From positions 1 to 64,000 of the forward strand of contig JAHFTW010000008.1 of NCBI GenBank assembly GCA_023269235.1: a DNA stretch of 64,000 bases, in the 5' to 3' direction. The position numbers were made by a program, and so were the translations under genes. This stretch comes from Thermoplasmata archaeon (GTDB taxonomy: Archaea > Thermoplasmatota > E2 > JACPAO01 > JAHFTW01). This document shows positions 1 to 64,000 of the stretch, piece after piece (positions within the stretch are counted from its first letter, which is position 1; each line of letters starts with the position of its first letter). Below the pieces are notes generated by a model, which saw nothing but the letters and a program-made list of their open reading frames with translations, did not search any database and had not been told where the DNA came from.

Positions 1-1771
1 CCGTCTTGCGCTCGACGGCGACGCGATCCGAGAGGACAAAGTCGGCGACCTCGAGCTGGCGCGCCTCCAGGAGCGCCCCCAGGTCGTGGAGGTGGCGCAC
101 GATGGCGCCGTACTGCTCACGGTGGTCGTACAGGATCCGAGGCCCGGCTGGCGGCTTGGGGGGCGCCTCCGGAGGCCGCTGCGCGAGCGTCGCCTGCTGG
201 GGTCCCGCACTCGGCGGCCGCGTCGTGAGCGTCCCGCGCAGGCCCTGGAGCTCGCGCACCATCTGCTGCTCCTTGCGCCGGCTCGACCAGTGCGCGGCCT
301 CGTCCTGGGTGCCCTTCGTCATCAGGACGACGACGCGGCCCTCGCGGGAGCGCCCGGTGCGGCCGCGGCGCTGGATGGACCGAATCTCGCTCGGGATGGG
401 CTCGAAGAAGACCACCAGGTCGGTGGCCGGGATGTCGAGGCCCTCCTCCGCCACGCTGGTGGCGACAAGGACGTTGACGTCGCCGGCCTTGAAGCGCTCG
501 ATGGTGGCCTTCTGCTCCTTCTGGGTGAGGCCGTCCTGCCCGCCACGCTTCCCTTGGCCGACGAAAAGGACCGGCTTGACCCCGGGCAGCGTCGCCAGGT
601 GCTTCGAGACAAGCTCGCACGTGCTGCGGTAGTGCGTGAAGACGATGACCTTCGCGGCCGGGTCCTTCGCGAGCTGCTGCTGGACGAGCGTCCCCGTGCG
701 GCCCAGCTTCGGGTTCTCGGCGCCATCCGCCTTCGCGATGGCGAACGCCTCGTTCACGCGGACATCGTCGGCGACGGCCCTCGTCGCCTTGCTGGGCTTG
801 GCACCGCTGGCCTCGGTGCGGACGCCTAAGATGTACTCGGCGACGGCGGCGGAGCCCTGCGTCTCGGCGAGCTCAATGGCGTGCAGGATCTTGATGGCCT
901 GGGCCTGCAGCGAGAGGCCAGCGTACCACGACGGGTCGGCGTTCGCCGTCTTGGCGAGTTTGGCCTGCAGGATGCCGGCGAGCTCCAGCAGCTCGCGCCG
1001 CGTCGGCTTGCTGGCGGCAGACCGCAGGAGGCCGCTGGTCTTGAGGGCCCGCACCCGCTCGGCGAGGGCCTCGTTGAGCTTCTGCGAGACGCGGGCCATG
1101 CTGGGCGGGAGGGGAAGCGTCTCCCATTCCATGGCGATGTCCTGCACGTACGGCGCGACGTCCGTGTCGTTCGGGGTGCGGATCTCGACGTGCGCGAGGC
1201 CCAGCCATTGGCGCACCTCCTCGATCTTGCGCAGGTCGTGGCCGGGGCTGGCGGTCAGGCCGAGGCGGCGCCCTTTCGGATTCCGCTTCAGGAGTTCCTG
1301 GCCGATGAAGGTGTACGCGTAGTCGCCGACGCCGCGGTGGGCCTCGTCGAAGACGACCCAATCCAGCTTGGCGGGGTCGAGCCGCTGGCCGACGAGGTCG
1401 TTCTGGATGACCTGCGGGGTCGCGACGACGATGCCGGAGGCTCCGTACGCGGCGGCGCGCTTGGTGGGCGCCTGGTCCCCAGTGAGGGCGTGAACCCGAT
1501 CGTCCCAGGGCGGCGCCAGGACTGCGCGCAGGAACGCGGCGTGCTGCTCCACCAGCGGCTTCGTCGGGGCGAGGAAGAGCACACGCTCGGCGCCGGCCTG
1601 CATCCCGTCAGCGAGGGCGAGGAGGGCGACGACGGTCTTGCCCATCCCGGTCGGGAGGACGACGAGCGTGTCCTGCTTGCCCGCGATGCGGGCAAGGTTG
1701 GCCTGGAACCCGCGGAACTCCACCACCCCTGGCTTGAGCAGGGGGTGGGTCACGTGCACACGCCGACGCAT
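1..1771 (-). CDS. hef: Hef helicase/nuclease (3' part cut by window edge)
   Basis: This is an archaeal FANCM/XPF-like branched-DNA helicase-nuclease that processes stalled replication forks. It is not in the ORF track because it runs off the left edge; I translated the minus strand. Visible are Walker A (LPTGMGKT), the DEAH box (VVFDEAHRG), helicase motif VI (IQRRGRTGR), then a Pro/Ala-rich linker and the start of an ERCC4 nuclease domain (ILYDHREQYG ... LSDRVAVERKT), where the sequence leaves the window. The start is the ATG at 1771 (MRRRVHVTHPLL); an in-frame ATG at 1786 adds five residues. It diverges from mcm. The C-terminal nuclease core and HhH cannot be checked here. Confidence 0.93.
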   Translation of the reverse strand, partial: MRRRVHVTHPLLKPGVVEFRGFQANLARIAGKQDTLVVLPTGMGKTVVALLALADGMQAGAERVLFLAPTKPLVEQHAAFLRAVLAPPWDDRVHALTGDQAPTKRAAAYGASGIVVATPQVIQNDLVGQRLDPAKLDWVVFDEAHRGVGDYAYTFIGQELLKRNPKGRRLGLTASPGHDLRKIEEVRQWLGLAHVEIRTPNDTDVAPYVQDIAMEWETLPLPPSMARVSQKLNEALAERVRALKTSGLLRSAASKPTRRELLELAGILQAKLAKTANADPSWYAGLSLQAQAIKILHAIELAETQGSAAVAEYILGVRTEASGAKPSKATRAVADDVRVNEAFAIAKADGAENPKLGRTGTLVQQQLAKDPAAKVIVFTHYRSTCELVSKHLATLPGVKPVLFVGQGKRGGQDGLTQKEQKATIERFKAGDVNVLVATSVAEEGLDIPATDLVVFFEPIPSEIRSIQRRGRTGRSREGRVVVLMTKGTQDEAAHWSSRRKEQQMVRELQGLRGTLTTRPPSAGPQQATLAQRPPEAPPKPPAGPRILYDHREQYGAIVRHLHDLGALLEARQLEVADFVLSDRVAVERKT

Positions 1772-1997
1772 GCGCGCGCCATGCATAACGGATGCGGGAG
1801 AGCACAGTGAATGTGGCCCCGACCCCTTGGCTTCGACTGCGACCCCTCCGTTTCCTGTGCGACCCCGCGACACCGTCGCCCGCCCGTCGGCCTGTTCGCG
1901 TCTTGCCTTATACCGGACCCCCGGCTGGCACGAGATTGCAGTGGTTTCGCCTTCCTCCGCGTCACGTCCTTCCTCCGGTGACGGCTCCTCCCTCTCC

Positions 1998-4103
1998 ATG
2001 CCGCAGCTCACGCTGCAGGACGCCCAGTTGCTGGGAAAATGGGACTCGTTCCTGCAGGACTACGTCAAGGCGAAAATCCAGCAAGCCGCCCTCGACTACC
2101 CAGAGACGCGCTCCGTCGAGGTCGCCTTCACGGACATCCAGCTGCGCGACCCCGACCTCGCCAACTACCTCCTCCACAAACCGTCCCAAGCCATCCGTGT
2201 CGGCACCCAGGCGATGGCGCAGATTGACGTCGTCATTGAACCGCGCCCCAAGCTCCACCTGCGCATCACGGGACTCCCGGAGTCGCAGCGCTACCTTCCC
2301 CGCGCCCTGCGCAGCGAGCACCTCGGGAAGTTCCTCGCCATCGATGGCCTCGTCAAGAAGGTCACCGAGGTCCGCCCCACCGTCCTCGAGGCGGTCTTCG
2401 AGTGCAAGGTCTGCACGACGCGCGTCCACCTCGTCCAGGAGGAGGAATTTCTGCAAGAGCCGGTCCTGTGCGAGACCTGCGACGCCCAGCGTCCCTGGCG
2501 CTTCTTGGAGGAGGAATCGCGCTACATCGACCACCAGAAGGTCGAGATCCAGGAAGCCCCCGAAGGGCTGCGCGGCGGCTCCCAGCCCGAACGCCTCACC
2601 ATCCACATGCAGGACGACCTCGTGCACCGCGTCGCCCCCGGCGACCGCGTCCGCCTCAACGGCATCCTCATCACGCAGCCGCGCCGCAGCGGCAACAACA
2701 AGCGCGTCGAGTTCAACAAGATCCTCACCACCGTGAGCATCGAACTGCAGCAGCAGGTCTTCCAGGAGATCGAGCTCACCGCCGAGGATGACGACGCCAT
2801 CCTGACGCTCTCCGAGGACCCGCGCATCTACGAGCGCCTGCGCGCCAGCTTCGCCCCCACCATCCACGGCATGGAGACCGAGAAGGACGCCCTCATCATG
2901 AGCCTCTTCGGAGGCGTCGAGAAGACCTACAAGGACGGGAGCCACAACCGCGGCGACATCCACGTGCTCCTCGTGGGCGACCCCGGTGTCGCCAAGTCGC
3001 AGCTCCTGCGCTACCTGAGCAAGATCGCCCCGCGCGCCATCTTCACGAGCGGCAAGGGCGCAAGCGCCGCCGGCCTCACCGCCGCCGCTGTCAAGGACGA
3101 GTTCGGCGAAGGGCAGTGGACCCTGGAGGCCGGCGCCCTCGTCCTCGCCGACCGCGGCATCGCCTGCATCGACGAGCTGGACAAGATGGAGAAGAACGAC
3201 CAGTCCAGCATGCACCAGGCGATGGAGCAACAGGAGATCAGCATCGCCAAGGCCGGCATCTCGGCCACCCTGAAGTCCCGCTGCGCCGTCGTGGGCGCCG
3301 CCAACCCCAAGATGGGCCGCTTCGACGAGTTCACGCCCATCCACGAGCAGATCAACATGCCCCCGGCCTTGCTGAGCCGCTTCGACCTCATCTTCAGCAT
3401 CACGGACAAGCCCAACCGCGACAAGGACACCCTCCTCGCGAACCACATCCTGCGCACCCACCAGGCCGGAGAGGTGCGCGAACACCGCCGCAGCAACCCG
3501 ACGGGCGCCTACACGCTCGAGGACGAGGAGGCGATGGCGCAACGCATCAAGCCCGACCTGGACGCCGAACTCCTGCGCAAGTACGTCGCCTACGCCAAGA
3601 CCCGCATCTTCCCTGTCCTCACCGACGAGGCGCTTGCCCGCATCCAGGCCTACTACGTCGATTTGCGCGCGAGCGCGGGGGACTCCATCCCGCTCACGGC
3701 CCGTCAGCTCGAAGCATTCGTGCGCATCGCCGAGGCCTCCGCCCGCATCCGCTTGAGCCAGGAGGCGACCCTCCAGGACGCCGAGCGCGCCATCCGGCTC
3801 GTCGAGAGCTACCTGCGCAGCGTCGGCGTGGACCGCGAGACAGGCAAGTTCGACATCGACGTCATCGCCACCGGCGTCAGCCACAGCCAGCAGGACCGCC
3901 TGCGCGCCATCCTCGAGGTCGTCCGCACGCTCTCAAAGGAGAACGCCGAGAAGGGCTACGCCAAGGAGGAGGACATCCTCCGGGAGGCCGGCCGCCAGGG
4001 CATCCAGGCGGACGCCGTGCGCAAGGCGCTCGAGACGCTGTCGCGCAACTACTCGGTGTACGCCAAAGGCGGAGCCGGGACGTTTGCCCCGATGAACCCG
4101 TAG
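1998..4103 (+). CDS. mcm: Replicative DNA helicase MCM
   Basis: This is the hexameric replicative helicase, 701 aa, a normal archaeal length. The N-terminal OB region carries a zinc motif of two CxxC pairs (about residues 135-160: CKVC ... CETC). The AAA+ core has Walker A (GDPGVAKSQ, ~330), Walker B (IACIDELDKM, ~390) and the arginine-finger region (LLSRFDLIF, ~460). A winged-helix-like region closes the C-terminus. No intein is seen. I chose the ATG at 1998 because MPQLTLQDAQLLGKW begins like other archaeal MCMs. A TATA-like CTTATACC at 1907-1914 lies about 30 nt before an in-frame GTG at 1941, so a Ser-rich extension of 19 residues cannot be excluded. Confidence 0.96.
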   Translation: MPQLTLQDAQLLGKWDSFLQDYVKAKIQQAALDYPETRSVEVAFTDIQLRDPDLANYLLHKPSQAIRVGTQAMAQIDVVIEPRPKLHLRITGLPESQRYLPRALRSEHLGKFLAIDGLVKKVTEVRPTVLEAVFECKVCTTRVHLVQEEEFLQEPVLCETCDAQRPWRFLEEESRYIDHQKVEIQEAPEGLRGGSQPERLTIHMQDDLVHRVAPGDRVRLNGILITQPRRSGNNKRVEFNKILTTVSIELQQQVFQEIELTAEDDDAILTLSEDPRIYERLRASFAPTIHGMETEKDALIMSLFGGVEKTYKDGSHNRGDIHVLLVGDPGVAKSQLLRYLSKIAPRAIFTSGKGASAAGLTAAAVKDEFGEGQWTLEAGALVLADRGIACIDELDKMEKNDQSSMHQAMEQQEISIAKAGISATLKSRCAVVGAANPKMGRFDEFTPIHEQINMPPALLSRFDLIFSITDKPNRDKDTLLANHILRTHQAGEVREHRRSNPTGAYTLEDEEAMAQRIKPDLDAELLRKYVAYAKTRIFPVLTDEALARIQAYYVDLRASAGDSIPLTARQLEAFVRIAEASARIRLSQEATLQDAERAIRLVESYLRSVGVDRETGKFDIDVIATGVSHSQQDRLRAILEVVRTLSKENAEKGYAKEEDILREAGRQGIQADAVRKALETLSRNYSVYAKGGAGTFAPMNP

Positions 4104-4159
4104 CCGAAGCGCCCGACCCCTGAACCTATGTAGGAGAAGGAAGTCGGCGCGGCATCCGC

Positions 4160-4471
4160 ATGACCGCCGACGGGTTCGCCGCCAAGAACTACCAGCAGGG
4201 GCTGCAGCGCCTGCTCGCGGCGTGCGACGTCGAGCTCATCGGCACCCGCCACCAGGAAGGCAAGCTGCGCCTGGACGTGACCGCCTCGTTCTACGATGGC
4301 CTTCGCGTGGACGCCGCGACCCTCCAGTTCTACCTCCGCTCCTGCACGGTCGCGAACCTCGTCGGCAAGCGCACCGTGGACCTTGCCATCGGCCTCGGAC
4401 TTGTCGAGCCAACGAACATCCTCGTCATCGGCGGGGTCCCGCACGCCCAGCTTCTCGTCATGGAGCCCTAG
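4160..4471 (+). CDS. DUF424 family protein
   Basis: This is a 103-aa protein of the conserved archaeal DUF424 family; the C-terminal signature EPTNILVIGGVPHAQLL is typical. The molecular function is not established. It follows mcm by 56 nt and its stop is one base before the first ATG of nmd3, so it is probably co-transcribed with nmd3 and linked to ribosome biogenesis or translation by context. A purine-rich AGGAGAAGG lies about 20 nt before the ATG. Confidence 0.85.
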   Translation: MTADGFAAKNYQQGLQRLLAACDVELIGTRHQEGKLRLDVTASFYDGLRVDAATLQFYLRSCTVANLVGKRTVDLAIGLGLVEPTNILVIGGVPHAQLLVMEP

Positions 4472-4472
4472 C

Positions 4473-5546
4473 ATGATGATGTGCGTGGAGTGCGGCGCGC
4501 AGTCGGAGCGGCTCATCGGCGGCTCCTGCGCATCCTGCTTCGCCAAGAAGACCGAACTCCTGTCGGCTCCGCTCGTGCTGGATGTTGAGCTGTGCGCGCA
4601 CTGCGATGCCCGCCTCATCGGCAACACCTGGAACGACCCCGACGAGGGCGTGCCCATCCAGTGGATCCGCGAGGAGGCCGTCCGCGGTGCCGTCCGGTCC
4701 CACGCCAAAGTGCACGCCCCCGTCGTGGTCCTCACCGAGAGCGCCCAGGACGAGAAGCACTCCACGTTCACGGTCGTGATGACTGGCGACGTGGACGGCG
4801 TCCCCGTGGAGGCGCGCCGCGAGGTGCTCGCCCGCCTGCGCCGCAGCGTCTGCGACCGCTGCAGCAAGATGTTCGGCGGCTACTATGCGGCCATCATCCA
4901 GTTCCGCGCGACGGGCCGTGACGTGCGCCCCGAGGAGATCCAGCGCGCCCACCGCGTCATCGGCGACGAGCTGGACCGCCTGCGCGCCAACGGCAACCGC
5001 GAGGCCTTCCTCACCAAGTCCGGCGCCGTCCCCGGCGGGTTCGACTACTACATCGGCGACATCGAGGCCGGCCGCATCCTCTCCAAGGAGGTCGCCCGCC
5101 GCCTGGGGGCCACCGTCATCGAGACCGCGAAGCTCGCGGGCCGCAAGCTCGGCGTGGACCTCTACCGCGTCACGTTCCTGGTGCGCATCGAACTCTACTC
5201 GGAGTCGGATTTCGCCCTGTACGGCGAGGAGATCGTGCAGGTGCTGAGCGTCAACAAAGGCCGTGCCGTAATCTTGCGCCTGCAGGGCAACAAGAAGGAC
5301 CGCGCGGAGGTCGAGGACCTCAAGCGCCTTGGCGGACCCGATGTCCTCCAGGAGGCGGTCCTCGTCAGCCACGACGCGACGAACTTCCAGGTCCTCGACC
5401 CGGTGAGCCTCAAGACGGTCGACCTGCCCAAGCCGGTCGGCTACGAACTCGAGGCCGGAGCGACGACGCTGTGGGTCCTGCGCCACGAAGAGCGCCTTTG
5501 GCTCCCCGCCGTCATCCCCAACGCCTGGCGCGCAAGCCTCAAATAA
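4473..5546 (+). CDS. nmd3: NMD3-like ribosome biogenesis protein
   Basis: This is the archaeal homologue of NMD3, the large-subunit maturation/export adaptor of eukaryotes, 357 aa. The N-terminal zinc-binding part is clear: CVECG, CASC, CAHC and CDRC pairs within the first ~130 residues, followed by the usual beta-rich middle and C-terminal domains. The track ORF begins upstream inside the DUF424 gene; the real start is one of three consecutive ATGs (4473, 4476, 4479). It follows DUF424 with one base between, as in a translation-linked operon. Confidence 0.9.
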   Translation: MMMCVECGAQSERLIGGSCASCFAKKTELLSAPLVLDVELCAHCDARLIGNTWNDPDEGVPIQWIREEAVRGAVRSHAKVHAPVVVLTESAQDEKHSTFTVVMTGDVDGVPVEARREVLARLRRSVCDRCSKMFGGYYAAIIQFRATGRDVRPEEIQRAHRVIGDELDRLRANGNREAFLTKSGAVPGGFDYYIGDIEAGRILSKEVARRLGATVIETAKLAGRKLGVDLYRVTFLVRIELYSESDFALYGEEIVQVLSVNKGRAVILRLQGNKKDRAEVEDLKRLGGPDVLQEAVLVSHDATNFQVLDPVSLKTVDLPKPVGYELEAGATTLWVLRHEERLWLPAVIPNAWRASLK

Positions 5547-5584
5547 GGGCTGCGACAAACGAAGTCTTGCGGGGCTTTTGTTCA

Positions 5585-5974
5585 GTGTCACAGCGCATCC
5601 TGACCCTTGAGGATTTGGCGATGGCCGTCTCGAACCGCATCGGTGTCGAGGAAGAGGACGCCATGCGCGACGCGAACTTCGTCATGGACATCTTCGGCTT
5701 CGACGACCGCGTCATCGACAACGTCCTGGAGCCCGAGGACCGCCAGCTCTTCTACATCCTTGAAGAGGAAGGCATGCTCACCACCGAGCGCGAGGAGACC
5801 ACGCTCTACGACGGCCGTGAGTGGCGCACCCACTACTGGCTCTTCAAGCGCAGCTCCGTCTTCCTCATGTCCGAGGAGGAGCGCGAGGTGCGCCGCCGCA
5901 AGAAGGCGCAGCCGACCGAGGCCACCGTGTACGGCCAGGTCACCGACGACATGTGGGCCAGTCGCCAAATCTGA
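5585..5974 (+). CDS. DUF6015-like protein
   Basis: This is a 129-aa acidic protein resembling the DUF6015 family known from Thermoplasmatota. The core is ILTLEDLAMAVSNRIG ... FGFDDRVIDNVLEPEDRQ ... LTTEREETTLYDGREW. No enzyme motif is seen; it looks like a small helical/winged-helix-like fold, function unknown. I chose the GTG at 5585 because the track start overlaps nmd3; an ATG at 5621 would shorten it by 12 residues. It lies between nmd3 and XPD on the same strand. Confidence 0.7.
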   Translation: MSQRILTLEDLAMAVSNRIGVEEEDAMRDANFVMDIFGFDDRVIDNVLEPEDRQLFYILEEEGMLTTEREETTLYDGREWRTHYWLFKRSSVFLMSEEEREVRRRKKAQPTEATVYGQVTDDMWASRQI

Positions 5975-6051
5975 CGACTTCCCTTCCGTTTCCGTCGTTT
6001 CGCCCCACCCGTCCCAACCCCTTTGTGTGCCCGAGCGCTTGCCCTCTTGTG

Positions 6052-8019
6052 GTGCGCCTCCCTTACCAGCCCCGTCCGGGGCAGGAGGAGATGGGACGCG
6101 CCATCCGGGACGTTCAGGCCAACCAGCGTCACCTCCTCGTCGAGGCGGGCACAGGCACCGGCAAGACGGTCGTCGCCCTCGCGGCCAGCCTGGAGTCCTG
6201 CCGCGACGACGGACGGCGGCTCGTCTGGGCGTGCCGCACCAACAGCCAGCAAGCCCAGGTCGCTTCCGAGCACGCGGCCCTGCAGGACGCCGGCCTCGAT
6301 CCGGGGCTGCTCATCCCGTTCATGGGGCGACGCCACTACTGCCCGCTCCTGCGCTCCGACGCCCGCTTCGCCGACGGCACCGCCGAAGAGCTGGGTCGCC
6401 TTTGCCGGGACGCCAAGAAACGCGCCACCGAGGAGGTCCAGGGCGGCAAGCCCGTCGAAGGAGCTTGCCCCTTCTACGCCAAGCTCCTGCGCGACGGACC
6501 CGACCCCGTCGAAGCGTTGCTGCGCGGCGGCGGCCTCTCTGGCACAGCTTTGGGGGCCCGCGTCGAGGAGGCCGGCTCCTGCCCGTACGAGGCGCTCAAG
6601 CTCCTCATGCCGAAGGCGAACGCCGTCTCCGTGCCCTTGGTCTTCGTCTTGGACGACCGTCTGCGCCGCACCCTTCTGGACTGGATGGGCGTCCCCGCCA
6701 ACGAATGCCACCTCCTCCTCGACGAGGCGCATCACCTTCCCGAGGCGGCTCGTGAGCACGCAAGCCCTCGCCTCACCTCCATGACCGTTCAGCGCGCCAT
6801 GAAGGAGGCGGACGAGTTGCAGGACCCGGTGCTTGGCGGGACGACCCTCACAAGGGGCCTTCTGGAGGCCGTGCTGGGCGCCATCCACCGCCTCGCGGCG
6901 GAGCACGTGCAAGGCGAGGACGGCCTGGTCCCGCCCGGGGCGCTGGACGAGGAGTTGCTGCAGAAGCTCCGGGTCGCAACGCCGCAGCTGCAGCGCCTCG
7001 CCACCGACCTGGGTCGCTGGGGCGACGTGGTCCGGGAGAGCCGCCGCAAGGTCGGCCGCCTGCCCCGTTCCTACCTCGCCGCCGTCGCGGGGTTCCTGGA
7101 CGCGTGGCTCGCCACGCGCGACCATCCAACCGTGCAGCTCGTCGAGTCGGGGTCGAATCCCTCCCTTGAACTCTACCTCCTTGACCCGTCCGCCGTCCTC
7201 GGGTGGCTTGGCGAGTTTGCGAGTACGGTCCAGATGAGCGGCACCCTCGACCCGCTCGACGAGCACCGCCTGCTGTGCGGCCTAGACCCTGCATCCACGC
7301 GGCTTCTGCGCATCGCCAGCCCGTTCCAGCGGGAGCGGCTGCGCATCTACGGCGTCGAGGGCATCCAGCGCCGCTTCGACGCCCTCCAGAAGGAACCGAC
7401 CCTCGTGGCGCGCCAGCAAGAGGTGGCCAACGAGGTCCTCGCGCGCTGCCCAGGCCGGACGGGACTGTTCTTCCCAAGCCACAAGATGCTCGCGGACTAC
7501 CTGGAGGAAGGATTCCTGCACGACGTGGGGCGCCCGCTCTTTCGCGAGGAGCCCGGGATGGGCCAGAAGGACCTGCTGGAGCTCGTCGCCGCGTTCCGCA
7601 CCGACCCCTCCGGGCGCGGGCTGCTGCTTGCCGTCCTGGGAGGCCGCCTCACCGAGGGCATGGACTACCCCGGGCGCGACATGGAGCACCTTCTCCTGTT
7701 CGGGGTCCCTTATCCGAGGCCGTCGGCGCGCAGCCAGGCGCTCGTCCACCACTACGACCGCGTCGCGGGCAACGGCTGGATGGTCGCCGTGCACAACCCG
7801 GTCGGCCGCACGCTGCGGCAGGCCATTGGCCGCCTCATCCGCGGCCCCGAGGACCGCGGCACCGCCGTCATCTTGGACGACCGCGCGGTGCGATTCCATT
7901 CCCATCTTCCGGGTTTGCGGATGATCGCAGAAGCCCGACAGATGGTGCCTCCTGACGGCATGGCGGACGCCGATGGCTATCGAACCGCGGACGAAATCGC
8001 TCAGGAGAGGCCTTCCTGA
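6052..8019 (+). CDS. xpd: XPD/Rad3-like Fe-S DNA helicase
   Basis: This is a superfamily 2 5'-3' DNA helicase of the XPD/DinG type, about 655 aa. Walker A is AGTGTGKT and the motif II is LLLDEAHHLPE. Four cysteines between them (HYCPLL, RLCRD, GACPFY, GSCPYE) match the Fe-S cluster domain of XPD. Motif VI is present as RQAIGRLIRGPEDRG. The track ORF starts inside the previous gene in another frame; adjacent GTGs at 6049 and 6052 precede RLPYQPRPGQEE, the usual XPD beginning. It probably acts in DNA repair alongside Hef, which is nearby. Confidence 0.92.
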   Translation: MRLPYQPRPGQEEMGRAIRDVQANQRHLLVEAGTGTGKTVVALAASLESCRDDGRRLVWACRTNSQQAQVASEHAALQDAGLDPGLLIPFMGRRHYCPLLRSDARFADGTAEELGRLCRDAKKRATEEVQGGKPVEGACPFYAKLLRDGPDPVEALLRGGGLSGTALGARVEEAGSCPYEALKLLMPKANAVSVPLVFVLDDRLRRTLLDWMGVPANECHLLLDEAHHLPEAAREHASPRLTSMTVQRAMKEADELQDPVLGGTTLTRGLLEAVLGAIHRLAAEHVQGEDGLVPPGALDEELLQKLRVATPQLQRLATDLGRWGDVVRESRRKVGRLPRSYLAAVAGFLDAWLATRDHPTVQLVESGSNPSLELYLLDPSAVLGWLGEFASTVQMSGTLDPLDEHRLLCGLDPASTRLLRIASPFQRERLRIYGVEGIQRRFDALQKEPTLVARQQEVANEVLARCPGRTGLFFPSHKMLADYLEEGFLHDVGRPLFREEPGMGQKDLLELVAAFRTDPSGRGLLLAVLGGRLTEGMDYPGRDMEHLLLFGVPYPRPSARSQALVHHYDRVAGNGWMVAVHNPVGRTLRQAIGRLIRGPEDRGTAVILDDRAVRFHSHLPGLRMIAEARQMVPPDGMADADGYRTADEIAQERPS

Positions 8020-8040
8020 ACAAAGAGAAAAGGGAATACC

Positions 8041-8047
8041 TTTATAT
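8041..8047 (+). promoter_or_regulatory. TATA box of candidate small RNA
   Basis: TTTATAT is preceded by a purine-rich GAGAAAAGGGAATACC that could act as a BRE. It sits just after the XPD stop. The predicted start of transcription, about 25 nt on, is near 8068, with no convincing ORF downstream. Confidence 0.6.
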
Positions 8048-8067
8048 CCACAGGAAGTGGAGGTTTC

Positions 8068-8174
8068 TACGGAAGAGACGGGCTGGAGTAGTAGTGCATC
8101 CCATCCCCTCCTCGTGAGGCCAGCCACCCTTCCTCGGCGGGGCGAGTCCGTTTCGGGCTCGCTCCGCCGTTTTT
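8068..8174 (+). ncRNA. Candidate structured small RNA of unknown class
   Basis: This intergenic stretch of about 105 nt is bounded by a strong TATA box (8041-8047) and a GC-rich hairpin followed by five T residues (8135-8174). Internally GGCTGG near 8081 can pair with CCAGCC near 8120, enclosing a small CCTC-CTCGT-GAGG hairpin. The only ORF across it (7973-8200) starts inside xpd and has no family resemblance. I see no C/D, H/ACA, 5S, SRP or RNase P signature. The 5' end is inferred from the TATA position. Confidence 0.45.
8135..8174 (+). terminator. Hairpin plus T-run terminator
   Basis: CGGCGGGGCGAG pairs with CTCGCTCCGCCG (one G-U pair), with a further CCG/CGG pairing around a TTT loop, and is followed directly by TTTTT. 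The T-run exists only on the plus strand, so it ends plus-strand transcription before convergent pyrI. Confidence 0.7.
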
Positions 8175-8224
8175 CGCTCTCGTGCTTATGCTGGCGCTAG
8201 GCATCTATGCTGCGACGGAGCGCC

Positions 8225-8515
8225 CTACCAGGTCGTCTTGCTCGCGACGTCGTAGTTGCGGATGACGCTGAGCGTGCCGTGCTTGCTGAGCGCCTTGACC
8301 TTGACGACGTCGGCGGCAGAGAGCTCGATGTCCTCGAACTTCAGGACGTCCTTGGGGCCGCCACGGCCCGAAGGCAGGTTGAGCGCCACCGAGACGACCT
8401 TGTTCGAGCCCTTGATGGGGTGGCCGAGCGCCGTGAGGATGGCCAGCGCCTTGCCGGGCTCGACGTGGTCGAGGACGGTGCCGTTGCGGATGGGGACGAT
8501 CTTGAACTCCTTCAT
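8225..8515 (-). CDS. pyrI: Aspartate carbamoyltransferase regulatory chain, no zinc domain
   Basis: This is the PyrI-type allosteric chain of aspartate transcarbamoylase. The N-terminal nucleotide-binding domain is intact: KIVPIRNGTVLDHVEPGKAL, then the HPIKGSNK region and VIRNYDV. The protein stops at 96 aa, whereas PyrI is usually about 150 aa; the C-terminal domain with its four zinc-binding cysteines, which contacts PyrB, is missing. I found no CxxxxC/CxxC continuation in the sequence after the stop. The ATG overlaps the pyrB stop (ATGA). Whether it still binds PyrB is unclear. Confidence 0.88.
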   Translation of the reverse strand: MKEFKIVPIRNGTVLDHVEPGKALAILTALGHPIKGSNKVVSVALNLPSGRGGPKDVLKFEDIELSAADVVKVKALSKHGTLSVIRNYDVASKTTW

Positions 8516-9408
8516 GCGGATTTCTCCAAGAGGCTGGCCAGGACGGCCATGCGGACAGGGACGCCACTCCGGGCTTGGTCAAAATACTTGGCCGCCGGGA
8601 GGGCGTCCACGTCGGTCGCGACCTCGTCCACGCGCGGCAGCGGGTGCAAGACGATGGCCTGGCTCTTCGTGCGCTTGAGGAGGGCCGCGTCCACGACGAA
8701 GGAGCCCTTCACGGCGTCGTACTCCTTGCCGTCGGCGAAGCGCTCCTTCTGGATGCGCGTGACGTAGAGGACATCGCAGGCCGCCGCGGCCTCGTCGAGC
8801 GTGGACGCGGGGCACTTGGCGGCCAGCTCCTTGGGCAGCTCCAGCCCAGGTGCTGCGACCGAGACGGGTTTGGCGCCCACGCGCAGAAGCGCGGGGACAA
8901 GGCTGTGCACGGTGCGGCCATGCTTGAGGTCCCCGACGAGGCCCACTTTGAGGCCCGCGAGCGTGCCCTTGTGCTTGCGCATCGTGTAGAGGTCGAGCAC
9001 GGTCTGCGTCGGGTGCTCACCCGGGCCGTCGCCGGCGTTGACGATGGGGACCGACGAGACCGCCTTGGCGCGGTCGGCGGCGCCCTTAACGGGGTGGCGC
9101 ATGACGATGCAGTCGGCGTAGCCGGCGAGCATCCGGATGGTGTCTTCCAGCGTCTCCCCTTTGGCGCTCGAGGTCGTGGCGGGGTCGGTGAAGCCGATGA
9201 CGCGGGCCCCGAGGCGGTGGGCGGCGGCCTCGAAGCTGAGGCGCGTGCGGGTGCTTGGCTCAAAGAAGGCGGTGCAGACGATGCGACCCTCCAGCATCGC
9301 GGCGGAACGGGGGGCCGGCTCGCGGTCGAAAAAGGCGGCGCGGTCGAGGAGCCCGGCCAGGTCGCCGTCGTCCAGGTCGTGGATGCTGGTCAGGTGGCGC
9401 AGTCCCAT
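8512..9408 (-). CDS. pyrB: Aspartate carbamoyltransferase catalytic chain
   Basis: It condenses carbamoyl phosphate with aspartate, the first committed step of pyrimidine synthesis. The 298-aa product has the carbamoyl-phosphate motif STRTRLSFE, GEHPTQTVLDLYTM and HPLPRVDEV near the C-terminus. The start at 9408 (MGLRHLTSIHDLDD) is preceded by a good Shine-Dalgarno, GGAGGAG, about five bases upstream; the track ORF begins 35 codons too early. It is first in a two-gene operon with pyrI. A TATA-like CTTGATAAG near 9497 could serve it and, on the other strand, the tRNAs. Confidence 0.95.
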   Translation of the reverse strand: MGLRHLTSIHDLDDGDLAGLLDRAAFFDREPAPRSAAMLEGRIVCTAFFEPSTRTRLSFEAAAHRLGARVIGFTDPATTSSAKGETLEDTIRMLAGYADCIVMRHPVKGAADRAKAVSSVPIVNAGDGPGEHPTQTVLDLYTMRKHKGTLAGLKVGLVGDLKHGRTVHSLVPALLRVGAKPVSVAAPGLELPKELAAKCPASTLDEAAAACDVLYVTRIQKERFADGKEYDAVKGSFVVDAALLKRTKSQAIVLHPLPRVDEVATDVDALPAAKYFDQARSGVPVRMAVLASLLEKSA

Positions 9409-9544
9409 CGGCTCCTCCAGCCCATCCGACACGCCAGGGGGTGATGAAGGTGGTGAGAGGGAGGCGCGCAGGGCCTTGCTCACCTCAACGCAGGACTTAT
9501 CAAGAGGCCCCAAGTCGCGCGAAATGCCCGGGTCCAGAGAAACC

Positions 9545-9617
9545 GGGTCCGTGGTCTAGCGGTCATGACAGCGCTCTTACAAAGCGCGAGCCGCAGGTTC
9601 GATTCCTGCCGGACCCA
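9545..9617 (+). tRNA. tRNA-Val (UAC)
   Basis: The cloverleaf folds with acceptor GGGTCCG/CGGACCC, anticodon stem GCGCT/AGCGC around loop CTTACAA (anticodon TAC), and T arm GCAGGTTCGATTCCTGC. The discriminator is A; CCA is not encoded. A TATA-like ACTTATCA lies about 50 nt upstream. Confidence 0.93.
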
Positions 9618-9639
9618 CTAGGCCCACCCTCTTCCTCAT

Positions 9640-9712
9640 AGCCCCGTAGTCTAGCGGTCAAGGATAGGGGCCTCTGGAGCCTTTGGCGATGGTTCGAATC
9701 CGTCCGGGGCTA
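9640..9712 (+). tRNA. tRNA-Gln (CUG)
   Basis: Acceptor AGCCCCG pairs with CGGGGCT. The anticodon loop is CTCTGGA (anticodon CTG) on a GGGGC/GCCTT stem that includes two G-U pairs. The T arm is GATGGTTCGAATCCGTC. CCA is not encoded. It lies 22 nt after tRNA-Val and is probably co-transcribed with it. Confidence 0.88.
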
Positions 9713-9780
9713 CTGCAATCGGAGCGTCGCGCGCCAGTCACCAGGCGTTTTGGAGCACCTCCGGAACTCCACGCCCAACC

Positions 9781-10045
9781 GGCCGATACCTCGTTTCCTT
9801 TCCTCCAGGTGCCGTCAGTGGCCGACCACGGCGGCAAGCCCAACAACATGAAGCTCGTTTCCAAGCAGCGCGCAGAGCGCGCCAAGCGGCGCTCCGGGCC
9901 GCCCATCCGTCTCCAATCTGGCATCCCGTCGCTGAAGGGGACGCCGTCGTAGGACGTCAGGGATGCATCGGAAAGGTCGACGAACCGACGCATCCGGCGT
10001 GACGACGCCGCGATGCCCGAAGCGCCCCCGGCCGGTAGTTTCGCC
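9781..10045 (+). repeat. Diverged intergenic element, copy A
   Basis: This stretch between tRNA-Gln and dinB aligns over most of its length with the reverse complement of 25501-25748. Shared blocks come in the same order: GGCCGAT, CCAGGTGC, AGTGGCC, CCCAAC, GAGCGCG, CGGCGCT, GGCATCC, GGGATGC, CGACGCATCCGG and GCGATGCCCG. GGATGCATCGG (9960-9970) and CCGACGCATCC (9985-9995) can form a hairpin kept in both copies. A 47-codon ORF (9809-9952) lies in it, but the aligned frame of the other copy has an early stop, so an RNA or mobile repeat is likelier than a protein gene. Confidence 0.7.
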
Positions 10046-10098
10046 CCACCCCGACAAAGTGGGAAGGTCCGTCGTGTGCTGGCCCGCCTGAGGTCCGG

Positions 10099-11346
10099 AT
10101 GACGCGCATCCTGTTCCACTTGGACATGGACGCCTTCTACGCGTCCGTCGAGGTGCGCGACAATCCCTCCCTCAAGGGTCTCCCCCTCGTCGTGGGCGCC
10201 GACCCACAAAACGGCCGCGGCCGCGGCGTCGTCTGCACGGCGAGCTACGAAGCGCGCGCCTTCGGCATCCGCTCCGCCATGCCCATCAGCGAGGCGTGGC
10301 GCCGTGCCCCCCACGCGACGTACATCCGTCCCGACTTCCGCAAGTACGGCCCCGCGAGCCACGCCGTCATGGAGGTCCTGGAGCGCTACGCCGACATCCT
10401 CGAGGTCGTCGGCATGGACGAGGCGTACCTCGACGTCACCGAGCGCTGCCACGCCGACCCCGAGGTTCCTCCCTGGGAGGCCGCTCTCAACCTTGCCCGC
10501 AGCCTGCAGGCCGCCGTCAAGCGCGTCACCGGCCTCTCCTGCTCCATTGGCGTCGCCTCCAGCAAGTCGGTCGCCAAGGTCGCGAGCGACCGCCGCAAGC
10601 CGCACGGCATCACCCGCGTCCGCCCGGAGGAGGTCGCCGCGTTCCTGGAGCCGCTTGCGCCGGCCAAGCTCAACGGCTGCGGCCCCAAGACCGCGTCGGC
10701 CCTGCGCGAACTTGGCGTCACCACGATCGGCGACCTGGCGCGGCTGGGCGAGGCGGCGCTCACGGCCCAGTTCGGCTCGCACGGCGCCTGGCTGCACCAC
10801 GTCGCCAACGGAAGGGACGACCGCCCCGTCGTCGCCGACCACGGCGCCCGCAAGAGCCGGGGCAACGAGACCACGTTCGGACGCGACCAGCGCGACGCGG
10901 GCCGCATCCTCGCGACCGCGCACGGCCTCCTCGACGAGATCCTCACGGACCAAGGCGAGCGGGACGGGCGCGCGTTCTCGACGCTGACGGTGAAGCTGCG
11001 CTACGGGGATTTCACCACCTTGACGCGCGCCTTCACCATCCCCGCGCCCCTCAAAGCGGGCCAGGACGCTTCGGCGGACCTGGCGCGCCGCGTCGTCGCC
11101 GATCTGCTCGGCCCCCTCCTCGACGGGCGCTCCGTGCGCCTCGTCGGGGTCCGTCTTTCCGGGTTCCAGGAAGCCACGGGCCAGCAGGCGCTCACCGCGT
11201 ACGGCTTCGCCGGGCTCGCCCGCGCCCGCCTGCACGTCGCCGGCCTGGCGCGCGCCCGGGTCGCGTCCGGGGCGTTCAACCCGGGCGGGCTGCGCTGGAC
11301 CACGCTGGGCTCGTGGACCGGTTCCGCCGGGTCGGTCGCCTCATAA
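10099..11346 (+). CDS. dinB: DNA polymerase IV (Y family)
   Basis: This is a translesion polymerase of the DinB/Dpo4 family, 415 aa. The catalytic motifs are clear: HLDMDAFYASVEVRDNP at the N-terminus and GMDEAYLDVTE near residue 112, with the palm segment SIGVASSKSVAKVASDRRKP and an HhH-like thumb (LNGCGPKTASALRELGV). The little-finger domain and about 50 extra residues complete it. The ATG at 10099 gives the canonical MTRILFHLDMDAFYAS start. glyA begins 23 nt later. Confidence 0.95.
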   Translation: MTRILFHLDMDAFYASVEVRDNPSLKGLPLVVGADPQNGRGRGVVCTASYEARAFGIRSAMPISEAWRRAPHATYIRPDFRKYGPASHAVMEVLERYADILEVVGMDEAYLDVTERCHADPEVPPWEAALNLARSLQAAVKRVTGLSCSIGVASSKSVAKVASDRRKPHGITRVRPEEVAAFLEPLAPAKLNGCGPKTASALRELGVTTIGDLARLGEAALTAQFGSHGAWLHHVANGRDDRPVVADHGARKSRGNETTFGRDQRDAGRILATAHGLLDEILTDQGERDGRAFSTLTVKLRYGDFTTLTRAFTIPAPLKAGQDASADLARRVVADLLGPLLDGRSVRLVGVRLSGFQEATGQQALTAYGFAGLARARLHVAGLARARVASGAFNPGGLRWTTLGSWTGSAGSVAS

Positions 11347-11369
11347 GGGCCCGGCCGGTGGCACGGCCG

Positions 11370-12692
11370 ATGGATGCCCTCGCCGCGGCCACCGCCGTCC
11401 GGGACGCCGCCAAGCGCAGCACGCAGCTCTTCCGCGACGGGCTCCCGATGATCGCGTCGGAGAACATCATCAGCCCGCGCGTGGCCGAGATGCTCGTCAC
11501 GGACTTCCACGGCCGCTACGCCGAAGGGTTGCCGGGCAAGCGCTACTACCAGGGCTGCGGCGACTTCGACACCGTCGAGGCGCTCGGCATGGAGCTGGCC
11601 CGCGGCGTGTTCCGCTGCGCGTTCGCCAACATCCAGAGCACCTCGGGCACCGTCTCCAACCTTGCCGTCCTCAAGTCCCTCACGAAGCCGGGCGACGCCA
11701 TCACGGCGGTCAGCACCGCCGACGGCGGCCACATCAGCCACGCCCCCATGGGCGCCGTCGGCATGCGCGGTCTCGAGCTGCACACGTACCCGTGGGACCA
11801 TGACAACATGCACCCCGACGTGGACGGCGCCGCCAAGCTCGTCCGCTCCGTCAAGCCCAAGCTTGTCCTGTTTGGCCAGTCGATGTTCCTGTTCCCGACG
11901 CCGATGAAGGACATCGTCGCGGCGGCGAAGGAGGTCGGCGCGGTCGTGATGTACGACGGCGCGCACGTGCTGGGCCTCATCGGCGGCGGCCAGTTCCAGG
12001 ACCCGTTGCGGGAGGGCGCCGACGTCCTCACCGGCAGCAGCCACAAGACCTTCCCCGGCCCCCAGGGCGGCTTCGTCTTCAGCGACTCCAAGGACGAGAA
12101 GTTCCAGCGCCGCCTGCACTCCGGCGTCTTCCCCGGCGTCGTCAGCTCCTACCACCTTCACCACGTCGCGGCCAAGGTCGTGGCCCTCGCCGAGTTCCAG
12201 CAGTTCGGCGCGCGGTACGCGAAGGACACCGTCGCCAACGCGCAGGCCTTCGGCGCCGCCCTCGCTGAGTGCGGCTTCGACGTCCTGGCGGCCGACCGTG
12301 GCTTCACGAAGAGCCACCAGATCGTCACCCGCCATGGCGCGCAGGATTCCGGCGCGGGTGCCAAGGCCGCGGCGACCTTGGAGGCGTGCGGCATTATCAC
12401 GAACATGAACATGCTCCCGGGCGACACCAAACCGCTGACACCATCGGGCGTCCGCATCGGCGTCCAGGAGCTCACCCGCGTCGGGATGGGCAAGGCGGAG
12501 ATGGAGCAGGTCGCCGATTTCTACCGCCGTGGCCTCCTCGCCAACGAAGACCCCGCCAAGGTCAAGCGCGACGTCAAGGCGTTCAAGGCGCGCTTCCAGG
12601 AAGTCAAGTACTGCTTCAACGAGGCCAAGCTGGGCGGCTACGAGTTCTTCGAGCTCGCGCAGAAGACCCCCTCGCTCGCCAAGTTCTCCTGA
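11370..12692 (+). CDS. glyA: Serine hydroxymethyltransferase
   Basis: This PLP enzyme interconverts serine and glycine with transfer of a one-carbon unit. The 440-aa protein has the N-terminal IASENIISPRV, GRYAEGLPGKRYYQGC, and the PLP lysine in LTGSSHKTFPGPQGG, a form seen in archaeal SHMTs. The track ORF runs in from inside dinB; the true start is the ATG at 11370 (MDALAAATAVRD). The next gene follows after one base, so the two are probably co-transcribed. Confidence 0.95.
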   Translation: MDALAAATAVRDAAKRSTQLFRDGLPMIASENIISPRVAEMLVTDFHGRYAEGLPGKRYYQGCGDFDTVEALGMELARGVFRCAFANIQSTSGTVSNLAVLKSLTKPGDAITAVSTADGGHISHAPMGAVGMRGLELHTYPWDHDNMHPDVDGAAKLVRSVKPKLVLFGQSMFLFPTPMKDIVAAAKEVGAVVMYDGAHVLGLIGGGQFQDPLREGADVLTGSSHKTFPGPQGGFVFSDSKDEKFQRRLHSGVFPGVVSSYHLHHVAAKVVALAEFQQFGARYAKDTVANAQAFGAALAECGFDVLAADRGFTKSHQIVTRHGAQDSGAGAKAAATLEACGIITNMNMLPGDTKPLTPSGVRIGVQELTRVGMGKAEMEQVADFYRRGLLANEDPAKVKRDVKAFKARFQEVKYCFNEAKLGGYEFFELAQKTPSLAKFS

Positions 12693-12693
12693 C

Positions 12694-13215
12694 ATGCGCG
12701 TTGCGCTCACCGGCACCCCGGGCTGCGGCAAGACGACCCTCGCGGCCGTCGCCGCGCGGCACGGCTGGCACGTCGTGGACGTCAAGGCCTGGGCGAAGAC
12801 GGAGGATTGCGTCGTCGGCTTCGACAAGGAGGACCGAGCGGAGGTGCTCGACATGGATGCGCTCGCCGACCGCGTGCCCAACGACGACGGCTCCAAGGTG
12901 CTCTACGAGGGCCACCTGAGCCATCTCCTCCCCGTGGACGGGGTCTGGGTCGTCCGCTGCGACCCCATGATTTTGCGCGGCCGGCTCGAGGAGCGTGGCT
13001 ACAAGGCCGCCAAAGTGGTCGAGAACCTCGAGGCCGAGGCGCTCGACGTCATCCTCCAAGAAGCCCTCGAGGCGACCCCCCGCGTCGTGCAGCGGGACGG
13101 CACCCGACGAACCCCCGAGGCGCTCTATTCGGCGTTCGCCGGCGTGCGTCTCGACGCCTTGAAAGGGCCGGAGCTGGAGCCGGTGGACTGGAGCGGGCAA
13201 CTTCCCTTCGCGTGA
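12694..13215 (+). CDS. AK6/Fap7-like adenylate kinase-type NTPase
   Basis: This is a P-loop NTPase of 173 aa, of the AK6 (hCINAP/Fap7) type, which in eukaryotes acts in small-subunit maturation with uS11. Walker A is GTPGCGKTT at the very N-terminus. The family features continue with YEGHLSHLLPVDGVWVVRC and the LEERGYKAAKVVENLEAEALDV stretch. Start: ATG at 12694, one base after the glyA stop. It may supply broad nucleoside monophosphate kinase activity or a ribosome-assembly role. Confidence 0.85.
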   Translation: MRVALTGTPGCGKTTLAAVAARHGWHVVDVKAWAKTEDCVVGFDKEDRAEVLDMDALADRVPNDDGSKVLYEGHLSHLLPVDGVWVVRCDPMILRGRLEERGYKAAKVVENLEAEALDVILQEALEATPRVVQRDGTRRTPEALYSAFAGVRLDALKGPELEPVDWSGQLPFA

Positions 13216-13219
13216 CCTG

Positions 13220-13873
13220 ATGGTGCTCGACAACTACCGCTCGACCCTGGACTGGTGGCTCGTCCCGCTCGCCAAAGGGTTCCGCCGCGTCCACCCGGAC
13301 GTCTTCACCTGGCTCTCCCTCGCCTTCGCCATCCTCGGGGGCGTCGCGTTCTGGAAATCGGACGCCTCGGCCGTCGGCCGCCTCCTTCTCGCCGCCGCCT
13401 GGGTCTGCGTCGGCCTCAACTCCGTCTTCGACCTGCTCGACGGGAAGATCGCGCACATGACGGGGAAGGCCTCGCCGCGCGGCGACTTCCTCGACCACGC
13501 CGTGGACCGCGCCAGCGATGTCGCCTTCCTTCTGGGCATCGCCTTCAGCGCCTGGTCGAGCCTTCCCGTCGGCATCGTCGCCATCTCCGCGACGCTCCTG
13601 GTGAGCTACATGGGCACGCAAGCCCAGGCCGTCGGCCTTCGCCGCCACTACGGCGGCTTCCTCGGCCGCGCCGACCGGATGGTTCTCCTCCTCGTCGCCC
13701 CGCTTGCCCAGCTCGCGGTCCTCCGCTTCGACCTGCCGCAGCCCTGGCTCGGCTTCAGCCCCAGCCTCCTCGACCTCGTGCTGCTCTATTTCGCCGTCGT
13801 CGGCGCCCTCACGCTCGTGCAACGCTTCTTCGCCATCCTCGGCTCGTTCGGGCCGGAAGGGAAACTGAAGTAG
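13220..13873 (+). CDS. CDP-alcohol phosphatidyltransferase family protein
   Basis: This integral membrane enzyme of 217 aa with about six hydrophobic segments transfers a polar head group to a CDP-activated lipid, here probably CDP-archaeol. The catalytic motif DGKIAHMTGKASPRGDFLDHAVD fits DGxxAR-x8-GxxxDxxxD except that His replaces the usual Arg after Ala. The substrate (inositol phosphate, glycerol phosphate or serine) cannot be told from sequence. It starts five bases after the AK6-like gene. Confidence 0.85.
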   Translation: MVLDNYRSTLDWWLVPLAKGFRRVHPDVFTWLSLAFAILGGVAFWKSDASAVGRLLLAAAWVCVGLNSVFDLLDGKIAHMTGKASPRGDFLDHAVDRASDVAFLLGIAFSAWSSLPVGIVAISATLLVSYMGTQAQAVGLRRHYGGFLGRADRMVLLLVAPLAQLAVLRFDLPQPWLGFSPSLLDLVLLYFAVVGALTLVQRFFAILGSFGPEGKLK

Positions 13874-13925
13874 GCGCCAGGCGGGAAGCGCCAAGCCTTA
13901 TGCCGCGAGCCTCCGGTGCCGTGTC

Positions 13926-15290
13926 GTGCTACGGACCTCGGCCCTGCTGCTCGCCCTGATTCTGGTCCCTTCCATCCCGGCAGTGCACGCTCACGACGGC
14001 GGCGTCCTCTACGACCCGGCCGCCCACCTCGGGCTCTTCCCGACGCACGACGACGTCCAAGCCGCCATCACGCAGGCCGCGTCCAACCCGTGGGTCAAGG
14101 TCCATGACCTCGGCGCCTCCGAGACGGGCCGTGCCGTCCGAGTCCTCGAGATCACCAACCCGGATTCGACGATTCCACGCGCCGAGCGCGTCGTGACGCT
14201 CCTCATGACCCAGCAGCACGGCAACGAGCCCGCCGGCACCGGCGCCGCCCTGCCGCTCCTGGCCGACCTCCTCGCGCACAAGAAGACCGCCAACCTCCTC
14301 GACGACCAGGTCCTCCTGCTCCTCCCGATGGCGAACCCGGACGGCGCCACGGCCAACACGCGCGAGAACACCAACGGCGTCGACATCAACCGCGACCACG
14401 TCGCCCTCGCCACGTCCGAGGCGCGCGCCCTGCACAAGGTGCTCGCCGACTTCGACATCCAGGTCGCCATCGACCACCACGAGTACTCCGGCACCGGGCT
14501 CGGCAACCCCGTCCCCGCGCGCACCTACGACTTCGACCTGACCCTGATGTACCCGAACAACGGCCAGGTCCGCGAGCCCACCGCGAAGCTCGCCAAGAGC
14601 CTGGATTACGACGTCCTGTGGCCCGCGGCGCAGGCGGCTGGCTACTCCGTGGGCGACTACGGCGTCACGACCGTCGCGGGCATCCCGGTCCCTGAGGTCC
14701 AAGGCGTCGACGCCACCGCGCGCGTCGGCGGCCCCGACCCGGGCATCCTTCGCAACAGCTTCGGCCTCAACAACATCGTCGGCCTCCTCGCGGAGACCTT
14801 CATCAGCCCTGAGCCCGACAATCCGTTCCAGTCCGCAGACCGCCGCATCGCCATCCACCGTCTCGTCATGGAGACGACCCTGGAGTGGGCGCATGACCAT
14901 GCGAAGGAGCTCGTCGCGGCGAAGCACGAGTCGGAGCGCCTCAACCGCGAGCAACCACTCCCCGCGTACACCGAAGGCTCCGCGACGGGCCCGCTCCCGG
15001 CCGCGTTCCTGGTCAAGCAGGACGTCGCGGGCCTCTTCGCCAACCATGGCCTTGACGCCGGCGTCGCCACCGCCGAAGGAACCATCTACAACACGGCCGT
15101 CGCGCGCGGCGGACTCGTCGCCGCCATCCTCCACCCGCAGTCGAGCCGCCACGTCGCGGACGCTAGTCCTGCCGCCGCCGTGCCGGCCACGGTTCCCCAG
15201 ACGATTGGCTCCAACGGCGCCTCGGTCGGCCCCGTCGTCCTGGCGGCGCTCGCGGCAGCCCTTCTCCTCACTCGGCGGCGCTCCGCCTAG
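13926..15290 (+). CDS. Exported M14-family zinc carboxypeptidase, C-terminally anchored
   Basis: This is a 454-aa peptidase made with a signal peptide (LLLALILVPSIPAVHAH) and a C-terminal hydrophobic stretch followed by RRR, so it is likely anchored on the outer face of the membrane. M14 zinc ligands appear in QQHGNEPAG (HxxE) and AIDHHEYSG; MANPDG and VDINRDH are also typical of the family. Start is GTG at 13926, about 28 nt after a TATA-like CTTAT, consistent with a leaderless mRNA. It converges with the O-methyltransferase gene, overlapping by four bases. A role in external peptide use is inferred. Confidence 0.88.
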   Translation: MLRTSALLLALILVPSIPAVHAHDGGVLYDPAAHLGLFPTHDDVQAAITQAASNPWVKVHDLGASETGRAVRVLEITNPDSTIPRAERVVTLLMTQQHGNEPAGTGAALPLLADLLAHKKTANLLDDQVLLLLPMANPDGATANTRENTNGVDINRDHVALATSEARALHKVLADFDIQVAIDHHEYSGTGLGNPVPARTYDFDLTLMYPNNGQVREPTAKLAKSLDYDVLWPAAQAAGYSVGDYGVTTVAGIPVPEVQGVDATARVGGPDPGILRNSFGLNNIVGLLAETFISPEPDNPFQSADRRIAIHRLVMETTLEWAHDHAKELVAAKHESERLNREQPLPAYTEGSATGPLPAAFLVKQDVAGLFANHGLDAGVATAEGTIYNTAVARGGLVAAILHPQSSRHVADASPAAAVPATVPQTIGSNGASVGPVVLAALAAALLLTRRRSA

Positions 15291-15919
15291 GCGATGCGCA
15301 GGCTCACGGTGAGCCCATCGCGCAGGGGCAGGATGGTCGTCAGGAACCTAGGGTCCGCGAGCGCCAACTCGTTGTACGTGCGTGCCCCGACGGTGTCGCG
15401 GTCCTTCGCCTTCGGGTCCGCGACACGGCCCGACCAGAGCGTGTTGTCCGTGAGGACGACCCCGCCGAGGCGCACCTTCTCGCATGCGATGCGCCAGGCA
15501 TCGGGGTACTGGTGCTTGTCCACGTCGATGAAGACCACGTCGAACGAGCGGCCCTCCTCCGCGAGAAGGTCGAGGGCATCGCCGACGAGGAACCGCGCCC
15601 TCTCGGCCAGGCCGGCGCTGGACAGGTAGACCTTCGCCTCCGCACTGCGCACGGCCGATCCTTCGCTGTGGACGACGAGCCCCTCGGCCCCCACCGCGCG
15701 CGCGAACCAGAACGTCGAGTAGCCGAAGCCGGAGCCCATCTCGAAGACCCGCTTCGCCCCGATGGCGCGCGCGAACGCGGCGCAGGTCCGCCCCACGAGG
15801 GGCCCGATGATGGGGAACCCCTCGCGGGCTCCGCGCTCCTCCATCTCGAGCAGGACCGGGTCGTTGCTCGGCTGCGCCGCGTGGAGGTAGTCCATGACCT
15901 TCGCGTCAGTGAAGTTCAT
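15287..15919 (-). CDS. SAM-dependent O-methyltransferase
   Basis: This is a class I O-methyltransferase of the caffeoyl-CoA/catechol type, 210 aa. The SAM-binding loop is FEMGSGFGYSTFWFA and the metal/catalytic region is FDVVFIDVDKHQYPDAW followed by GGVVLTDNTLW. The track ORF extends upstream of the real start; I used the ATG at 15919 (MNFTDAKVMDYL). The natural substrate is unknown. It diverges from the MBL-fold gene, with about 80 bases between the starts. Confidence 0.9.
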   Translation of the reverse strand: MNFTDAKVMDYLHAAQPSNDPVLLEMEERGAREGFPIIGPLVGRTCAAFARAIGAKRVFEMGSGFGYSTFWFARAVGAEGLVVHSEGSAVRSAEAKVYLSSAGLAERARFLVGDALDLLAEEGRSFDVVFIDVDKHQYPDAWRIACEKVRLGGVVLTDNTLWSGRVADPKAKDRDTVGARTYNELALADPRFLTTILPLRDGLTVSLRIA

Positions 15920-16000
15920 GCCAGACCATCCGGGCGGCCGGCTTGGAGGCTTCGGTGGGCGGGGCGGAAGACTCACACGGGCTGGACGCCTTGCTGCAAC

Positions 16001-16669
16001 GTGGATGGGCCGCGCATCACGACCGTGGGCGGCCGCGGCTGGGACTGCAACCAGTACCTGGTCAAGGACGCGAAGTCCAACGCGTTCGACCTTGTGGATG
16101 CGGGCCACGGCCTCGACTTCGAGCGCGTGCTGGGCCAGGTCGCCGCCGTGATGGACCCCAAACGCGTGCGCTCCATCGTCCTCACGCACGAACATCTTGA
16201 CCATGTCAACGGCCTGCCTCACTGGCGCCAGGTCGGCGCCCGCATCGTCGCCCCGCGCGGTGTTGCGGCCAAGTTGCGTGAAGGACGCGACCCGACGTCG
16301 GAGATGTTCGGCGGCCGCATCGTCAAGCTGGACCCCGACGACATCGTGGGCGACGGCGACCATGTGCGGCTCGGCGACCGCGACTTCGAGGTGCTGGAGA
16401 CGCCCGGCCACAGCCCTGGCTCGTCGTGCTACTGGGACGCACAATCCGGGACGCTGTTCTCGGGCGACACGCTGTTCGCCGAGGGCGGCATCGGCCGCTT
16501 CGACTTCCCCGACTCCTCGCTGCCCCGGCTGTACGAGTCCGTCCTGCGGCTGGGGAAGCTCCCCGTGCGGGTCCTTCACTCTGGGCACGGATCGAGCCTT
16601 GGCGCAGAGGACGCCGCGCGGTCGGTGGCCGCGAGCGTCCGGCACGTCGGTCAGTACCATTCCGGCTGA
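16001..16669 (+). CDS. Metallo-beta-lactamase-fold hydrolase (glyoxalase II-like)
   Basis: This is a 222-aa MBL-fold protein with the dinuclear metal site LTHEHLDHVNG (HxHxDH), ETPGHSPGSSCYW, FSGDTLF and LHSGHGS. It resembles hydroxyacylglutathione hydrolase-like proteins; in archaea the substrate is usually unknown. No suitable ATG exists in frame near the conserved region, so I used the GTG at 16001 (VDGPRITTVGGRGWDCNQYLV). Confidence 0.87.
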   Translation: MDGPRITTVGGRGWDCNQYLVKDAKSNAFDLVDAGHGLDFERVLGQVAAVMDPKRVRSIVLTHEHLDHVNGLPHWRQVGARIVAPRGVAAKLREGRDPTSEMFGGRIVKLDPDDIVGDGDHVRLGDRDFEVLETPGHSPGSSCYWDAQSGTLFSGDTLFAEGGIGRFDFPDSSLPRLYESVLRLGKLPVRVLHSGHGSSLGAEDAARSVAASVRHVGQYHSG

Positions 16670-16754
16670 CCCCAGTGGCCCGCGCGGGCCCCTCCTGGAA
16701 CGCTCCCGAAGCCGCTATCAACCACCTCCCAGTCGCGCGCCTTGAGGCAAGGGG

Positions 16755-18059
16755 ATGAGCCGCAGCCAGTACCAGTGCATCGTCGTCGGTGGCGGGTTCG
16801 CGGGGGCCAGCGCCGCCATCCGCCTCGCGCAGAAGGGCGTCAAGACCCTGCTCGTCGAGCGCGCCGACGAAGGGGGCGCCAAGAACCTCTCCGGCGGCAT
16901 CCTGTGGGGCAACGACCTCGCCGCCATCTTGCCCGACTGGAAGGCGACCCTCCCCGTCGAGCGCCCGGTCTCCAACAAGAAAGTCGGCTTCCTCAGCGAG
17001 AACGGCCCCGCCTTCGTCATTGACTTCCACGACCCCGCGCTCAAGACGCAGACCGTCGGCTACGCCGTCCTGCGCGCCAAGACCGACAAGTGGCTCCTGG
17101 AGCAGGCCAAGAAGGCCGGCGTCACCGTCGTCACCGGCGTCAACGTCGAGGGTCTCGCCAAGCAGAATGGGCGCGTCGTGGGCGTCCAGCAGTCCGGAGA
17201 GACCACGTACGCCGACGTCGTCATCGTCGCCGACGGCGCCAACTCCCGCCTCACCCTCCAGGGCGACTTGCGTCACGGGCACAAGAAGCTCGACATGGAC
17301 CACTACGCCCTCGGCGTCAAGGAGATCCTGAAGCTCCCCCGCGCGACCATCGAGGAGCGCTTCGGCACCGGCACCGACGGCGGCATGGCCGGCGAGTTCG
17401 TCCTCGGCCGCTGCGACGGCGTGCTGGCAGGCGGCTTCCTCTACACGAACCAAGACACGCTGTCGCTCGGCGTGGTCATCAACCTCCCCTCGATGAAGAA
17501 CCAAGGCGAGCTGACGACGCACGACGTCGTCGAACAGTTCCGCAACCACCCCTACATCCAGTCGCTCGTCAAGGGCGCCGAGCTCGTCGAGTACGGCGCG
17601 CACTTGGTCCCCGAGGGCGGCTACCAGGCGTTCAGCGAGCTGTGCGGCGATGGCGTCCTCGTCGTCGGCGACGCCGCCGGCTTCTGCTTCAGCAATGGCA
17701 TCGTCATTCAGGGCATGAACTACGCCGTACGCTCGGGCATCTGCGCCGCCGACGCCGTCGCCCACGCCGTCAAGGTCGGCGACTTCTCCGCCGTCACGCT
17801 CGCCCAGTACGAGCGCAACCTCGAGTCCGACGGCATCATGGACGACTTCCGGAACTTCAAGAACGTCAGCAAGTTCCTCTGGAACCCGCGCCTGTTCCAG
17901 AAGTACCCGGACTTCCTCGCCAACGTCTTCCGCCGCATGCTCAAGGCCGAGGGCCCCAAGAAAAAGATGCGCGCCCATCTCACCGAGGCCATGAAGGAGT
18001 CCGGCGTCTCCAAGGCAGACATCCTGCGCGACGGCCTCAACGGAGGCATGAACCTCTAA
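16755..18059 (+). CDS. fixC: FixC-like electron-transfer flavoprotein:quinone oxidoreductase
   Basis: This FAD-dependent dehydrogenase of 434 aa passes electrons from the Etf flavoprotein toward the quinone pool. The FAD-binding GGGFAGASAAIRLAQKG is at the N-terminus, and the second FAD motif GDGVLVVGDAAGFCFSNG is near residue 300. The C-terminal membrane-associated region (LAQYERNLESDGIMDDFRNF) matches FixC/ETF-QO and geranylgeranyl reductase relatives. The neighbouring fixX, overlapping by one base (TAATG), decides for FixC. Confidence 0.92.
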   Translation: MSRSQYQCIVVGGGFAGASAAIRLAQKGVKTLLVERADEGGAKNLSGGILWGNDLAAILPDWKATLPVERPVSNKKVGFLSENGPAFVIDFHDPALKTQTVGYAVLRAKTDKWLLEQAKKAGVTVVTGVNVEGLAKQNGRVVGVQQSGETTYADVVIVADGANSRLTLQGDLRHGHKKLDMDHYALGVKEILKLPRATIEERFGTGTDGGMAGEFVLGRCDGVLAGGFLYTNQDTLSLGVVINLPSMKNQGELTTHDVVEQFRNHPYIQSLVKGAELVEYGAHLVPEGGYQAFSELCGDGVLVVGDAAGFCFSNGIVIQGMNYAVRSGICAADAVAHAVKVGDFSAVTLAQYERNLESDGIMDDFRNFKNVSKFLWNPRLFQKYPDFLANVFRRMLKAEGPKKKMRAHLTEAMKESGVSKADILRDGLNGGMNL

Positions 18060-18445
18060 TGTCCGCCCACAGCGCCCCGGCCCAGGTCCCCAAGAACGTC
18101 GCCGGTGGAGGCCACGGCCACGTCGCCGCCCCCGACCGCGAAGCAAGTCCGCTCGCCAAGCTGCCCAAGCTCGACGTCAAGGCCCGCCTTGGCGCCGCCA
18201 AGTTCGTCACCGACGGCCACGACTTCGCCCACATCACCGTGGACCCCGACATCTGCGACACCTGCCCGCACGAGATGTGCATCAACACGTGCCCGGCGAA
18301 GTGCTTCGAGTTCGTCAACGGCCGCATGCAGTTCACGTACGAGGACTGCGTCGAGTGCGGCACGTGTGACATTGTGTGCACGCCCGGCTCCGTGAAATGG
18401 ACCAACCCGCGCGCCAGCTTCGGCGTCAACTACCGGTACGGCTAG
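18059..18445 (+). CDS. fixX: FixX-like ferredoxin
   Basis: This 128-aa ferredoxin-like protein is the Fe-S partner of FixC. Its C-terminal half is typical: CPAKCFEFVNG, then YEDCVECGTCDIVC, ending in FGVNYRYG. About 50 residues at the N-terminus (Gly/His/Pro-rich) are extra. The first cluster motif is degenerate, as is usual in FixX. The ATG shares its A with the fixC stop, so translation is probably coupled. No cofactor evidence beyond the cysteines. Confidence 0.9.
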   Translation: MSAHSAPAQVPKNVAGGGHGHVAAPDREASPLAKLPKLDVKARLGAAKFVTDGHDFAHITVDPDICDTCPHEMCINTCPAKCFEFVNGRMQFTYEDCVECGTCDIVCTPGSVKWTNPRASFGVNYRYG

Positions 18446-18458
18446 CCGCGGCGATGGC

Positions 18459-18465
18459 CTTAATC
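18459..18465 (+). promoter_or_regulatory. TATA box before the DUF4234-like gene
   Basis: CTTAATC is centred 26 nt before the GTG at 18488. The spacing fits a leaderless transcript, so this gene has its own promoter inside the fix/etf cluster. Confidence 0.6.
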
Positions 18466-18487
18466 GGCTGACGCGGTTGGAGCCTGC

Positions 18488-18898
18488 GTGGCTTCCACCG
18501 CCCCACTCTCGTCCTCCGCTCGACGCGTCTCCATCCTGAAGGTCTTCCTGCTCTCCATCATCACCTTCGGCATCTATTACCTGGTGACGGTGTACCGAAT
18601 CAGCCACGACCTGCGCCGCGACCGCGCGGGCGCCTCCGGGTCCTGGCAGGCGCTCTTCTGGTGCGGCTTCATCACGTTCGGCATCACCTGGATCGTCCTC
18701 TACGTCATGAACTTCCTCGAGTTGAAGGCCGCCCGCGAGGCCGTGGGCAAGACCGACCAGGTCCTCGGCATCCTCGCGCTCGTCCTCATCTTCGTGACCG
18801 GCATCGTGGGCCACATCCTCTGGGCCGTGTACTACAACGACTCCCTCGCCGCGAAGACCCCGGCGCCCGCCACGCCGCCGCGCGCCGCCGCCGTCTGA
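18488..18898 (+). CDS. Small membrane protein, DUF4234-like
   Basis: This 136-aa protein has three hydrophobic segments (VFLLSIITFGIYYLVTVY; ALFWCGFITFGITWIVLYV; LGILALVLIFVTGIVGHIL), the layout of DUF4234 proteins, function unknown. It starts with GTG and has its own TATA box. It sits between fixCX and etfBA, so a membrane-tethering role for the electron-transfer complex is possible, but this is only context. Confidence 0.75.
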   Translation: MASTAPLSSSARRVSILKVFLLSIITFGIYYLVTVYRISHDLRRDRAGASGSWQALFWCGFITFGITWIVLYVMNFLELKAAREAVGKTDQVLGILALVLIFVTGIVGHILWAVYYNDSLAAKTPAPATPPRAAAV

Positions 18899-18930
18899 GC
18901 CCGCGCGTGCGCGATGGGCGGTCGTCGCCC

Positions 18931-18938
18931 TTTTATGG
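18931..18938 (+). promoter_or_regulatory. TATA box before etfB
   Basis: TTTTATGG lies about 68 nt before the GTG/ATG of etfB. Transcription would start near 18958, giving a leader of about 40-50 nt, unlike the leaderless genes around it. Confidence 0.5.
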
Positions 18939-18998
18939 AAGCCCCAAGTCGCCGCCCCCAGGGCCACTCCTGTCGGACGAGCCGCAGGCAGGCCCACG

Positions 18999-19880
18999 GT
19001 GTCCGTCATGGTCCACGCCGCGCCCGCCAAGCCGACCGCCCCTTCGGGCCAGACCTACCTCCTCAAGGGCCAGAACCGCCCGCTCCACGTCGCCGTCTGC
19101 ATGAAGATGACGCCCGACGCGACCGACCTCACCATCGACCCCGTCAAGAAGACGCTCGACCGCACGAAGGTCAAGAACATCATCAACCCCCCGGACGAGA
19201 ACGCGTTTGAGTTGGCGCTCCAGTTCAAGGACGCCTGGGGCGCGCAGGTCAGCGTCGTCACGATGGGCCCGCCCTTCTTCGACATCATGCTGCGCGAGTG
19301 CGTTGCCCGCGGTGCCGACCGTGGCGTCCTCATCACCGACCGCGCCTTCGCCGGCGCCGACACCTGGCCCACGAGCATGACGCTCGCGGCCGGCATCAAG
19401 AAAATCTCGAAGATGTACGGCGACGTGGACATCATCCTGTTCGGCGAGGAGACCACGGACGCCTCGACGGGCCAGGTCGGACCCGGCGTGGCCGGCCAGC
19501 TCGACGTGGACCAGGCGACCTACGTCCACTCGCTTGAGTTCGACCCGACGACCGAGACCCTGCGCGCACTGCGCAGCATCGGCGGCGGCCACGAGGTCCT
19601 GCAACTGCCCCTCCCGGCGGCCGCGACCTGCGAGCTGAAGATCAACACGCCCCGCATCGCAAGCCTCAACGGCAAGCTGCGCGGCCTCTCCCAGCCCGTT
19701 GTGACGTGGAGCCTCGCGGACCTTAGCGACATCAAGGACCCGTCCTGGGTTGGCCTCAAGGGCTCCCCGACCATCGTCGGAAAGGTCGACATCTCCAGCG
19801 GCTTCGACCGCAACGGCCCCAAGCTGGCCGACGCCAAGACCGTCGTGGACGCCCTCTTCGCCAAAGGAGTCGTCGCCTAA
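18999..19880 (+). CDS. etfB: Electron-transfer flavoprotein beta subunit
   Basis: This is the FixA/EtfB subunit of the heterodimeric electron-transfer flavoprotein, 293 aa. Typical blocks are LHVAVCMKMTPDATD, NPPDENAFELALQFKD, DIILFGEETTDASTGQVGPGVA and SIGGGHEVLQLPLPA. The GTG at 18999 is used, with an ATG three codons later equally possible. It shares one base with etfA (TAATG), so the two are made together. The nucleotide bound (AMP in ordinary Etf, FAD in bifurcating Etf) cannot be decided here. Confidence 0.92.
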   Translation: MSVMVHAAPAKPTAPSGQTYLLKGQNRPLHVAVCMKMTPDATDLTIDPVKKTLDRTKVKNIINPPDENAFELALQFKDAWGAQVSVVTMGPPFFDIMLRECVARGADRGVLITDRAFAGADTWPTSMTLAAGIKKISKMYGDVDIILFGEETTDASTGQVGPGVAGQLDVDQATYVHSLEFDPTTETLRALRSIGGGHEVLQLPLPAAATCELKINTPRIASLNGKLRGLSQPVVTWSLADLSDIKDPSWVGLKGSPTIVGKVDISSGFDRNGPKLADAKTVVDALFAKGVVA

Positions 19881-21538
19881 TGCCCGTCATCACGAACCAG
19901 AAGTCCCGGTACGACGCCATCACGTTCCGCGCCTGCGAGCCGACGAAGAATTTTGCGGATTGGAAGGGAGTCTGGGTCATCGTGGAGCACCGCGAGGGCC
20001 AGCTGCGCGACGTCACGCGCGAACTGCTGGGCGCCGCGCGCCCCATGGCGGACAAGATGGGCCAGAAGGTCACCGCCGTCGTCCTCGGCCACCAGGTCGG
20101 CGACCTCGCCGAGCAGCTCATCGCGCAGGGCGCCGACGAGGTCATCGTCTGCGAGAACCCGGTCCTCAAGACCCCGCTGGCGCGCCCCAGCACCGAGGTC
20201 ATCAACAAGCTCATCGAGGCGAAGAAGCCCAACATCGTCCTCATCGGCGCGACCCACACGGGCCGCGACATCAGCAGCCGCGTCGCCGCGACGCTGGACG
20301 CCGGCATGACGGCCGACTGCACCGAGCTCGACGTGGACGTCATCAACGGCGAGCTGCTCGCGCGCCGCCCCGCCTTCGGCGGCAAGATGCTCGCCACGAT
20401 TCGCTGCGACCGCCACCGCCCGCAGATGGCCACGGCGCGCCCTGGCATCTTCAAGCCCCTCGAGGCCGACGCAAACCGCAAGGGCAAGGTCGAGACCGTC
20501 GACGTCACCTGGCTCAGCAAGAACACCTACGCCGCGCAGGTCATCGAGTACGTCCTCGAGACCTCGAAGGCTGACATCACGAAGGCCGAGGTCCTCGTCG
20601 CCGGCGGCGTCGGCATCGGCGGCCCTGAGGGCTTCGCGAAGCTCACCGAGCTCGCGGACGCGCTCGGTGGCCAGGTCGCCTGCTCCCGCCCCGTCGCGGA
20701 CAAAGGCTGGATGGACCGCGCGCGCCAGGTCGGCCAGACCGGCGTCTCCGTGCGCCCCAAGCTGTACATCGCCGTCGGCATCTCCGGCGCCATCCAGCAC
20801 ATCGAGGGCATGAAGGAGTCCGGCACCATCCTCGCCATCAACACCGACCCGAACGCCGCCATCTTCCACTACGCCGACATCGGCCTGGTGGGCGACTGGA
20901 AGGACCACGTCGACGCGCTCATCGCGGAGGCCAAGAAGCGCAACCTGGCGAAGGCGAAGTGGATGGTCCCCGTCAAGGACACCCTCGACGCCGACCGCCA
21001 GGCCGCCGCCGAGCGCGCCGCGAAGGCGTCCGGCAAGCCCGTCGTCCCCGTCGCTGCACCCGCGGCGCCGGCCTCGGCCCCGGCCGCTTCCGCACCGAAG
21101 CCGGCGGCCGCGTCAGCCACCGCCGTCGAGCCCACGAAGCCGGCGCCGGCAGCCCCTGCCGCGCCGAAGCCCGCCGTCCCACCTGCCGCTCCCGCCCCCC
21201 CTGCGGCCCCCGAGGCCGTTGGTGGGAAGTACACGGGCAACCCGAAGGACATCGGCGCCGTGAAGGCGTTCGCAAGCAAGCTGCCCGAGGCGAAGAAGGC
21301 CTGGGTCGTCGCCGCGGACTGCATTGTCTGCAACGGTTGCCAGGCTGCCTGCCCGACCGACGCCGCCATCGTCACCGACATGGCGCGCGTGGACCGCGAC
21401 CTCTGCGTCTCGGACGGAGCCTGCCTGGATGCGTGCCCGACGGGGGCCATCCGGCTCGGCGTCGAAGTGCAGTCCACGTCGGGCGGCTGGCCGAAGGGAA
21501 GCCGGCTGGCTGGCAAGTTCGGGACGCCCGAAGCCTAG
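19880..21538 (+). CDS. etfA: Etf alpha subunit fused to a C-terminal ferredoxin
   Basis: Residues 1-~370 are EtfA/FixB: the N-terminal alpha/beta domain (LIGATHTGRDISSRVAATL) and the FAD domain (VAGGVGIGGPEGF ... AVGISGAIQHIEGM ... TDPNAAIF). A long Ala/Pro-rich linker (~385-460) leads to a two-cluster ferredoxin domain (~480-535). The first motif, CIVCNGCQAACP, is complete; the second, CVSDGACLDACP, has Asp where the second Cys belongs. Ferredoxin domains fused to EtfA are usually N-terminal in the cases I know, so the C-terminal position is unusual. Together with FixCX it probably moves electrons between ferredoxin, the flavoprotein and quinone. Confidence 0.93.
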   Translation: MPVITNQKSRYDAITFRACEPTKNFADWKGVWVIVEHREGQLRDVTRELLGAARPMADKMGQKVTAVVLGHQVGDLAEQLIAQGADEVIVCENPVLKTPLARPSTEVINKLIEAKKPNIVLIGATHTGRDISSRVAATLDAGMTADCTELDVDVINGELLARRPAFGGKMLATIRCDRHRPQMATARPGIFKPLEADANRKGKVETVDVTWLSKNTYAAQVIEYVLETSKADITKAEVLVAGGVGIGGPEGFAKLTELADALGGQVACSRPVADKGWMDRARQVGQTGVSVRPKLYIAVGISGAIQHIEGMKESGTILAINTDPNAAIFHYADIGLVGDWKDHVDALIAEAKKRNLAKAKWMVPVKDTLDADRQAAAERAAKASGKPVVPVAAPAAPASAPAASAPKPAAASATAVEPTKPAPAAPAAPKPAVPPAAPAPPAAPEAVGGKYTGNPKDIGAVKAFASKLPEAKKAWVVAADCIVCNGCQAACPTDAAIVTDMARVDRDLCVSDGACLDACPTGAIRLGVEVQSTSGGWPKGSRLAGKFGTPEA

Positions 21539-21539
21539 C

Positions 21540-22634
21540 ATGGCCGACCGCCACGCTCGCCACGCCAGCCTGGACGGCATCGGCGCGCAAGGCGTCGAAC
21601 GCTTCCGGAAGGGCCGCGTCCTAGTCGTCGGCCTCGGAGGACTGGGTTGCCCTGCCGCGCAAGCGCTCGCCGCCGCCGGGGTCGGGAACCTGGGCCTTTG
21701 CGACCCGGACCGCGTGGAGACAACGAATCTTGCCCGTCAGCCACTCTACGCTCCCGCCGACGTGGGCCGCCCGAAGGTGAAGGCGGTCCAGCAGACGCTC
21801 GGGCGCCAGAACCCGGACATCTCGTTTCGCACGTTCTGGTTTCCGTTCAACGCCTCGCACGCGGACCTCGTTGGAGAGTACGACGTCGTCCTGGACTGCA
21901 TGGACGACCTCGCGAGCAAACTCGCCCTCGCCGACGCTTGCCGTGCCTCGGACGTGCCCCTCGTGCACGCCTCCGCGGCCGGATGGGAAGGCATCGTCAC
22001 GGTCCTCGACCCCCCCGAGGGGCCGTGCTACCGTTGCATCTGGCCCCAGCCTCAAGCGGGAGACTCCTGCGCCGACGTGGGCGTCCTTGGTCCACTCGTC
22101 GCCGCGCTCGGCGCCATCCAGGCCGGGGAGGCCCTCAAGCTCCTGGCTGGCCTCGACGGAACCCTTGTCGGCAAACTCTTGCTGTGGGACGCCCGCACCG
22201 CCACGCCCACGACCGTCGACCTGAAGAGACGCCCCGGGTGCGCCTGTTTCGTGGCCCCCACGAAGGCGAGCATCCCCCACGAAGGCACCCCCGTCGCCTG
22301 CCCCCTGCCTTGGGCCGCCCCCGACGTGCCCGTTGTGCTCGCGTCCGCCCTGCGCGGCCACGAGGACGAGGTCTTCATCCTCGACGTGCGCGAGCCGGAC
22401 GAGTTCGAGGAACTGCGCATCGCGCAGGCCTCCCACATCCCTCTGGGCTCGCTGCCCCGGCGCGCCGCCGAAGTGCCCAAGGACCGCCAGGTCGTCGTGG
22501 TGTGCGCCGTCGGTGGCCGCAGCGCCAACGCCACCCTTTTCCTGCGCGAGCAGGGCGTCGAGGCCGTCAACCTGCACGGCGGGATGCGCTCGTGGCTCCA
22601 AGCCGGCGGCCCCGTGGTCGGCGCCTCTGCGTAA
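21540..22634 (+). CDS. moeB: MoeB/ThiF-like E1 adenylyltransferase fused to rhodanese
   Basis: This enzyme activates the C-terminus of a ubiquitin-like sulfur carrier (MoaD/ThiS/SAMP type) and can supply sulfur through its rhodanese domain. The 364-aa protein has the nucleotide loop GLGGLGCPAAQALAAAGVG, LARQPLY, CYRCIWP and SCADVGVLGP; the second zinc pair looks like CxC (RPGCACF) rather than the common CxxC. The C-terminal rhodanese (~265-360) has the active-site loop CAVGGRS. Its ATG is one base after the etfA stop. Confidence 0.9.
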   Translation: MADRHARHASLDGIGAQGVERFRKGRVLVVGLGGLGCPAAQALAAAGVGNLGLCDPDRVETTNLARQPLYAPADVGRPKVKAVQQTLGRQNPDISFRTFWFPFNASHADLVGEYDVVLDCMDDLASKLALADACRASDVPLVHASAAGWEGIVTVLDPPEGPCYRCIWPQPQAGDSCADVGVLGPLVAALGAIQAGEALKLLAGLDGTLVGKLLLWDARTATPTTVDLKRRPGCACFVAPTKASIPHEGTPVACPLPWAAPDVPVVLASALRGHEDEVFILDVREPDEFEELRIAQASHIPLGSLPRRAAEVPKDRQVVVVCAVGGRSANATLFLREQGVEAVNLHGGMRSWLQAGGPVVGASA

Positions 22635-22687
22635 TCTGCGCCGAACCGACCCCCAATCTCTTGAAGGGGTCCTTCGTCGGCGCCGCC

Positions 22688-23665
22688 ATGGCCCTCCCGA
22701 CCGTCCCCCTTCCCACCGCTGCGCCCATCCCGATGGCCGGCCCCGGCGCGGGCGCCCAGCAAGGCGGCCCCGCCGACGCGGGCGCCGCGGAGCGGCTGAA
22801 GCGCCGCCTGCGCATCATCGGCAACATGAAGCGCATCAAGCACAAGATCATCGTCGCCTCCGGCAAGGGCGGTGTCGGCAAATCAACGGTGGCTGTGAAC
22901 CTCGCCGCCACCATCGCTGCGTCAGGCAAGAAGGTCGGCATCCTCGACATGGACCTCACCGGCCCCAACGTGCCTCTCATGCTCGGCGTGCGCGACTCCA
23001 GCATGGTCGAGGACGGCACCGGCCTCGTCCCGGTCCAGGTCACCGAGAACTTGCGCGCCATCAGCATGCAGTTCCTCCTCTCCGAGCCCGACCAGGCAGT
23101 CGTCTGGCGCGGTCCCATCAAGATGCAGATCATCGGCCAGTTCCTCGGCGACGTCGCCTGGGGCGAGCTAGACTACCTCGTCATCGACTTGCCCCCGGGC
23201 ACCTCCGACGAACCGCTTTCGGTGGCGCAGAACATCCCCGACGCTGACGGCGTGGTCCTCGTCACGACGCCGCAGGAGGTCGCCGTGGGCGACGTGCGCA
23301 AATCGGCCGCCTTCGTGCAGAAGCTCGAGCTTCCCATCCTCGGCGTCGTCGAGAACATGAGCGGCCTCACCCTGCACGGCAAGACCGCGCCGAACACCAC
23401 CGTGGTCCTCGACACCGGCGTCGGCCACGTCCAGGCCTTCGCAGATGGCAAGGGCGAGTTCATGGTCGTGGTGGACGTCTTCAAGCGCGGCGGCGGCCAG
23501 GCGATGGCCGAGAAGCTCGGCGTCCCTTTCCTCGGCGCCGTCCCGCTCGACTTGCGCGTCATGGAGGGCGGCGACGAGGGCAAACCCTTCGCGCTCGCGG
23601 ACGCGGACTCGCCGACGCGCCAGGCCTTCCGCTCCATCGTCGCCAAGCTCACCGCAGGACACTAA
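22688..23665 (+). CDS. Mrp/NBP35-family P-loop ATPase lacking CxxC
   Basis: This is a 325-aa ParA-like ATPase of the ApbC/Mrp Fe-S scaffold family. The deviant Walker A SGKGGVGKSTVAVNLA, DMDLTGPNVPLMLG and VIDLPPGTSDEPL are all intact. Where the family normally has a CxxC after VVENMS, this protein reads SGLTLHGKTAPNTT with no cysteine, so the usual cluster-bridging site is absent. The track ORF enters from another gene; the ATG at 22688 follows an N-terminal Pro/Ala-rich segment. Neighbouring sulfur and Fe-S genes support a cofactor role. Confidence 0.87.
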   Translation: MALPTVPLPTAAPIPMAGPGAGAQQGGPADAGAAERLKRRLRIIGNMKRIKHKIIVASGKGGVGKSTVAVNLAATIAASGKKVGILDMDLTGPNVPLMLGVRDSSMVEDGTGLVPVQVTENLRAISMQFLLSEPDQAVVWRGPIKMQIIGQFLGDVAWGELDYLVIDLPPGTSDEPLSVAQNIPDADGVVLVTTPQEVAVGDVRKSAAFVQKLELPILGVVENMSGLTLHGKTAPNTTVVLDTGVGHVQAFADGKGEFMVVVDVFKRGGGQAMAEKLGVPFLGAVPLDLRVMEGGDEGKPFALADADSPTRQAFRSIVAKLTAGH

Positions 23666-23669
23666 GCGA

Positions 23670-25478
23670 ATGGCGGCCCCCATCATCCTCGCCGAGCGCC
23701 TCGCGAAGGGCTACGGGGGCAAGACGCTCTTCGACGAGGGGACGTTCCAGATCGAGGTGGGCGAGCACGTCGCTCTCGTCGGCCCCAACGGCGCTGGAAA
23801 GTCCACGCTCTTGCGCGTGCTGGCTGGCCGCGAGAAGACCGACTATGGCACGCTCAAGCTGGCGCCCGTGCGAACGCACTGGTTCGACCAACACCCCAAC
23901 ATTCCCCCTGGTGCCACGGCGCGCGACCTGATGGCCGCCCCCGGCAGCGCCCCGCCGGCCCTGCTCGCCGAGTTCGAGGAGTTGGAGGGCCGCATCTCCG
24001 ACCCCGCGCTCTACGAGAACCACGGCTACGAGGCGGTCCTTGAGCGCTACGCCGAGGTGGAGCGCGAGATCAAGAACGCCACGAAGCCCAGCGCCGACCA
24101 TGACGCGTCGGGCGTGCTCGCCCAGCTCGGTTTCACCGATGCCGACCTGGACCAGAAGGCCGAATCCTTCTCCGGCGGCGAGAAGACGCGCCTGTTCCTG
24201 GCCCGCACCCTCGCGGCCGCCCGCTCCGGCGACTTGGTCGTTCTTGACGAGCCGACGAACCACCTCGACGTGGACTCCATCGAGTGGCTCGAGGAGTGGA
24301 TCAACGCCTTTGACGGCACCGTGCTCGTCGTCGCGCACGACCGCGCCTTCCTCGACAATGTCGCGCAACGGGTCTTCGAGGTCTCCGGCGGCCGCATCAC
24401 CTGCTACAAGGGCAACTACGAAGACTACGTCCAGGCCCGCGACGAGGACCTGGAGCGCGCCCGCCGCGACCACGCCAAAGCGCAGGAGAAAATGCAGGCT
24501 GCGAAGGACATCATCCTGCAGTTCCGCCAACAGAAGCGTTTCGACGGCCAGTACGCGAGCAAGATGAAGGCGCTCGACAAGTACGCCGCCGCCCTGGACC
24601 GCACGCCGGACCCCGTCCTGCAGAAGCTCGGATTCGGGCTCCAGTTCGACGGCGTCGAGAAGTCCGGCCTCGAGGTCCTGCGCATCGCCGGCCTGGAGAA
24701 GTCCTACGGCGACCAGATGGTCCTGAAGGGCGCGGACCTGGAGCTCCTGAAGGGCGAGCGCGTCGGCCTCGTCGGCGGCAACGGCGAGGGCAAGTCCACG
24801 CTGCTCAAGATCCTCACCGGCCGCATCCAGAAGGACGCCGGCGACGTCCGCGTCGCGCCCGGCGCGAAGTCCATGTTCTTCAGCCAGGAGCACGACGACC
24901 TGCGCCTGGAGCGCACCCTGAAGGAGGAAGTCCTCGACGCGCGGTCCACCCTCGACGAACGCGACGTCAAGGCTCTCCTCGGCCGCTTCCGCTTCAACCC
25001 CGACGTGGACATGACGCGCACCGTCTCCACGCTCTCCGGCGGCGAGCGGCAGCGCATGATGCTCCTCAAGTGCATCCTCAAGCCGAGCAACCTGCTCATC
25101 CTGGACGAGCCGACGAACCACCTGGACCTGTGGGCACGCGACGTCGTCATCCACGCCCTCAACAGCTACCACGGAACGCTCCTCGTCGTGAGCCACGACC
25201 GCTTCCTGCTCGACTCCGTCACCGACAAGACCTCCGTCCTGGCCGGCGGCCACATCACGACGTACCAGGGCAGCTTCACCGAGACGCGCCACCTCTTCGC
25301 CAAGCGGCAGGCCGCCGCGGCGGGCCAGTCCTACGTCGTGCGCAAGAAGTTCACCGACTGGACGAGCCAGAAGAAGTTCGCCCCCGGCGACGTGGCGAAC
25401 TTCAGCGAGTCGCAGATCCGCGACTCGGTGACGCTGCGCAACGCGCTCGCGATGGGCTGGATGGAGAAGGCGACCTGA
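23670..25478 (+). CDS. ABC-F family ATPase
   Basis: This soluble protein of 602 aa has two ABC domains and no membrane segments. The first has VGPNGAGKST, SFSGGEKTRLFLA and VVLDEPTNHLDVD; the second has VGGNGEGKST, TLSGGERQRMMLL and LILDEPTNHLDLW. A charged helical linker between the domains is the ABC-F hallmark. Such proteins act on the ribosome E site in translation control or antibiotic protection; the specific role is unknown. It starts four bases after the mrp stop. Confidence 0.9.
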   Translation: MAAPIILAERLAKGYGGKTLFDEGTFQIEVGEHVALVGPNGAGKSTLLRVLAGREKTDYGTLKLAPVRTHWFDQHPNIPPGATARDLMAAPGSAPPALLAEFEELEGRISDPALYENHGYEAVLERYAEVEREIKNATKPSADHDASGVLAQLGFTDADLDQKAESFSGGEKTRLFLARTLAAARSGDLVVLDEPTNHLDVDSIEWLEEWINAFDGTVLVVAHDRAFLDNVAQRVFEVSGGRITCYKGNYEDYVQARDEDLERARRDHAKAQEKMQAAKDIILQFRQQKRFDGQYASKMKALDKYAAALDRTPDPVLQKLGFGLQFDGVEKSGLEVLRIAGLEKSYGDQMVLKGADLELLKGERVGLVGGNGEGKSTLLKILTGRIQKDAGDVRVAPGAKSMFFSQEHDDLRLERTLKEEVLDARSTLDERDVKALLGRFRFNPDVDMTRTVSTLSGGERQRMMLLKCILKPSNLLILDEPTNHLDLWARDVVIHALNSYHGTLLVVSHDRFLLDSVTDKTSVLAGGHITTYQGSFTETRHLFAKRQAAAAGQSYVVRKKFTDWTSQKKFAPGDVANFSESQIRDSVTLRNALAMGWMEKAT

Positions 25479-25500
25479 TTCGCCGGATTTTCCTCACTTT

Positions 25501-25748
25501 GCCGGTTTCTTTTGTGCGGGCATCGCAGCGCGCTTTCACCGGATGCGTCGATTCGCCAACCCCTTCCAACGCATCCCGGACGGCTCCGACGGCGACGCCG
25601 CGTTGAGCGCCTGGATGCCAGGATGATTCGGTTGGGGCAGCGCGAAGCGCCGCTGGCCGCGCTCCGCGCGGCCTCACGATGCGTTCAGGTTGGGGTCGTC
25701 GCCGTCGGAGGCCACTGGACGCACCTGGCGGGAGCCGAATCGGCCGGC
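25501..25748 (-). repeat. Diverged intergenic element, copy B
   Basis: This is the second copy of the element at 9781-10045, in the opposite orientation. Reading the minus strand, the blocks occur in the same order: GGCCGAT, CCAGGTGC, AGTGGCC, CCCAAC, GGAGCGCG, CGGCGCT, GGCATCC, GGGATGC, CGACGCATCCGG and GCGATGCCCG. The internal hairpin arms GGATGCGTTGG and TCGACGCATCC pair fully when G-U is allowed, while copy A has one A-C mismatch. Many of the differences between copies in this hairpin are transitions. No ORF is shared by both copies without a stop. Confidence 0.7.
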
Positions 25749-25831
25749 CCCCTGGAAAGGGTTCAGCCTTGTGAGGTGCACCGGGCTGGTGGGTCTTGGC
25801 GCTGTGCGAATCGCGGGAACGAGGAAAACGT

Positions 25832-26041
25832 CTACGCGCCGACGCGCAGCTGGCGCTCGACGTGGCGGCGCGACTTGTCCAGGCGACGCAGGGCCCCCTT
25901 GGCCTGCGAGAGTGCCTTGGCGCGGTCGCGCGACTCGCCGTGGCCCATGAGCTTCGTCTCGTGCGCCTCGAGGTGGCGGATGGCGTCGTTGATGTCGTGG
26001 AGGAGCGCCTGCAGGCTGGCGCGGCGCGAACTGGGGTCCAT
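25832..26041 (-). CDS. Small helical protein of unknown function
   Basis: I do not recognise this 69-aa protein. It is rich in Arg, Lys, Glu and Ala and should be almost wholly alpha-helical (LLHDINDAIRHLEAHETKL ... SQAKGALRRLDKSRRHVERQL), possibly a short coiled coil. A TATA-like element (AGCTTATCAG on the minus strand, near 26066) lies 25 nt before the ATG, which supports a real leaderless gene. It sits between element copy B and the Fe-S carrier gene. Confidence 0.65.
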   Translation of the reverse strand: MDPSSRRASLQALLHDINDAIRHLEAHETKLMGHGESRDRAKALSQAKGALRRLDKSRRHVERQLRVGA

Positions 26042-26158
26042 GCCGTGGCCGACAAGGGGGGCGCTGATAAGCTGGAAGGGAGCGCCTCCTGGAACACCAA
26101 GATGGGTTCACACCCCTCAACGGCACCCTCAAGTAGGACCTCGAACTGAAAGAAATCC

Positions 26159-26542
26159 ATGACCCAAACGGTCCAGAGCACGGCCCCCGAGGGCAGCGTC
26201 AAGTTCGAGGCCACCCTCTCCATGACGGTCACCGACCTCGCGGCCAAGAAGCTCCAGGAGTTCCTCGGCGACAAGCCGCTCGGCTCCGTCGGCGTGCGCA
26301 TCAGCGTCCAGGCGGGCGGCTGCTCCGGCGCCTCCTACGGCATGGAGTTCTCCGAGACCCCCGAGACCGGCGAGATGACGCTCGTCGCCAACGGGGTCAA
26401 GCTGTTCGTCCACCCCTCCTTCGCGACCCTCCTCAACGGCATCAGCATCGACTTCGTCGACGAGCTCATGGGCGGCGGCTTCAAGATCGGCAACCCGAAC
26501 GCCAAGTCGGGCTGCGGCTGCGGCAAGTCCTTCTCCGCGTAA
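26159..26542 (+). CDS. A-type iron-sulfur carrier (IscA/ErpA/HesB)
   Basis: This 127-aa protein carries Fe-S clusters to target apoproteins. The three conserved cysteines are present: QAGGCSGASYGMEF in the middle and SGCGCGKSF at the C-terminus. About 20 residues precede the family core. It lies near the Mrp-like ATPase and the E1/rhodanese gene, and the Fix/Etf module upstream would be a consumer of clusters. Confidence 0.92.
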   Translation: MTQTVQSTAPEGSVKFEATLSMTVTDLAAKKLQEFLGDKPLGSVGVRISVQAGGCSGASYGMEFSETPETGEMTLVANGVKLFVHPSFATLLNGISIDFVDELMGGGFKIGNPNAKSGCGCGKSFSA

Positions 26543-26576
26543 GCGCAGGGACTCCTTCCCTTCCTCCCTCCTCCCC

Positions 26577-26729
26577 CTATTCTTCGTCCAGCTCGTTCTC
26601 CGCGTGCCGCAGGGCCTGCTCGCGCGTCAGCCCCATCTCCATCGCGGCGCGGACATGCTGGTCCCGGTCGTCGGCCGCGAGTGCTGCCAGGTTCGGGAAG
26701 CGTTTCGGGTCGAGTTTCTCATGGGGCAT
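26577..26729 (-). CDS. 50-aa protein of unknown function
   Basis: This gene is too short for the ORF track. The product MPHEKLDPKRFPNLAALAAD... continues with MEMGLTREQALRHAENELDEE: soluble, charged and helical, with no cysteines. A TATA-like GGTTTAGCC near 26750 on the minus strand is about 24 nt before the ATG, the same layout as neighbouring leaderless genes. I do not recognise a family. It converges with the Fe-S carrier gene. Confidence 0.6.
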   Translation of the reverse strand: MPHEKLDPKRFPNLAALAADDRDQHVRAAMEMGLTREQALRHAENELDEE

Positions 26730-26776
26730 GCTCGCCCATCCGGGCGCCAGGCTAAACCGTTGCCGGCCTCCAAACC

Positions 26777-26785
26777 CATAAATAC
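26777..26785 (+). promoter_or_regulatory. TATA box before the HhH protein gene
   Basis: CATAAATAC, about 70 nt before the ATG, predicts transcription from near 26805. That leaves a leader of about 40 nt containing the inverted repeat at 26811-26831 and a GGTGA Shine-Dalgarno. Confidence 0.6.
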
Positions 26786-26810
26786 AAGATTGTGCTAGAC
26801 AGCTTCACCA

Positions 26811-26831
26811 TGTGGCATACACAATGCCACA
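26811..26831 (+). promoter_or_regulatory. Perfect inverted repeat in the 5' leader
   Basis: TGTGGCAT-ACACA-ATGCCACA is a perfect 8-bp inverted repeat, placed just after the expected transcription start and 15 nt before the ATG at 26847. It may be an operator or an mRNA hairpin controlling access to GGTGA. Confidence 0.6.
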
Positions 26832-26846
26832 CATCAAGGTGACATC

Positions 26847-27539
26847 ATGGACCTCAAGCAGATCAAGGGCATCGGCCCCGCCAAGCAGGAGAAGCTCAAG
26901 CTCGCCGGCATCACGAGCGTGGACCAGCTCGCCCGCGCCGACGTCGCCGCCGTGGCCGCCAAGACCGGCCTCGCCCCCGACGCCGTCAAGGAGCTCAAGC
27001 AGAAGGCCACCGGCCTCGTCCTCGTCGAGGACCTGAAGGGCGTCGGCCCTGCCACGCTCGGGACCCTGAGCCAGGCGGGCGCCGAAAGCCTCCGCGAACT
27101 CTACGACGCGGGCGCCGAGTGGCTCGCCGCCGAGATCCAGCTCGCCCAGCACAAGCTCGCCGACCTCCAGCAGAAGGCCGAGGAGCTCGCCAACCGCGTC
27201 GCCGTCGACGCCAAGACGCCCGAGGGCCGCAAGGCGCTCGTCGGCGAGGCCCGCGAGGCCGCGCTCGACGCCGCCCTGAAGGCCGAGAAGGCCGGCCGCC
27301 AGGCCGTCGCCGCCGCGAAGGACGCCTCCGAGAAGGCCGTCGCTGCCGCCCGATCCGTCCAGGAGAAGGCCCCCGCGCTGCTCCTGCAGGCCGAGGCCGC
27401 CCTCAAGGACGCCCAGGCGAAGGCCCAGGCCGCCGCCAAGAAGGCTGAGACCATCCTGAAGGCCGAGGCCCAGAAGGCCAAGGCCACCACGGAGCGCGTC
27501 GTCGCCCAGGCGCAGAAGCGCTTCAACAAGGCCGCCTAA
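26847..27539 (+). CDS. Helix-hairpin-helix protein with long Ala/Lys helix
   Basis: This 230-aa protein begins with two helix-hairpin-helix units (LKQIKGIGPAKQEKLKLAGI and LVEDLKGVGPATLGTLSQAG, residues ~3-85), which bind DNA backbone in many proteins. From ~residue 90 to the end it is an uninterrupted Ala/Lys/Glu/Gln-rich helix with quasi-repeats (AAAKDASEKAVAAA, KAQAAAKKAE), resembling histone H1 tails or amphipathic coiled coils. It may be a nucleoid-associated protein; that is inference. Its leader contains the inverted repeat at 26811. Confidence 0.75.
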   Translation: MDLKQIKGIGPAKQEKLKLAGITSVDQLARADVAAVAAKTGLAPDAVKELKQKATGLVLVEDLKGVGPATLGTLSQAGAESLRELYDAGAEWLAAEIQLAQHKLADLQQKAEELANRVAVDAKTPEGRKALVGEAREAALDAALKAEKAGRQAVAAAKDASEKAVAAARSVQEKAPALLLQAEAALKDAQAKAQAAAKKAETILKAEAQKAKATTERVVAQAQKRFNKAA

Positions 27540-27603
27540 GCGCTGCCCGTCTCCTTTCCCCTTCCTTCTCCCTGTTCTTTGGCCCCCATTCCGTCCTCGG
27601 TAG

Positions 27604-28413
27604 CTATTGCTCCGCCTTCCGGAACGACAGCACCGCGAGGCCGAAGAAGAGCGCCGCGAACAGCGCCATCGCGACGAACTCGCTCCACATCGGGATGGTC
27701 TCGCCGAAGAACTGCACCTGGCTGCGCTGCGACAACGTGGCGAGGTCCGGGGCCAGGTTGGCGGGGTCGAGGAGGATGCGGCGCAGAGGGTCCACGGCGT
27801 AGGTGAGCGGGTCGAGCCGGTTCAGGGCCGCCAGCCAGAGCGGGACATCCTGGAGCGGGAACTGCGAGCCCGAGAGGAAGATCATCGGGAACAGCAGGAA
27901 CTGCATGACGGCCTGGAAGCCGTCGATCTTCTTCATGCGGCTCGCGACGAAGACCCCGAACGCCGTGAGTGACACCGCCATCAGGAGCGCGCCGCCGAGG
28001 AACTGCAGGATGGCGACGAAGCCCAGCGAGACGCCGACGACGGGGGCGAGCACGAGGATGAGGCAGCCCTGCAGCGTCGCGACGACGGCGCCGCCCAGCA
28101 CCTTGCCGGCCAGGATGCTGCTTCGGCTCACGGGGGCGACGAGCATCTCGCGCAGGAACCCGAACTCGCGGTCCCAGACGATGCTGACGCCGCTGAAGAT
28201 GGCCGTCGTGATGACGTTCATCGCGACCGCGCCCGGGAAGATGAACTGCTGGTAGCCCGGCACCAGCTTGCCGAGGCCATAGCCGAGGACGAACAGGAGC
28301 AGGATGGGCTGCACGAAGCCCGTGATGACCCGGGCGGGGCTGCGCGTGAAGCGGATGAGTTCGCGGCGCCACACCATGAGGGCCGTGCGTACCTCGTTGC
28401 CGAACTGCGTCAT
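27604..28413 (-). CDS. ABC-2 type transporter permease
   Basis: This membrane subunit of 269 aa has six hydrophobic segments (for example VQPILLLFVLGYGLGKL, ILQFLGGALLMAVSL, FVAMALFAALFFGLAVL) and the ABC-2/DrrB-like layout, including FREMLVAP and NRLDPLTYAVDPLR. It forms an exporter with the ATPase gene 45 nt upstream. The substrate (drug, lipid or polysaccharide) cannot be inferred. Confidence 0.9.
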   Translation of the reverse strand: MTQFGNEVRTALMVWRRELIRFTRSPARVITGFVQPILLLFVLGYGLGKLVPGYQQFIFPGAVAMNVITTAIFSGVSIVWDREFGFLREMLVAPVSRSSILAGKVLGGAVVATLQGCLILVLAPVVGVSLGFVAILQFLGGALLMAVSLTAFGVFVASRMKKIDGFQAVMQFLLFPMIFLSGSQFPLQDVPLWLAALNRLDPLTYAVDPLRRILLDPANLAPDLATLSQRSQVQFFGETIPMWSEFVAMALFAALFFGLAVLSFRKAEQ

Positions 28414-28458
28414 GCGGCACCCTCCAAGGATGCCCCAACTCCTGCCAAGGATGCCAAC

Positions 28459-29508
28459 TTAGCGCCCCCGGGTGCTGGCCATCCACGCTCGCGCCATGGC
28501 GCCATCCTGGGCGCCTTCAGGACGGATCTCGTGGCCGGTGAAGTGCATGAAGACGTCGTCGAGGCTCGGCTTGTGGACGCTGACGTTGCGCACGCCCGTG
28601 CCGGCCGCGCCGACGATGCGGGCCACGGCGGCCTCGCCGTCCGGCACCTTGAGGACGAGGCCTTTCGCCGTGGCCTCAGCCGTCATGCCCTTCTTGGCGA
28701 GCGCGGCGGCGGCCTTCGCGTCGTCCGCGGTGGAGAGCAGGACCTTGTCGAGGCCGACCTGGGCCTTGAGCCGGGCCGGCGTGTCGAGGGCGACGATGCG
28801 ACCGTGGTCGATGATGGCGATGCGGTCGGCGTACTCGGCCTCGTCCATGTAGTGCGTCGTCATGAACACGGTGACGCCCTGCTCGTCGCGCAGGCGGCGG
28901 ACGTCGGCCCACATGCGAGCGCGCGTCTGCGGGTCGAGGCCGACCGTCGGCTCGTCGAGGAACAGGATGTCGGGCGTGTGGAGGAGCGCACGGGCGATCT
29001 CGAGGCGGCGCGCCATGCCGCCGGAGTACTTCGAGACCCGGTCGGAGCGGCGATTGGTGAGGCCGACGACGGCGAGCACGCGCGTGATGCGTTCCTCGAC
29101 CTCGCGCTTGGGGACACCGTAAAGAACCGCGTGGAAGCGCAGGTTTTGCTCCGCGGTGAGCTGGTCGTCGAGGGTGCGCTCCTGGAAGACGAGGCCAATG
29201 CGGCGGCGCACCTCGCGCGGGGACGTCTCGATGTCGAAGCCGGCGATGGAGGCCTTGCCGTCGGTCGGGCGCAGGAGCGTGCAGAGCATCTTGATGGTCG
29301 TGCTCTTGCCCGCGCCGTTGGGGCCGAGGAAGGCGAAGATCTCGCCTTTGCGCACCTGCAAGTGGACGCCGTCCACGGCGCGCACGCCCTTCTTGAAGGT
29401 CTTGCCGAGCCCCCGGACGTCCACGATGACGGGCTGGGCCACGTCCGGCGCACGGCGCTGGAGGCTGGCGACGGGGACGCGCAAGGCGTCCGCGGACTTG
29501 GGGGCCAC
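28459..29508 (-). CDS. ABC transporter ATPase (DrrA-like)
   Basis: This is the ATP-binding subunit of an ABC-2 exporter. Walker A is LGPNGAGKSTTIK, the signature is KYSGGMARRLEIA, Walker B is DILFLDEPTVGLDP, and the H-loop follows in MTTHYMDEAEYADR. A C-terminal DUF4162-like region (LDKVLLSTADDAK ... KPSLDDVFMHFTGHEI) is present. The track start at 29562 lies almost on the promoter TATA, so I chose the GTG at 29508; no other good start lies between. It is followed by the permease. Confidence 0.9.
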   Translation of the reverse strand: MAPKSADALRVPVASLQRRAPDVAQPVIVDVRGLGKTFKKGVRAVDGVHLQVRKGEIFAFLGPNGAGKSTTIKMLCTLLRPTDGKASIAGFDIETSPREVRRRIGLVFQERTLDDQLTAEQNLRFHAVLYGVPKREVEERITRVLAVVGLTNRRSDRVSKYSGGMARRLEIARALLHTPDILFLDEPTVGLDPQTRARMWADVRRLRDEQGVTVFMTTHYMDEAEYADRIAIIDHGRIVALDTPARLKAQVGLDKVLLSTADDAKAAAALAKKGMTAEATAKGLVLKVPDGEAAVARIVGAAGTGVRNVSVHKPSLDDVFMHFTGHEIRPEGAQDGAMARAWMASTRGR

Positions 29509-29565
29509 GGCAAGCCCACTGAGATGTCGTTGAAAGAGTCCACTCTGGGGGCGGCCGGCCACGTC

Positions 29566-29572
29566 CTTTATC
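29566..29572. promoter_or_regulatory. Shared divergent TATA element
   Basis: CTTTATC is centred 26 nt before the GTG of the plus-strand CBS-like gene, fitting a leaderless transcript. Read on the other strand it is GATAAAG and is the only TATA-like element for the divergent ABC transporter operon. Confidence 0.6.
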
Positions 29573-29594
29573 GTCGTCGGAGGAATCGCGGCGC

Positions 29595-30638
29595 GTGGCC
29601 ATCGCCAAGGACATCCTCGACCTCGTCGGGAACACGCCGCTGGTCTATCTCGACCGCCTGCGCGCCAGCGTCAACAAGGGCCAAGGTGCCCGTGTCGTCG
29701 CGAAGCTTGAGATGTTCAACCCCGGCTCCAGCGTGAAGGACCGCATCGGCCTCCCGCTGATTCGCGCCGGCGAGAAGGCGGGCCTCCTGAAGAAAGGCGG
29801 GACCATCGTCGAGCCGACCTCGGGCAACACCGGCCTCGGCCTCGCGATGGCGGCCGCCCTGCTCGGCTACCACATGGTCTGCACTGTTCCCGACAAGGTG
29901 CCGAAGGAGAAGCAGGACCTGCTGAAGGCGTATGGCGCCGAGGTCATCGTCTGCCCGACGAGCGTGGACGCCGACGACCCGCGCAGCTATTACAAGCAGG
30001 CAGAGCGGATGCGCGACGAGGAGGGCGCCTACCTGCCCTACCAATACTACAACCAGGCGAACCCGACGGCGCACTACAAGACGACGGGACCCGAAATCTG
30101 GCATCAGACCGACGGCAAGGTGACGCACTTCGTTGCCGGCATGGGCACCGGCGGCACCGTCTCGGGCACCGGGAAATTTCTCCACGAGGCCAGCAACGGC
30201 CGTCGCCGTCCTGCGGGCCGTGTCAAGGTGGTCGCGGTGGACACCGTCGGCTCCGTCTTCACGAACTTCCACAAAACGGGCAAGTTCCCTCGTGACATCC
30301 ACCAGTACCTCATCGACGGCATCGGCGAGGACTTCATGCCGACGACGGTGTGGTGGGACGAGATCGACGCCGTGGAGCAGGTGAGCGACGAGGACGCCTT
30401 CCTCATGCAGGCCAAGCTCGCCCGCGAGGAGGCGCTCTTCTCGGGCTCCAGCGCCGGCGCAGCCGTCCACGCCGCATTCAAGCTCGCCAAGAAGCTCCCC
30501 AAATCCGCCCTCGTCGTGACCCTGCTGCCCGACATCGGCGACCGCTACCTCAGCAAGTTCAATGTCGAGTGGATGGAGGCGAAAGGCTTGACCAAGGCGC
30601 CAGCCTATCTTCGCAAGATGACGAAGCGGGGTACCTGA
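29595..30638 (+). CDS. Cystathionine beta-synthase-like PLP enzyme
   Basis: This fold-type II PLP enzyme of 347 aa condenses serine (or an activated serine) with homocysteine or sulfide. The PLP lysine lies in NPGSSVKDRIG, the substrate loop is EPTSGNTGLGLA, and the phosphate loop is GMGTGGTVSGTG. It has no CBS-domain regulatory tail. DEIDAVEQVSDEDAF and the overlapping cystathionine gamma-lyase gene favour cystathionine beta-synthase over cysteine synthase. GTG start; the stop overlaps the next ATG. Confidence 0.85.
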   Translation: MAIAKDILDLVGNTPLVYLDRLRASVNKGQGARVVAKLEMFNPGSSVKDRIGLPLIRAGEKAGLLKKGGTIVEPTSGNTGLGLAMAAALLGYHMVCTVPDKVPKEKQDLLKAYGAEVIVCPTSVDADDPRSYYKQAERMRDEEGAYLPYQYYNQANPTAHYKTTGPEIWHQTDGKVTHFVAGMGTGGTVSGTGKFLHEASNGRRRPAGRVKVVAVDTVGSVFTNFHKTGKFPRDIHQYLIDGIGEDFMPTTVWWDEIDAVEQVSDEDAFLMQAKLAREEALFSGSSAGAAVHAAFKLAKKLPKSALVVTLLPDIGDRYLSKFNVEWMEAKGLTKAPAYLRKMTKRGT

Positions 30639-31795
30639 TGGCCAAGCTCACCAAGAAGGACGCCTTCGCCACGCGTGCCGTCCACGCCGGTGTCCACCCC
30701 GACCCGGTCCACGGCGCCGTCAACCCGGCCATCCAGCTCAGCACCACCTTCGTCCAGCCGGCACCCGGGAAGCCGCTCACGTTCGACTACTCGCGCGCCG
30801 GCAACCCGACTCGCGAAGCCTTGGAGGAGGCCATCGCTGAGCTGGAGGGCGGCGCCACCGGGCACGCCTTCTCGTCGGGCCTGAGCGCCCTCGACGCTCT
30901 CCTGCGCACGCTCGATGCGGGCGACCACATCGTCGCCGCCGAGGACGCCTACGGAGGCAGCATCCGTCTCCTGAACCGCGTCCTTGCTCGCCAAGGCATC
31001 AAGACGACGTTCGTGGACACGCAGGACCCCGCCAACACGCAAGCCGCGATGACCAAGAAGACGAAGGTCGTCCTGCTCGAGACACCGACGAACCCTCTCC
31101 TGCGCGTCTCGGACATCAAGGCGAACGCGGAGGTCGCGCACGACGGCAAGGCGATGCTCCTCGTGGACAACACGTTCATGTCACCTGCCCTCCAGAATCC
31201 GCTCAATCTCGGCGCGGACGCGGTGTTCCACAGCGCGACAAAGTACATCGGCGGGCACTCTGACGTCCTCGCCGGCGTCGTCGCGTGCGCCGACAAGAAG
31301 CTCGGCGAGCAGGTCAAGTTCCTCCAACTCGCCGTCGGCGCGGTCTGCCCGCCGTTCGACTCGTTCCTCCTTCTACGCGGCCTCAAGACGCTGGTCTTGC
31401 GCATGGAGCGTCACGGCGAGAACGCCGCCTTCATCGCGGGCGAGCTTGCCAAGCACAAGGCGGTCGGGAAGGTCTTCTACCCCGGCCTTGCGAAGCACCC
31501 GAACGCCAAGGTCCACGCCAAGCAGGCGCGCTCCGGCGGCGGCATGCTCAGCTTCGAGCTCCACGACACGAAGGCCGCGCTCGCTTGCGTAAAGAAAACC
31601 CGCTTGTTCCAGCTGGGCGAGTCGCTTGGCGCCGTCGAGTCGCTCGTCCAGATTCCGTCCCTGATGACCCACGCCAGCGTCCCGGCCGAGATGCGCCGCA
31701 AGACCGGCCTCGCTGACGGATTGATTCGCTTGAGCGTCGGCGTCGAGGACAAGAAAGACTTGTGGGCCGACCTGAAGCAGGCGATTGAGGCCTAA
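30638..31795 (+). CDS. Cystathionine gamma-lyase/synthase family enzyme
   Basis: This Cys/Met-metabolism PLP enzyme of 385 aa has the PLP lysine in FHSATKYIGGHSDV, with LSTTFVQ, FDYSRAGNPTR and SSGLSALDALL upstream. Paired with the CBS-like enzyme it completes reverse transsulfuration, homocysteine to cystathionine to cysteine. The ATG shares its A with the previous stop. The track start at 30350 lies inside the upstream gene and is wrong. A gamma-synthase activity cannot be excluded from sequence. Confidence 0.9.
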   Translation: MAKLTKKDAFATRAVHAGVHPDPVHGAVNPAIQLSTTFVQPAPGKPLTFDYSRAGNPTREALEEAIAELEGGATGHAFSSGLSALDALLRTLDAGDHIVAAEDAYGGSIRLLNRVLARQGIKTTFVDTQDPANTQAAMTKKTKVVLLETPTNPLLRVSDIKANAEVAHDGKAMLLVDNTFMSPALQNPLNLGADAVFHSATKYIGGHSDVLAGVVACADKKLGEQVKFLQLAVGAVCPPFDSFLLLRGLKTLVLRMERHGENAAFIAGELAKHKAVGKVFYPGLAKHPNAKVHAKQARSGGGMLSFELHDTKAALACVKKTRLFQLGESLGAVESLVQIPSLMTHASVPAEMRRKTGLADGLIRLSVGVEDKKDLWADLKQAIEA

Positions 31796-32928
31796 CGGGC
31801 CTGCAACGCCAACGACTGCTTCCACAACGCGCCCTCGACATTGACACGGCGAATGCGCACCTTGCCGGTGGCGGGGTCCTTCAGGTCGTCGAAGCGTAGG
31901 GGGGCAATCTTGCCGTCCACGAGCGCGATGAGCGCGTTGCCGGTCCCGTTTGCGAGGAAATCCACCGCGCCGGCGCCAAGGGTGCGCGTGTACTGGACGT
32001 CGAAGGCGCACGGGTCGGCACAGCGCAGTTCGTAGCCGATGATTTTCGTGATGAAGCTGGTGTCGTTGCCCTTCGCCTTGAGGCGTGGCATCAACAGGTC
32101 GCGCACGACGCGGCCCAAGTCGACTTCGCTCATGCGGGGGTTGTTGTGCTCGTCCAGCTCCAAGTTGCCGACCTTGGCCTTCAGCTCGGCGGGGTCGAGG
32201 CGGTCGAGGATTCCTTCCGCGAGGACGGCGAGGCCCCAGTCGTGGCCGGCGGCGCGGCGCTTCTCGATGGCCTTCTCGACGATGGCGACAACCTGGTCGA
32301 GCTTGATGGGGCCCGCGGGGAATTCTTCCGCGATGACCGCGAGGTCGGAGCCCGAGCCGATGGCCATGCTGAGCGCGAGGTGGCCGGCGCTGCGGCCCAT
32401 GGCGGTGACGAGGTACCAGCGGCCCGTCGTCTTGGCGTCGACGCGCAGGTTCTTGCAGAGCTGGGCGCCAAGCTGCTTCGCTGTCTCGAAGCCGAACGTG
32501 GGCGCCTCGTTGGGGAGCGGCAGGTCGTTGTCGATGGTCTTGGGAACGTGCGCGACGCGGATGGCGCCCCCCATGGCGGCGGCGGCCTTCATGGCGGCCG
32601 TGGCGGTGTCGTCGCCGCCGATGGTGACGAGGTGCGTGATGGCGAGCGCCTTGAGCGACGCGGCGACGGCGGCCATGTCCTCCGGCTTCTTCGTCGGATT
32701 CGCTCGGCTCGTGTAGAGGATGCTGCCGCCCTGCGTCTCGATGCCGGCGACGTCGGCCTCCGTCAACGGCTTGCAGGCGGCCGTGTTGCCTTTGATGAGA
32801 TTGGAGTAGCCCTTGGGGATGCCCACGACGGTCCAGCCTTTGGCGCGGGCGGCGAGGGTCACCGCGTTGATGACGCCGTTCAGTCCAGGAGCGGGGCCGC
32901 CGCCGTTGAGGACGCCGAGGGTGGGCAC
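31792..32928 (-). CDS. 6-phosphofructokinase, probably PPi-dependent
   Basis: This group A phosphofructokinase of 378 aa makes fructose 1,6-bisphosphate. The phosphate-donor loop is LNGGGPAPGLN. The two diagnostic positions read GGDD (ATP enzymes have GGDG) and PKTIDND (ATP enzymes have PGTIDND), the combination linked to pyrophosphate use. AMGRSAGHLA and the FGFETAK stretch are also typical. Start: GTG at 32928, about 27 nt after a TATA-like CCTTAAC; the longer track ORF runs into the aldolase gene. It lies directly downstream of that aldolase. Confidence 0.9.
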   Translation of the reverse strand: MPTLGVLNGGGPAPGLNGVINAVTLAARAKGWTVVGIPKGYSNLIKGNTAACKPLTEADVAGIETQGGSILYTSRANPTKKPEDMAAVAASLKALAITHLVTIGGDDTATAAMKAAAAMGGAIRVAHVPKTIDNDLPLPNEAPTFGFETAKQLGAQLCKNLRVDAKTTGRWYLVTAMGRSAGHLALSMAIGSGSDLAVIAEEFPAGPIKLDQVVAIVEKAIEKRRAAGHDWGLAVLAEGILDRLDPAELKAKVGNLELDEHNNPRMSEVDLGRVVRDLLMPRLKAKGNDTSFITKIIGYELRCADPCAFDVQYTRTLGAGAVDFLANGTGNALIALVDGKIAPLRFDDLKDPATGKVRIRRVNVEGALWKQSLALQAR

Positions 32929-32978
32929 AAGGGGGCCACGGGGCGGCGCGTTAAGGATTTGGCGCGAACCTTTCCAGC

Positions 32979-33992
32979 TTAGGCCTTCTTGCCCAGCGTC
33001 GCCTGCGCGTTGGCGTTGGCGACCGCCTGGAACTCCTTCTGCGCCTTCTTGACGTTGGCGGCCTTCCCGGCCCACGCCTTGAGCGCCGGCTCCTGGAGGG
33101 CGCGGCCGTAGCTGAACGAGAGCACCCACGGGTGTGGGCCCAGCGTGTTCATGATGCGCAGGTGGTCGGTCGCCTGCTCAGGCGTTTGGCCGCCGCTGAG
33201 GAAGACAATGCCAGCGACCGTCTTCGGGACGTGGGCCTTGAGCGTCTTGACGGTGCGCTCGGCGACCTCCTGGGCCGTCGCCTGCTTCGGGCACTTCTTG
33301 CCCGCGATGACCATGTTCGGCTTCAGCAGGACGCCGGGCAGGTGGACGCCCATCGTCTTGAGCTCGCTGAAGAGGTTCTGGAGCGCTTGGCCGGTGACGG
33401 CCTCGCAGACCTGGATGGTGTTGTCGGCGTCCATGAGGACCTCGGGCTCGACGATCGGGACCAGGCCGGCCTCCTGCGCGAGGGCGGCGTAGCGGGCGAG
33501 GGCGTGCGTGTTGGCGTGCAGGTTCGCGGGCGTCGGGGTGCCGGCGCCAATGGTGATGACCGCGCGCCACTTCGTGAAGCGGGCCCCCAGCTTGGCGTAC
33601 TCGGCAAGGCGCTCCCGGAGGCCGTCGAGCCCCTCGGTGATCTTCTCGCCCGGGTAGCCCGCCATCTCCTTGGCGCCGGTGTCGACCTTGATGCCGGGGA
33701 AGACGCCCTGGTCGAGGAGGATCTTCGTGAGCGGCGTGCCGTCGGCCGCCTTCTGGCGAATGGTCTCGTCGTACAGGATGACGCCGGAGACGGTCTTGGC
33801 GACGTCCGGGCTGGTGAACAGGAGGTGCCGGTAGTCACGGCGGGCGGTCTCCGAATTCGGGATGCCGATGGCTTCGAAGCGCTTGGCGATCGTGGCGTTC
33901 GACTCGTCCGCGGCGAGGATGCCCTTGGGGGCGGCGACGAGCGCCTTGGCGGTCGCCTCCAGGTGGGACTTCTGGGTGGGCGTGAGGTGCAT
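32979..33992 (-). CDS. Class I fructose-bisphosphate aldolase (eukaryotic type)
   Basis: This Schiff-base aldolase of 337 aa splits fructose 1,6-bisphosphate. It follows the classical eukaryotic/bacterial class I family, not the archaeal DhnA type: GILAADESNATIAKRF, LLFTSPDVAKTVSGVILYDET, RFTKWRAVI, and the Schiff-base lysine in GVLLKPNMV. The ATG at 33992 (MHLTPTQKSHLE) is about 25 nt after GGTTATGGG, which contains the track's earlier ATG (34019) and looks like its TATA box. It pairs with the phosphofructokinase gene, giving two consecutive glycolytic steps. Horizontal origin is plausible. Confidence 0.92.
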   Translation of the reverse strand: MHLTPTQKSHLEATAKALVAAPKGILAADESNATIAKRFEAIGIPNSETARRDYRHLLFTSPDVAKTVSGVILYDETIRQKAADGTPLTKILLDQGVFPGIKVDTGAKEMAGYPGEKITEGLDGLRERLAEYAKLGARFTKWRAVITIGAGTPTPANLHANTHALARYAALAQEAGLVPIVEPEVLMDADNTIQVCEAVTGQALQNLFSELKTMGVHLPGVLLKPNMVIAGKKCPKQATAQEVAERTVKTLKAHVPKTVAGIVFLSGGQTPEQATDHLRIMNTLGPHPWVLSFSYGRALQEPALKAWAGKAANVKKAQKEFQAVANANAQATLGKKA

Positions 33993-34063
33993 CGAGGCGG
34001 CCACTTGGGGGCGGCCCATAACCCCATCGGCACCTTGAAGCGCGACGGACCCGGTGGCCGTGC

Positions 34064-34396
34064 GTGTCTGGCCGCGCCGTCGCCTGGCTTGCGTACGTCC
34101 CTCTGCCCGGCCTGTTCCTGATTCCGCTCCTCGGCCACCGCGGCGACCGGCTGGCCCGCTTCCACGGCATCCAGGGCGGAATCGTCACGGTCGCGTTCCT
34201 GCTTCTGTTGATGCTGTCCGGGTTCTACAGCTACGCCCGCAGTGGCACCACGGCGTCGGCGCCGGACGCCGCCATCCTCGCCCTCGTCGTGATGCTTGGC
34301 GGACTGGGCTACCTCGTCGCCGGCGCGGTCGCCGCGGGCCGTGGACGGTTCCTGCGCCTTCGCCCTGCGTGGGACGTCGCCCGCGTGTGGCTCTAG
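34064..34396 (+). CDS. Small membrane protein, DUF4870-like
   Basis: This is a 110-aa protein with three hydrophobic helices (AYVPLPGLFLIPLLGH; GGIVTVAFLLLLMLSGF; AILALVVMLGGLGYLVAGAV). The stretch RFHGIQGGIV after the first helix resembles DUF4870/Tic20-like proteins. GTG start. Function unknown. It diverges from the aldolase gene and converges on the threonine deaminase gene. Confidence 0.7.
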   Translation: MSGRAVAWLAYVPLPGLFLIPLLGHRGDRLARFHGIQGGIVTVAFLLLLMLSGFYSYARSGTTASAPDAAILALVVMLGGLGYLVAGAVAAGRGRFLRLRPAWDVARVWL

Positions 34397-34424
34397 ACGT
34401 TGCCTGGTCTCCAGGACGGCGGAT

Positions 34425-35642
34425 TCAGGCACCGTTGATGGTGGCGGTGTAGCCGTTCTCGCGCAGCACGCGACGTAGCTCCTCGATGTGCTCGGGCCCA
34501 CGCGTCTCGACATGGACGTCCACGCCCGTTCGGTTGAGGCTCAAGTCAAGCCGGTCGCGGTCGTGGTGCAAGTCGATGACGGACGCCTTGTGCTTTCCGA
34601 GCAGGGCGAGGAACGCGGCGAGCGAACCGGGTCGGTCGGAGATCTCCGCCGAGATGACGGCGATGCGGCCCTCCTTGACGAGGCCCTGGCGCAGGATGCG
34701 GTTGACGAGCGTGAGGTCGATGTTGCCGCCCGACACGACGGCCGCGACCGTGCGGCCCTTGAGGTCTACCTTGTGGTGCATGGCGGCCGCGAGCGTCACC
34801 GCGCCGGCGCCCTCCGCGACGACCTTGGTGCGCTCCAGCAGGAACAGGATGGCCCGCGCGATTTCTGGCTCCTCGACGGTGACGACCTCGTCCACGTGGG
34901 CCTGGATGTGGCGCCAGGTGTGCTCTCCGACCTTGCGCACGGCGATGCCGTCCGCCATGGTGTCGGCGTGGTCGAGGATGACGGGGGCCCCTTTCTGGAG
35001 GCTGGGCGCGATGGTGCTCGCTCCCGCTGCCTGGACGCCGATGACCTTGATGCGTGGGTTGATGCCTTTCAGGGCCGCCGCGACGCCGGAGATGAGGCCG
35101 CCCCCGCCGATGGGGACGAGCACCGTGTCGAGCGACGGGAGGTCGGCGGCGAGCTCGAGGCCAAGCGTCCCCTGACCCGCGATGATGGCCGGGTCGTCGA
35201 AGGCGTGCACGTACACGGCGCCCTTCTCCGCGGCGTAGCGGCTCGCGTGCTCGAAGGCGTCCTGGTAGTCGCGCCCCTTGAGGTGGACGCGCGCGCCGTA
35301 GCCTTTCGTGGCGACGACCTTTGCGATGCTGGCCTCCTCGGGCATGAAGATGTCGCAGCCCGCTCCCGCCTGGCGGGCGGCATACGCGACGCCTTGCGCG
35401 TGGTTGCCGGCGCTCGCCGCGACGACGCCCTTGGCGCGCTCCGACGGCGTCATGGACTGAATTTTGTTGAGGGCGCCGCGCACCTTGAACGAGCCCGTGA
35501 TCTGGAAGTTCTCCATCTTCAGGTGGAAGTCCGCGCCCGTGAGCTTGCTGAGGTTCTCGGAGCGCCGCAGCGGCGTGTGCCGGACCTGGCCCTGGATGCG
35601 CGCCGCGGCCGCCCGGATGGCGGCGAGGTCCACCAACGTCAC
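34425..35642 (-). CDS. ilvA: Threonine ammonia-lyase
   Basis: This PLP enzyme of 405 aa deaminates threonine to 2-oxobutanoate for isoleucine synthesis or threonine breakdown. The PLP lysine is in ITGSFKVRGA, the phosphate loop is VPIGGGGLISG, and a C-terminal ACT domain begins near IAVISAEISDRPGSLAAFL, so it is probably feedback-controlled. The GTG at 35642 (VTLVDLAAIRAAAARIQG) is about 29 nt after CCTTAAC, which lies at the end of the upstream transporter gene. Confidence 0.92.
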   Translation of the reverse strand: MTLVDLAAIRAAAARIQGQVRHTPLRRSENLSKLTGADFHLKMENFQITGSFKVRGALNKIQSMTPSERAKGVVAASAGNHAQGVAYAARQAGAGCDIFMPEEASIAKVVATKGYGARVHLKGRDYQDAFEHASRYAAEKGAVYVHAFDDPAIIAGQGTLGLELAADLPSLDTVLVPIGGGGLISGVAAALKGINPRIKVIGVQAAGASTIAPSLQKGAPVILDHADTMADGIAVRKVGEHTWRHIQAHVDEVVTVEEPEIARAILFLLERTKVVAEGAGAVTLAAAMHHKVDLKGRTVAAVVSGGNIDLTLVNRILRQGLVKEGRIAVISAEISDRPGSLAAFLALLGKHKASVIDLHHDRDRLDLSLNRTGVDVHVETRGPEHIEELRRVLRENGYTATINGA

Positions 35643-35667
35643 GGCCGCTCCGACCGGCGCGAGTCCG

Positions 35668-36642
35668 TTAAGGCTTCGCAACCGGCCTGCGGGGCCACAG
35701 GCCCCGCCGTCCAACGTGATCGACCTTCGTTTGAAGGCCGGCGGCGAGGCGGGCGCGGTTCACCTGGATGACGCCCGCCAGAACGAGGGCGGAACCCAGT
35801 AGGAACCAGGGCGTCAGCTGAACGCCGAAGAAAAGGGCGCCGAGGACGGCGGTGACGACCGGCTGGGCGTAGATGAAAGCGGCCACGTGCGAGGCGCTGC
35901 GGTGCTTGAGCGCGGTGTTCCAGATGGCGTAGCCCGCCAGGGTGCAGGCGATTGCCAGGAAGAGCAGGGCGCCCCATTGCCGGGCCCCGAGGGCAACCAG
36001 GGGGGCCGTGCCATACTGAAGGCCAAGCGGGATGAGCGTGAAGGTGCCCAGACTCAAGGTGACGCCGGTGACGAACAGGCCGCCGTAGCGGCCGATGAGC
36101 GGCTTGCAGAAGATGGAGTACACGGACCAGCTGATGGGGGCGAGCAGGATGACGGCGGCCTTGGCGGCGACCGTGAGCTCGGCCTGGCCCTTGCCAAGCA
36201 GGACGACGACCGCGACGCCGGCGAAGGCGACGAGGGAACCAGCCAGCGCGCGCGGGGTGACCTTTTCCTTGCCCAGGGCCACCGCGAAGAGGAGCGTCCA
36301 GAGCGGCCCCGTGGCGACGAGAATGCTGCCCGTCGCCCCCGAGACGACGACGCCGTCGGAGCTGTGCAGGCCCCAGTTGAGGGCGAAGTGGTAGCCGACG
36401 ACGCCGAGGAAACCGAGCAGCGCCATCTTGACCCAGTCCCGCCCCTCGACTTGGGCGAAGACCGCGCGGCGGCGCGTGAGGAGATAGGCGCCGTAGAGAA
36501 TCGGGAACGGGAGGTAGCGGAACCAGGTGAGCTGGTACGGGTCAAGCTGCTCCAGCACGACGGGGATGGCAAGGAACGCGGAGCCCCAGAACAGGACAAG
36601 GACCGACATCTGCAGGTCCACCGGGTCCAGCCCTTTCGCCAC
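35668..36642 (-). CDS. EamA/DMT-family transporter
   Basis: This is a drug/metabolite-transporter superfamily permease of 324 aa with ten predicted helices in two EamA repeats. Motifs such as VLFWGSAFLAIPVVLEQLDP and SHVAAFIYAQPVVTAVLGALFFGVQLT are typical. The GTG at 36642 follows a TATA-like CCGTATCAG by about 26 nt; the longer track ORF includes non-conserved sequence from the divergent promoter region. The substrate is unknown; amino-acid or metabolite export is common in the family. Confidence 0.88.
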   Translation of the reverse strand: MAKGLDPVDLQMSVLVLFWGSAFLAIPVVLEQLDPYQLTWFRYLPFPILYGAYLLTRRRAVFAQVEGRDWVKMALLGFLGVVGYHFALNWGLHSSDGVVVSGATGSILVATGPLWTLLFAVALGKEKVTPRALAGSLVAFAGVAVVVLLGKGQAELTVAAKAAVILLAPISWSVYSIFCKPLIGRYGGLFVTGVTLSLGTFTLIPLGLQYGTAPLVALGARQWGALLFLAIACTLAGYAIWNTALKHRSASHVAAFIYAQPVVTAVLGALFFGVQLTPWFLLGSALVLAGVIQVNRARLAAGLQTKVDHVGRRGLWPRRPVAKP

Positions 36643-36727
36643 GCGGCGCCCACTTGGGCGGGCCTGATACGGTTTGTGGGACCATCCATCACGGTTATGG
36701 CCGGCCCTCGGGTGGGCCGCGTATCCC

Positions 36728-38101
36728 ATGAGCGACGCGACGACGACCGATGCCCCCGCCCCGGCGCCTTCCCCCCCGCCCGCGGACGCGCGCAAGCCGC
36801 TCCTCGAGCGCCTGCCTTGGTACGCGGTGCCCTTGCTTCTCATCGGCATCCCGCTCCTGTTCGCGGCCGGCGTCGCCGTCGCCCCCCACGTCGTGTACGA
36901 CGACGTCGTGTGGCCCTACTACTGGGGCCCCATCAAGGCCGATGCGGAGAACCATGCGACGCTTCTCCTTTGCCCGGACGGCTCCACCGTGCCCGGGTTC
37001 TGTCCGAACGGAGCCACCGGCATCCTGACGCACGCCGGATACAACGTCGTGAACACGGCAAGCTGGGCCGTCCTGCTCGGCCTCTGCATCCTGGGACTCG
37101 CCCAGATGCTCCAGCGCACGAAGACGCCGATGGGGCCCAAGCTCATCATCGCCGCCACAGGCTGGGTGGTCGCGGGCAGCATCTTCCACGTCATGGAAGA
37201 CGTCGGCCTCTTCCTTCCGCCCCTCGAGTACGTCTTCATCACGCCCCCCATTTACCTGCTCTTCGCCGCGGGTGGCGTCGGCACGTTCCTCGTCGGCCAC
37301 TACCTCAAGGGCGTCGCCGAGAAGGCGGGCTTGGAGCGCGCGCTGCAGAAACTCCTCTTCATCGTCGCCATCCCCATCCTGGTCCACCTCCTGCTGTGGC
37401 TCCAGCCGCACGACCAGGTCACGCAGTTCGTCAACCCCGTCGTCGTCGCGGTTTGCGGCCTGGTGCCCTACCTCCTCGCGGCCCGCCAGGCCCGCCGCAA
37501 AGGGGCCCTCGACCCCAGTTCGCTGGTGGGTTGGATGAGCGTCGGCTGGATCACCCTCGGCCTCGCCTACGTCGCCCAGTTCCTGGACCGGCCGTGGTTC
37601 CCCCAGAACAACCCCATCACGGCCGCCCTGCTCGCCCCCTTCCTGGCGGCGGCGGTGGCGATGCTGGCATTCGCCTTCGGTCTGCTCACCATCGGCCGGT
37701 TCGAGGCGAAGGGGCACGCCAAGGGCCGCGACTTCGCGCGCGCCCTCCTGCAGCCGATCAACTTGCTCCTCATCGGCTCGCAGATGCTGGACGGCTTCGC
37801 GACCGCCATCGGCATCGACACGGGCGGCTACTCGGAGAAGCACGTCCTGTCGGCGAACGTCATTGACTGGACCCGCCAACTCGGCCAAGCGACGCACCTT
37901 GGGCTCCTGGAACGTTTCCCGACCTTCTTCGGCTTCACGACCGTGAAGCTCGTCGTGAGCCTCCTCGTCGTCTACGCCATTGACACGAACGCGGACTCCA
38001 AGCGCAACCAGACCCTCACGGGCCTGGTGAAGTTCGCCATCATCATGGTCGGCCTCGGCCCCGGCATCCGCGACTTCCTGCGCATGAGCCTCGGCGTGTG
38101 A
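36728..38101 (+). CDS. DUF63 family membrane protein
   Basis: This 457-aa multi-pass protein matches the archaeal DUF63 family, shown by GSQMLDGFATAIGID, AGSIFHVMEDVG and the C-terminal GLGPGIRDFLRMSLG. A Pro-rich cytoplasmic N-terminus precedes about 11 helices. Its function is unknown. The start is the ATG at 36728 (MSDATTTDAPAP); a TATA-like GGTTATGG lies about 34 nt upstream. It overlaps the next gene by one base. Confidence 0.85.
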   Translation: MSDATTTDAPAPAPSPPPADARKPLLERLPWYAVPLLLIGIPLLFAAGVAVAPHVVYDDVVWPYYWGPIKADAENHATLLLCPDGSTVPGFCPNGATGILTHAGYNVVNTASWAVLLGLCILGLAQMLQRTKTPMGPKLIIAATGWVVAGSIFHVMEDVGLFLPPLEYVFITPPIYLLFAAGGVGTFLVGHYLKGVAEKAGLERALQKLLFIVAIPILVHLLLWLQPHDQVTQFVNPVVVAVCGLVPYLLAARQARRKGALDPSSLVGWMSVGWITLGLAYVAQFLDRPWFPQNNPITAALLAPFLAAAVAMLAFAFGLLTIGRFEAKGHAKGRDFARALLQPINLLLIGSQMLDGFATAIGIDTGGYSEKHVLSANVIDWTRQLGQATHLGLLERFPTFFGFTTVKLVVSLLVVYAIDTNADSKRNQTLTGLVKFAIIMVGLGPGIRDFLRMSLGV

Positions 38102-38556
38102 TGGACCGCCCCTCCGTCGGCTCCGTCGCCCTCGCCGTCTCCCCCTTCGCTGCTCTCGCGGTCGTCCTCAAGCAGGTCCCCGACGCGGCGACGAGCTTCC
38201 AGCCCATGCCGTGGAGCCATGCCCTCGGCCACGCAGCCGTCCTCCTGGGCCTAATGGCGGCGCACACCGCCTGCTATACGCGCTGGAGCCGCGGCGCGCC
38301 CGGCCGCATCGCCGCCAATGAGGCGCTTGCCCGACTCTGGTTCGTCGCGTTCGGTTTCCTCGTCGTCGCCGGCCACAAGCCGACCGGTCCGCTGTACCTC
38401 GCCCTCGGCCTGGGATGGACTGCGCTCAGTTTCCTCACCCACCGCGCCTTCGTGCGGCGCCAGGACGGCTACCGGACGCTCCCGAGCCTGGGCCTCTGGG
38501 GGCTCTTCCTCCTCGGGCTCGCCCTCGTCGGCCTGCTTTGCATCAAGGCGGCCTAG
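38101..38556 (+). CDS. Four-helix membrane protein of unknown function
   Basis: This 151-aa protein has four hydrophobic segments (VALAVSPFAALAVVL; GHAAVLLGLMAAHTACY; LWFVAFGFLVVAG; LGLWGLFLLGLALVGLLCI). I do not recognise it. Its ATG shares an A with the DUF63 stop (TGATG), so the two are probably made together and may work together in the membrane. Confidence 0.75.
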   Translation: MDRPSVGSVALAVSPFAALAVVLKQVPDAATSFQPMPWSHALGHAAVLLGLMAAHTACYTRWSRGAPGRIAANEALARLWFVAFGFLVVAGHKPTGPLYLALGLGWTALSFLTHRAFVRRQDGYRTLPSLGLWGLFLLGLALVGLLCIKAA

Positions 38557-38597
38557 CCCGCCGTTCACCGGAAACGGACCTCGACGGAAGGCAAGCC

Positions 38598-38606
38598 CTT
38601 AATCGG
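38598..38606 (+). promoter_or_regulatory. TATA box before the membrane coiled-coil HhH gene
   Basis: CCTTAATCG is centred 24 nt before the ATG at 38626, fitting a leaderless transcript. Confidence 0.6.
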
Positions 38607-38625
38607 GCGGCCCATCCCGTGGACT

Positions 38626-39861
38626 ATGCAAGGCCAAGACACGGGAGACATCGCCCAGCGCAACGTCCGCTTCTTCCGCATGCTCGCCGTCATCCTCGGC
38701 GCCGGCGTCATCGCCGCCCTGGTCCTCGGCCTCGGTGGCATCACCGGCCCCGGCCTCTTCCTCGTGGGCCCCGCCGTCACGAGCGCCCTCCTGGCCCTCC
38801 TCGTTCTCACCGTCGTCCTCATCCTGTTCCTGATGCGCATCGGCGTCATCTTCGACGTCGAGAAGCAGGTCAAGACCATGTTCGACTCCGAGGCCGAGCG
38901 CCTCGCCGCCGCCCGCAAGGCCGAGGAGGACGCCCAGCGCGAGTTCCGCGACTCCCTGCGCCGCGACCTCGCCGACCTCAAGGAGTCCATGCGCCGCGAC
39001 CTCAACGAGCGCGACGGCAAGTTCGACAACGCCATCCTCGCCGCCAACCGCGCGATGAAGATGGCGCAGGAGGCCATGGACCGCGCCAACGCGCTCGCCA
39101 AGGAGCCCGCCTACCGCACCACCATCGAGCAGCTCGTCAAGGACGTCGCCGACATGAAGAAGGATCTCACGGCCCTGCGCACCGCCGACAAGGTCAACTC
39201 GCCCCTTCTGCAGGAGCTTAAGGAGCGCGTCACCGCGCTCGAGGGCGCCCAGAAGAAGACCAACGTCCGCATCGACGAGACGCTTGAGGGCATGGAGCGC
39301 CGCGACATGGAGCAGGCCGCCCTGCGCCAGACGCTCGACAACGAGCTCGGCAACTTCCGCAAGCGCGAGGCGCTCCTCCTGGTCAAGCAGCGCGAGCTTG
39401 AGGACTCCAACACCCACCTCGCCCAGGCCTCGAAGAAGCCGGCCATCAAGTTCGGCCCCGGCGAGGAGAAGCACCACGTCATCGCCATCGAGGGCATCGG
39501 CCCGGCCTTCGCGAGCCGCCTCAACGCCCAGGGCATCATCACGGTAGCCCAGCTGCTTGCCGCCAACCCGGAGCAGGTCGCCCCGACCATTGACGCGATG
39601 CCGGACCTGGTGCGCGAGTGGCAGTCCATGGCGACCCTGATGCGCCTCAAGGGCGTCGGCCCCCAGTCGGCCGAGGTTCTCGTGCGCGCCGGCGTCCGCA
39701 GCATCCCGCAGCTCGCCGCCGAGGACGCCGAGGCGCTCTCGCACAAGGTGAAGGAAGTGGAGCGCGGCCGCAAGGTCCGCGTCCAGGGCCTTGACGTCAC
39801 CCCCGGCGTCGCCAAGCGCTGGATCGACGCCGCCCGCAAGGGCGAATACGACGCCAACTGA
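38626..39861 (+). CDS. Membrane-anchored coiled-coil protein with C-terminal HhH repeats
   Basis: This is a 411-aa protein of unusual layout. Two adjacent transmembrane helices (~20-40 and ~45-75) are followed by a long charged coiled coil (~85-275) and then tandem helix-hairpin-helix units (~285-410: IEGIGPAFASRLNAQGI, LKGVGPQSAEVLVRAGV, LDVTPGVAKRWIDAARKGE) of the DUF4332 kind. It could tether DNA or nucleoprotein to the membrane, which is inference. A second HhH plus long-helix protein occurs at 26847-27539. No enzyme motif is present. Confidence 0.78.
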   Translation: MQGQDTGDIAQRNVRFFRMLAVILGAGVIAALVLGLGGITGPGLFLVGPAVTSALLALLVLTVVLILFLMRIGVIFDVEKQVKTMFDSEAERLAAARKAEEDAQREFRDSLRRDLADLKESMRRDLNERDGKFDNAILAANRAMKMAQEAMDRANALAKEPAYRTTIEQLVKDVADMKKDLTALRTADKVNSPLLQELKERVTALEGAQKKTNVRIDETLEGMERRDMEQAALRQTLDNELGNFRKREALLLVKQRELEDSNTHLAQASKKPAIKFGPGEEKHHVIAIEGIGPAFASRLNAQGIITVAQLLAANPEQVAPTIDAMPDLVREWQSMATLMRLKGVGPQSAEVLVRAGVRSIPQLAAEDAEALSHKVKEVERGRKVRVQGLDVTPGVAKRWIDAARKGEYDAN

Positions 39862-39920
39862 GCCAGCGGCCCCCCGGACCGGGAAGGCAGCTTTTTCATC
39901 CACGGAGGCTGTGCCATAGT

Positions 39921-40760
39921 GTGTCCGGCACGCACGCCCTAGTCATCGAGGGCGGCGGCATGAAGGCGGCCTACGCCAACGGCGTGCTGTCGGCCTTCGA
40001 GGAGGCGGGCCACCGTGGCTTCGACGCCTTGTACGGGACCTCGGCGGGCGGCGCGCTCGCGGCGTGGTTCGCGGCCAAGCAGGCCGTGTACGCCGAGGGC
40101 ACCTGGCCCTACGCGGACGACCGGCGCATCGTCAACTACACGCGCTTCTTCACGCGGCGCGGCCCGCTCCTGGACCATGAGGCGCTGCTCGACATCGTCT
40201 ACCTGGACGAGCACCCGCTCGATGTGCGCGCCGTGCAGCGCCACCCCGCCCCCGTCATCGTCACCGCCAGCGACGTCGAGTCGGGCACGCCGCACTACCA
40301 GGACCTGCGCGTCACTGACGTCATCCCCTGGCTCAAGGCGACCGGGCGGCTTCCTGCGGCCTCCGGCCCTCCCGTCATCATCGGCGGGCGGCGTTTCCTG
40401 GACGGCGGCCTCACCGACCCCATCCCGGTGCGCCGCGCCGCCGCCGAGGGGCACACGCGCATCACGCTCATCCTCAACACGCCGCTGGGCGCGCCGCGCG
40501 CAGACAACGCGCTGGTCACGAGCCTGACGGCGCGGCGTTGGCCGGCGCTGCGCGACGGCATCGTGCGCCACCAGGAGATCAAGCGGGAGGCCATCGCATG
40601 GGCGGAGTCGCCACCGGCCGGCGTCCAGGTGTCCATCATCCGACCGCTCGCCAAGACGGGCCTCCACCGCCTCAGCCGCGACGTGGACGCCATCCAGGCT
40701 GCCATCCGGCAAGGGCGCGAGGATGGGGCGCGGCACCTGCGGCACCTGGCGTGGGGCTAG
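39921..40760 (+). CDS. Patatin-like phospholipase
   Basis: This is a 279-aa patatin-family lipid acyl hydrolase. The oxyanion loop is IEGGGMKAAYANG, the nucleophile elbow is YGTSAGGALAAW (GxSxG), and the catalytic Asp is in RFLDGGLTDPIPV. It resembles the bacterial YjjU-type group. GTG start. Archaeal membranes are made of ether lipids, so the natural substrate is an open question. Confidence 0.9.
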   Translation: MSGTHALVIEGGGMKAAYANGVLSAFEEAGHRGFDALYGTSAGGALAAWFAAKQAVYAEGTWPYADDRRIVNYTRFFTRRGPLLDHEALLDIVYLDEHPLDVRAVQRHPAPVIVTASDVESGTPHYQDLRVTDVIPWLKATGRLPAASGPPVIIGGRRFLDGGLTDPIPVRRAAAEGHTRITLILNTPLGAPRADNALVTSLTARRWPALRDGIVRHQEIKREAIAWAESPPAGVQVSIIRPLAKTGLHRLSRDVDAIQAAIRQGREDGARHLRHLAWG

Positions 40761-40769
40761 GCGGCGGGC

Positions 40770-40850
40770 TCAGGCTCCGCAAGGCTTCGGGTTCGTGAAG
40801 GGGTCCGCCGCGAAGGTGTAGAGTGCCATCGCAAGGGCGACTCCCGCCAT
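40770..40850 (-). CDS. Possible 26-aa hydrophobic peptide
   Basis: A short minus-strand frame encodes MAGVALAMALYTFAADPFTN followed by PKPCGA: one membrane segment with a short polar tail. A stop lies ten codons before the first ATG. There is no family and no clear promoter, so this is a weak call offered because the stretch between patatin and lrp otherwise has no gene. Confidence 0.2.
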   Translation of the reverse strand: MAGVALAMALYTFAADPFTNPKPCGA

Positions 40851-40983
40851 CGCGCGAAGGGCAGGCTTGACCCAAGGTCAACGGGGGAAAAAGGGGACGA
40901 ACGACGTTGCGAAAAGAAAAACCGCGGCGAGCAAGATGGCCCTTGCCTCCGGCCACGACCCTGAGTTGTCGTACTGGCACATG

Positions 40984-41433
40984 CTAGTCGTCCAGGCGCG
41001 GCGCGAAGCCTTCCTTCACGACGTTGAGAACCAGGCGCGTGCGCGTCTCCTTGACGTGCTTGTGCTGCAGAGTCCCCTTGACGAAGCGGTCCAGGTCGGG
41101 GGTGTCCTTGAACTTCCCGACGAAGACGGTGTCCATCTCGCCGGTGACGTCGTACACGGCGACGATGTGGGGGTCCTTGCTCATTTCCTGCTGCACCTCG
41201 GAGAGGTGGCCGCCGGCGATCTTCATCTCGATGAGGGCGCAGATGCCGAAGCCCAGCTTCGAGGCGTCGATCTCGGGCAGGAAGCGCTTGACGATGCCGG
41301 ACTCCCGCAGTTTCTTGATGCGGTTGTGGACCGTGCCGACCGTCGTGCCCGCGCGCGCCGCGATCTCCCGGAACGGAGTGTGGGCGTCCTCCATCAGGAT
41401 GCGCAGGATCTTGCGGTCCAGAGCATCGGGCAC
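40984..41433 (-). CDS. Lrp/AsnC-family transcription regulator
   Basis: This 149-aa regulator has an N-terminal winged helix (LDRKILRILMEDAHTPFREIA ... TVHNRIKKLRESGIVKRF) and a C-terminal RAM/ACT-like ligand domain (IVAVYDVTGEMDTVFVGKFKDTPDLDRFV). The GTG at 41433 (VPDALDRKIL) is 25 nt after a TATA-like CCTAAAC; the track start extends past the promoter. The family responds to amino acids; the targets are unknown. Confidence 0.9.
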   Translation of the reverse strand: MPDALDRKILRILMEDAHTPFREIAARAGTTVGTVHNRIKKLRESGIVKRFLPEIDASKLGFGICALIEMKIAGGHLSEVQQEMSKDPHIVAVYDVTGEMDTVFVGKFKDTPDLDRFVKGTLQHKHVKETRTRLVLNVVKEGFAPRLDD

Positions 41434-41523
41434 AGAGGGTCGAGCCTGAACGGGGTTTAGGAACGTGCCGGAACGCTCCAACTCTGTTCAAAGGAGAGCC
41501 CGGCAGCCGGCGAGCTCCGTAAC

Positions 41524-41532
41524 CCTTTATGG
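41524..41532 (+). promoter_or_regulatory. TATA box that decides a start codon
   Basis: CCTTTATGG contains the ATG used by the ORF track (41529). As a TATA box it predicts transcription from near 41553, where there is an in-frame GTG. Confidence 0.65.
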
Positions 41533-41552
41533 CCCCGGACGGATGGCAGGGC

Positions 41553-41861
41553 GTGGCGGACTACTCTGACCCACAAGCCAGCTCACGAAGCGCCTGGGAC
41601 ATGCCTTGGCTCGTCGTCTTTGCCGCCGGCGTCGCCCTCGTGGTGCTGGCGCGCGTCATCTACTTCTTCAGCCACTTCGACAACATCGCGGACAAGGACA
41701 AGGCGACCGCTGTGTTCAGCCTTCTCGGCAGCGCCGCCCTCCCCTCCGCCCTCGCGCTCGTCAGTCTGTTCCAGCGCGGCCTTGGATGGGGCACCCGCGC
41801 GGCGCTCGCCATCGGCGCCGCCTACTTCCTCCTCGTCGGCGCGGGTTTCAAGCTCGCCTGA
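41553..41861 (+). CDS. Small three-helix membrane protein
   Basis: This 102-aa protein has three hydrophobic segments (MPWLVVFAAGVALVVLARVIYFF; AVFSLLGSAALPSALALVSLF; AALAIGAAYFLLVGAGFKLA). It has no recognised family. The track starts at an ATG that lies within the TATA box; the GTG at 41553 is the likely leaderless start. It converges with deoxyhypusine synthase. Confidence 0.7.
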   Translation: MADYSDPQASSRSAWDMPWLVVFAAGVALVVLARVIYFFSHFDNIADKDKATAVFSLLGSAALPSALALVSLFQRGLGWGTRAALAIGAAYFLLVGAGFKLA

Positions 41862-41870
41862 GCTGAACCG

Positions 41871-41910
41871 TTCCTTCTCCTCCTTTTCGTCCTTTGGGTT
41901 TTTTGTCTTG
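41871..41910 (+). terminator. T-rich terminator region
   Basis: A pyrimidine tract ending in TTTGGGTTTTTTGTC lies between two convergent genes. T-rich ends of this kind are the usual archaeal terminator; no stable hairpin is seen. Confidence 0.5.
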
Positions 41911-41912
41911 GC

Positions 41913-42878
41913 TCACGTCGTCTCGGCGAGCCGCTCGAAGAGGTCCGCCACGAGCAGTGGTAGAAGAATCGTCGCGTCGCCCTCCACGGTTTCCCAGGAA
42001 GCGTCCTCCTTGACCTTGCCCCAGGAGACCGCCTCGCGCACGCGGGCGCCGCTCAGGCTGCCGTCGTGCTCGGGGGCCGTCGTGATGTAGACGACGGTGT
42101 CGAGGCCGTCGCGGAACTGGCTCCACCAGATGACGTGGTGTTTGCTGATGCCGCCGCCGATCATGAGCGAGCCCAGGCGCTTGGCGGCGAAGACGAAATC
42201 GCACAGCTCCTGCTCGTCCTTCAGCAGGTCGAAGCGGAGGTCGCGGTGGTTCTGGTAGGTCATCCAGACCTGCGCGCCGACCGAGCCGTCGGTGGGGCCG
42301 GGGACGAAGACGGGGATCTTGTTTTTCCAGGCCCAGTAGAGGATGGACTCCTCCTTGTTGGGCTCAGCTCCAGCCCACTCGCCGAGCTTGGCGCACAATT
42401 CGCGCGTGCTGAACTCCTTCGTGCCAGACTGGTACCAGGCCTCCAGGAGCGGGCGCAGCTTGGCCTCCAGGACCTCGCCGTAGCTGGAGTTGGGGACGAG
42501 GACGTTGCCGAGGCGGTTGACGCCCGCGCGGTGCAGCTCGCGGTCGTCCATCTCGAACGAGCCGGCGAGGTAAGGCTCCCACAGGCGGGCAAGGTCATGG
42601 TCCAGCGTGCCGCACGTCGTGATGATGGCGTCCACGAGCCTGTGCTTGACGAGGTCGCGAATGACGCCGCGCGTCCCCGTGGCGCACAGCGCGGCGGGGA
42701 ACGAGAGGATGACCTTCTCCTCCTTGTTGGCGACCATGCGGTGGAGCAGGTCGGAGGCGACCGCGAGCTTCTTCGCCGTGAAGCCTCCGCCGTTCGCCCA
42801 CATCTGCATGAGCTGCCGCACGCGCGTCGGCTGCGCGATGTTCAGGTCCTTCACGTCGGGGAAGGCGTCCAGGTCCAC
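41913..42878 (-). CDS. dys: Deoxyhypusine synthase
   Basis: This enzyme transfers the aminobutyl group of spermidine to a lysine of aIF5A, the first step of hypusine formation. The 321-aa protein has DAIITTCGTLDHDLAR, the NAD/spermidine regions (VPGPTDGSVGAQVW) and the active-site lysine in IGGGISKHHVIWW. GTG start at 42878. An aIF5A gene is not in this window. Confidence 0.95.
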   Translation of the reverse strand: MDLDAFPDVKDLNIAQPTRVRQLMQMWANGGGFTAKKLAVASDLLHRMVANKEEKVILSFPAALCATGTRGVIRDLVKHRLVDAIITTCGTLDHDLARLWEPYLAGSFEMDDRELHRAGVNRLGNVLVPNSSYGEVLEAKLRPLLEAWYQSGTKEFSTRELCAKLGEWAGAEPNKEESILYWAWKNKIPVFVPGPTDGSVGAQVWMTYQNHRDLRFDLLKDEQELCDFVFAAKRLGSLMIGGGISKHHVIWWSQFRDGLDTVVYITTAPEHDGSLSGARVREAVSWGKVKEDASWETVEGDATILLPLLVADLFERLAETT

Positions 42879-42923
42879 GCCGTCGCCACCGGGAGGGGCG
42901 CCTTCAGCCTGCCGCCGGGGAAA

Positions 42924-42961
42924 CCTTCACGGCGCAAGCGCCGCTTGCGCTCGCGTGAAGG
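42924..42961. repeat. Long palindrome over a start codon
   Basis: CCTTCACG (42924-42931) and CGTGAAGG (42954-42961) flank GCGCAAGCG and CGCTTGCGC, giving a nearly perfect inverted repeat of 38 bp. It covers the GTG (42955) of the small membrane-protein gene and lies between two divergent genes. Confidence 0.65.
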
Positions 42962-43173
42962 GGCTGTTCTGGGCGGGGCTGGTGGTCTCGGCGCTTCTCT
43001 GGTTCGCCGCCAACTGGCTCGGGGTCCTGTTCCTTACAGACGACCTCGCACGGTTCGCGTTCACGTTCGCGGTCGCGGTCACCGGCGGGGCGCTCGTGAT
43101 GCTGGCCCTCCGCGTCCGCGCCGTGCGGACGGGGCGCTACGAGAAGGCGCGTTGGGGCGTGAAGCGGCGCTAG
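42955..43173 (+). CDS. Two-helix membrane protein
   Basis: This is a 72-aa protein with two hydrophobic segments (LFWAGLVVSALLWFAANWLGVLFL and FAFTFAVAVTGGALVMLALRV) and a basic C-terminus (RTGRYEKARWGVKRR). I do not recognise a family. The start is a GTG inside the palindrome at 42924-42961, so translation could be affected by the hairpin. It converges with the radical SAM gene, overlapping by four bases. Confidence 0.65.
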   Translation: MKGLFWAGLVVSALLWFAANWLGVLFLTDDLARFAFTFAVAVTGGALVMLALRVRAVRTGRYEKARWGVKRR

Positions 43174-44414
43174 GCGTCGTCCGTATCCGCTAGCGGCAGT
43201 GGCGTCCGCTCGACCTCGAGGCGCGTCGCGGTCGGGTGGACCTCGGAGAGCCACGCGGTGACGCCGAGCTCCTCCAGGACGCCCTCCTCGCCGGCGAGTT
43301 CTTCAGCGACCCAGGGCGCGGTCTCGACGCGGCCGTTCTCGACGAAGACCCATTCGGCGGGCACCTCGAAATCGCCGCGCAGCGCCTCCGCAACCTCGCC
43401 GGGGTCGCCGCCCGGGAGCGGCTGCAGGACGCCGAAGACGAGCGTGCCCTCCTCGGTCTGCTCCTCGAAAGGGCGCTGGACGTTGGTGGCGCGGCGCTTG
43501 AAGCGCTGCATGAGCTGGATGGCGTCCTTGAACGGGCTGCTGCAGAAATGGACCGCGAACGCAGAGGAGCGACGCGAGGTACCAGGCTCCCCAGCCACCC
43601 CGCCGCGCGCCTTCCAGCCGGCGAGCACCGCGAGGCCGGTCTCGCGGCTGCCGGCGACGGACTGCGTCTCATCGTTGGCGGGCTGGTAGCCGAAGCGCTT
43701 GAGGTTCGCGATGTTGGGGTCGCTGAACTCCAGCTCGTTCATGTTGAGGCCGTTGGCGCCCGCCTTCTGAAGGTAGTCCGCCATCGCAAGGATGGCCTTC
43801 TCCTTGCCCGGGATGCAGGGAATCTCGATGGTCGTCGTGAGGCCGACGCGGACGGCCTCCGCGATGGCGGCGTGGTGCCACGACTCGGGCATGCGCTCGT
43901 AGTCGCGCACGTCGGGGTGGAACCGCATCTCGTCGAGGCCGGCCGCCTTGAGGATAGGGATCCACTTCAGGTCGAAAGCGCAGCTCGTGTAGAGGTGAAT
44001 GTGGAAGTCGGGACCGTAGCGCGCCTTGAGCGCCTTGCAGACCTGCTCGACGCGCTCGGGCTTGACCATCGGGTCGCCGCCCGTGATGCCGGCGCCCTTC
44101 GCGCTGATGAGGTCGCACTCGTCGAAGAGGTCCTTCCAGTGCTCGCCCACCGGCTGGCCGTCGCGGGGGGGGTGGATGGCGCGCTCGTTGGCGAACATGA
44201 CGTCGCGGTACATCTTCTCCCGGCTGACCGGGCAGTAGAAGCACTCCTTGTCGCACATGCCGGTGACGAAGAGGACGAGCTTGGCGCCCTCGCGGCACTG
44301 GATGCACCCCATCGGCAGGACGCCGAGGTGGCGGCTGCCGGCGTACTTCTCGCCGAGGCCATGCTCGGCCAGCGGCTTCTGCGCCAGGTCCGGGCCGCCC
44401 AGGGGATGCGCCAC
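43170..44414 (-). CDS. Radical SAM protein (COG2108-like)
   Basis: This 414-aa radical SAM enzyme has the cluster motif GMCDKECFYCPVS (CxxxCxxC) at about residue 55, preceded by an extra pair MGCIQC, as in the COG2108 group related to pyruvate formate-lyase activase. GAGITGGDPMVKPERV is the SAM-binding region. The C-terminal ~150 residues are not conserved in a way I recognise. The reaction is unknown. GTG start at 44414. Confidence 0.87.
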   Translation of the reverse strand: MAHPLGGPDLAQKPLAEHGLGEKYAGSRHLGVLPMGCIQCREGAKLVLFVTGMCDKECFYCPVSREKMYRDVMFANERAIHPPRDGQPVGEHWKDLFDECDLISAKGAGITGGDPMVKPERVEQVCKALKARYGPDFHIHLYTSCAFDLKWIPILKAAGLDEMRFHPDVRDYERMPESWHHAAIAEAVRVGLTTTIEIPCIPGKEKAILAMADYLQKAGANGLNMNELEFSDPNIANLKRFGYQPANDETQSVAGSRETGLAVLAGWKARGGVAGEPGTSRRSSAFAVHFCSSPFKDAIQLMQRFKRRATNVQRPFEEQTEEGTLVFGVLQPLPGGDPGEVAEALRGDFEVPAEWVFVENGRVETAPWVAEELAGEEGVLEELGVTAWLSEVHPTATRLEVERTPLPLADTDDA

Positions 44415-44452
44415 GGCGCTTCGTGTCCGACCGCCCTACAAGAGGCTTGCTC

Positions 44453-44689
44453 TCAACGGACCCACTCGACGCCGGCGGGGATGGGCTCGCCCAGCATTTC
44501 GGCGATTGCGGGCATGGACGGGGCGACGACCCAGTCGGCCACGGTGGCGGTGTGCGGGGCGGCCTCGCGGCGACCGTGCAGGGGGCAGGAGTAGTGCTCC
44601 AGCATGAGGCCGTGGTGGATGGAGACGGTGCGGGCGACCTCGCGTCCGCACACGGGGCAAGAGCCGACTGTCATGGTCATACGGGCCAT
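44453..44689 (-). CDS. Small zinc-ribbon protein
   Basis: This 78-aa protein has GSCPVCGREVARTV near the N-terminus and a further Cys (HYSCPLHGR), suggesting one zinc site. The family is unknown. The track ORF starts 19 codons earlier; I chose the ATG at 44689 (MARMTMTVGSCPVCG), with MTMTV two or three codons later also possible. Confidence 0.65.
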   Translation of the reverse strand: MARMTMTVGSCPVCGREVARTVSIHHGLMLEHYSCPLHGRREAAPHTATVADWVVAPSMPAIAEMLGEPIPAGVEWVR

Positions 44690-44759
44690 GGGTTCCCCTA
44701 GGGCACGGTGGGTATTCCACCGCTTGGATGGGTAGGGTGAAAGCACCCTGCGAGGACGC

Positions 44760-45110
44760 CTACCGCCAGGTGGTGTAGCGATCCATCGCGTTGAGGAGGC
44801 GGGCCTGCGTTTGCGCGTCCACGACCTTCTCCTTGACCTTGTCGTTGAGGAAGACGCGCGCCTCGACGACGGAGTCGCGCGATCCCTTCGCCCACATCGT
44901 CTGGATGAGCGCCGACTGGACCTCGGGGGCCACGCCGGAGTTCTTCAGGATGTCCTCGCACTCGTAGCGGAAGAAGTTCGCCTTGCTCTGGTCGAGCATC
45001 TTCTCGCGCTGCCGCGACTCGCGGTTGTTGCGGTTGGTCTGGTTGTGCTTCGGCGGCCGAGGGGCTCCGACGATTCCAGGGAGCTTCGGCGGTCGAAGAC
45101 GGCGTGCCAC
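44760..45110 (-). CDS. Unrecognised basic/helical protein
   Basis: This 116-aa protein has a basic Pro-rich N-terminus (RRLRPPKLPGIVGAPRPPKH) and a helical remainder (MLDQSKANFFRYECEDILKN, LIQTMWAKGSRDSVVEARVFLNDKV). No family is recognised. The GTG start is exactly 25 nt after a strong TATA box (TTTATACC). It is the last gene before the accessory island; base use looks like the core genes. Confidence 0.75.
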   Translation of the reverse strand: MARRLRPPKLPGIVGAPRPPKHNQTNRNNRESRQREKMLDQSKANFFRYECEDILKNSGVAPEVQSALIQTMWAKGSRDSVVEARVFLNDKVKEKVVDAQTQARLLNAMDRYTTWR

Positions 45111-45130
45111 GACTCTGGGTTATCCGTCGC

Positions 45131-45138
45131 GGTATAAA
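45131..45138 (-). promoter_or_regulatory. TATA box at the island's left edge
   Basis: On the minus strand TTTATACC is 25 nt before the GTG at 45110. A palindrome CGGTTAACCG (45166-45175) lies about 30 bp upstream of it. Confidence 0.65.
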
Positions 45139-45240
45139 GCCGGTGCCTAAGGGCTGACAAGTCCTCGGTTAACCGCGTGGCAGGCTTCTGGAGTGCGATT
45201 TGGTCGCTGCCGCATGGCTCGAACGTCTCGTCGCGTGGCC

Positions 45241-45288
45241 AATTTGGCAGGCCCGGCCCCCGCCGGGGCGGCCAAACGCGGCGAAATT
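45241..45288. repeat. Strong hairpin next to transposase-like gene
   Basis: TTTGGC (45243-45248) pairs with GCCAAA (45271-45276), and inside CCCGGC-CCCC-GCCGGG forms a compact stem; AATTT and AAATT flank the whole. It lies in the 237-base gap downstream of the transposase-like gene and may mark an end of the mobile element. Confidence 0.5.
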
Positions 45289-45347
45289 AGCGAGCGTGGC
45301 CTGGCTTGCGCTAGGGAATCTCGTAGCTTGGCCCGCCCGGGGGCGTC

Positions 45348-46604
45348 TTAGTCTGGCGGCGGTGGAGCTGGATCCATGGCTGCCATGGCATCCACGACAT
45401 CGCGGATTGCTCGTTTGACGGTCCAGCTCTTGGGCGCCCGTTCCAACCGCCCGCTCTGCAACGCTTCAAGGAGCGTTTCGAGGCGGGCCAACTGGCCTCC
45501 CGTGATTACCGCCACCTTGGTCAGGTAGCCGAGCAGGAAGGCTTGGATGGTCTTTGGGCGAAGGCTCTCGCGGTCGTTCGTGAAGTGCTGAAAGAAGACC
45601 TCGATGCGGTGACGGCGGAGATACAAGTCTGCAAGCGTCTCCGCGCCGAGGTCGAAGAGGTCGCTCGCGAGCGCCATGCTCGTATCCGGATTCCAGTTCC
45701 ATTTGGGCTGCTTGCGCGTGCCGCCGTTAGGGGTGATGCCCACCTTGAGGGTCAACTGGACCGTGGTCGGGTCACCTTGGAACCGGCCCTTGAAGTTCTT
45801 CACCTTGTACGCGAACCTTTCCCGCGATTTGGGCATACGATCCGCGTAAACCGGCAGCGACTCCAGGGCGATCTGTTCGCACAATTCGGAGATACGGAGC
45901 TTGCGACCATCTTCCAATACGAACCAGCGGTTGCTCTCTTCGCCTGTCCTGACGCGGTGCATGAATCGCGCCCGGAACTTGATTTGTTTCCCGCGGAATC
46001 CAGAAGAGTCGTACGCGCGATCCCCAATGGAGACCGCGGGAACGATGTGCATACGGCTGTAGGCGGCCTCCGCCCATTCCCGATGAAGACGGACTTGTTG
46101 TTCGAGGGCGCCCGTCAAGTGGACCATGAATGGCAACATGATCCAGTGTCCCTTGCAACGCCATGCCAAGATGCCGTTCAGCATCTTGTGGCAGAAGGGG
46201 GCGCTCTTGTTGGAGGCGCTGGCCTTGAGCGCAAACGGTTGGCGACTGACCTCAACAATGATTACCTTGTTCTTCTTCTGGGTCAGATAGTATTCCGCCT
46301 CGTTGATGTCCAGAATGGAGAGGACCTCGTGATCGTCAGGCGGGAAGGCTGCCAGGCGTTCCACGACGCGCTCCTGGAGGCGTTCATTGAAGGCCTTGGT
46401 TGCCGCCGCGATATCCACGTCTTGCAAGCGCGTGCTGAACGTGCTGGACTGAATGCCGCCGCGCTCGTTTTCCCTAGAGAAGATGCTCTCGTTGCGAATC
46501 ACGCACGGAACCAACTTGGCAACTGTGTCCTCCGGTTCAACGACGCCTGCGCGACGAAACACGAACTCCAGATCATCGCGTGTTTCCCGAGCGTAGCGTG
46601 TCAT
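45348..46604 (-). CDS. DDE transposase-like protein
   Basis: This 418-aa protein looks like a diverged IS4-type DDE transposase. Candidate catalytic residues are Asp in LSILDINEAEYYLT, Asp in VSIGDRAYDSSGF, and Glu in LYLRRHRIEVFFQHFTND, a region like the YREK signature. The N-terminal ~100 residues are unassigned. Its ATG (46604) overlaps the stop of the upstream gene (ATGA); the longer track ORF would overlap further. No clear terminal inverted repeats were found, so mobility is unproven. Confidence 0.65.
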   Translation of the reverse strand: MTRYARETRDDLEFVFRRAGVVEPEDTVAKLVPCVIRNESIFSRENERGGIQSSTFSTRLQDVDIAAATKAFNERLQERVVERLAAFPPDDHEVLSILDINEAEYYLTQKKNKVIIVEVSRQPFALKASASNKSAPFCHKMLNGILAWRCKGHWIMLPFMVHLTGALEQQVRLHREWAEAAYSRMHIVPAVSIGDRAYDSSGFRGKQIKFRARFMHRVRTGEESNRWFVLEDGRKLRISELCEQIALESLPVYADRMPKSRERFAYKVKNFKGRFQGDPTTVQLTLKVGITPNGGTRKQPKWNWNPDTSMALASDLFDLGAETLADLYLRRHRIEVFFQHFTNDRESLRPKTIQAFLLGYLTKVAVITGGQLARLETLLEALQSGRLERAPKSWTVKRAIRDVVDAMAAMDPAPPPPD

Positions 46605-47173
46605 GCGGATTCCCCCACGAACGTCAGTGGCGGAACAGCCCGGTAGATTGCCCAAGTGCTGTTGTTGCGTTTGGGATTGACTTCCTGGACCTGCCAGCGC
46701 TCTGTCTCAATCGCTTCGATGGCTCCTTTCCAACGCCGATACGACAGGACGTAGAGGGCACTTCCGCCCGGCTTGCGACTGGTGCCCGTTTCCCGCTTTA
46801 CGATGAACAACGCGTGGATCTCCTCCAGTGGCAACTTGAGCAACGAAGCAACCATTTGGGCCATCGTGAAGTTGCCATTGTTGTAGTTCGTCTTGACCCA
46901 GCGAATCATCGCTTCAGCCGAGGGCGCCGTCGGTTTCCCTGGCACCTTGGGCGGCTCCTCGACGACGTCTTCGGATTGGGTTTTCTCGCCGATTGGGAAC
47001 TCGTCGCGGCGACCCTTGTCCGCAGTCATGGCCACGAGCTCCTTGATCTGCTCGGCGGAAATGCGACCGCCGGCGAGCTCCTTCACGAACCTGGCGAGGG
47101 CACCGTACGTGCCCAAGACATTCATGGGCCCGCCTGGGACGAAGACGATGCGGCATTCGTCGCTCTCAGCCAT
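46601..47173 (-). CDS. Partner protein of the transposase-like gene
   Basis: This 190-aa protein is not recognised. It has an N-terminal part (ECRIVFVPGGPMNVLGTYGALARFVKELAGG), an acidic/Pro linker (~75-100), and a C-terminal part that could be a winged helix (AMIRWVKTNYNNGNFTMAQM ... YVLSYRRWKGAIEAIETERW). The ATG at 47173 avoids the unlikely extension in the track. Its stop overlaps the start of the transposase-like gene, so the two are translated together. Confidence 0.6.
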   Translation of the reverse strand: MAESDECRIVFVPGGPMNVLGTYGALARFVKELAGGRISAEQIKELVAMTADKGRRDEFPIGEKTQSEDVVEEPPKVPGKPTAPSAEAMIRWVKTNYNNGNFTMAQMVASLLKLPLEEIHALFIVKRETGTSRKPGGSALYVLSYRRWKGAIEAIETERWQVQEVNPKRNNSTWAIYRAVPPLTFVGESA

Positions 47174-47509
47174 GAACCGGCCCCCGCGTACTTTGCTTGA
47201 GAATCGACCTGGGGATGGGCCGGCTTCGTAGCTGTGGTTCTGCCCGCGCTTGGAGCGTGCCGTCTCGGCGTCCTCCACGTGTTGCGTAGCAGGCAGCGGT
47301 TGCACCGGATTCACCGGATACAAACGCAAAAGATAAGGTGAAAACCGGCGGCCATGAAATGGGGCGGCAGGATTCGAGGACAGTGGGGGTGAAAGGGGGA
47401 GTGGATTGCCTAGCCGGAAGGCTCGCGGGCAGCCGTGCGCTGCAAGTCGGGGAAGCGGTTGCCGCGGAAGCCAGGCTTGGTTGGCGTTCCGTAGGACACC
47501 GCGGACCGA
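47174..47509. other. Gap without recognisable gene
   Basis: This 336-base stretch contains a short tandem (ACCGGATTCACCGGATAC, near 47308) and no convincing ORF on either strand. Plus-strand ORFs here have no conserved features. It may hold the right end of the transposase element. Confidence 0.4.
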
Positions 47510-47728
47510 TCATTTGTTCAACGCTCGCCAGACCGCCCAGCCGACCTTGAGCCAGGGGTTTGGCTGCACCCCGACAATGGCGTCTGCTAGCGCCAGCGAT
47601 TCGCGCCCCATGCCGATTGGCTGGCCCCCGCTTTTCCTCGTCAGGGAGGTCCGTTTGGGACCCGACCCTGCACGAACGATTTTGGGACCTGGAGTAAGCT
47701 TCTTAACTGAACGATTCGGTGTAACCAT
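47510..47728 (-). CDS. Small basic protein, unknown
   Basis: This 72-aa ORF encodes a basic protein (VKKLTPGPKIVRAGSGPKRTS ... VGVQPNPWLKVGWAVWRALNK). I see no family and only a weak TATA-like GGATAG upstream, so it is an uncertain gene. It was preferred over the overlapping plus-strand ORF because that one has random-looking composition. Confidence 0.4.
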   Translation of the reverse strand: MVTPNRSVKKLTPGPKIVRAGSGPKRTSLTRKSGGQPIGMGRESLALADAIVGVQPNPWLKVGWAVWRALNK

Positions 47729-47792
47729 TGGCCTTCACTATCCTTGACCTCCGGGTTGAGGGGAAGAGGGGAAGATTCCGCGTCCTGCGGTT

Positions 47793-47826
47793 CGAAGCCG
47801 ACTAGATGTGAAGTCGGACGGCTTCG
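47793..47826 (+). terminator. Hairpin followed by T-rich tract
   Basis: CGAAGCCG (47793-47800) pairs with CGGCTTCG (47819-47826), with CCGACT/AGTCGG as an alternative inner pairing, and TTTCTTT follows. It could end plus-strand transcription, though no clear plus-strand gene precedes it. Confidence 0.4.
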
Positions 47827-47871
47827 TTTCTTTGGGTTCCCTTAGGGACCCCCATAGCGAGTTTTAGACGG

Positions 47872-48312
47872 TCACCTCTCCTCCCTTTTCTCCTTCGTTT
47901 TTTGGAACGTGTATGAGACGTAGCGGCCTCGTTTTGCGCCTGGTGAGCTCCAGGTGCCACCCTTTTCTTTGGCAATCTCTTCGAGGGCCTCTTTTCGTGA
48001 ACGATCAAACGTTACGCGGAGGCTCTTCTGGTCGCTCGCAATAGGCCGGCCCAACACCCATTCTTGCAACTGAGCCGGGGTGTGCTTCATCGGCTTTCCG
48101 CGGGTCGTGAGCTCCTTGATGATCCGTGACGTGTGCTCGTGCCTGAACAGTTTTTGGTCCTGCGCGAGAGCGGAGCGAACGCTGGTCCGGCGACTGCCCT
48201 CGGCTACCGCGCCCAGTTCGCCTTGCAACGCGCCCACTTGCTTTGCGCTCAACTCAAACGACAACACGAATCCGCCTCCCGGCACCGGAGTGGCCTTCAC
48301 GTGAAGCTTCAT
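47872..48312 (-). CDS. Unrecognised basic protein
   Basis: This is a 146-aa protein with no family I know. The N-terminal ~70 residues (MKLHVKATPVPGGGFVLSFEL ... LRHEHTSRIIKELTTR-like region) and a basic C-terminus (ARKEALEEIAKEKGG-type, ending KTKEKREER) suggest a nucleic-acid-binding protein. A TATA-like ATTAAG near 48335 is about 25 nt before the ATG. It is likely a real accessory gene. Confidence 0.55.
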   Translation of the reverse strand: MKLHVKATPVPGGGFVLSFELSAKQVGALQGELGAVAEGSRRTSVRSALAQDQKLFRHEHTSRIIKELTTRGKPMKHTPAQLQEWVLGRPIASDQKSLRVTFDRSRKEALEEIAKEKGGTWSSPGAKRGRYVSYTFQKTKEKREER

Positions 48313-48787
48313 GGCCGACCCGACGGGTCAATTCAACTTAATCTCTTCGCACCATGACCTGGCAACGACGAACCAGATTCAATGAAAGCATCTCGCCAAG
48401 CACAAGTTGTATTGAATTAGGAATTGGGCCCGCCTGAAAAGCCGCAAAACGTGGCAAATCTCCGGCTCATTCTCGATTTCAAATCCTCTTTTTCATGAAA
48501 CCATCTTGGTCAAACTTGTGAAGAAAACCAAACGATTTCTGTCCCCATGGCTGGCGTCCTTGAGGCCGGGCGTAGGACTGGTTGTTAAGCATCTCGGAGA
48601 CCGCGGTTAGCCGTTTGAGGGACCGGGATCACAGGAGGTCGCATGCCGCGAGCGCGCCGGCCAGGGCCGTCGTGATGGGAATGAAGTCTGAGATCTCCAT
48701 GTCGATGAGAGCGATTCTGGGCGCTAAAAATGAATTGGCCGTGAACGTAGGTTGCTGGTTGCAGCTACGGTGGGGAAAGGGAACGAC
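48313..48787. other. AT-richer gap with a possible gene remnant
   Basis: This 475-base gap holds no intact gene. On the minus strand a TATA-like ATTTTTAG is about 27 nt before an ATG (48700) opening MEISDFIPITTALAGALAAC, which then meets a stop at 48629. It reads like the start of a membrane protein that has been lost. The plus-strand 69-aa ORF is not convincing. Confidence 0.35.
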
Positions 48788-50155
48788 CTAGGCCAAGTGA
48801 CCGTACCAGTTGAGCGCTGTGGACACGTCGAAAGATGAGGTGCCCCATTCGGGAGCTTGACCTGGGAACGCCGATGGCGGATTGGGGCCGTCACATCTCC
48901 AGATTCGGTACTCTTGCCCCACGCAGCCGATTGCAAAGCACCAACCGCTCGCCGTTCGCCTCCACGCATACCAAGCTTGACCGTCGGTCCGGATCACGAG
49001 CACTATTCCGGGATCACCGACGACGCCTGCGACCTGAAAATCGAAGCCGGGTCGAGTTAGAAGGTGTTTGTATCGACCTGCGGGCGCATGATCGTACGAT
49101 CCATGCATGCACGATGCCAGCCAATCCAACGTTTTGCAGGTCGCTTTGAATTCGCGTTTGTCGCGGCGCCTTCCTTCCTCGTCTACGGCGTTTGATCCAG
49201 CGAAGGCAATGAGGTCGCGTTGCGCCTGTAGAATCGCAGCTTCCGCCGCATCGAGCTGTGCCCGCCATTCCAGAGTAGCCGTCCGAGCGCCAGTGAACGA
49301 AGTCGCTCGTGCAATGTGGAAGGTGCCGCTCTTGGCTGCAGCAATGTACTTCAGTCGCCAACCAAGGACAGAGGCGAATCCGGCGCGCACTGCAAGAGAC
49401 GGCCGGCGGTCGTTATTCGCAAAACCAAGGCGGGTGAATGCTGATTCGTACCCCGCGATTACGGCGAAACCTGCAACAAAGGGCAGCGCGGCAAGAGTCA
49501 AACCAATCTGCAGTAGTGTCGCTTGCACGGGGGTGACGAGATCATAGTGGAACCCCTTGGATTGGAAAACCAGGGCAGTGTGGACAACGATGAGAATGAA
49601 AATGCCACGGAGCAGTTTTGGCGAGAGTACCCTCCACTCGGCTTGCTCTTTACCTTTCGTGATAATGGGCGCCACCACGATGACCAATCCAAAGAGCTGG
49701 AGAACCAGTTCCCACCAATACGAAAGCGGTTCGAGGTTTACCGCGAATTCAATAATGGCCGTAAAACCTGCGAGCTGACGAACAGAGTTCCAAAGATATC
49801 CTTCCTTGACTTCATTCAGATTCACCATCAGGATGAATCCACTGGTCAAGCACCACTGCAGAGAGGCTCTGGAATCGCTCAGGTGCCACAATCCAAGACG
49901 TTCGGCACCGAGGAGCACGATGCCTACCCAGACGAAAAGCGTCAGCATGGGAACGTACACTTTCCACTGCAGAAATGCCTTCAGGACCCCGCCAAGGCCA
50001 CGCAAGCTCTGACGCCCGCCTGAAGTTACGAGGAGGAAACAGGCCGCCGCAGCAATCAAAGTAAGTACAGCAAGTTCGCGACTGTTGAAATCAAAACCGT
50101 AAGTGGACCTCAGTTCTTCCATCCACGCGGTTACTCTGGCGAGCCAATCCTGCAC
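48788..50155 (-). CDS. Large membrane protein of unknown function
   Basis: This 455-aa protein has about seven hydrophobic segments in the first ~260 residues (VLTLIAAAACFLLVTSG; VPMLTLFVWVGIVLLG; LVLQLFGLVIVVAPII; IFILIVVHTALVF; LTLAALPFVAGFAVIAGY), then a soluble domain of ~190 residues (TATLEWRAQLDAAEAAILQA ... GQAWYAWRRTASGWCFAIG). I do not recognise either part. GTG start. It is last in a four-gene minus-strand block. Confidence 0.7.
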   Translation of the reverse strand: MQDWLARVTAWMEELRSTYGFDFNSRELAVLTLIAAAACFLLVTSGGRQSLRGLGGVLKAFLQWKVYVPMLTLFVWVGIVLLGAERLGLWHLSDSRASLQWCLTSGFILMVNLNEVKEGYLWNSVRQLAGFTAIIEFAVNLEPLSYWWELVLQLFGLVIVVAPIITKGKEQAEWRVLSPKLLRGIFILIVVHTALVFQSKGFHYDLVTPVQATLLQIGLTLAALPFVAGFAVIAGYESAFTRLGFANNDRRPSLAVRAGFASVLGWRLKYIAAAKSGTFHIARATSFTGARTATLEWRAQLDAAEAAILQAQRDLIAFAGSNAVDEEGRRRDKREFKATCKTLDWLASCMHGSYDHAPAGRYKHLLTRPGFDFQVAGVVGDPGIVLVIRTDGQAWYAWRRTASGWCFAIGCVGQEYRIWRCDGPNPPSAFPGQAPEWGTSSFDVSTALNWYGHLA

Positions 50156-50233
50156 ACTTCAGAATGCACGCGAGAACCAATTAAAGTGTCTAAGCGAACA
50201 GCTTCTTGCTCCCGGGCGAAAGATTGCCGGCGA

Positions 50234-50773
50234 CTAGGTACTAGGGATAGAAATGCCATGCGCATTCAGCATGTCGATGGTACCGCGAATCGTCGCCAAG
50301 GAAACCGGAACTTGCCCGGCTAGGGCCATGAGCGTAGCCGCGGCAAGGATCGGGTGCTCGCGATCCAATTCGTTTCCAACTTCCAATTGAGTTCGGATGA
50401 GGACCGCGATTCCGCTGTACGTGTGGCGGAGGCTTGATGCGAGCAAGGGCGACTTCAGGATACGAACATCGTCGCTTGACCACGCATCTCCAAACGCTTC
50501 GAGTTTCACATCACCCGGGACGTACGCATCAAGTACAGGGATTCCCTGCGGATTGCGCTGAATTGTTGAGCGAGCTACATCTGGAATACCGCTAAGGAAA
50601 TCATGGTTGTTCATTAGTTCCAGCAGAACAAAACCTAGGAGCGTGCGTCGCCGGCGTCGCCGACGGATGACATCGATTGCCAATGCGACCAAGGCCGCCC
50701 CGATGGCCAACTCCAGTGCTTCGACACCGTGATCCAGAACGGCATCAATGAACGAAGATTGCTCCACCACCAA
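50234..50773 (-). CDS. Membrane-anchored protein, unknown
   Basis: This 179-aa protein has an N-terminal membrane helix (LELAIGAALVALAIDVI) followed by a run of arginines (RRRRRRR), so the rest should be cytoplasmic. The soluble part (LLELMNNHDFLSGIPDVA ... LEVGNELDREHPILAAATLMAL) has no known family. GTG start. It lies 62 nt after the winged-helix gene and 78 nt before the large membrane-protein gene on the same strand. Confidence 0.65.
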   Translation of the reverse strand: MVVEQSSFIDAVLDHGVEALELAIGAALVALAIDVIRRRRRRRTLLGFVLLELMNNHDFLSGIPDVARSTIQRNPQGIPVLDAYVPGDVKLEAFGDAWSSDDVRILKSPLLASSLRHTYSGIAVLIRTQLEVGNELDREHPILAAATLMALAGQVPVSLATIRGTIDMLNAHGISIPST

Positions 50774-50835
50774 GCGAGTTCAGACCCCACCAAAAAGCAT
50801 TCGCCCACTGCCGAACAAGAGCGAGGCAGCTCGGG

Positions 50836-51123
50836 TCATGGGATATTTGGACCACTGCTTGGCGGGAGGGAGAATTCCGGGTTAGCATTCAGTACTTGCT
50901 GCCAGAGGTGTTTCCCTGCGCCCGTCAAGTGGTACAGCCGAGTGTCGAACCTTACATTCGCTTCCTCGGCGAGCCTGTGCAGGGTGCTCCTGATGGTTTC
51001 GGTCCGCATGCCCGTGTAGGATTCCAACATCTCCAGAGACATTGGCCTGGCAGCCAGAGCGCGCAGGAGCACATGGCGCGCCTGAATTGTTCGAAGGCGA
51101 ACCCAACTGGGGGAGCTTGGCAT
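50836..51123 (-). CDS. Winged-helix DNA-binding protein
   Basis: This 95-aa protein fits a winged-helix fold: RHVLLRALAARPMSLEML, TGMRTETIRSTLHRLAEEANV (recognition helix) and YHLTGAGKHLWQQVL (wing). It probably regulates this gene block. The ATG at 51123 lies four bases after the stop of the SHOCT gene; the track start would overlap that gene. Confidence 0.7.
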   Translation of the reverse strand: MPSSPSWVRLRTIQARHVLLRALAARPMSLEMLESYTGMRTETIRSTLHRLAEEANVRFDTRLYHLTGAGKHLWQQVLNANPEFSLPPSSGPNIP

Positions 51124-51127
51124 GATG

Positions 51128-51874
51128 TTAGCTCTGGTGCCTTTTCCGGATTTCAAGGTAGGTTTGTTCGCTGATTTCGCCGCGAGCAAGACGATGCTCC
51201 AGCATCGTTACAAGCTCATTTTGCGACGGTGCGGCCGGAGTCGAAGGCGGAGGTGGCAGTGGTGTCTTTGCAGCCATGACGATTGCAGCATCCAGGGCGC
51301 TCACGGGGGCTTTGGGCGCCAGGCGACTTGCGACTCCAAGGCATGCGATGATACTGGGCGCGTAAGCCATGAGCGCAAGGGGGCCAATTGAATTCTGGTA
51401 CGCTTGCTGGCTAAGCTTGCCCGCAAGAAGGTCATTGAACGAGGACACGGACCCCCATGCGGCAAGGAGCGCAGACCCGACGCCGATGCCGAAGACTACG
51501 CGGGGCCAGCCTTTCGATGCGACGAAGAAGAACATGAGGACGACGAAGGTAAGGAGGACGTCGCTTGCGCCATCCAAGCCGATGGCGAACCGGTACTGAT
51601 CTGCGGTCACGTCGGGTAGGGTCACCAACTTCAGGGCAGCCTTGCTACAGATGAAGGCCAGGACGAGCAGGGCGAATCCAATTTTGATGCGGAACGCATG
51701 CTTCGGCCCATACGTTGCCACGTCCTTGCGGAGCTGGACGAAGCAGTAGAGCAGGACCGCGCTACCGGCAAGGCTGAGGAAGAGGTCGAGTGGGGGCTGC
51801 ACGTAGGCGCTGACGATCAGAAGGGCTAGAGCGGCTGCTGCGGCAAGTGCTGCTCGGCGTGTGGGGGTGGACAT
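51128..51874 (-). CDS. Membrane protein with C-terminal SHOCT-like domain
   Basis: This 248-aa protein has five or six hydrophobic helices (for example LAAAAALALLIVSAYVQ, LTFVVLMFFFVASKGW, IGPLALMAYAPSIIACLGVA) and a Pro-rich linker. The C-terminal ~30 residues (NELVTMLEHRLARGEISEQTYLEIRKRHQ) match a SHOCT (short C-terminal) domain. Function unknown. It is first in the minus-strand block and diverges from the RHH gene. Confidence 0.75.
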   Translation of the reverse strand: MSTPTRRAALAAAAALALLIVSAYVQPPLDLFLSLAGSAVLLYCFVQLRKDVATYGPKHAFRIKIGFALLVLAFICSKAALKLVTLPDVTADQYRFAIGLDGASDVLLTFVVLMFFFVASKGWPRVVFGIGVGSALLAAWGSVSSFNDLLAGKLSQQAYQNSIGPLALMAYAPSIIACLGVASRLAPKAPVSALDAAIVMAAKTPLPPPPSTPAAPSQNELVTMLEHRLARGEISEQTYLEIRKRHQS

Positions 51875-51922
51875 GATGCGCCTGAACCCGGAGTTTACGC
51901 CGGATTATTTCCCCCATTTGAG

Positions 51923-51937
51923 GGTTAATATCTAACC
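51923..51937. promoter_or_regulatory. Palindromic operator over divergent promoter
   Basis: GGTTA-ATATC-TAACC is a perfect 5-bp inverted repeat. It overlaps the TATA-like TTAATATC about 30 nt before the RHH start and lies between divergent genes, where an RHH protein would be expected to bind for self-control. Confidence 0.55.
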
Positions 51938-51960
51938 GTTTCCGCCCGGTCTTACCCGAC

Positions 51961-52131
51961 ATGGGCCGCCCAAAAATCCCTGCCGCGCGCCGCAAAATGA
52001 AGGTCACGATCACGCCCTCTCGCGAGGTGCTTGAATTCCTCGACGACCGCATTGGGCTCGGCAAGCTCTACAGCAACCGAACCCACGCCTTCGAGCAGGC
52101 AGTCGCCTGCCTCATGAAGCACGAGAAGTGA
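51961..52131 (+). CDS. Ribbon-helix-helix regulator
   Basis: This 56-aa protein is too short for the ORF track. KMKVTITPSREVLEFLDDRI fits the beta strand and first helix of a CopG-like RHH fold, and LYSNRTHAFEQAVACLMKHE fits the second helix. The basic N-terminus (MGRPKIPAARRK) is typical. It shares a GTGA overlap with the next gene, so the two are coupled like a regulator and its effector. The GGTTA...TAACC operator lies in its promoter. Confidence 0.8.
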   Translation: MGRPKIPAARRKMKVTITPSREVLEFLDDRIGLGKLYSNRTHAFEQAVACLMKHEK

Positions 52132-53255
52132 AAACATCAAGGACCCGGGCGCGCTACACGTTCTTCGTGTCTGCGCGGTGGTCAGCTGCTTGGCGAGCGC
52201 GGCGAAGCGCCCAGAACCCACGTGGGGGCCGGACTTCGACGCATGCCCCACGCCCCATTCTGGATGGGGTCATTCTTACAACGCTTGCCACCGCGGTCCT
52301 CTATCTGGTTGGCAGCTTGTACTTGGAGGGCTACTACGTACGGCTCGGATTGCCTTCGAACGAAACCCAGTTCCCCTTCGCCGACATTATTCGAGCTAGC
52401 ATGAACCCGCTGGTGACCATCGGCGGACTGACCTTGCTTTTGGCAGTCATCTGCTTGTCGTTGAACCGAGCTGAGAGACAATCCTATTGGCAACCTTTCG
52501 CACCGCTTTCCACCGCCCAGGCCCTTGCGATTGTCCTAAGTGTCTGGGCAGCCAAACTCGTCATCGATTTCACCCAGGGAACCGATTCTGTCCCATGGAT
52601 TGCCTGGCCACGACGAGACGTCATCTTCTTCGTTGCCGCAGTCCTGATTCTTGTCTACTACGCAAAGGAATCTGTCCGGCGTTCAAGCGCCCATAAGCCT
52701 CGGCGTCTCCGTGGGGTTACCTCTGCTGAATTGACGTTTCTCATCTATTGTTGGATTTTCGTGCTATTCACCTGGATGACGAGGAATTTTGAGTGGCCGC
52801 TTAAACTCAGCGACACGTTGTTGCTTTCCGCAGCGTCCATGGGCATCGCAGTTCTCGCGTTCTACGACTGGAAACACCCAGGGCCCGAGACCAAGATGGA
52901 CCGCTGGTTTAGGAAGCCAGAGCGCGCCCCAGAAACCAGACTCACGGGCGGAGAAACAAAAGGATCCAATCTGTTCCTTGGCGTCATTGCAATCCTCGCC
53001 TTGTTGCTGGGTTCAGGGCTCTCCGGCGGAATCGCCGCCGGCGGGCTCCTATCCGGATGCCACGCTGTTGAAACCGTCACATTTGTCCCTCAACCACATG
53101 AACTGCTAGCCAATCATACGTACTGGCTCATTCTCCATCAAGGGACGTCTTACTACGTTCGAGACTCCAACGCCACAGACGGGTTCCGAATCGTGCAACC
53201 CGAACTCGGTTCTGTGGTTCACGTCTTCCGACAGGCAAAAAACCAGCCTTGCTGA
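52128..53255 (+). CDS. Multi-pass membrane protein coupled to the RHH gene
   Basis: This 375-aa protein has about seven hydrophobic segments (VILTTLATAVLYLVGSLYL; LVTIGGLTLLLAVICLSL; VIFFVAAVLILVYYA; LTFLIYCWIFVLFTW; LFLGVIAILALLLGSGLSG) and a C-terminal tail (HTYWLILHQGTSYYVRDSN) probably outside the membrane or in a small folded domain. No family is recognised. Its GTG start overlaps the RHH stop. Base composition is AT-richer than the core. Confidence 0.65.
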   Translation: MKTSRTRARYTFFVSARWSAAWRARRSAQNPRGGRTSTHAPRPILDGVILTTLATAVLYLVGSLYLEGYYVRLGLPSNETQFPFADIIRASMNPLVTIGGLTLLLAVICLSLNRAERQSYWQPFAPLSTAQALAIVLSVWAAKLVIDFTQGTDSVPWIAWPRRDVIFFVAAVLILVYYAKESVRRSSAHKPRRLRGVTSAELTFLIYCWIFVLFTWMTRNFEWPLKLSDTLLLSAASMGIAVLAFYDWKHPGPETKMDRWFRKPERAPETRLTGGETKGSNLFLGVIAILALLLGSGLSGGIAAGGLLSGCHAVETVTFVPQPHELLANHTYWLILHQGTSYYVRDSNATDGFRIVQPELGSVVHVFRQAKNQPC

Positions 53256-53324
53256 CTTTTTTCAGCGGAACGCGCAAGCGGCGCGCCATCTCTGAGCCCT
53301 CGCATACCATCTTATCGGCATCTG

Positions 53325-53333
53325 CTTTTATGC
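53325..53333 (+). promoter_or_regulatory. TATA box before the DUF2971 gene
   Basis: CTTTTATGC is centred about 24 nt before the GTG at 53352, giving this gene its own leaderless promoter. Confidence 0.6.
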
Positions 53334-53351
53334 GGCAACCCTGCCCAGGCC

Positions 53352-54335
53352 GTGTCTACCGATTCATGGGATGACCGTTGTCAAGCCGCCTTCGCTGACC
53401 ATGAGTTGGAAAGCCCGCCGAGCCTCCTCTACCACTACACGTCGCCGAGCAACTTTCTGCGCATTGTGAACACGGGATGTCTAAGCGCGACGCACGTTCG
53501 CTACATGGACGACCCGTTGGAGGTCTCATATGGTCGGGCTATTCTCAACGACGCCCTGCGCCAGGCAACTCCAGGGTGGAAGGTCGAAGAGTATGAAAAT
53601 TTCAAGCGTCAACTCCTTTTCATGAGTCAGACCGATGCCTCGATGATTACGCCAGTTTACGCAGTTTGCTTCTCCACCGAGGACAACGACATGAGCCAAT
53701 GGGATCGCTATGGCGGCAGGGGATCAGGGTTTGCCGTAGGATTCGATGGCAACGAATTGTGGAAAATGAAGAAGGTAGGTGGCACGTTCGGCGACAACGC
53801 GCTCATCATGCCCGTGGTGTACGACGAAACAGAGCAGTATCGGCAACTCATGGAGGTCCTCCGTCCGACCGTTCGGCTTTGGGAGGAGGCCAACGAGGTG
53901 ACCAGCGAGGATGAGCGAGCGAACAGGAAATCCACTCTGACGCATTACGCTTCCTGGTTTATCATGAAGGCCCTGTGTACCTTCAAGCACCCTGGCTTCA
54001 ACGCTGAGAACGAGTGGCGGCTTGTCTACACCAAGGGCACTCACGTGCTTGAGGCGGATCTGGATGCCGAATTTCGCGATGGCAAAGGCGGCCTTGTCCC
54101 CTTTGTGCGGCTAGCGCCCACGGAAGATGCGCCGTTGCCTTTGCGTCGCGTGGTTTGCGGGCCTCGCAGTTCCACGATGGAGACGCGCGTCGCGGCCATG
54201 GCGGTGCTGCGCAAGAAGAAATACTGGGCGGTAGTTGACGAGTACGCCGATGCCGCGCAGGCATTCATCAAGGACCCTCGCACACCGGTCAGGGTCGCCC
54301 TGAGCAGCCTCGCCGGAACGCGCTCTATGCGCTAA
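53352..54335 (+). CDS. DUF2971 family protein
   Basis: This 327-aa protein shows the DUF2971 pattern: LLYHYTSPSNFLRIVNTGCL, HVRYMDDPLEVSYG, VCFSTEDNDMSQWDRYGG and GFAVGFDG, with FKHPGFNAENEWRLVY near the C-terminal third. The family is scattered in bacteria and archaea, often in variable genomic regions; its activity is not established, and an ADP-ribosyl-transferase-like fold is only a possibility. It is a candidate effector in the island. Confidence 0.8.
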   Translation: MSTDSWDDRCQAAFADHELESPPSLLYHYTSPSNFLRIVNTGCLSATHVRYMDDPLEVSYGRAILNDALRQATPGWKVEEYENFKRQLLFMSQTDASMITPVYAVCFSTEDNDMSQWDRYGGRGSGFAVGFDGNELWKMKKVGGTFGDNALIMPVVYDETEQYRQLMEVLRPTVRLWEEANEVTSEDERANRKSTLTHYASWFIMKALCTFKHPGFNAENEWRLVYTKGTHVLEADLDAEFRDGKGGLVPFVRLAPTEDAPLPLRRVVCGPRSSTMETRVAAMAVLRKKKYWAVVDEYADAAQAFIKDPRTPVRVALSSLAGTRSMR

Positions 54336-54431
54336 CCCACGCTGATGCCTAAAATCGCTGCTCCCCTGAATCGATGGAAGGACAAGCGATTCAGTTTGCG
54401 GCGAGTTTGCCGAATCTAAAGTGGGGAGGCG

Positions 54432-55850
54432 TCATAGATAGGCAAGGCGTCCGCGTCGCCGACCCCACGTTTGATGCTCATTGTCGGGGTTGGGCGGAAT
54501 GCGACCCTCCAGGAACTCGACGAGCCTCTGGCCGATCGCGTTTTCACGGGCCATTTGTTCCAAGATGGGCAGATCATCGGCTGCGATGAGTGCAATTCCT
54601 TCTCTCCCTGCCATCTGTCGCTCCGTCAGTGGAATCGCAGCTGTAGCGAGTCGAGTGAACAAGACCGGAAAGACATCCTGCGCAATCTTCTCGGACAATT
54701 CATGGGTGCGAACCGCGAGTTTGCTTAACTTGCCCTTCGTATCGGGCGCAGCTTCGCAGCACTCCACCATCAACACGAGTTCCGCTTCCGGCACCGTAGC
54801 CACCATATCGACCGCTCCATCACGAATGCCCATGTTGTCGGTCCTTGCCACTGACAGCCCTAGTGCGTAGAGAAGAAGCGCGACCCACGGTTCAATGCCG
54901 CGCCCCCGCTCTTGCATGATTCCATCCTGAACGATGTCCATTCCGCGAGTCAATTGCCGCAACTGAGCGATACGCGGATTCGGCGTATGGGCTCCAGGAA
55001 CTCGGATGAGCACTCTGCCGGCGCCCCAACCATGGTGCGACAACGTTGCTGCTCCGAAAACCATGCCCTCCGGCATATCGAATTCAATCCTGAGAATTCC
55101 GCTTTTCGAATCCGGCTTGCCCGTGACCGGAATCTGAAGGCGCTTTATTTCTTGCTTGTCCGTGGAAGCAAAGAGGGCCAACTTGAGTTCGTCAAGAGGA
55201 GTCCGAGGCAGGGTTTCAAGGGTAAGGGCGATGCGGGTTTCAATGACCTTACCTCCGGTTAGGTACGCCCCCACGGGTGCAGACAATTCAAAGGCGACGC
55301 GGCCAGGATGCCCCTGCTCCAAGCCGGTACCTCCCTTGACAAATCCAAGGAACCCTGATGACACGTCCGCCCAACCGTCCCAAGGCGGGTCTTGGCTGCG
55401 CAGAAGCTCCTCTGTTCGGTCTGTTGGGTATGACGAGGGCATCTTTCCTGAATCAGTCCCTACGCCGATGATGTGCCTGCCAAAACCGCTCCTACTGACA
55501 TCCAGTCGAGCCTGGTAGAAGCTGTGGAGGCCGATAGGCCGGTCATCCCGCTCGACGAAATGCAACTCTGCGCCTCCCAGGCGGATTATTCCGGCTTCCG
55601 CTTGCCTCAGCAAATTCTCAACTGAATCGGGCAACAGTACTTCGTGGTGGCTCCACACGCCGTCGCCTTGTGGTCCCGCATGGATCGAGATTTCATTCGG
55701 GGACTCATGGCGCAGCTTTCCATTTAGACCCTTTAGGTAGAGCTTGCCGTCGTCACCTTGCAGTGCTACGGCGCGGACATCGAGCGATTGGAATTCATCG
55801 CGTAGCGACGCGATGTTCGCAAGAAACCGCGCCGCGTCTTGACTTGCCAC
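54432..55850 (-). CDS. Unknown protein, possible nuclease-fold C-terminus
   Basis: This is a 472-aa protein. The first ~300 residues look like a beta-rich domain of unknown kind (VRAVALQGDDGKLYLKGLNG ... RIEFDMPEGMVFGAATLSHH). The last ~150 (VALLLYALGLSVARTDN ... GAVDMVATVPEAELVLMVECCEA) have the spacing of a restriction-endonuclease-like core, Asp then ExC, but without the usual lysine, so this is tentative. GTG start. It converges with the DUF2971 gene. Confidence 0.55.
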   Translation of the reverse strand: MASQDAARFLANIASLRDEFQSLDVRAVALQGDDGKLYLKGLNGKLRHESPNEISIHAGPQGDGVWSHHEVLLPDSVENLLRQAEAGIIRLGGAELHFVERDDRPIGLHSFYQARLDVSRSGFGRHIIGVGTDSGKMPSSYPTDRTEELLRSQDPPWDGWADVSSGFLGFVKGGTGLEQGHPGRVAFELSAPVGAYLTGGKVIETRIALTLETLPRTPLDELKLALFASTDKQEIKRLQIPVTGKPDSKSGILRIEFDMPEGMVFGAATLSHHGWGAGRVLIRVPGAHTPNPRIAQLRQLTRGMDIVQDGIMQERGRGIEPWVALLLYALGLSVARTDNMGIRDGAVDMVATVPEAELVLMVECCEAAPDTKGKLSKLAVRTHELSEKIAQDVFPVLFTRLATAAIPLTERQMAGREGIALIAADDLPILEQMARENAIGQRLVEFLEGRIPPNPDNEHQTWGRRRGRLAYL

Positions 55851-56003
55851 AAGAGCTCAGAGGGGCAGGGGTTCTTGAGCCGCGCGCCTCACCTGGGACG
55901 TAAATGTTTTTTCAGCTCTTCTCCTGACCCGCTTCTGCTCTTGCACTTTCGGGCCGCAACCGGGGCCAAAAGGCTTCAACCGGCCCGGCGCGTTCGCTGA
56001 ACC

Positions 56004-56870
56004 GTGGGGTTCACGCTTACCAACGGCAAGACCGGCCGGCAAATCCATGGTGACTTTGGTGGCCACCACGACCCCCGGACGAGGGTCGCAAGCCTCAAGG
56101 CCCAGATTGCGCGAGAGTGGCCATTGCAATTGCAGCGAGGGGCTGGAATGAAGGTCGCCATCGAAATGGCCGAATACGCAGCCCTCGGACTGGTCGCCCT
56201 TGACGAAGAGCTGCAGCGCCTTCCCCTGGCCACGCTCCCCGGCGTCTTCTTCCGAGCCTCCCGAACCGGCCGGTCACACCCCCCGCATACTTCTTTCGCC
56301 TACTTCCTGCCACCTTCGACCACGGAGGACAAGCCCGTGCGAGAAGGCCGCTTCAACGACCGTGGCCAACGCGCGCTCTACCTTGCGACCAGTCCAACCA
56401 TCCTAAGCGCCGAGATGACGCAAGACGGCAAATCCGGCGCCTTCGCCGTGGCCCGGTTCGATGCGGATATGTCGGCGCTGCGAATTGCAAACCTCCTCCC
56501 GGACGCGACCCGGGACTTCCCCCACGTCAACAGTCTCTTAGGCGAGGGGGAGCGCAAGCGGCTTCCAGGACATGAGGCCGACACCGACCCCTATGCGCAC
56601 ACCGTGCTGCTGCGGCAGTTGCTCGAACGCCGACACTACGACGGCGCAGCCTATCCGTCCGTCCACGGCGCCTACCTGGACGACCCGTCCCGGTTCAATG
56701 TCGTACTCTTCACAGAGTCTCTCTTCGAACGAATTCTGTCTACGCACTGGTCAGAGGCACACGTGACCGAAGAACAATTCGAACCCGTCGAGGACGAAGA
56801 TCCCGCCATCACTGATGCCCGCGCCAAGAAAGTCCGAGACATCGCTGAAGGCAAAACGGCGCAAGCCTAG
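56004..56870 (+). CDS. RES-domain protein
   Basis: This 288-aa protein contains a RES domain (~85-235): GVFFRASRTGRS, REGRFNDRGQRALYLATSP, TILSAEMTQD and VVLFTESLFER. In RES-Xre toxin-antitoxin pairs the RES protein degrades NAD+. Here an N-terminal ~80 residues and an acidic tail (EEQFEPVEDEDPAI) are added. No Xre/DUF2384 antitoxin gene is next to it, so it may be a solitary effector or a housekeeping variant. GTG start at 56004. Confidence 0.7.
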   Translation: MGFTLTNGKTGRQIHGDFGGHHDPRTRVASLKAQIAREWPLQLQRGAGMKVAIEMAEYAALGLVALDEELQRLPLATLPGVFFRASRTGRSHPPHTSFAYFLPPSTTEDKPVREGRFNDRGQRALYLATSPTILSAEMTQDGKSGAFAVARFDADMSALRIANLLPDATRDFPHVNSLLGEGERKRLPGHEADTDPYAHTVLLRQLLERRHYDGAAYPSVHGAYLDDPSRFNVVLFTESLFERILSTHWSEAHVTEEQFEPVEDEDPAITDARAKKVRDIAEGKTAQA

Positions 56871-56884
56871 GAGGCCACTGCCAC

Positions 56885-57004
56885 TTACGCGGCGCCCCGG
56901 CCATCCTCTGGAGAGAACAATGCCGGACCTCGCGGCGTCGTGGCGAGCCCGCATTTCGAGGCGGCTTTCTGGCTCGCCTGGGTGGTAACAAAGAACCCAG
57001 TCAT
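56885..57004 (-). CDS. Possible 39-aa protein behind tandem palindromes
   Basis: A minus-strand frame encodes MTGFFVTTQASQKAASKCGL and ends PRGPALFSPEDGRGAA. Upstream on the same strand are a TATA-like GTTTACATA (57017-57025) and two GGTTAACC palindromes. The promoter layout is the main support; the protein has no family. Confidence 0.3.
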   Translation of the reverse strand: MTGFFVTTQASQKAASKCGLATTPRGPALFSPEDGRGAA

Positions 57005-57035
57005 TTCCGGCTCCGCCCTATGTAAACCTCCTAGG

Positions 57036-57054
57036 GGTTAACCGGTGGTTAACC
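57036..57054. promoter_or_regulatory. Tandem GGTTAACC palindromes
   Basis: Two perfect 8-bp palindromes GGTTAACC (57036-57043 and 57047-57054) are spaced 11 bp centre to centre, one helical turn. A third copy lies at 45167-45174 and a split version at 51923-51937, all at the island's edges or regulator. Confidence 0.55.
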
Positions 57055-57119
57055 AACCTTCCCAACCCTGTCGGCTGGGAAAACCGAGAAGTCGTCAGGG
57101 CTACAGCGTGAACAGCAGG

Positions 57120-58085
57120 CTAGAAGGCGGTTGCTGGCGCAAATTCGACCGCAAACACCACGGGCGTGTCAAGGGCGACCTCGGACACCACGTTATGCAA
57201 CGTCACGGTCCATTCTGATACCTGAGCGCTCAACTCGAGCGCAAACCCTTCTACTTCGCGCGGGGCCCCACCTGGCGATTGAATCGTAGCGGTCCCCATG
57301 GACGGAGCCGTTGTGCTTGGGAGCGAATAGAACAAGACGCGAATACCACGCAACGCTGGGAGATGCACGTCTAGCTTCGAACCGTCTGCATACCACGGAG
57401 CGGTGACGAGAACGGACGTCCCCCCCGAAAAATTTACTGCGGATTTCTCTAACGACCCTTCGAACGCACCACTCTTCCACGACGCGGCACAGTGGTCCCA
57501 CCTCACGCGCACCGAATAGGTTCCTGGCACCCCATCCGAGAACACTACAAAATGTAAGACGGGACTCTCAATGCTCGGCGCCCCGAACAAGCGAAGGAAG
57601 CTTGCGTTCGCTATGTGAGTATCCTCGATGGAGTTCGTGAATCCGCCCTGAGGACGCCCGGAGACAGATGGCACTTGGAAGCTTCTATTTGCGCCGAGTC
57701 CTCCAAATTGTAGGCCGGCGTCGAGCGTCCTAAAATCGTTCGCGGTATACGCTGTGACCAAAGAAAAAGGGTAAGGCTGGGTATCTGGCGACCGCGCATC
57801 AGTCAGATACAAAAAACCAGTCTGGAAAAGAACCGGGACGGTGCTCGCGGGCGTCGTTACAGTTGCAAAATAGTGGCATGGTTCACCCGATTTTGGCATC
57901 CTCCAAGCCACATCTACATACTGTGAATTTAGAATTTGCAAATCGCCTGAATCACCTTGCTCTGGAAGAAAAACAGGCTGTTCCCAACTCTTGCTGGCGC
58001 TAAAGCTAGTCGTTGAATCGCAGCCGGCCAGTGCTAGCGCAAGAATGACCTGGGCGCAAGGAACCACGGAACGTAATTTTGACAT
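57120..58085 (-). CDS. Exported lipoprotein-like protein
   Basis: This 321-aa protein has a signal peptide ending in a lipobox (VILALALAGCDSTTS), so it is probably attached to the outer face of the membrane through Cys. The remainder is beta-rich, Ser/Thr/Gly-rich and unlike any family I know. I chose the ATG at 58085 (MSKLRSVVPC), which avoids overlap with the upstream gene. It is AT-richer than the core and forms a pair with the exported protein upstream. Confidence 0.65.
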   Translation of the reverse strand: MSKLRSVVPCAQVILALALAGCDSTTSFSASKSWEQPVFLPEQGDSGDLQILNSQYVDVAWRMPKSGEPCHYFATVTTPASTVPVLFQTGFLYLTDARSPDTQPYPFSLVTAYTANDFRTLDAGLQFGGLGANRSFQVPSVSGRPQGGFTNSIEDTHIANASFLRLFGAPSIESPVLHFVVFSDGVPGTYSVRVRWDHCAASWKSGAFEGSLEKSAVNFSGGTSVLVTAPWYADGSKLDVHLPALRGIRVLFYSLPSTTAPSMGTATIQSPGGAPREVEGFALELSAQVSEWTVTLHNVVSEVALDTPVVFAVEFAPATAF

Positions 58086-58095
58086 GCCTTTGGAA

Positions 58096-58683
58096 TCAAG
58101 TACCATCGCCAAGGACCTTGAGCACCAAAGCGACGGCTTCCTCTTTCGTGATGGGCAATATCACTCCTGCAGATACGCATGTATAACCATCCGTTTGGAA
58201 CGAAGAATCGAGACCGGCGAATCCAAGATCGTTGTTTGAAATCGCCGCATACGCGACAATTGTGTCTCCCACCCGCATATTGAGCCCATTGAGATGCTGT
58301 GAATCGCCGCCGGTCACAGCAGAGTCATGCGACATGCTTCGATGAGGCCCTTGACCGGTCGAACCGTCCGCAAATTCCATTGCGAAGCCGTCTTCCCAAG
58401 AATAGTCAAAAATCGCGCCATGATGATTTACTTCAGTTGCCCCAAAAAATCCACAGTACCCGCTAGGAGATTCAGCCACCGTAGCGTATCGCGAGACTGC
58501 CGTCGCGAAGTCGGTAATGCCAATAGGGTGCGTACTGACCGTCTGTGATACAATGCACTCGATGAATTCCCTAGGGTTTGCCACGGGATCCGGGCACGGT
58601 TGTGCCTCCGCAGACGCCACGGGCATCGAAATCAGAATCACGCTGGCCATCAACAATACGTAAGCAATCAATGTAGTGTTCAT
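58096..58683 (-). CDS. Exported protein of unknown function
   Basis: This 195-aa protein has a clear signal peptide (LIAYVLLMASVILISMPVASAEA) and a Cys-containing exported part (QPCPDPVANPREFIECIVSQ ... GYCGFFGATEVNHH ... GYTCVSAG) that may form disulfides. An AGGAG Shine-Dalgarno sits nine bases before the ATG, unlike the leaderless core genes, which with the AT-rich composition suggests a foreign origin. The lipoprotein-like gene follows 10 bases after its stop. Confidence 0.65.
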   Translation of the reverse strand: MNTTLIAYVLLMASVILISMPVASAEAQPCPDPVANPREFIECIVSQTVSTHPIGITDFATAVSRYATVAESPSGYCGFFGATEVNHHGAIFDYSWEDGFAMEFADGSTGQGPHRSMSHDSAVTGGDSQHLNGLNMRVGDTIVAYAAISNNDLGFAGLDSSFQTDGYTCVSAGVILPITKEEAVALVLKVLGDGT

Positions 58684-58870
58684 TGTGCAGACTCCTTTCT
58701 AGGCGGTGGTCATTCTGCGGACCCCCTTTCACCCTACCATAAACCATACTGATAATGCTTTCCAGGACATTGCTGCAACACAGGTACGGCGTCCGTAAGT
58801 GCCTCAATGGTGCACCATCGCCCCGATGTTTGCAAGTCCCAACTTTTGAACCCCGCCCCCTCGCGCGGCT

Positions 58871-60217
58871 ATGGTTGTTGCGGACCCGCACCCTCTTGTG
58901 GCCTTCGACCTTGGCCCGCGTGTGCCCAAGGCCGCCAAGACCGCGCCCAAGATCTCCTCCCGGTCCGCTCCCGCCGCCGACGCCGCGCTCGTCGCGGAGG
59001 GCGTGCGCCGCATCGCGTGGGCCCGCGACCACATGGAGGTCCTCTCCGCGATCCGCAGCCGTTTCGAAGACGAGCAACCGTTCGCGGGCCTGCGCATCGG
59101 GATGGCGCTTCACGTCGAGGCGAAAACGGCCAACCTGGCCCTCGCGCTCGCTGCCGGCGGGGCCGACGTCCGCCTGGCCGGCTGCAACCCGGAATCCACC
59201 GACGACCGCGTCGTGGCCGCCCTCAACGCGCACCACGGCCTCGCCACGCAGGCGAAGAAGGGACAGTCGAACGCCGAGTACTACGCGGCCCTGAACTGGG
59301 TCCTCGATCACCGGCCGCACTTCGTTATCGACGACGGCGGCGACCTGGGCTTCCTCATCCACACGAAGCGGCGTGATCTGCTGAAGGACCTCAAGGGCGG
59401 CGCCGAGGAGACGACGACCGGCGTGCTCCGGTTCAAGGCGATGGCCAAGGACGGGAAATTGAAGGTGCCCATCCTCAACGTCAACGACGCGCAGATGAAG
59501 CACCTCTTCGACAACCGCTACGGCACCGGGCAGTCCACCTTCGACGGCCTGTTCCATGCGACGAACCTGCTCATCGCGGGCAAGAACGTCGTCGTCGCCG
59601 GCTACGGCTGGTGCGGCAAGGGCATCGCGATGCGCGCGAAAGGCCTCGGCGCCACCGTCACCGTCACCGAGATCGACCCCGTCAAGGCCATCGAGGCCCG
59701 CCTCGACGGCCACCAGGTTGCACCCATGCTCGAGGCGTGCAAGAGCGCCGACTTCATTGTCACCGCCACCGGCTGCCTCGACGTCGTGGCGGCCCCGCAC
59801 CTCCCGCACCTCAAGGACGGCGTCGTGCTCGCCAACGCGGGCCACTTCAACAACGAGATCTCGCTCCCCGCCCTCAAGAAGGCGGCGACCGCCACCGCCA
59901 TGGTGCGCGAGGGCGTCACCGAGTACCTGATGCGCGACGGCCGCCGCCTCCACCTCGTGAGCGACGGACGCCTCGTCAACCTCGCGAGCGGCCAAGGCCA
60001 CCCCGTGGAGATCATGGACATGAGCTTCGCCATCCAGGCGCTCGGCATGGAGCACCTCGTGGCCAACCACGAGACCCTGAAACCAGGCGTCCACGAGATC
60101 CCCGCCGCCATCGACGGCGAAGTCGCCGCGCTCCGCCTCGCCACGTGGGGCCTCCGAGTGGACACGCTCACGAAGGCCCAGACGGCCTACCTCTCGACCT
60201 GGGAGCACGGGACGTGA
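58871..60217 (+). CDS. ahcY: S-adenosylhomocysteine hydrolase
   Basis: This NAD-dependent enzyme of 448 aa splits S-adenosylhomocysteine into adenosine and homocysteine. The NAD-binding GYGWCGKGIAMRAKGLGA, the substrate residues around HVEAKTANLALALAAGGADV, and QGHPVEIMDMSFAIQALG are typical. A TATA-like CTTTTGAAC lies about 20 nt before the start. It opens the core genes after the island. Homocysteine made here can enter the reverse transsulfuration genes at 29.6-31.8 kb. Confidence 0.95.
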   Translation: MVVADPHPLVAFDLGPRVPKAAKTAPKISSRSAPAADAALVAEGVRRIAWARDHMEVLSAIRSRFEDEQPFAGLRIGMALHVEAKTANLALALAAGGADVRLAGCNPESTDDRVVAALNAHHGLATQAKKGQSNAEYYAALNWVLDHRPHFVIDDGGDLGFLIHTKRRDLLKDLKGGAEETTTGVLRFKAMAKDGKLKVPILNVNDAQMKHLFDNRYGTGQSTFDGLFHATNLLIAGKNVVVAGYGWCGKGIAMRAKGLGATVTVTEIDPVKAIEARLDGHQVAPMLEACKSADFIVTATGCLDVVAAPHLPHLKDGVVLANAGHFNNEISLPALKKAATATAMVREGVTEYLMRDGRRLHLVSDGRLVNLASGQGHPVEIMDMSFAIQALGMEHLVANHETLKPGVHEIPAAIDGEVAALRLATWGLRVDTLTKAQTAYLSTWEHGT

Positions 60218-61146
60218 CGAAGACCTCCGCGACCCCGTGGCTCGCCGTCTGCGGCCACGCCAACCTGGACGTCCACCTCGTCGTCAAGGAGCTGCCCAAG
60301 CAAGGACAAAGCGTCCCCGTCGTCGAGCGGCGCACGCTTTGGGGAGGCACCGCAGCCAACATCGCTCACCATGCAGGTGGCCTCGGCGTCCCGACCCGCC
60401 TGTGGAGCCGCGTGGGCGACGATTTCCCGGCCGCGTGGCGCAAGGCGCTCGCCGCCGACGGCGTGGACCTCTCCAGCCTCGACGTGGTGGTGGGCGCGCA
60501 GACGCCGACCTGCTTCGTCCTCACCGACCTCCTCGACCGGCAGGCCTACGCGATGGACCAGGGCCCGATGGAGCGGATGGCCGAGAACCCGCCGACGCCA
60601 ACCCTCCTCCACGGCATGGCGAAAGGCGCCTGGCTGCACCTCGCCACCGGCGACCCTCTGGCGTACGCCCCCATCGCGGTCGCGGCGCGCGAGCAAGGAC
60701 TGCGCATCGCCCTCGACCCCGGCCAGGAGCTGCGCTACAAGTACGACGCGCGCAGCCTGAAAGGACTCCTCGAGGCTGCCGACCTGCTGTTCCTCAACGA
60801 GGAAGAACTGCGCGTCGCGTGCGGCCTGGTGGACTGCTTCGAGGCGGAGGACCTCCTGCTGCACGTCCCCGCCCTTGTCGTGACACGCGGCGAGCGCGGC
60901 GCGAGCCTGTACCGCGATGGCCACAAACCGCACCACGCCCCCGCCTTTCCGGCCAACGTCGTGGACCCGACCGGCGCCGGCGACGCGCTTCGCGCCGGAG
61001 TCTACGCGGCCCTCCACGCCGGCAAAGGCATGGAGGACGCCCTGCGGTGGGGCCAAGCCGCGGCGGCTGCGACCATCGAGCGCCCCGGGGCCCAGGAAAC
61101 CGCGTTGCGCCCCTCCGACGTCGCCCGCTTCACGTCGGCAGCTTGA
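60214..61146 (+). CDS. PfkB-family kinase, possibly adenosine kinase
   Basis: This ribokinase-like sugar/nucleoside kinase of 310 aa has the N-terminal WGGTAANIAHHAGGLG and the anion-hole/catalytic signature VDPTGAGDALRAGVYAA. Its GTG overlaps the ahcY stop (GTGA), so it is co-translated with the enzyme that makes adenosine. That makes adenosine kinase a reasonable inference; the family alone does not show it. The track start lies inside ahcY. Confidence 0.85.
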   Translation: MTKTSATPWLAVCGHANLDVHLVVKELPKQGQSVPVVERRTLWGGTAANIAHHAGGLGVPTRLWSRVGDDFPAAWRKALAADGVDLSSLDVVVGAQTPTCFVLTDLLDRQAYAMDQGPMERMAENPPTPTLLHGMAKGAWLHLATGDPLAYAPIAVAAREQGLRIALDPGQELRYKYDARSLKGLLEAADLLFLNEEELRVACGLVDCFEAEDLLLHVPALVVTRGERGASLYRDGHKPHHAPAFPANVVDPTGAGDALRAGVYAALHAGKGMEDALRWGQAAAAATIERPGAQETALRPSDVARFTSAA

Positions 61147-61172
61147 ACGCCTCGCCTCCCCTGACTCGGCCC

Positions 61173-61595
61173 ATGTTCCCGTTCCAGAGCAAGGCCGCTT
61201 GGTGGCGCGGGGGCCGCGTCGCGCACACCGCCGCCATCGCCGACCTGGCCGCCCCGCTTCTTCACGGGACCGAGCGTTCCCTGCTCGTCGAGCGCGCGCA
61301 AGCCTACGCCCGCTGGGCCGTCACCAGCTCCATCCTCCTGGCCTTCCTCCTCGTCGGCACCATCACGACGGCAGCCACGAGCATCGTGGCCGCCCTCGGC
61401 CTCGGCCCCATCGCCGGCCCCCTGGCGGCAGCCGCCGGAAGCCTCGCCGGCATCGTGAGCATCGCGTACGCCCTCGTCAACCGCCACGTCAACGGATTGG
61501 AGGCCGACGTGTGGGGCGTCATGACGCTGGCCGCGTTGCGCCGCAGCCCCGAGGGGCAACCTTCAAGCGACCGCCCTAAGTCGCCAAAACCATGA
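61173..61595 (+). CDS. Two-helix membrane protein
   Basis: This 140-aa protein has a hydrophobic pair in the middle (AVTSSILLAFLLVGTITTAA and LGPIAGPLAAAAGSLAGIVSIAYALV) and an N-terminal amphipathic part (AWWRGGRVAHTAAIADLAAPLL). No family is recognised. The ATG at 61173 is used, and a TTG at 61143 is possible. Its end overlaps the peroxiredoxin start (ATGA). Confidence 0.65.
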   Translation: MFPFQSKAAWWRGGRVAHTAAIADLAAPLLHGTERSLLVERAQAYARWAVTSSILLAFLLVGTITTAATSIVAALGLGPIAGPLAAAAGSLAGIVSIAYALVNRHVNGLEADVWGVMTLAALRRSPEGQPSSDRPKSPKP

Positions 61596-62065
61596 CCGTG
61601 CCCGCCGTCGGCTCCAAGCTCCCCGATTTCCATCTGAAAGTCGCCACCAAGGACGCCGTCGCCGACTTCAAGCTCAGCGAGCATCTCGGCAAGGGGCCGC
61701 TCGTGTTCGGATTCTTCCCGCTTGCCTTCACCGGGGTCTGCACGGTCGAGATGTGCGACTTCCGCGACAACCTCGCCAGCCTCGCTGGCCTGAATGCCCA
61801 GGTCTTCGGCTTCAGCGCCGACACGGCCCCGAGCAACAAGGCGTTCGCGACGGCCCAGAACCTTCCCTTCGGCATCGTCTCGGACCCCAACCGCGAGGTC
61901 ATCGGCAAGCTCTGGCCCACGAACGGCGGCCCCTTGGCCGGCGTCAACGCCACGGCCAAGCGCGGCGCCATGATCGTCAACCCCGACGGCACCGTGAAGT
62001 GGACCTCGGTCAGCGACGACGTCAAGGTCTGGGTCGGCGTCGCCGAGATCCAGAAGCACCTCTGA
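61592..62065 (+). CDS. Peroxiredoxin (AhpE/BCP-like)
   Basis: This 157-aa thiol peroxidase reduces hydroperoxides. The peroxidatic Cys is in FFPLAFTGVCTVEMCDFRD; a second Cys follows five residues later in a CTxExC arrangement, the form of atypical AhpE-like enzymes. The partner reductant is not evident. It overlaps the upstream membrane-protein gene by four bases. Confidence 0.9.
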   Translation: MTVPAVGSKLPDFHLKVATKDAVADFKLSEHLGKGPLVFGFFPLAFTGVCTVEMCDFRDNLASLAGLNAQVFGFSADTAPSNKAFATAQNLPFGIVSDPNREVIGKLWPTNGGPLAGVNATAKRGAMIVNPDGTVKWTSVSDDVKVWVGVAEIQKHL

Positions 62066-62087
62066 GGTCGCGCGTCACGGGTCCGGG

Positions 62088-62228
62088 CTAAGCGTAGGGG
62101 TCGTCCACGAGCGGCTTGCCGCACTCCTTGCAACGCAAGCTCCCCGGCGCCGTGCCGGGCCCAAAGTGCACCGACCCGCAGTGGCGGCACTCCAGGTCCT
62201 CGTTCGGAGACGGATACCCCAAGGCCAT
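62088..62228 (-). CDS. 46-aa zinc-ribbon protein
   Basis: This gene is too short for the ORF track. MALGYPSPNEDLECRHCGSV is followed by LRCKECGKPLVDDPYA: two CxxC pairs 18 residues apart, a rubredoxin-like or zinc-ribbon fold. A TATA box (CCTTTATTC on the minus strand, 62251-62259) lies 27 nt before the ATG. It lies between two peroxiredoxin genes, so a redox role is possible but unproven. Confidence 0.75.
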   Translation of the reverse strand: MALGYPSPNEDLECRHCGSVHFGPGTAPGSLRCKECGKPLVDDPYA

Positions 62229-62250
62229 GCACGTCTTTTGCCGCCGCACG

Positions 62251-62259
62251 GAATAAAGG
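62251..62259. promoter_or_regulatory. Divergent promoter TATA
   Basis: GAATAAAGG reads CCTTTATTC on the minus strand and sits 27 nt before the zinc-ribbon ATG. It may also serve the plus-strand peroxiredoxin, 55-60 nt away. Confidence 0.55.
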
Positions 62260-62311
62260 TGACGGCGCCCCCTGCCAAACCCTGAAATCGGAGAGCCAAG
62301 TCGCGCGACCC

Positions 62312-62944
62312 ATGGGACTCGTCGGAAAGGCCGCTCCTGACTTCACCGCCAAGGCCGTTGTCGGCCACGACTTCGTCGACTACACGCTCTCTGGCAACTG
62401 GAAGGCCAAGAAGCCCAAAACCACGCTTCTCTTCTTCTATCCTCTGGATTTCACGTTCGTCTGCCCGACCGAGATCATCGCGTTCTCGGACCGCATCAAG
62501 GAGTTCGAGGCGCGCAACGTCCAGGTCGTCGGCGTCTCGGTGGACTCCGAGTACAGCCACCTAGCGTGGAAGCAGACGCCCCGCGCGAAGGGCGGCCTCG
62601 GCGACATCCACTACCCCCTCGTCGCGGACTTGAAGAAGGAGATCGCTACCGCATACGATTGCCTCGCCCCCGACGGCACCGCGTACCGGGGCCTCTACCT
62701 TATCGACGCGAAAGGCACGGTCCGCCACGCCCTCGTCAACGACCACCCGCTCGGCCGCAGCATCGACGAGGCTTTGCGCACCATGGACGCGCTTGCCCAC
62801 TTCGAGACGCACGGTGAGGTTTGCCCCGCCGACTGGAAGCCGGGCGAGATGGCCATGACGGCCGACCCCGTCAAGTCGCAGGCCTACTTCGGCGCCAAGA
62901 ACCACGGCGCCGTGAAGGTCTCGATCAAGGCCAAGGCCAAGTGA
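62312..62944 (+). CDS. 2-Cys peroxiredoxin (AhpC/Prx1-like)
   Basis: This 210-aa peroxidase has the peroxidatic Cys in FYPLDFTFVCPTEIIAF and the resolving Cys in HGEVCPADWKPG near the C-terminus, the typical 2-Cys arrangement. KPKTTLLFFYP and SVDSEYSHLAWKQTPR are also characteristic. Two peroxiredoxin types within a kilobase suggest exposure to oxygen or peroxide. Confidence 0.94.
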   Translation: MGLVGKAAPDFTAKAVVGHDFVDYTLSGNWKAKKPKTTLLFFYPLDFTFVCPTEIIAFSDRIKEFEARNVQVVGVSVDSEYSHLAWKQTPRAKGGLGDIHYPLVADLKKEIATAYDCLAPDGTAYRGLYLIDAKGTVRHALVNDHPLGRSIDEALRTMDALAHFETHGEVCPADWKPGEMAMTADPVKSQAYFGAKNHGAVKVSIKAKAK

Positions 62945-62957
62945 GCCGCGAGGCAGT

Positions 62958-63761
62958 CTAAGCCTTCGTCCAGTCCGGCACGCCGCACTCGCAGCGCAGC
63001 GCCGGTGCCGCTTCAATCGGCGTCAGCTTGGAGGCGGTGATGAAGCGGGTCCAGTCCAGCGAGCGCATCTTGCGGGACGCCGTCCGCGTCGTCGTGGCGG
63101 GGCGCACGCGCCCCATCAGGCCGACGGCGTCGCTCCAACCGGGCAACCTTGCGTAGCCGCGCTCCGGGGCGCTCACGACCAGCGGCTCCAGCATGGCGGC
63201 CGTGGCGACGTCGGCGGCCGTGGGTTCGTTCCCGAACAGGAACGGCTTGCCCGCGAGCTGGGCCTGGATGTGCGCGACGATGACCGGCATCGCGGCGGAG
63301 TCGGCCGCCTCGAAGCGGCGCGCCTTCAGCGTCTTGAGGACGCCCAAGTAGATGCGGCGGGCCGCCGGCGTGCGCGACCAGAACGGCAACCCATGCCCCC
63401 GCGCCAGCCGAGGGTCGGCGATGAGGGCGCGGTAGGCCTCTCGGCGCGCCACTGGGCCAATCGTGGCGTCCGCCCACGCCTCCCAGGCGCGCACTTCGGC
63501 GCGAAGCGGGGCCGGGTAGAGCGCGGGCCCGACGACGCGGCGAGCGTCGGCCCAGGCGAGCACGTTGGAGGCGCCGACGACGAGCCGGTCGCCGTCGCGC
63601 AGGACCGGGACGGTGCCCTCGGGGTTGACGCGCCTGACGTCCCTGAGCGTGAACAGTCCGACGTCCACCGTGGAGTAGGCGACGCCCGCCTGCGTCAGGC
63701 CCCACTCCGCCTTGCGGCAGAAATGGCTGAACGGAAGACGCAGCAGGACCGGGTCGGCCAC
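62958..63761 (-). CDS. Glutathione S-transferase-like protein
   Basis: This is a 267-aa protein with a thioredoxin-like GST N-terminal domain (PFSHFCRKAEWGLTQAGV ... VNPEGTVPVLRDGDRLVVGASNVLAWAD) and an all-helical C-terminal domain (LAGKPFLFGNEPTAADVATAAMLEPLV). The end carries an extra RCECGVPDW. GSTs are rare in archaea, most of which lack glutathione, so the thiol cofactor is unknown and bacterial origin is plausible. The GTG at 63761 is 27 nt after a TATA-like CCATTATCC. Confidence 0.85.
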   Translation of the reverse strand: MADPVLLRLPFSHFCRKAEWGLTQAGVAYSTVDVGLFTLRDVRRVNPEGTVPVLRDGDRLVVGASNVLAWADARRVVGPALYPAPLRAEVRAWEAWADATIGPVARREAYRALIADPRLARGHGLPFWSRTPAARRIYLGVLKTLKARRFEAADSAAMPVIVAHIQAQLAGKPFLFGNEPTAADVATAAMLEPLVVSAPERGYARLPGWSDAVGLMGRVRPATTTRTASRKMRSLDWTRFITASKLTPIEAAPALRCECGVPDWTKA

Positions 63762-63823
63762 GCCTCGCCATGGACCCGGCGAAGGGATAATGGCACCGCT
63801 GCGGGGCCGACGGAGGAATCCCG

Positions 63824-64000
63824 TTACTGCGACTCCGCGTCCATGGTGGCGCGCCAAAGCGTGAGGACCAACGCGACCAGAAGGCATGCTCCGGCGAGGA
63901 GGACGCTGGCCCCGCGCGTGGCGTTCCAGCCGACGGCGACCCAGGCGAGCGGGCTCACGAAGGCGACGACCGTCAACCAGAGAAGGAAACGATTGGCGGA
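63824..64000 (-). CDS. Membrane protein, partial
   Basis: A minus-strand frame enters from the right edge and ends at 63824. The visible 58 residues hold two hydrophobic segments (FLLWLTVVAFVSPLAWVAVG and ASVLLAGACLLVALVLTLW) and a short tail ending MDAESQ. The start is outside the window, so the family cannot be judged. Confidence 0.6.
   Translation of the reverse strand, partial: SANRFLLWLTVVAFVSPLAWVAVGWNATRGASVLLAGACLLVALVLTLWRATMDAESQ

Follow-up and report, generated by a model that had tools for sequence, protein, structure and literature searches.

The window, meaning the whole 64,000-nucleotide stretch of contig JAHFTW010000008.1 of a Thermoplasmatota archaeon analysed here, carries a Fix/Etf gene cluster at 16755-21538. 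Its five frames are all intact and lie on the plus strand, and starts and stops overlap at fixC/fixX and at etfB/etfA:

16755-18059, plus strand: FixC, 434 aa, FAD-dependent ETF:quinone oxidoreductase-like subunit (PRK10015/PRK10157 FixC family, PF21162, 7koe_C)
18059-18445, plus strand: FixX, 128 aa, two-[4Fe-4S] ferredoxin-like subunit (7koe_D, E=4.9e-17, residues 47-128; PF05187)
18488-18898, plus strand: small DUF4234 membrane protein, between fixX and etfB (PF14018, E=7e-10)
18999-19880, plus strand: EtfB (FixA), 293 aa (PF01012; 6fah_B and 7koe_A at about 1e-50, the latter E=1e-49)
19880-21538, plus strand: EtfA (FixB), 552 aa, whole frame (PF01012 and PF00766, then Fer4 at residues 474-526)

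FixC matches PRK10157 (E=1e-103) and PRK10015 (E=1e-107), both below their cut-offs, as well as 7koe_C (E=1e-58). It also contains the quinone-binding domain PF21162 (ETFQO_UQ-bd), and on this match is predicted to associate with the membrane and to reduce quinone. The Fix/EtfABCX complex itself is known: FixC, FixX, EtfB and EtfA match all four chains of Thermotoga maritima EtfABCX (7KOE), which likewise comes from a gene cluster with FixC and FixX. An earlier note on this DNA had read the locus as a complete module of fixC, fixX, a small membrane protein, etfB and etfA. The five frames are there, but the DUF4234 gene is probably an insertion outside the conserved module because in a sister MAG etfB follows directly after fixX and the DUF4234 gene is absent at that place (L007/L111); its product was set aside as a fifth subunit on the same ground. 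Elsewhere in the window, region 44000-60000 has a G+C content of 57-62% (versus 67-71%) and a weak GC3 bias, and is possibly mobile or foreign; a Pfam search with two of its ORFs (45348-46655 and 48788-50155) gave no match.

What is new, in the two archaeal phyla sampled, is that the EtfA of this complex has a ferredoxin at its C-terminus. The EtfA frame is organized as follows:

19880-20947, plus strand: ETF core, residues 1-356 (PF01012 at 31-210, PF00766 at 232-312; 7koe_B E=6e-79, 6fah_A E=3e-94)
20948-21028, plus strand: post-core segment, residues 357-383 (W.VPV.DTLDADRQAAAERA.KA), conserved in the sister MAG (alignment with L007)
21029-21223, plus strand: Ala/Pro linker, residues 384-448, 69% A+P
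21224-21538, plus strand: C-terminal ferredoxin module, residues 449-552 (PF00037, E=1.8e-9; 74% identity to G000:C5:16114-16398 over 95 aa)
21320-21355, plus strand: cluster motif I, CIVCNGCQAACP, with C481/C484/C487/C491 (read from sequence)
21404-21439, plus strand: cluster motif II, CVSDGACLDACP, with Asp512 at the second Cys position (read from sequence)

The ferredoxin after a long Ala/Pro linker that the earlier note reported is thus present in one open frame, with a Fer4 match and the A/P-rich stretch at 384-448. The linker is about 65 residues long, and about 125 residues separate the end of the ETF core from the first cluster Cys; GC3 is 0.97 in the core, 0.80 in the linker and 0.90 in the ferredoxin. 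Could the ferredoxin be a separate, internally started protein? This was set aside provisionally: there is one in-frame GTG (residue 461), with no convincing ribosome-binding site by eye. An AlphaFold model of full EtfA (three sequences) reached a mean pLDDT of only 49, and neither a claim nor a fold search was based on it. The first of the two CxxCxxCxxxCP motifs is complete, and the second has Asp512 in place of its second Cys. Since this Asp is common to all three copies of the module that we found (the EtfA copy and two on FAD oxidases, described below), a sequencing error is improbable. Ferredoxins of archaea and of Pyrococcus are known to have the CxxDxxCxxxCP form, which can hold a [3Fe-4S] or an Asp-ligated [4Fe-4S] cluster; to judge by this motif, the second cluster may be labile or of higher potential.

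To see how unusual this arrangement is, we searched for EtfA across 390 Thermoplasmatota genomes and 398 from the phylum to which a Nitrososphaeraceae MAG belongs (Thermoproteota), and read through 104 distinct frames (the best matches and most of those with long open frames). A ferredoxin is C-terminal in one of the 104, that of the window, and N-terminal in 18; the other 85 have neither. The C-terminal fusion thus occurs nowhere else in the two phyla sampled; within them it is not common, which would have counted against the earlier note. In a second pass over 102 EtfA frames, FixC and FixX were nearby in 46, none of which has a ferredoxin domain. No fixC match lies beside any of the 18 N-terminal-ferredoxin EtfAs. 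Many loci in this pass have only 1.5 kb of flank, so that FixC can be missed in some. The ferredoxin fusions described in the literature consulted are N-terminal (PMC9232219, PMC5861303), as the earlier note stated; our literature search for a C-terminal one found none, which is weak evidence, subscription papers being outside its scope.

In an EtfA tree, the window sequence and its sister-MAG homolog fall in a 22-row clade of FixCX-linked sequences (UFBoot 92 / aLRT 80), and the N-terminal-ferredoxin EtfAs lie apart, with CarE and Clostridioides difficile EtfA. From the survey counts and this placement, the C-terminal domain was most simply gained once, within the Fix-type lineage, in the family of the host. 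That family is represented by two genomes in the sample, and the order by four. In the sister MAG (PL25a_bin.104, G149) the start of the A/P linker is seen; as the contig ends inside the linker, the presence of the same fusion there is only likely.

The module has a twin. A copy 74% identical over 95 aa (G000:C5:16114-16398) forms the C-terminal part of a 730-aa GlcD-type protein with FAD_binding_4 and FAD-oxidase_C domains that is unrelated to EtfA (G000:C5:16114-18303, minus strand; L064:11112-13304). The gene sits elsewhere in the genome, beside dnaJ/dnaK, and the sister MAG has the same FAD oxidase with the module (L009). The finding of one ferredoxin module on both EtfA and an unrelated FAD oxidase, in this genome and the sister MAG, is also new. 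Over a 76-residue module core, the EtfA and FAD-oxidase copies share 63-65 identical residues and the FAD-oxidase copies of the two genera 67. Identity among copies is therefore 83-88%, against 60% for the FAD-oxidase bodies and 69% for the EtfA cores between genera, so the module is under strong constraint and more conserved than either host protein. Modules on both proteins end in a common tail, [QE][SA]TSxGWPxGSRLxGKFG. That two unrelated proteins carry so highly conserved a module suggests a surface turned towards the same partner on both. In the Thermoplasmatota sample, no further long frame carries the module at E<=1e-10, and weaker matches fall in short frames, as is usual for ferredoxins that stand alone. 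The C5 protein, with its EtfA-like ferredoxin module at the end, resembles the GlcD/YdiJ-type FAD oxidases that have C-terminal Fe-S domains; these have no ETF domains, however, and the other Thermoplasmatota homologs, in frames of about 490-1240 aa, are without the module. The top solved relative of the FAD oxidase is LctD of Ldh-EtfAB (E=1.4e-10), level with glycolate oxidase and DprE1, and no bifurcating flavin domain is recognizable in its sequence. A separate 76-aa two-cluster ferredoxin (L067:7111-7341, G000:C10), whose gene adjoins that of a geranylgeranyl-reductase-like FAD protein, is possibly the soluble ferredoxin of the organism.

Is the ETF of the bifurcating type? Roles for the residues beside the bifurcating FAD come from work on T. 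maritima EtfABCX (PMC10734219, where the names are exchanged, EtfA being the beta and EtfB the alpha subunit). In the alignments, EtfB R55, P257 and V260 are the equivalents of T. maritima R38, P239 and V242, and EtfA R163, in RPAFGG, is that of R140, which is essential for bifurcation (PMC10734219). In EtfB the RXGV motif reads RTKV, with the Arg kept and the G replaced by K. With all four tested positions conserved as in 7KOE, the flavin site is of the bifurcating group-2 type and not of the non-bifurcating type that would have counted against the earlier note. We infer that the complex bifurcates, and predict NADH-driven ferredoxin reduction. The same genome has two other ETF pairs, which lack the flavin-site motifs where aligned (both subunits of the C9 pair and the beta subunit of the C3 pair) and provide an internal contrast. 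Of the three pairs in this 93% complete assembly, the one in the window is thus the sole ETF of the bifurcating type. The others would serve other jobs, one in a beta-oxidation cluster and one near a membrane Fe-S protein. In the C9 pair (L066:9062-13696, G000:C9), EtfB-EtfA is followed by a small intervening protein and then by a 738-aa membrane protein that has Fe-S and Cys-rich motifs and, read from sequence, resembles ETF:menaquinone oxidoreductases. The third, divergent pair (L065:9365-14232, G000:C3) lies among genes read as acyl-CoA dehydrogenase, enoyl-CoA hydratase and 3-hydroxyacyl-CoA dehydrogenase. As RPx[F/G]GG is not matched exactly in 24 of the 46 FixCX-linked EtfAs from the two phyla, some of these proteins may not bifurcate.

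Three solved systems bear on what the tail might do. In T. maritima EtfABCX the two FixX clusters lie on the high-potential branch, and in the published model the bifurcating FAD gives the low-potential electron directly to a soluble ferredoxin (PMC10734219); unlike the window EtfA, the T. maritima alpha chain (338 residues, as aligned) has no room for a ferredoxin domain. In the caffeyl-CoA reductase-Etf complex CarCDE (6FAH), CarE is an EtfA-type subunit with a two-cluster ferredoxin domain and is the best single PDB match of the window EtfA (E=3e-94). CarCDE differs, however, in having its ferredoxin at the N-terminus, a soluble acyl-CoA dehydrogenase-type partner and no FixC or FixX, and in belonging to a separate part of the EtfA tree. 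In Ldh-EtfAB (LctBCD, 7QH2), another system of flavin-based bifurcation/confurcation, the EtfA ferredoxin domain is an essential adaptor for external ferredoxin: its deletion abolishes bifurcation and confurcation while the isolated active sites still work (PMC9232219). That domain too is N-terminal, holds a single cluster, and serves a lactate dehydrogenase instead of FixCX. The window EtfA does not have the CarE/LctC arrangement of a ferredoxin ahead of the ETF core; its domain occupies residues 449-552. Nor need the tail be essential, since the CarCDE ferredoxin domain is dispensable in vitro and bifurcation persists without it (PMC9232219). The C-terminal segment of the alpha subunit is a mobile shuttle domain that can lie far from the bifurcating FAD (PMC9232219, PMC10765413), so a ferredoxin attached there would need a long flexible linker to reach the FAD, and the linker found fits.

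By analogy with these systems, the most likely role of the tail is that of a tethered relay or adaptor, comparable to the N-terminal domains of CarE and LctC but built independently on a Fix-type complex. More specifically, we give about even chances to a membrane-associated, NADH-dependent bifurcating complex of the Fix type in which the EtfA tail serves the low-potential branch and meets a partner shared with the FAD oxidase. FixX and FixC would form the high-potential branch to quinone. Where EtfA and EtfB meet, the tail ferredoxin would accept an electron from the bifurcating FAD, or dock beside this FAD, and would then pass the electron to an external partner, probably the one also used by the GlcD-type FAD oxidase with the same module. 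The direction of electron flow and the flavin that feeds the tail are predictions. The earlier note had suggested a direct hand-over of low-potential electrons from the flavoprotein to the ferredoxin that it carries, and such intramolecular transfer is plausible. Because an FAD oxidase with no recognizable bifurcating flavin domain carries the same module, and because one cluster has an Asp ligand position, a role as adaptor to a shared partner is at least as well supported. Several points weigh against the preferred reading: this oxidase is not obviously a low-potential enzyme, motif II has its Asp, the RXGV motif of EtfB has K for G, and T. maritima is modelled with a soluble ferredoxin as direct acceptor. 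A bolder form of the idea, which we think rather doubtful, is a swinging arm: the ferredoxin, on an E2-like Ala/Pro linker at the shuttle-domain end, would carry the low-potential electron to its acceptor, the module on the FAD oxidase would plug a second dehydrogenase into the same acceptor, and the ferredoxin would be an interchangeable covalent connector.

The complex might instead run mainly in reverse, by confurcation, the tail feeding ferredoxin electrons into EtfAB so that NADH is made with quinol electrons. The genome has a haem-copper oxidase gene (COX1) and three genes of the 2-oxoacid:ferredoxin oxidoreductase type (POR_N), so reduced ferredoxin may be plentiful and reverse operation possible; Fix homologs are moreover common in aerobes (PMC6085437), and Ldh-EtfAB works as a confurcating enzyme (PMC9232219). 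Direction is not readable from sequence, however, and we regard mainly reverse running as an unlikely alternative. It is less probable that the tail serves chiefly as a plug, docking EtfABCX and the FAD oxidase onto one common partner or onto one another, with electron transfer through its clusters secondary or part of a high-potential path. The near-identity of the module on both proteins, C-terminal tail included, would fit a plug, as would the LctD relationship of the FAD oxidase, weak though it is. The clusters nevertheless seem to be functional, since no copy has lost any of the Cys/Asp ligand positions; the FAD oxidase is encoded away from the Fix cluster, and the analysis brought no common partner to light.

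A neutral, lineage-specific domain gain of little functional consequence could account for the full fusion being seen in one genome, with the sister contig ending inside the linker, yet the module is strongly conserved across copies, the frame is intact with GC3 bias and the sister MAG retains the post-core segment, all of which make neutrality improbable. More improbable still is an artefact of assembly or frame that joins etfA to a separate ferredoxin gene. The fusion does come from a single assembly, and the linker is of low complexity and coincides with the break in the sister contig; against this, the frame is open throughout with high GC3 in core, linker and ferredoxin alike, and both the post-core segment and the beginning of the A/P linker recur in the sister MAG. 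A chimera or collapsed repeat involving the C5 copy is ruled out by the 36% divergence at third codon positions between the two modules.

Returning to the tethered relay or adaptor, its interest is that the exit of the low-potential electron from Fix-type bifurcating complexes has been inferred rather than observed, as the binding of soluble ferredoxin is transient. With its acceptor tethered, a natural variant could trap this step for structural and kinetic work. The C-terminal position, in another part of the EtfA tree than the N-terminal domains, would mean that EtfA acquired a ferredoxin adaptor on at least two occasions. Finally, the occurrence of the module on a second flavoenzyme suggests that ferredoxin may act as an exchangeable connector, and gives a handle for finding the common partner.
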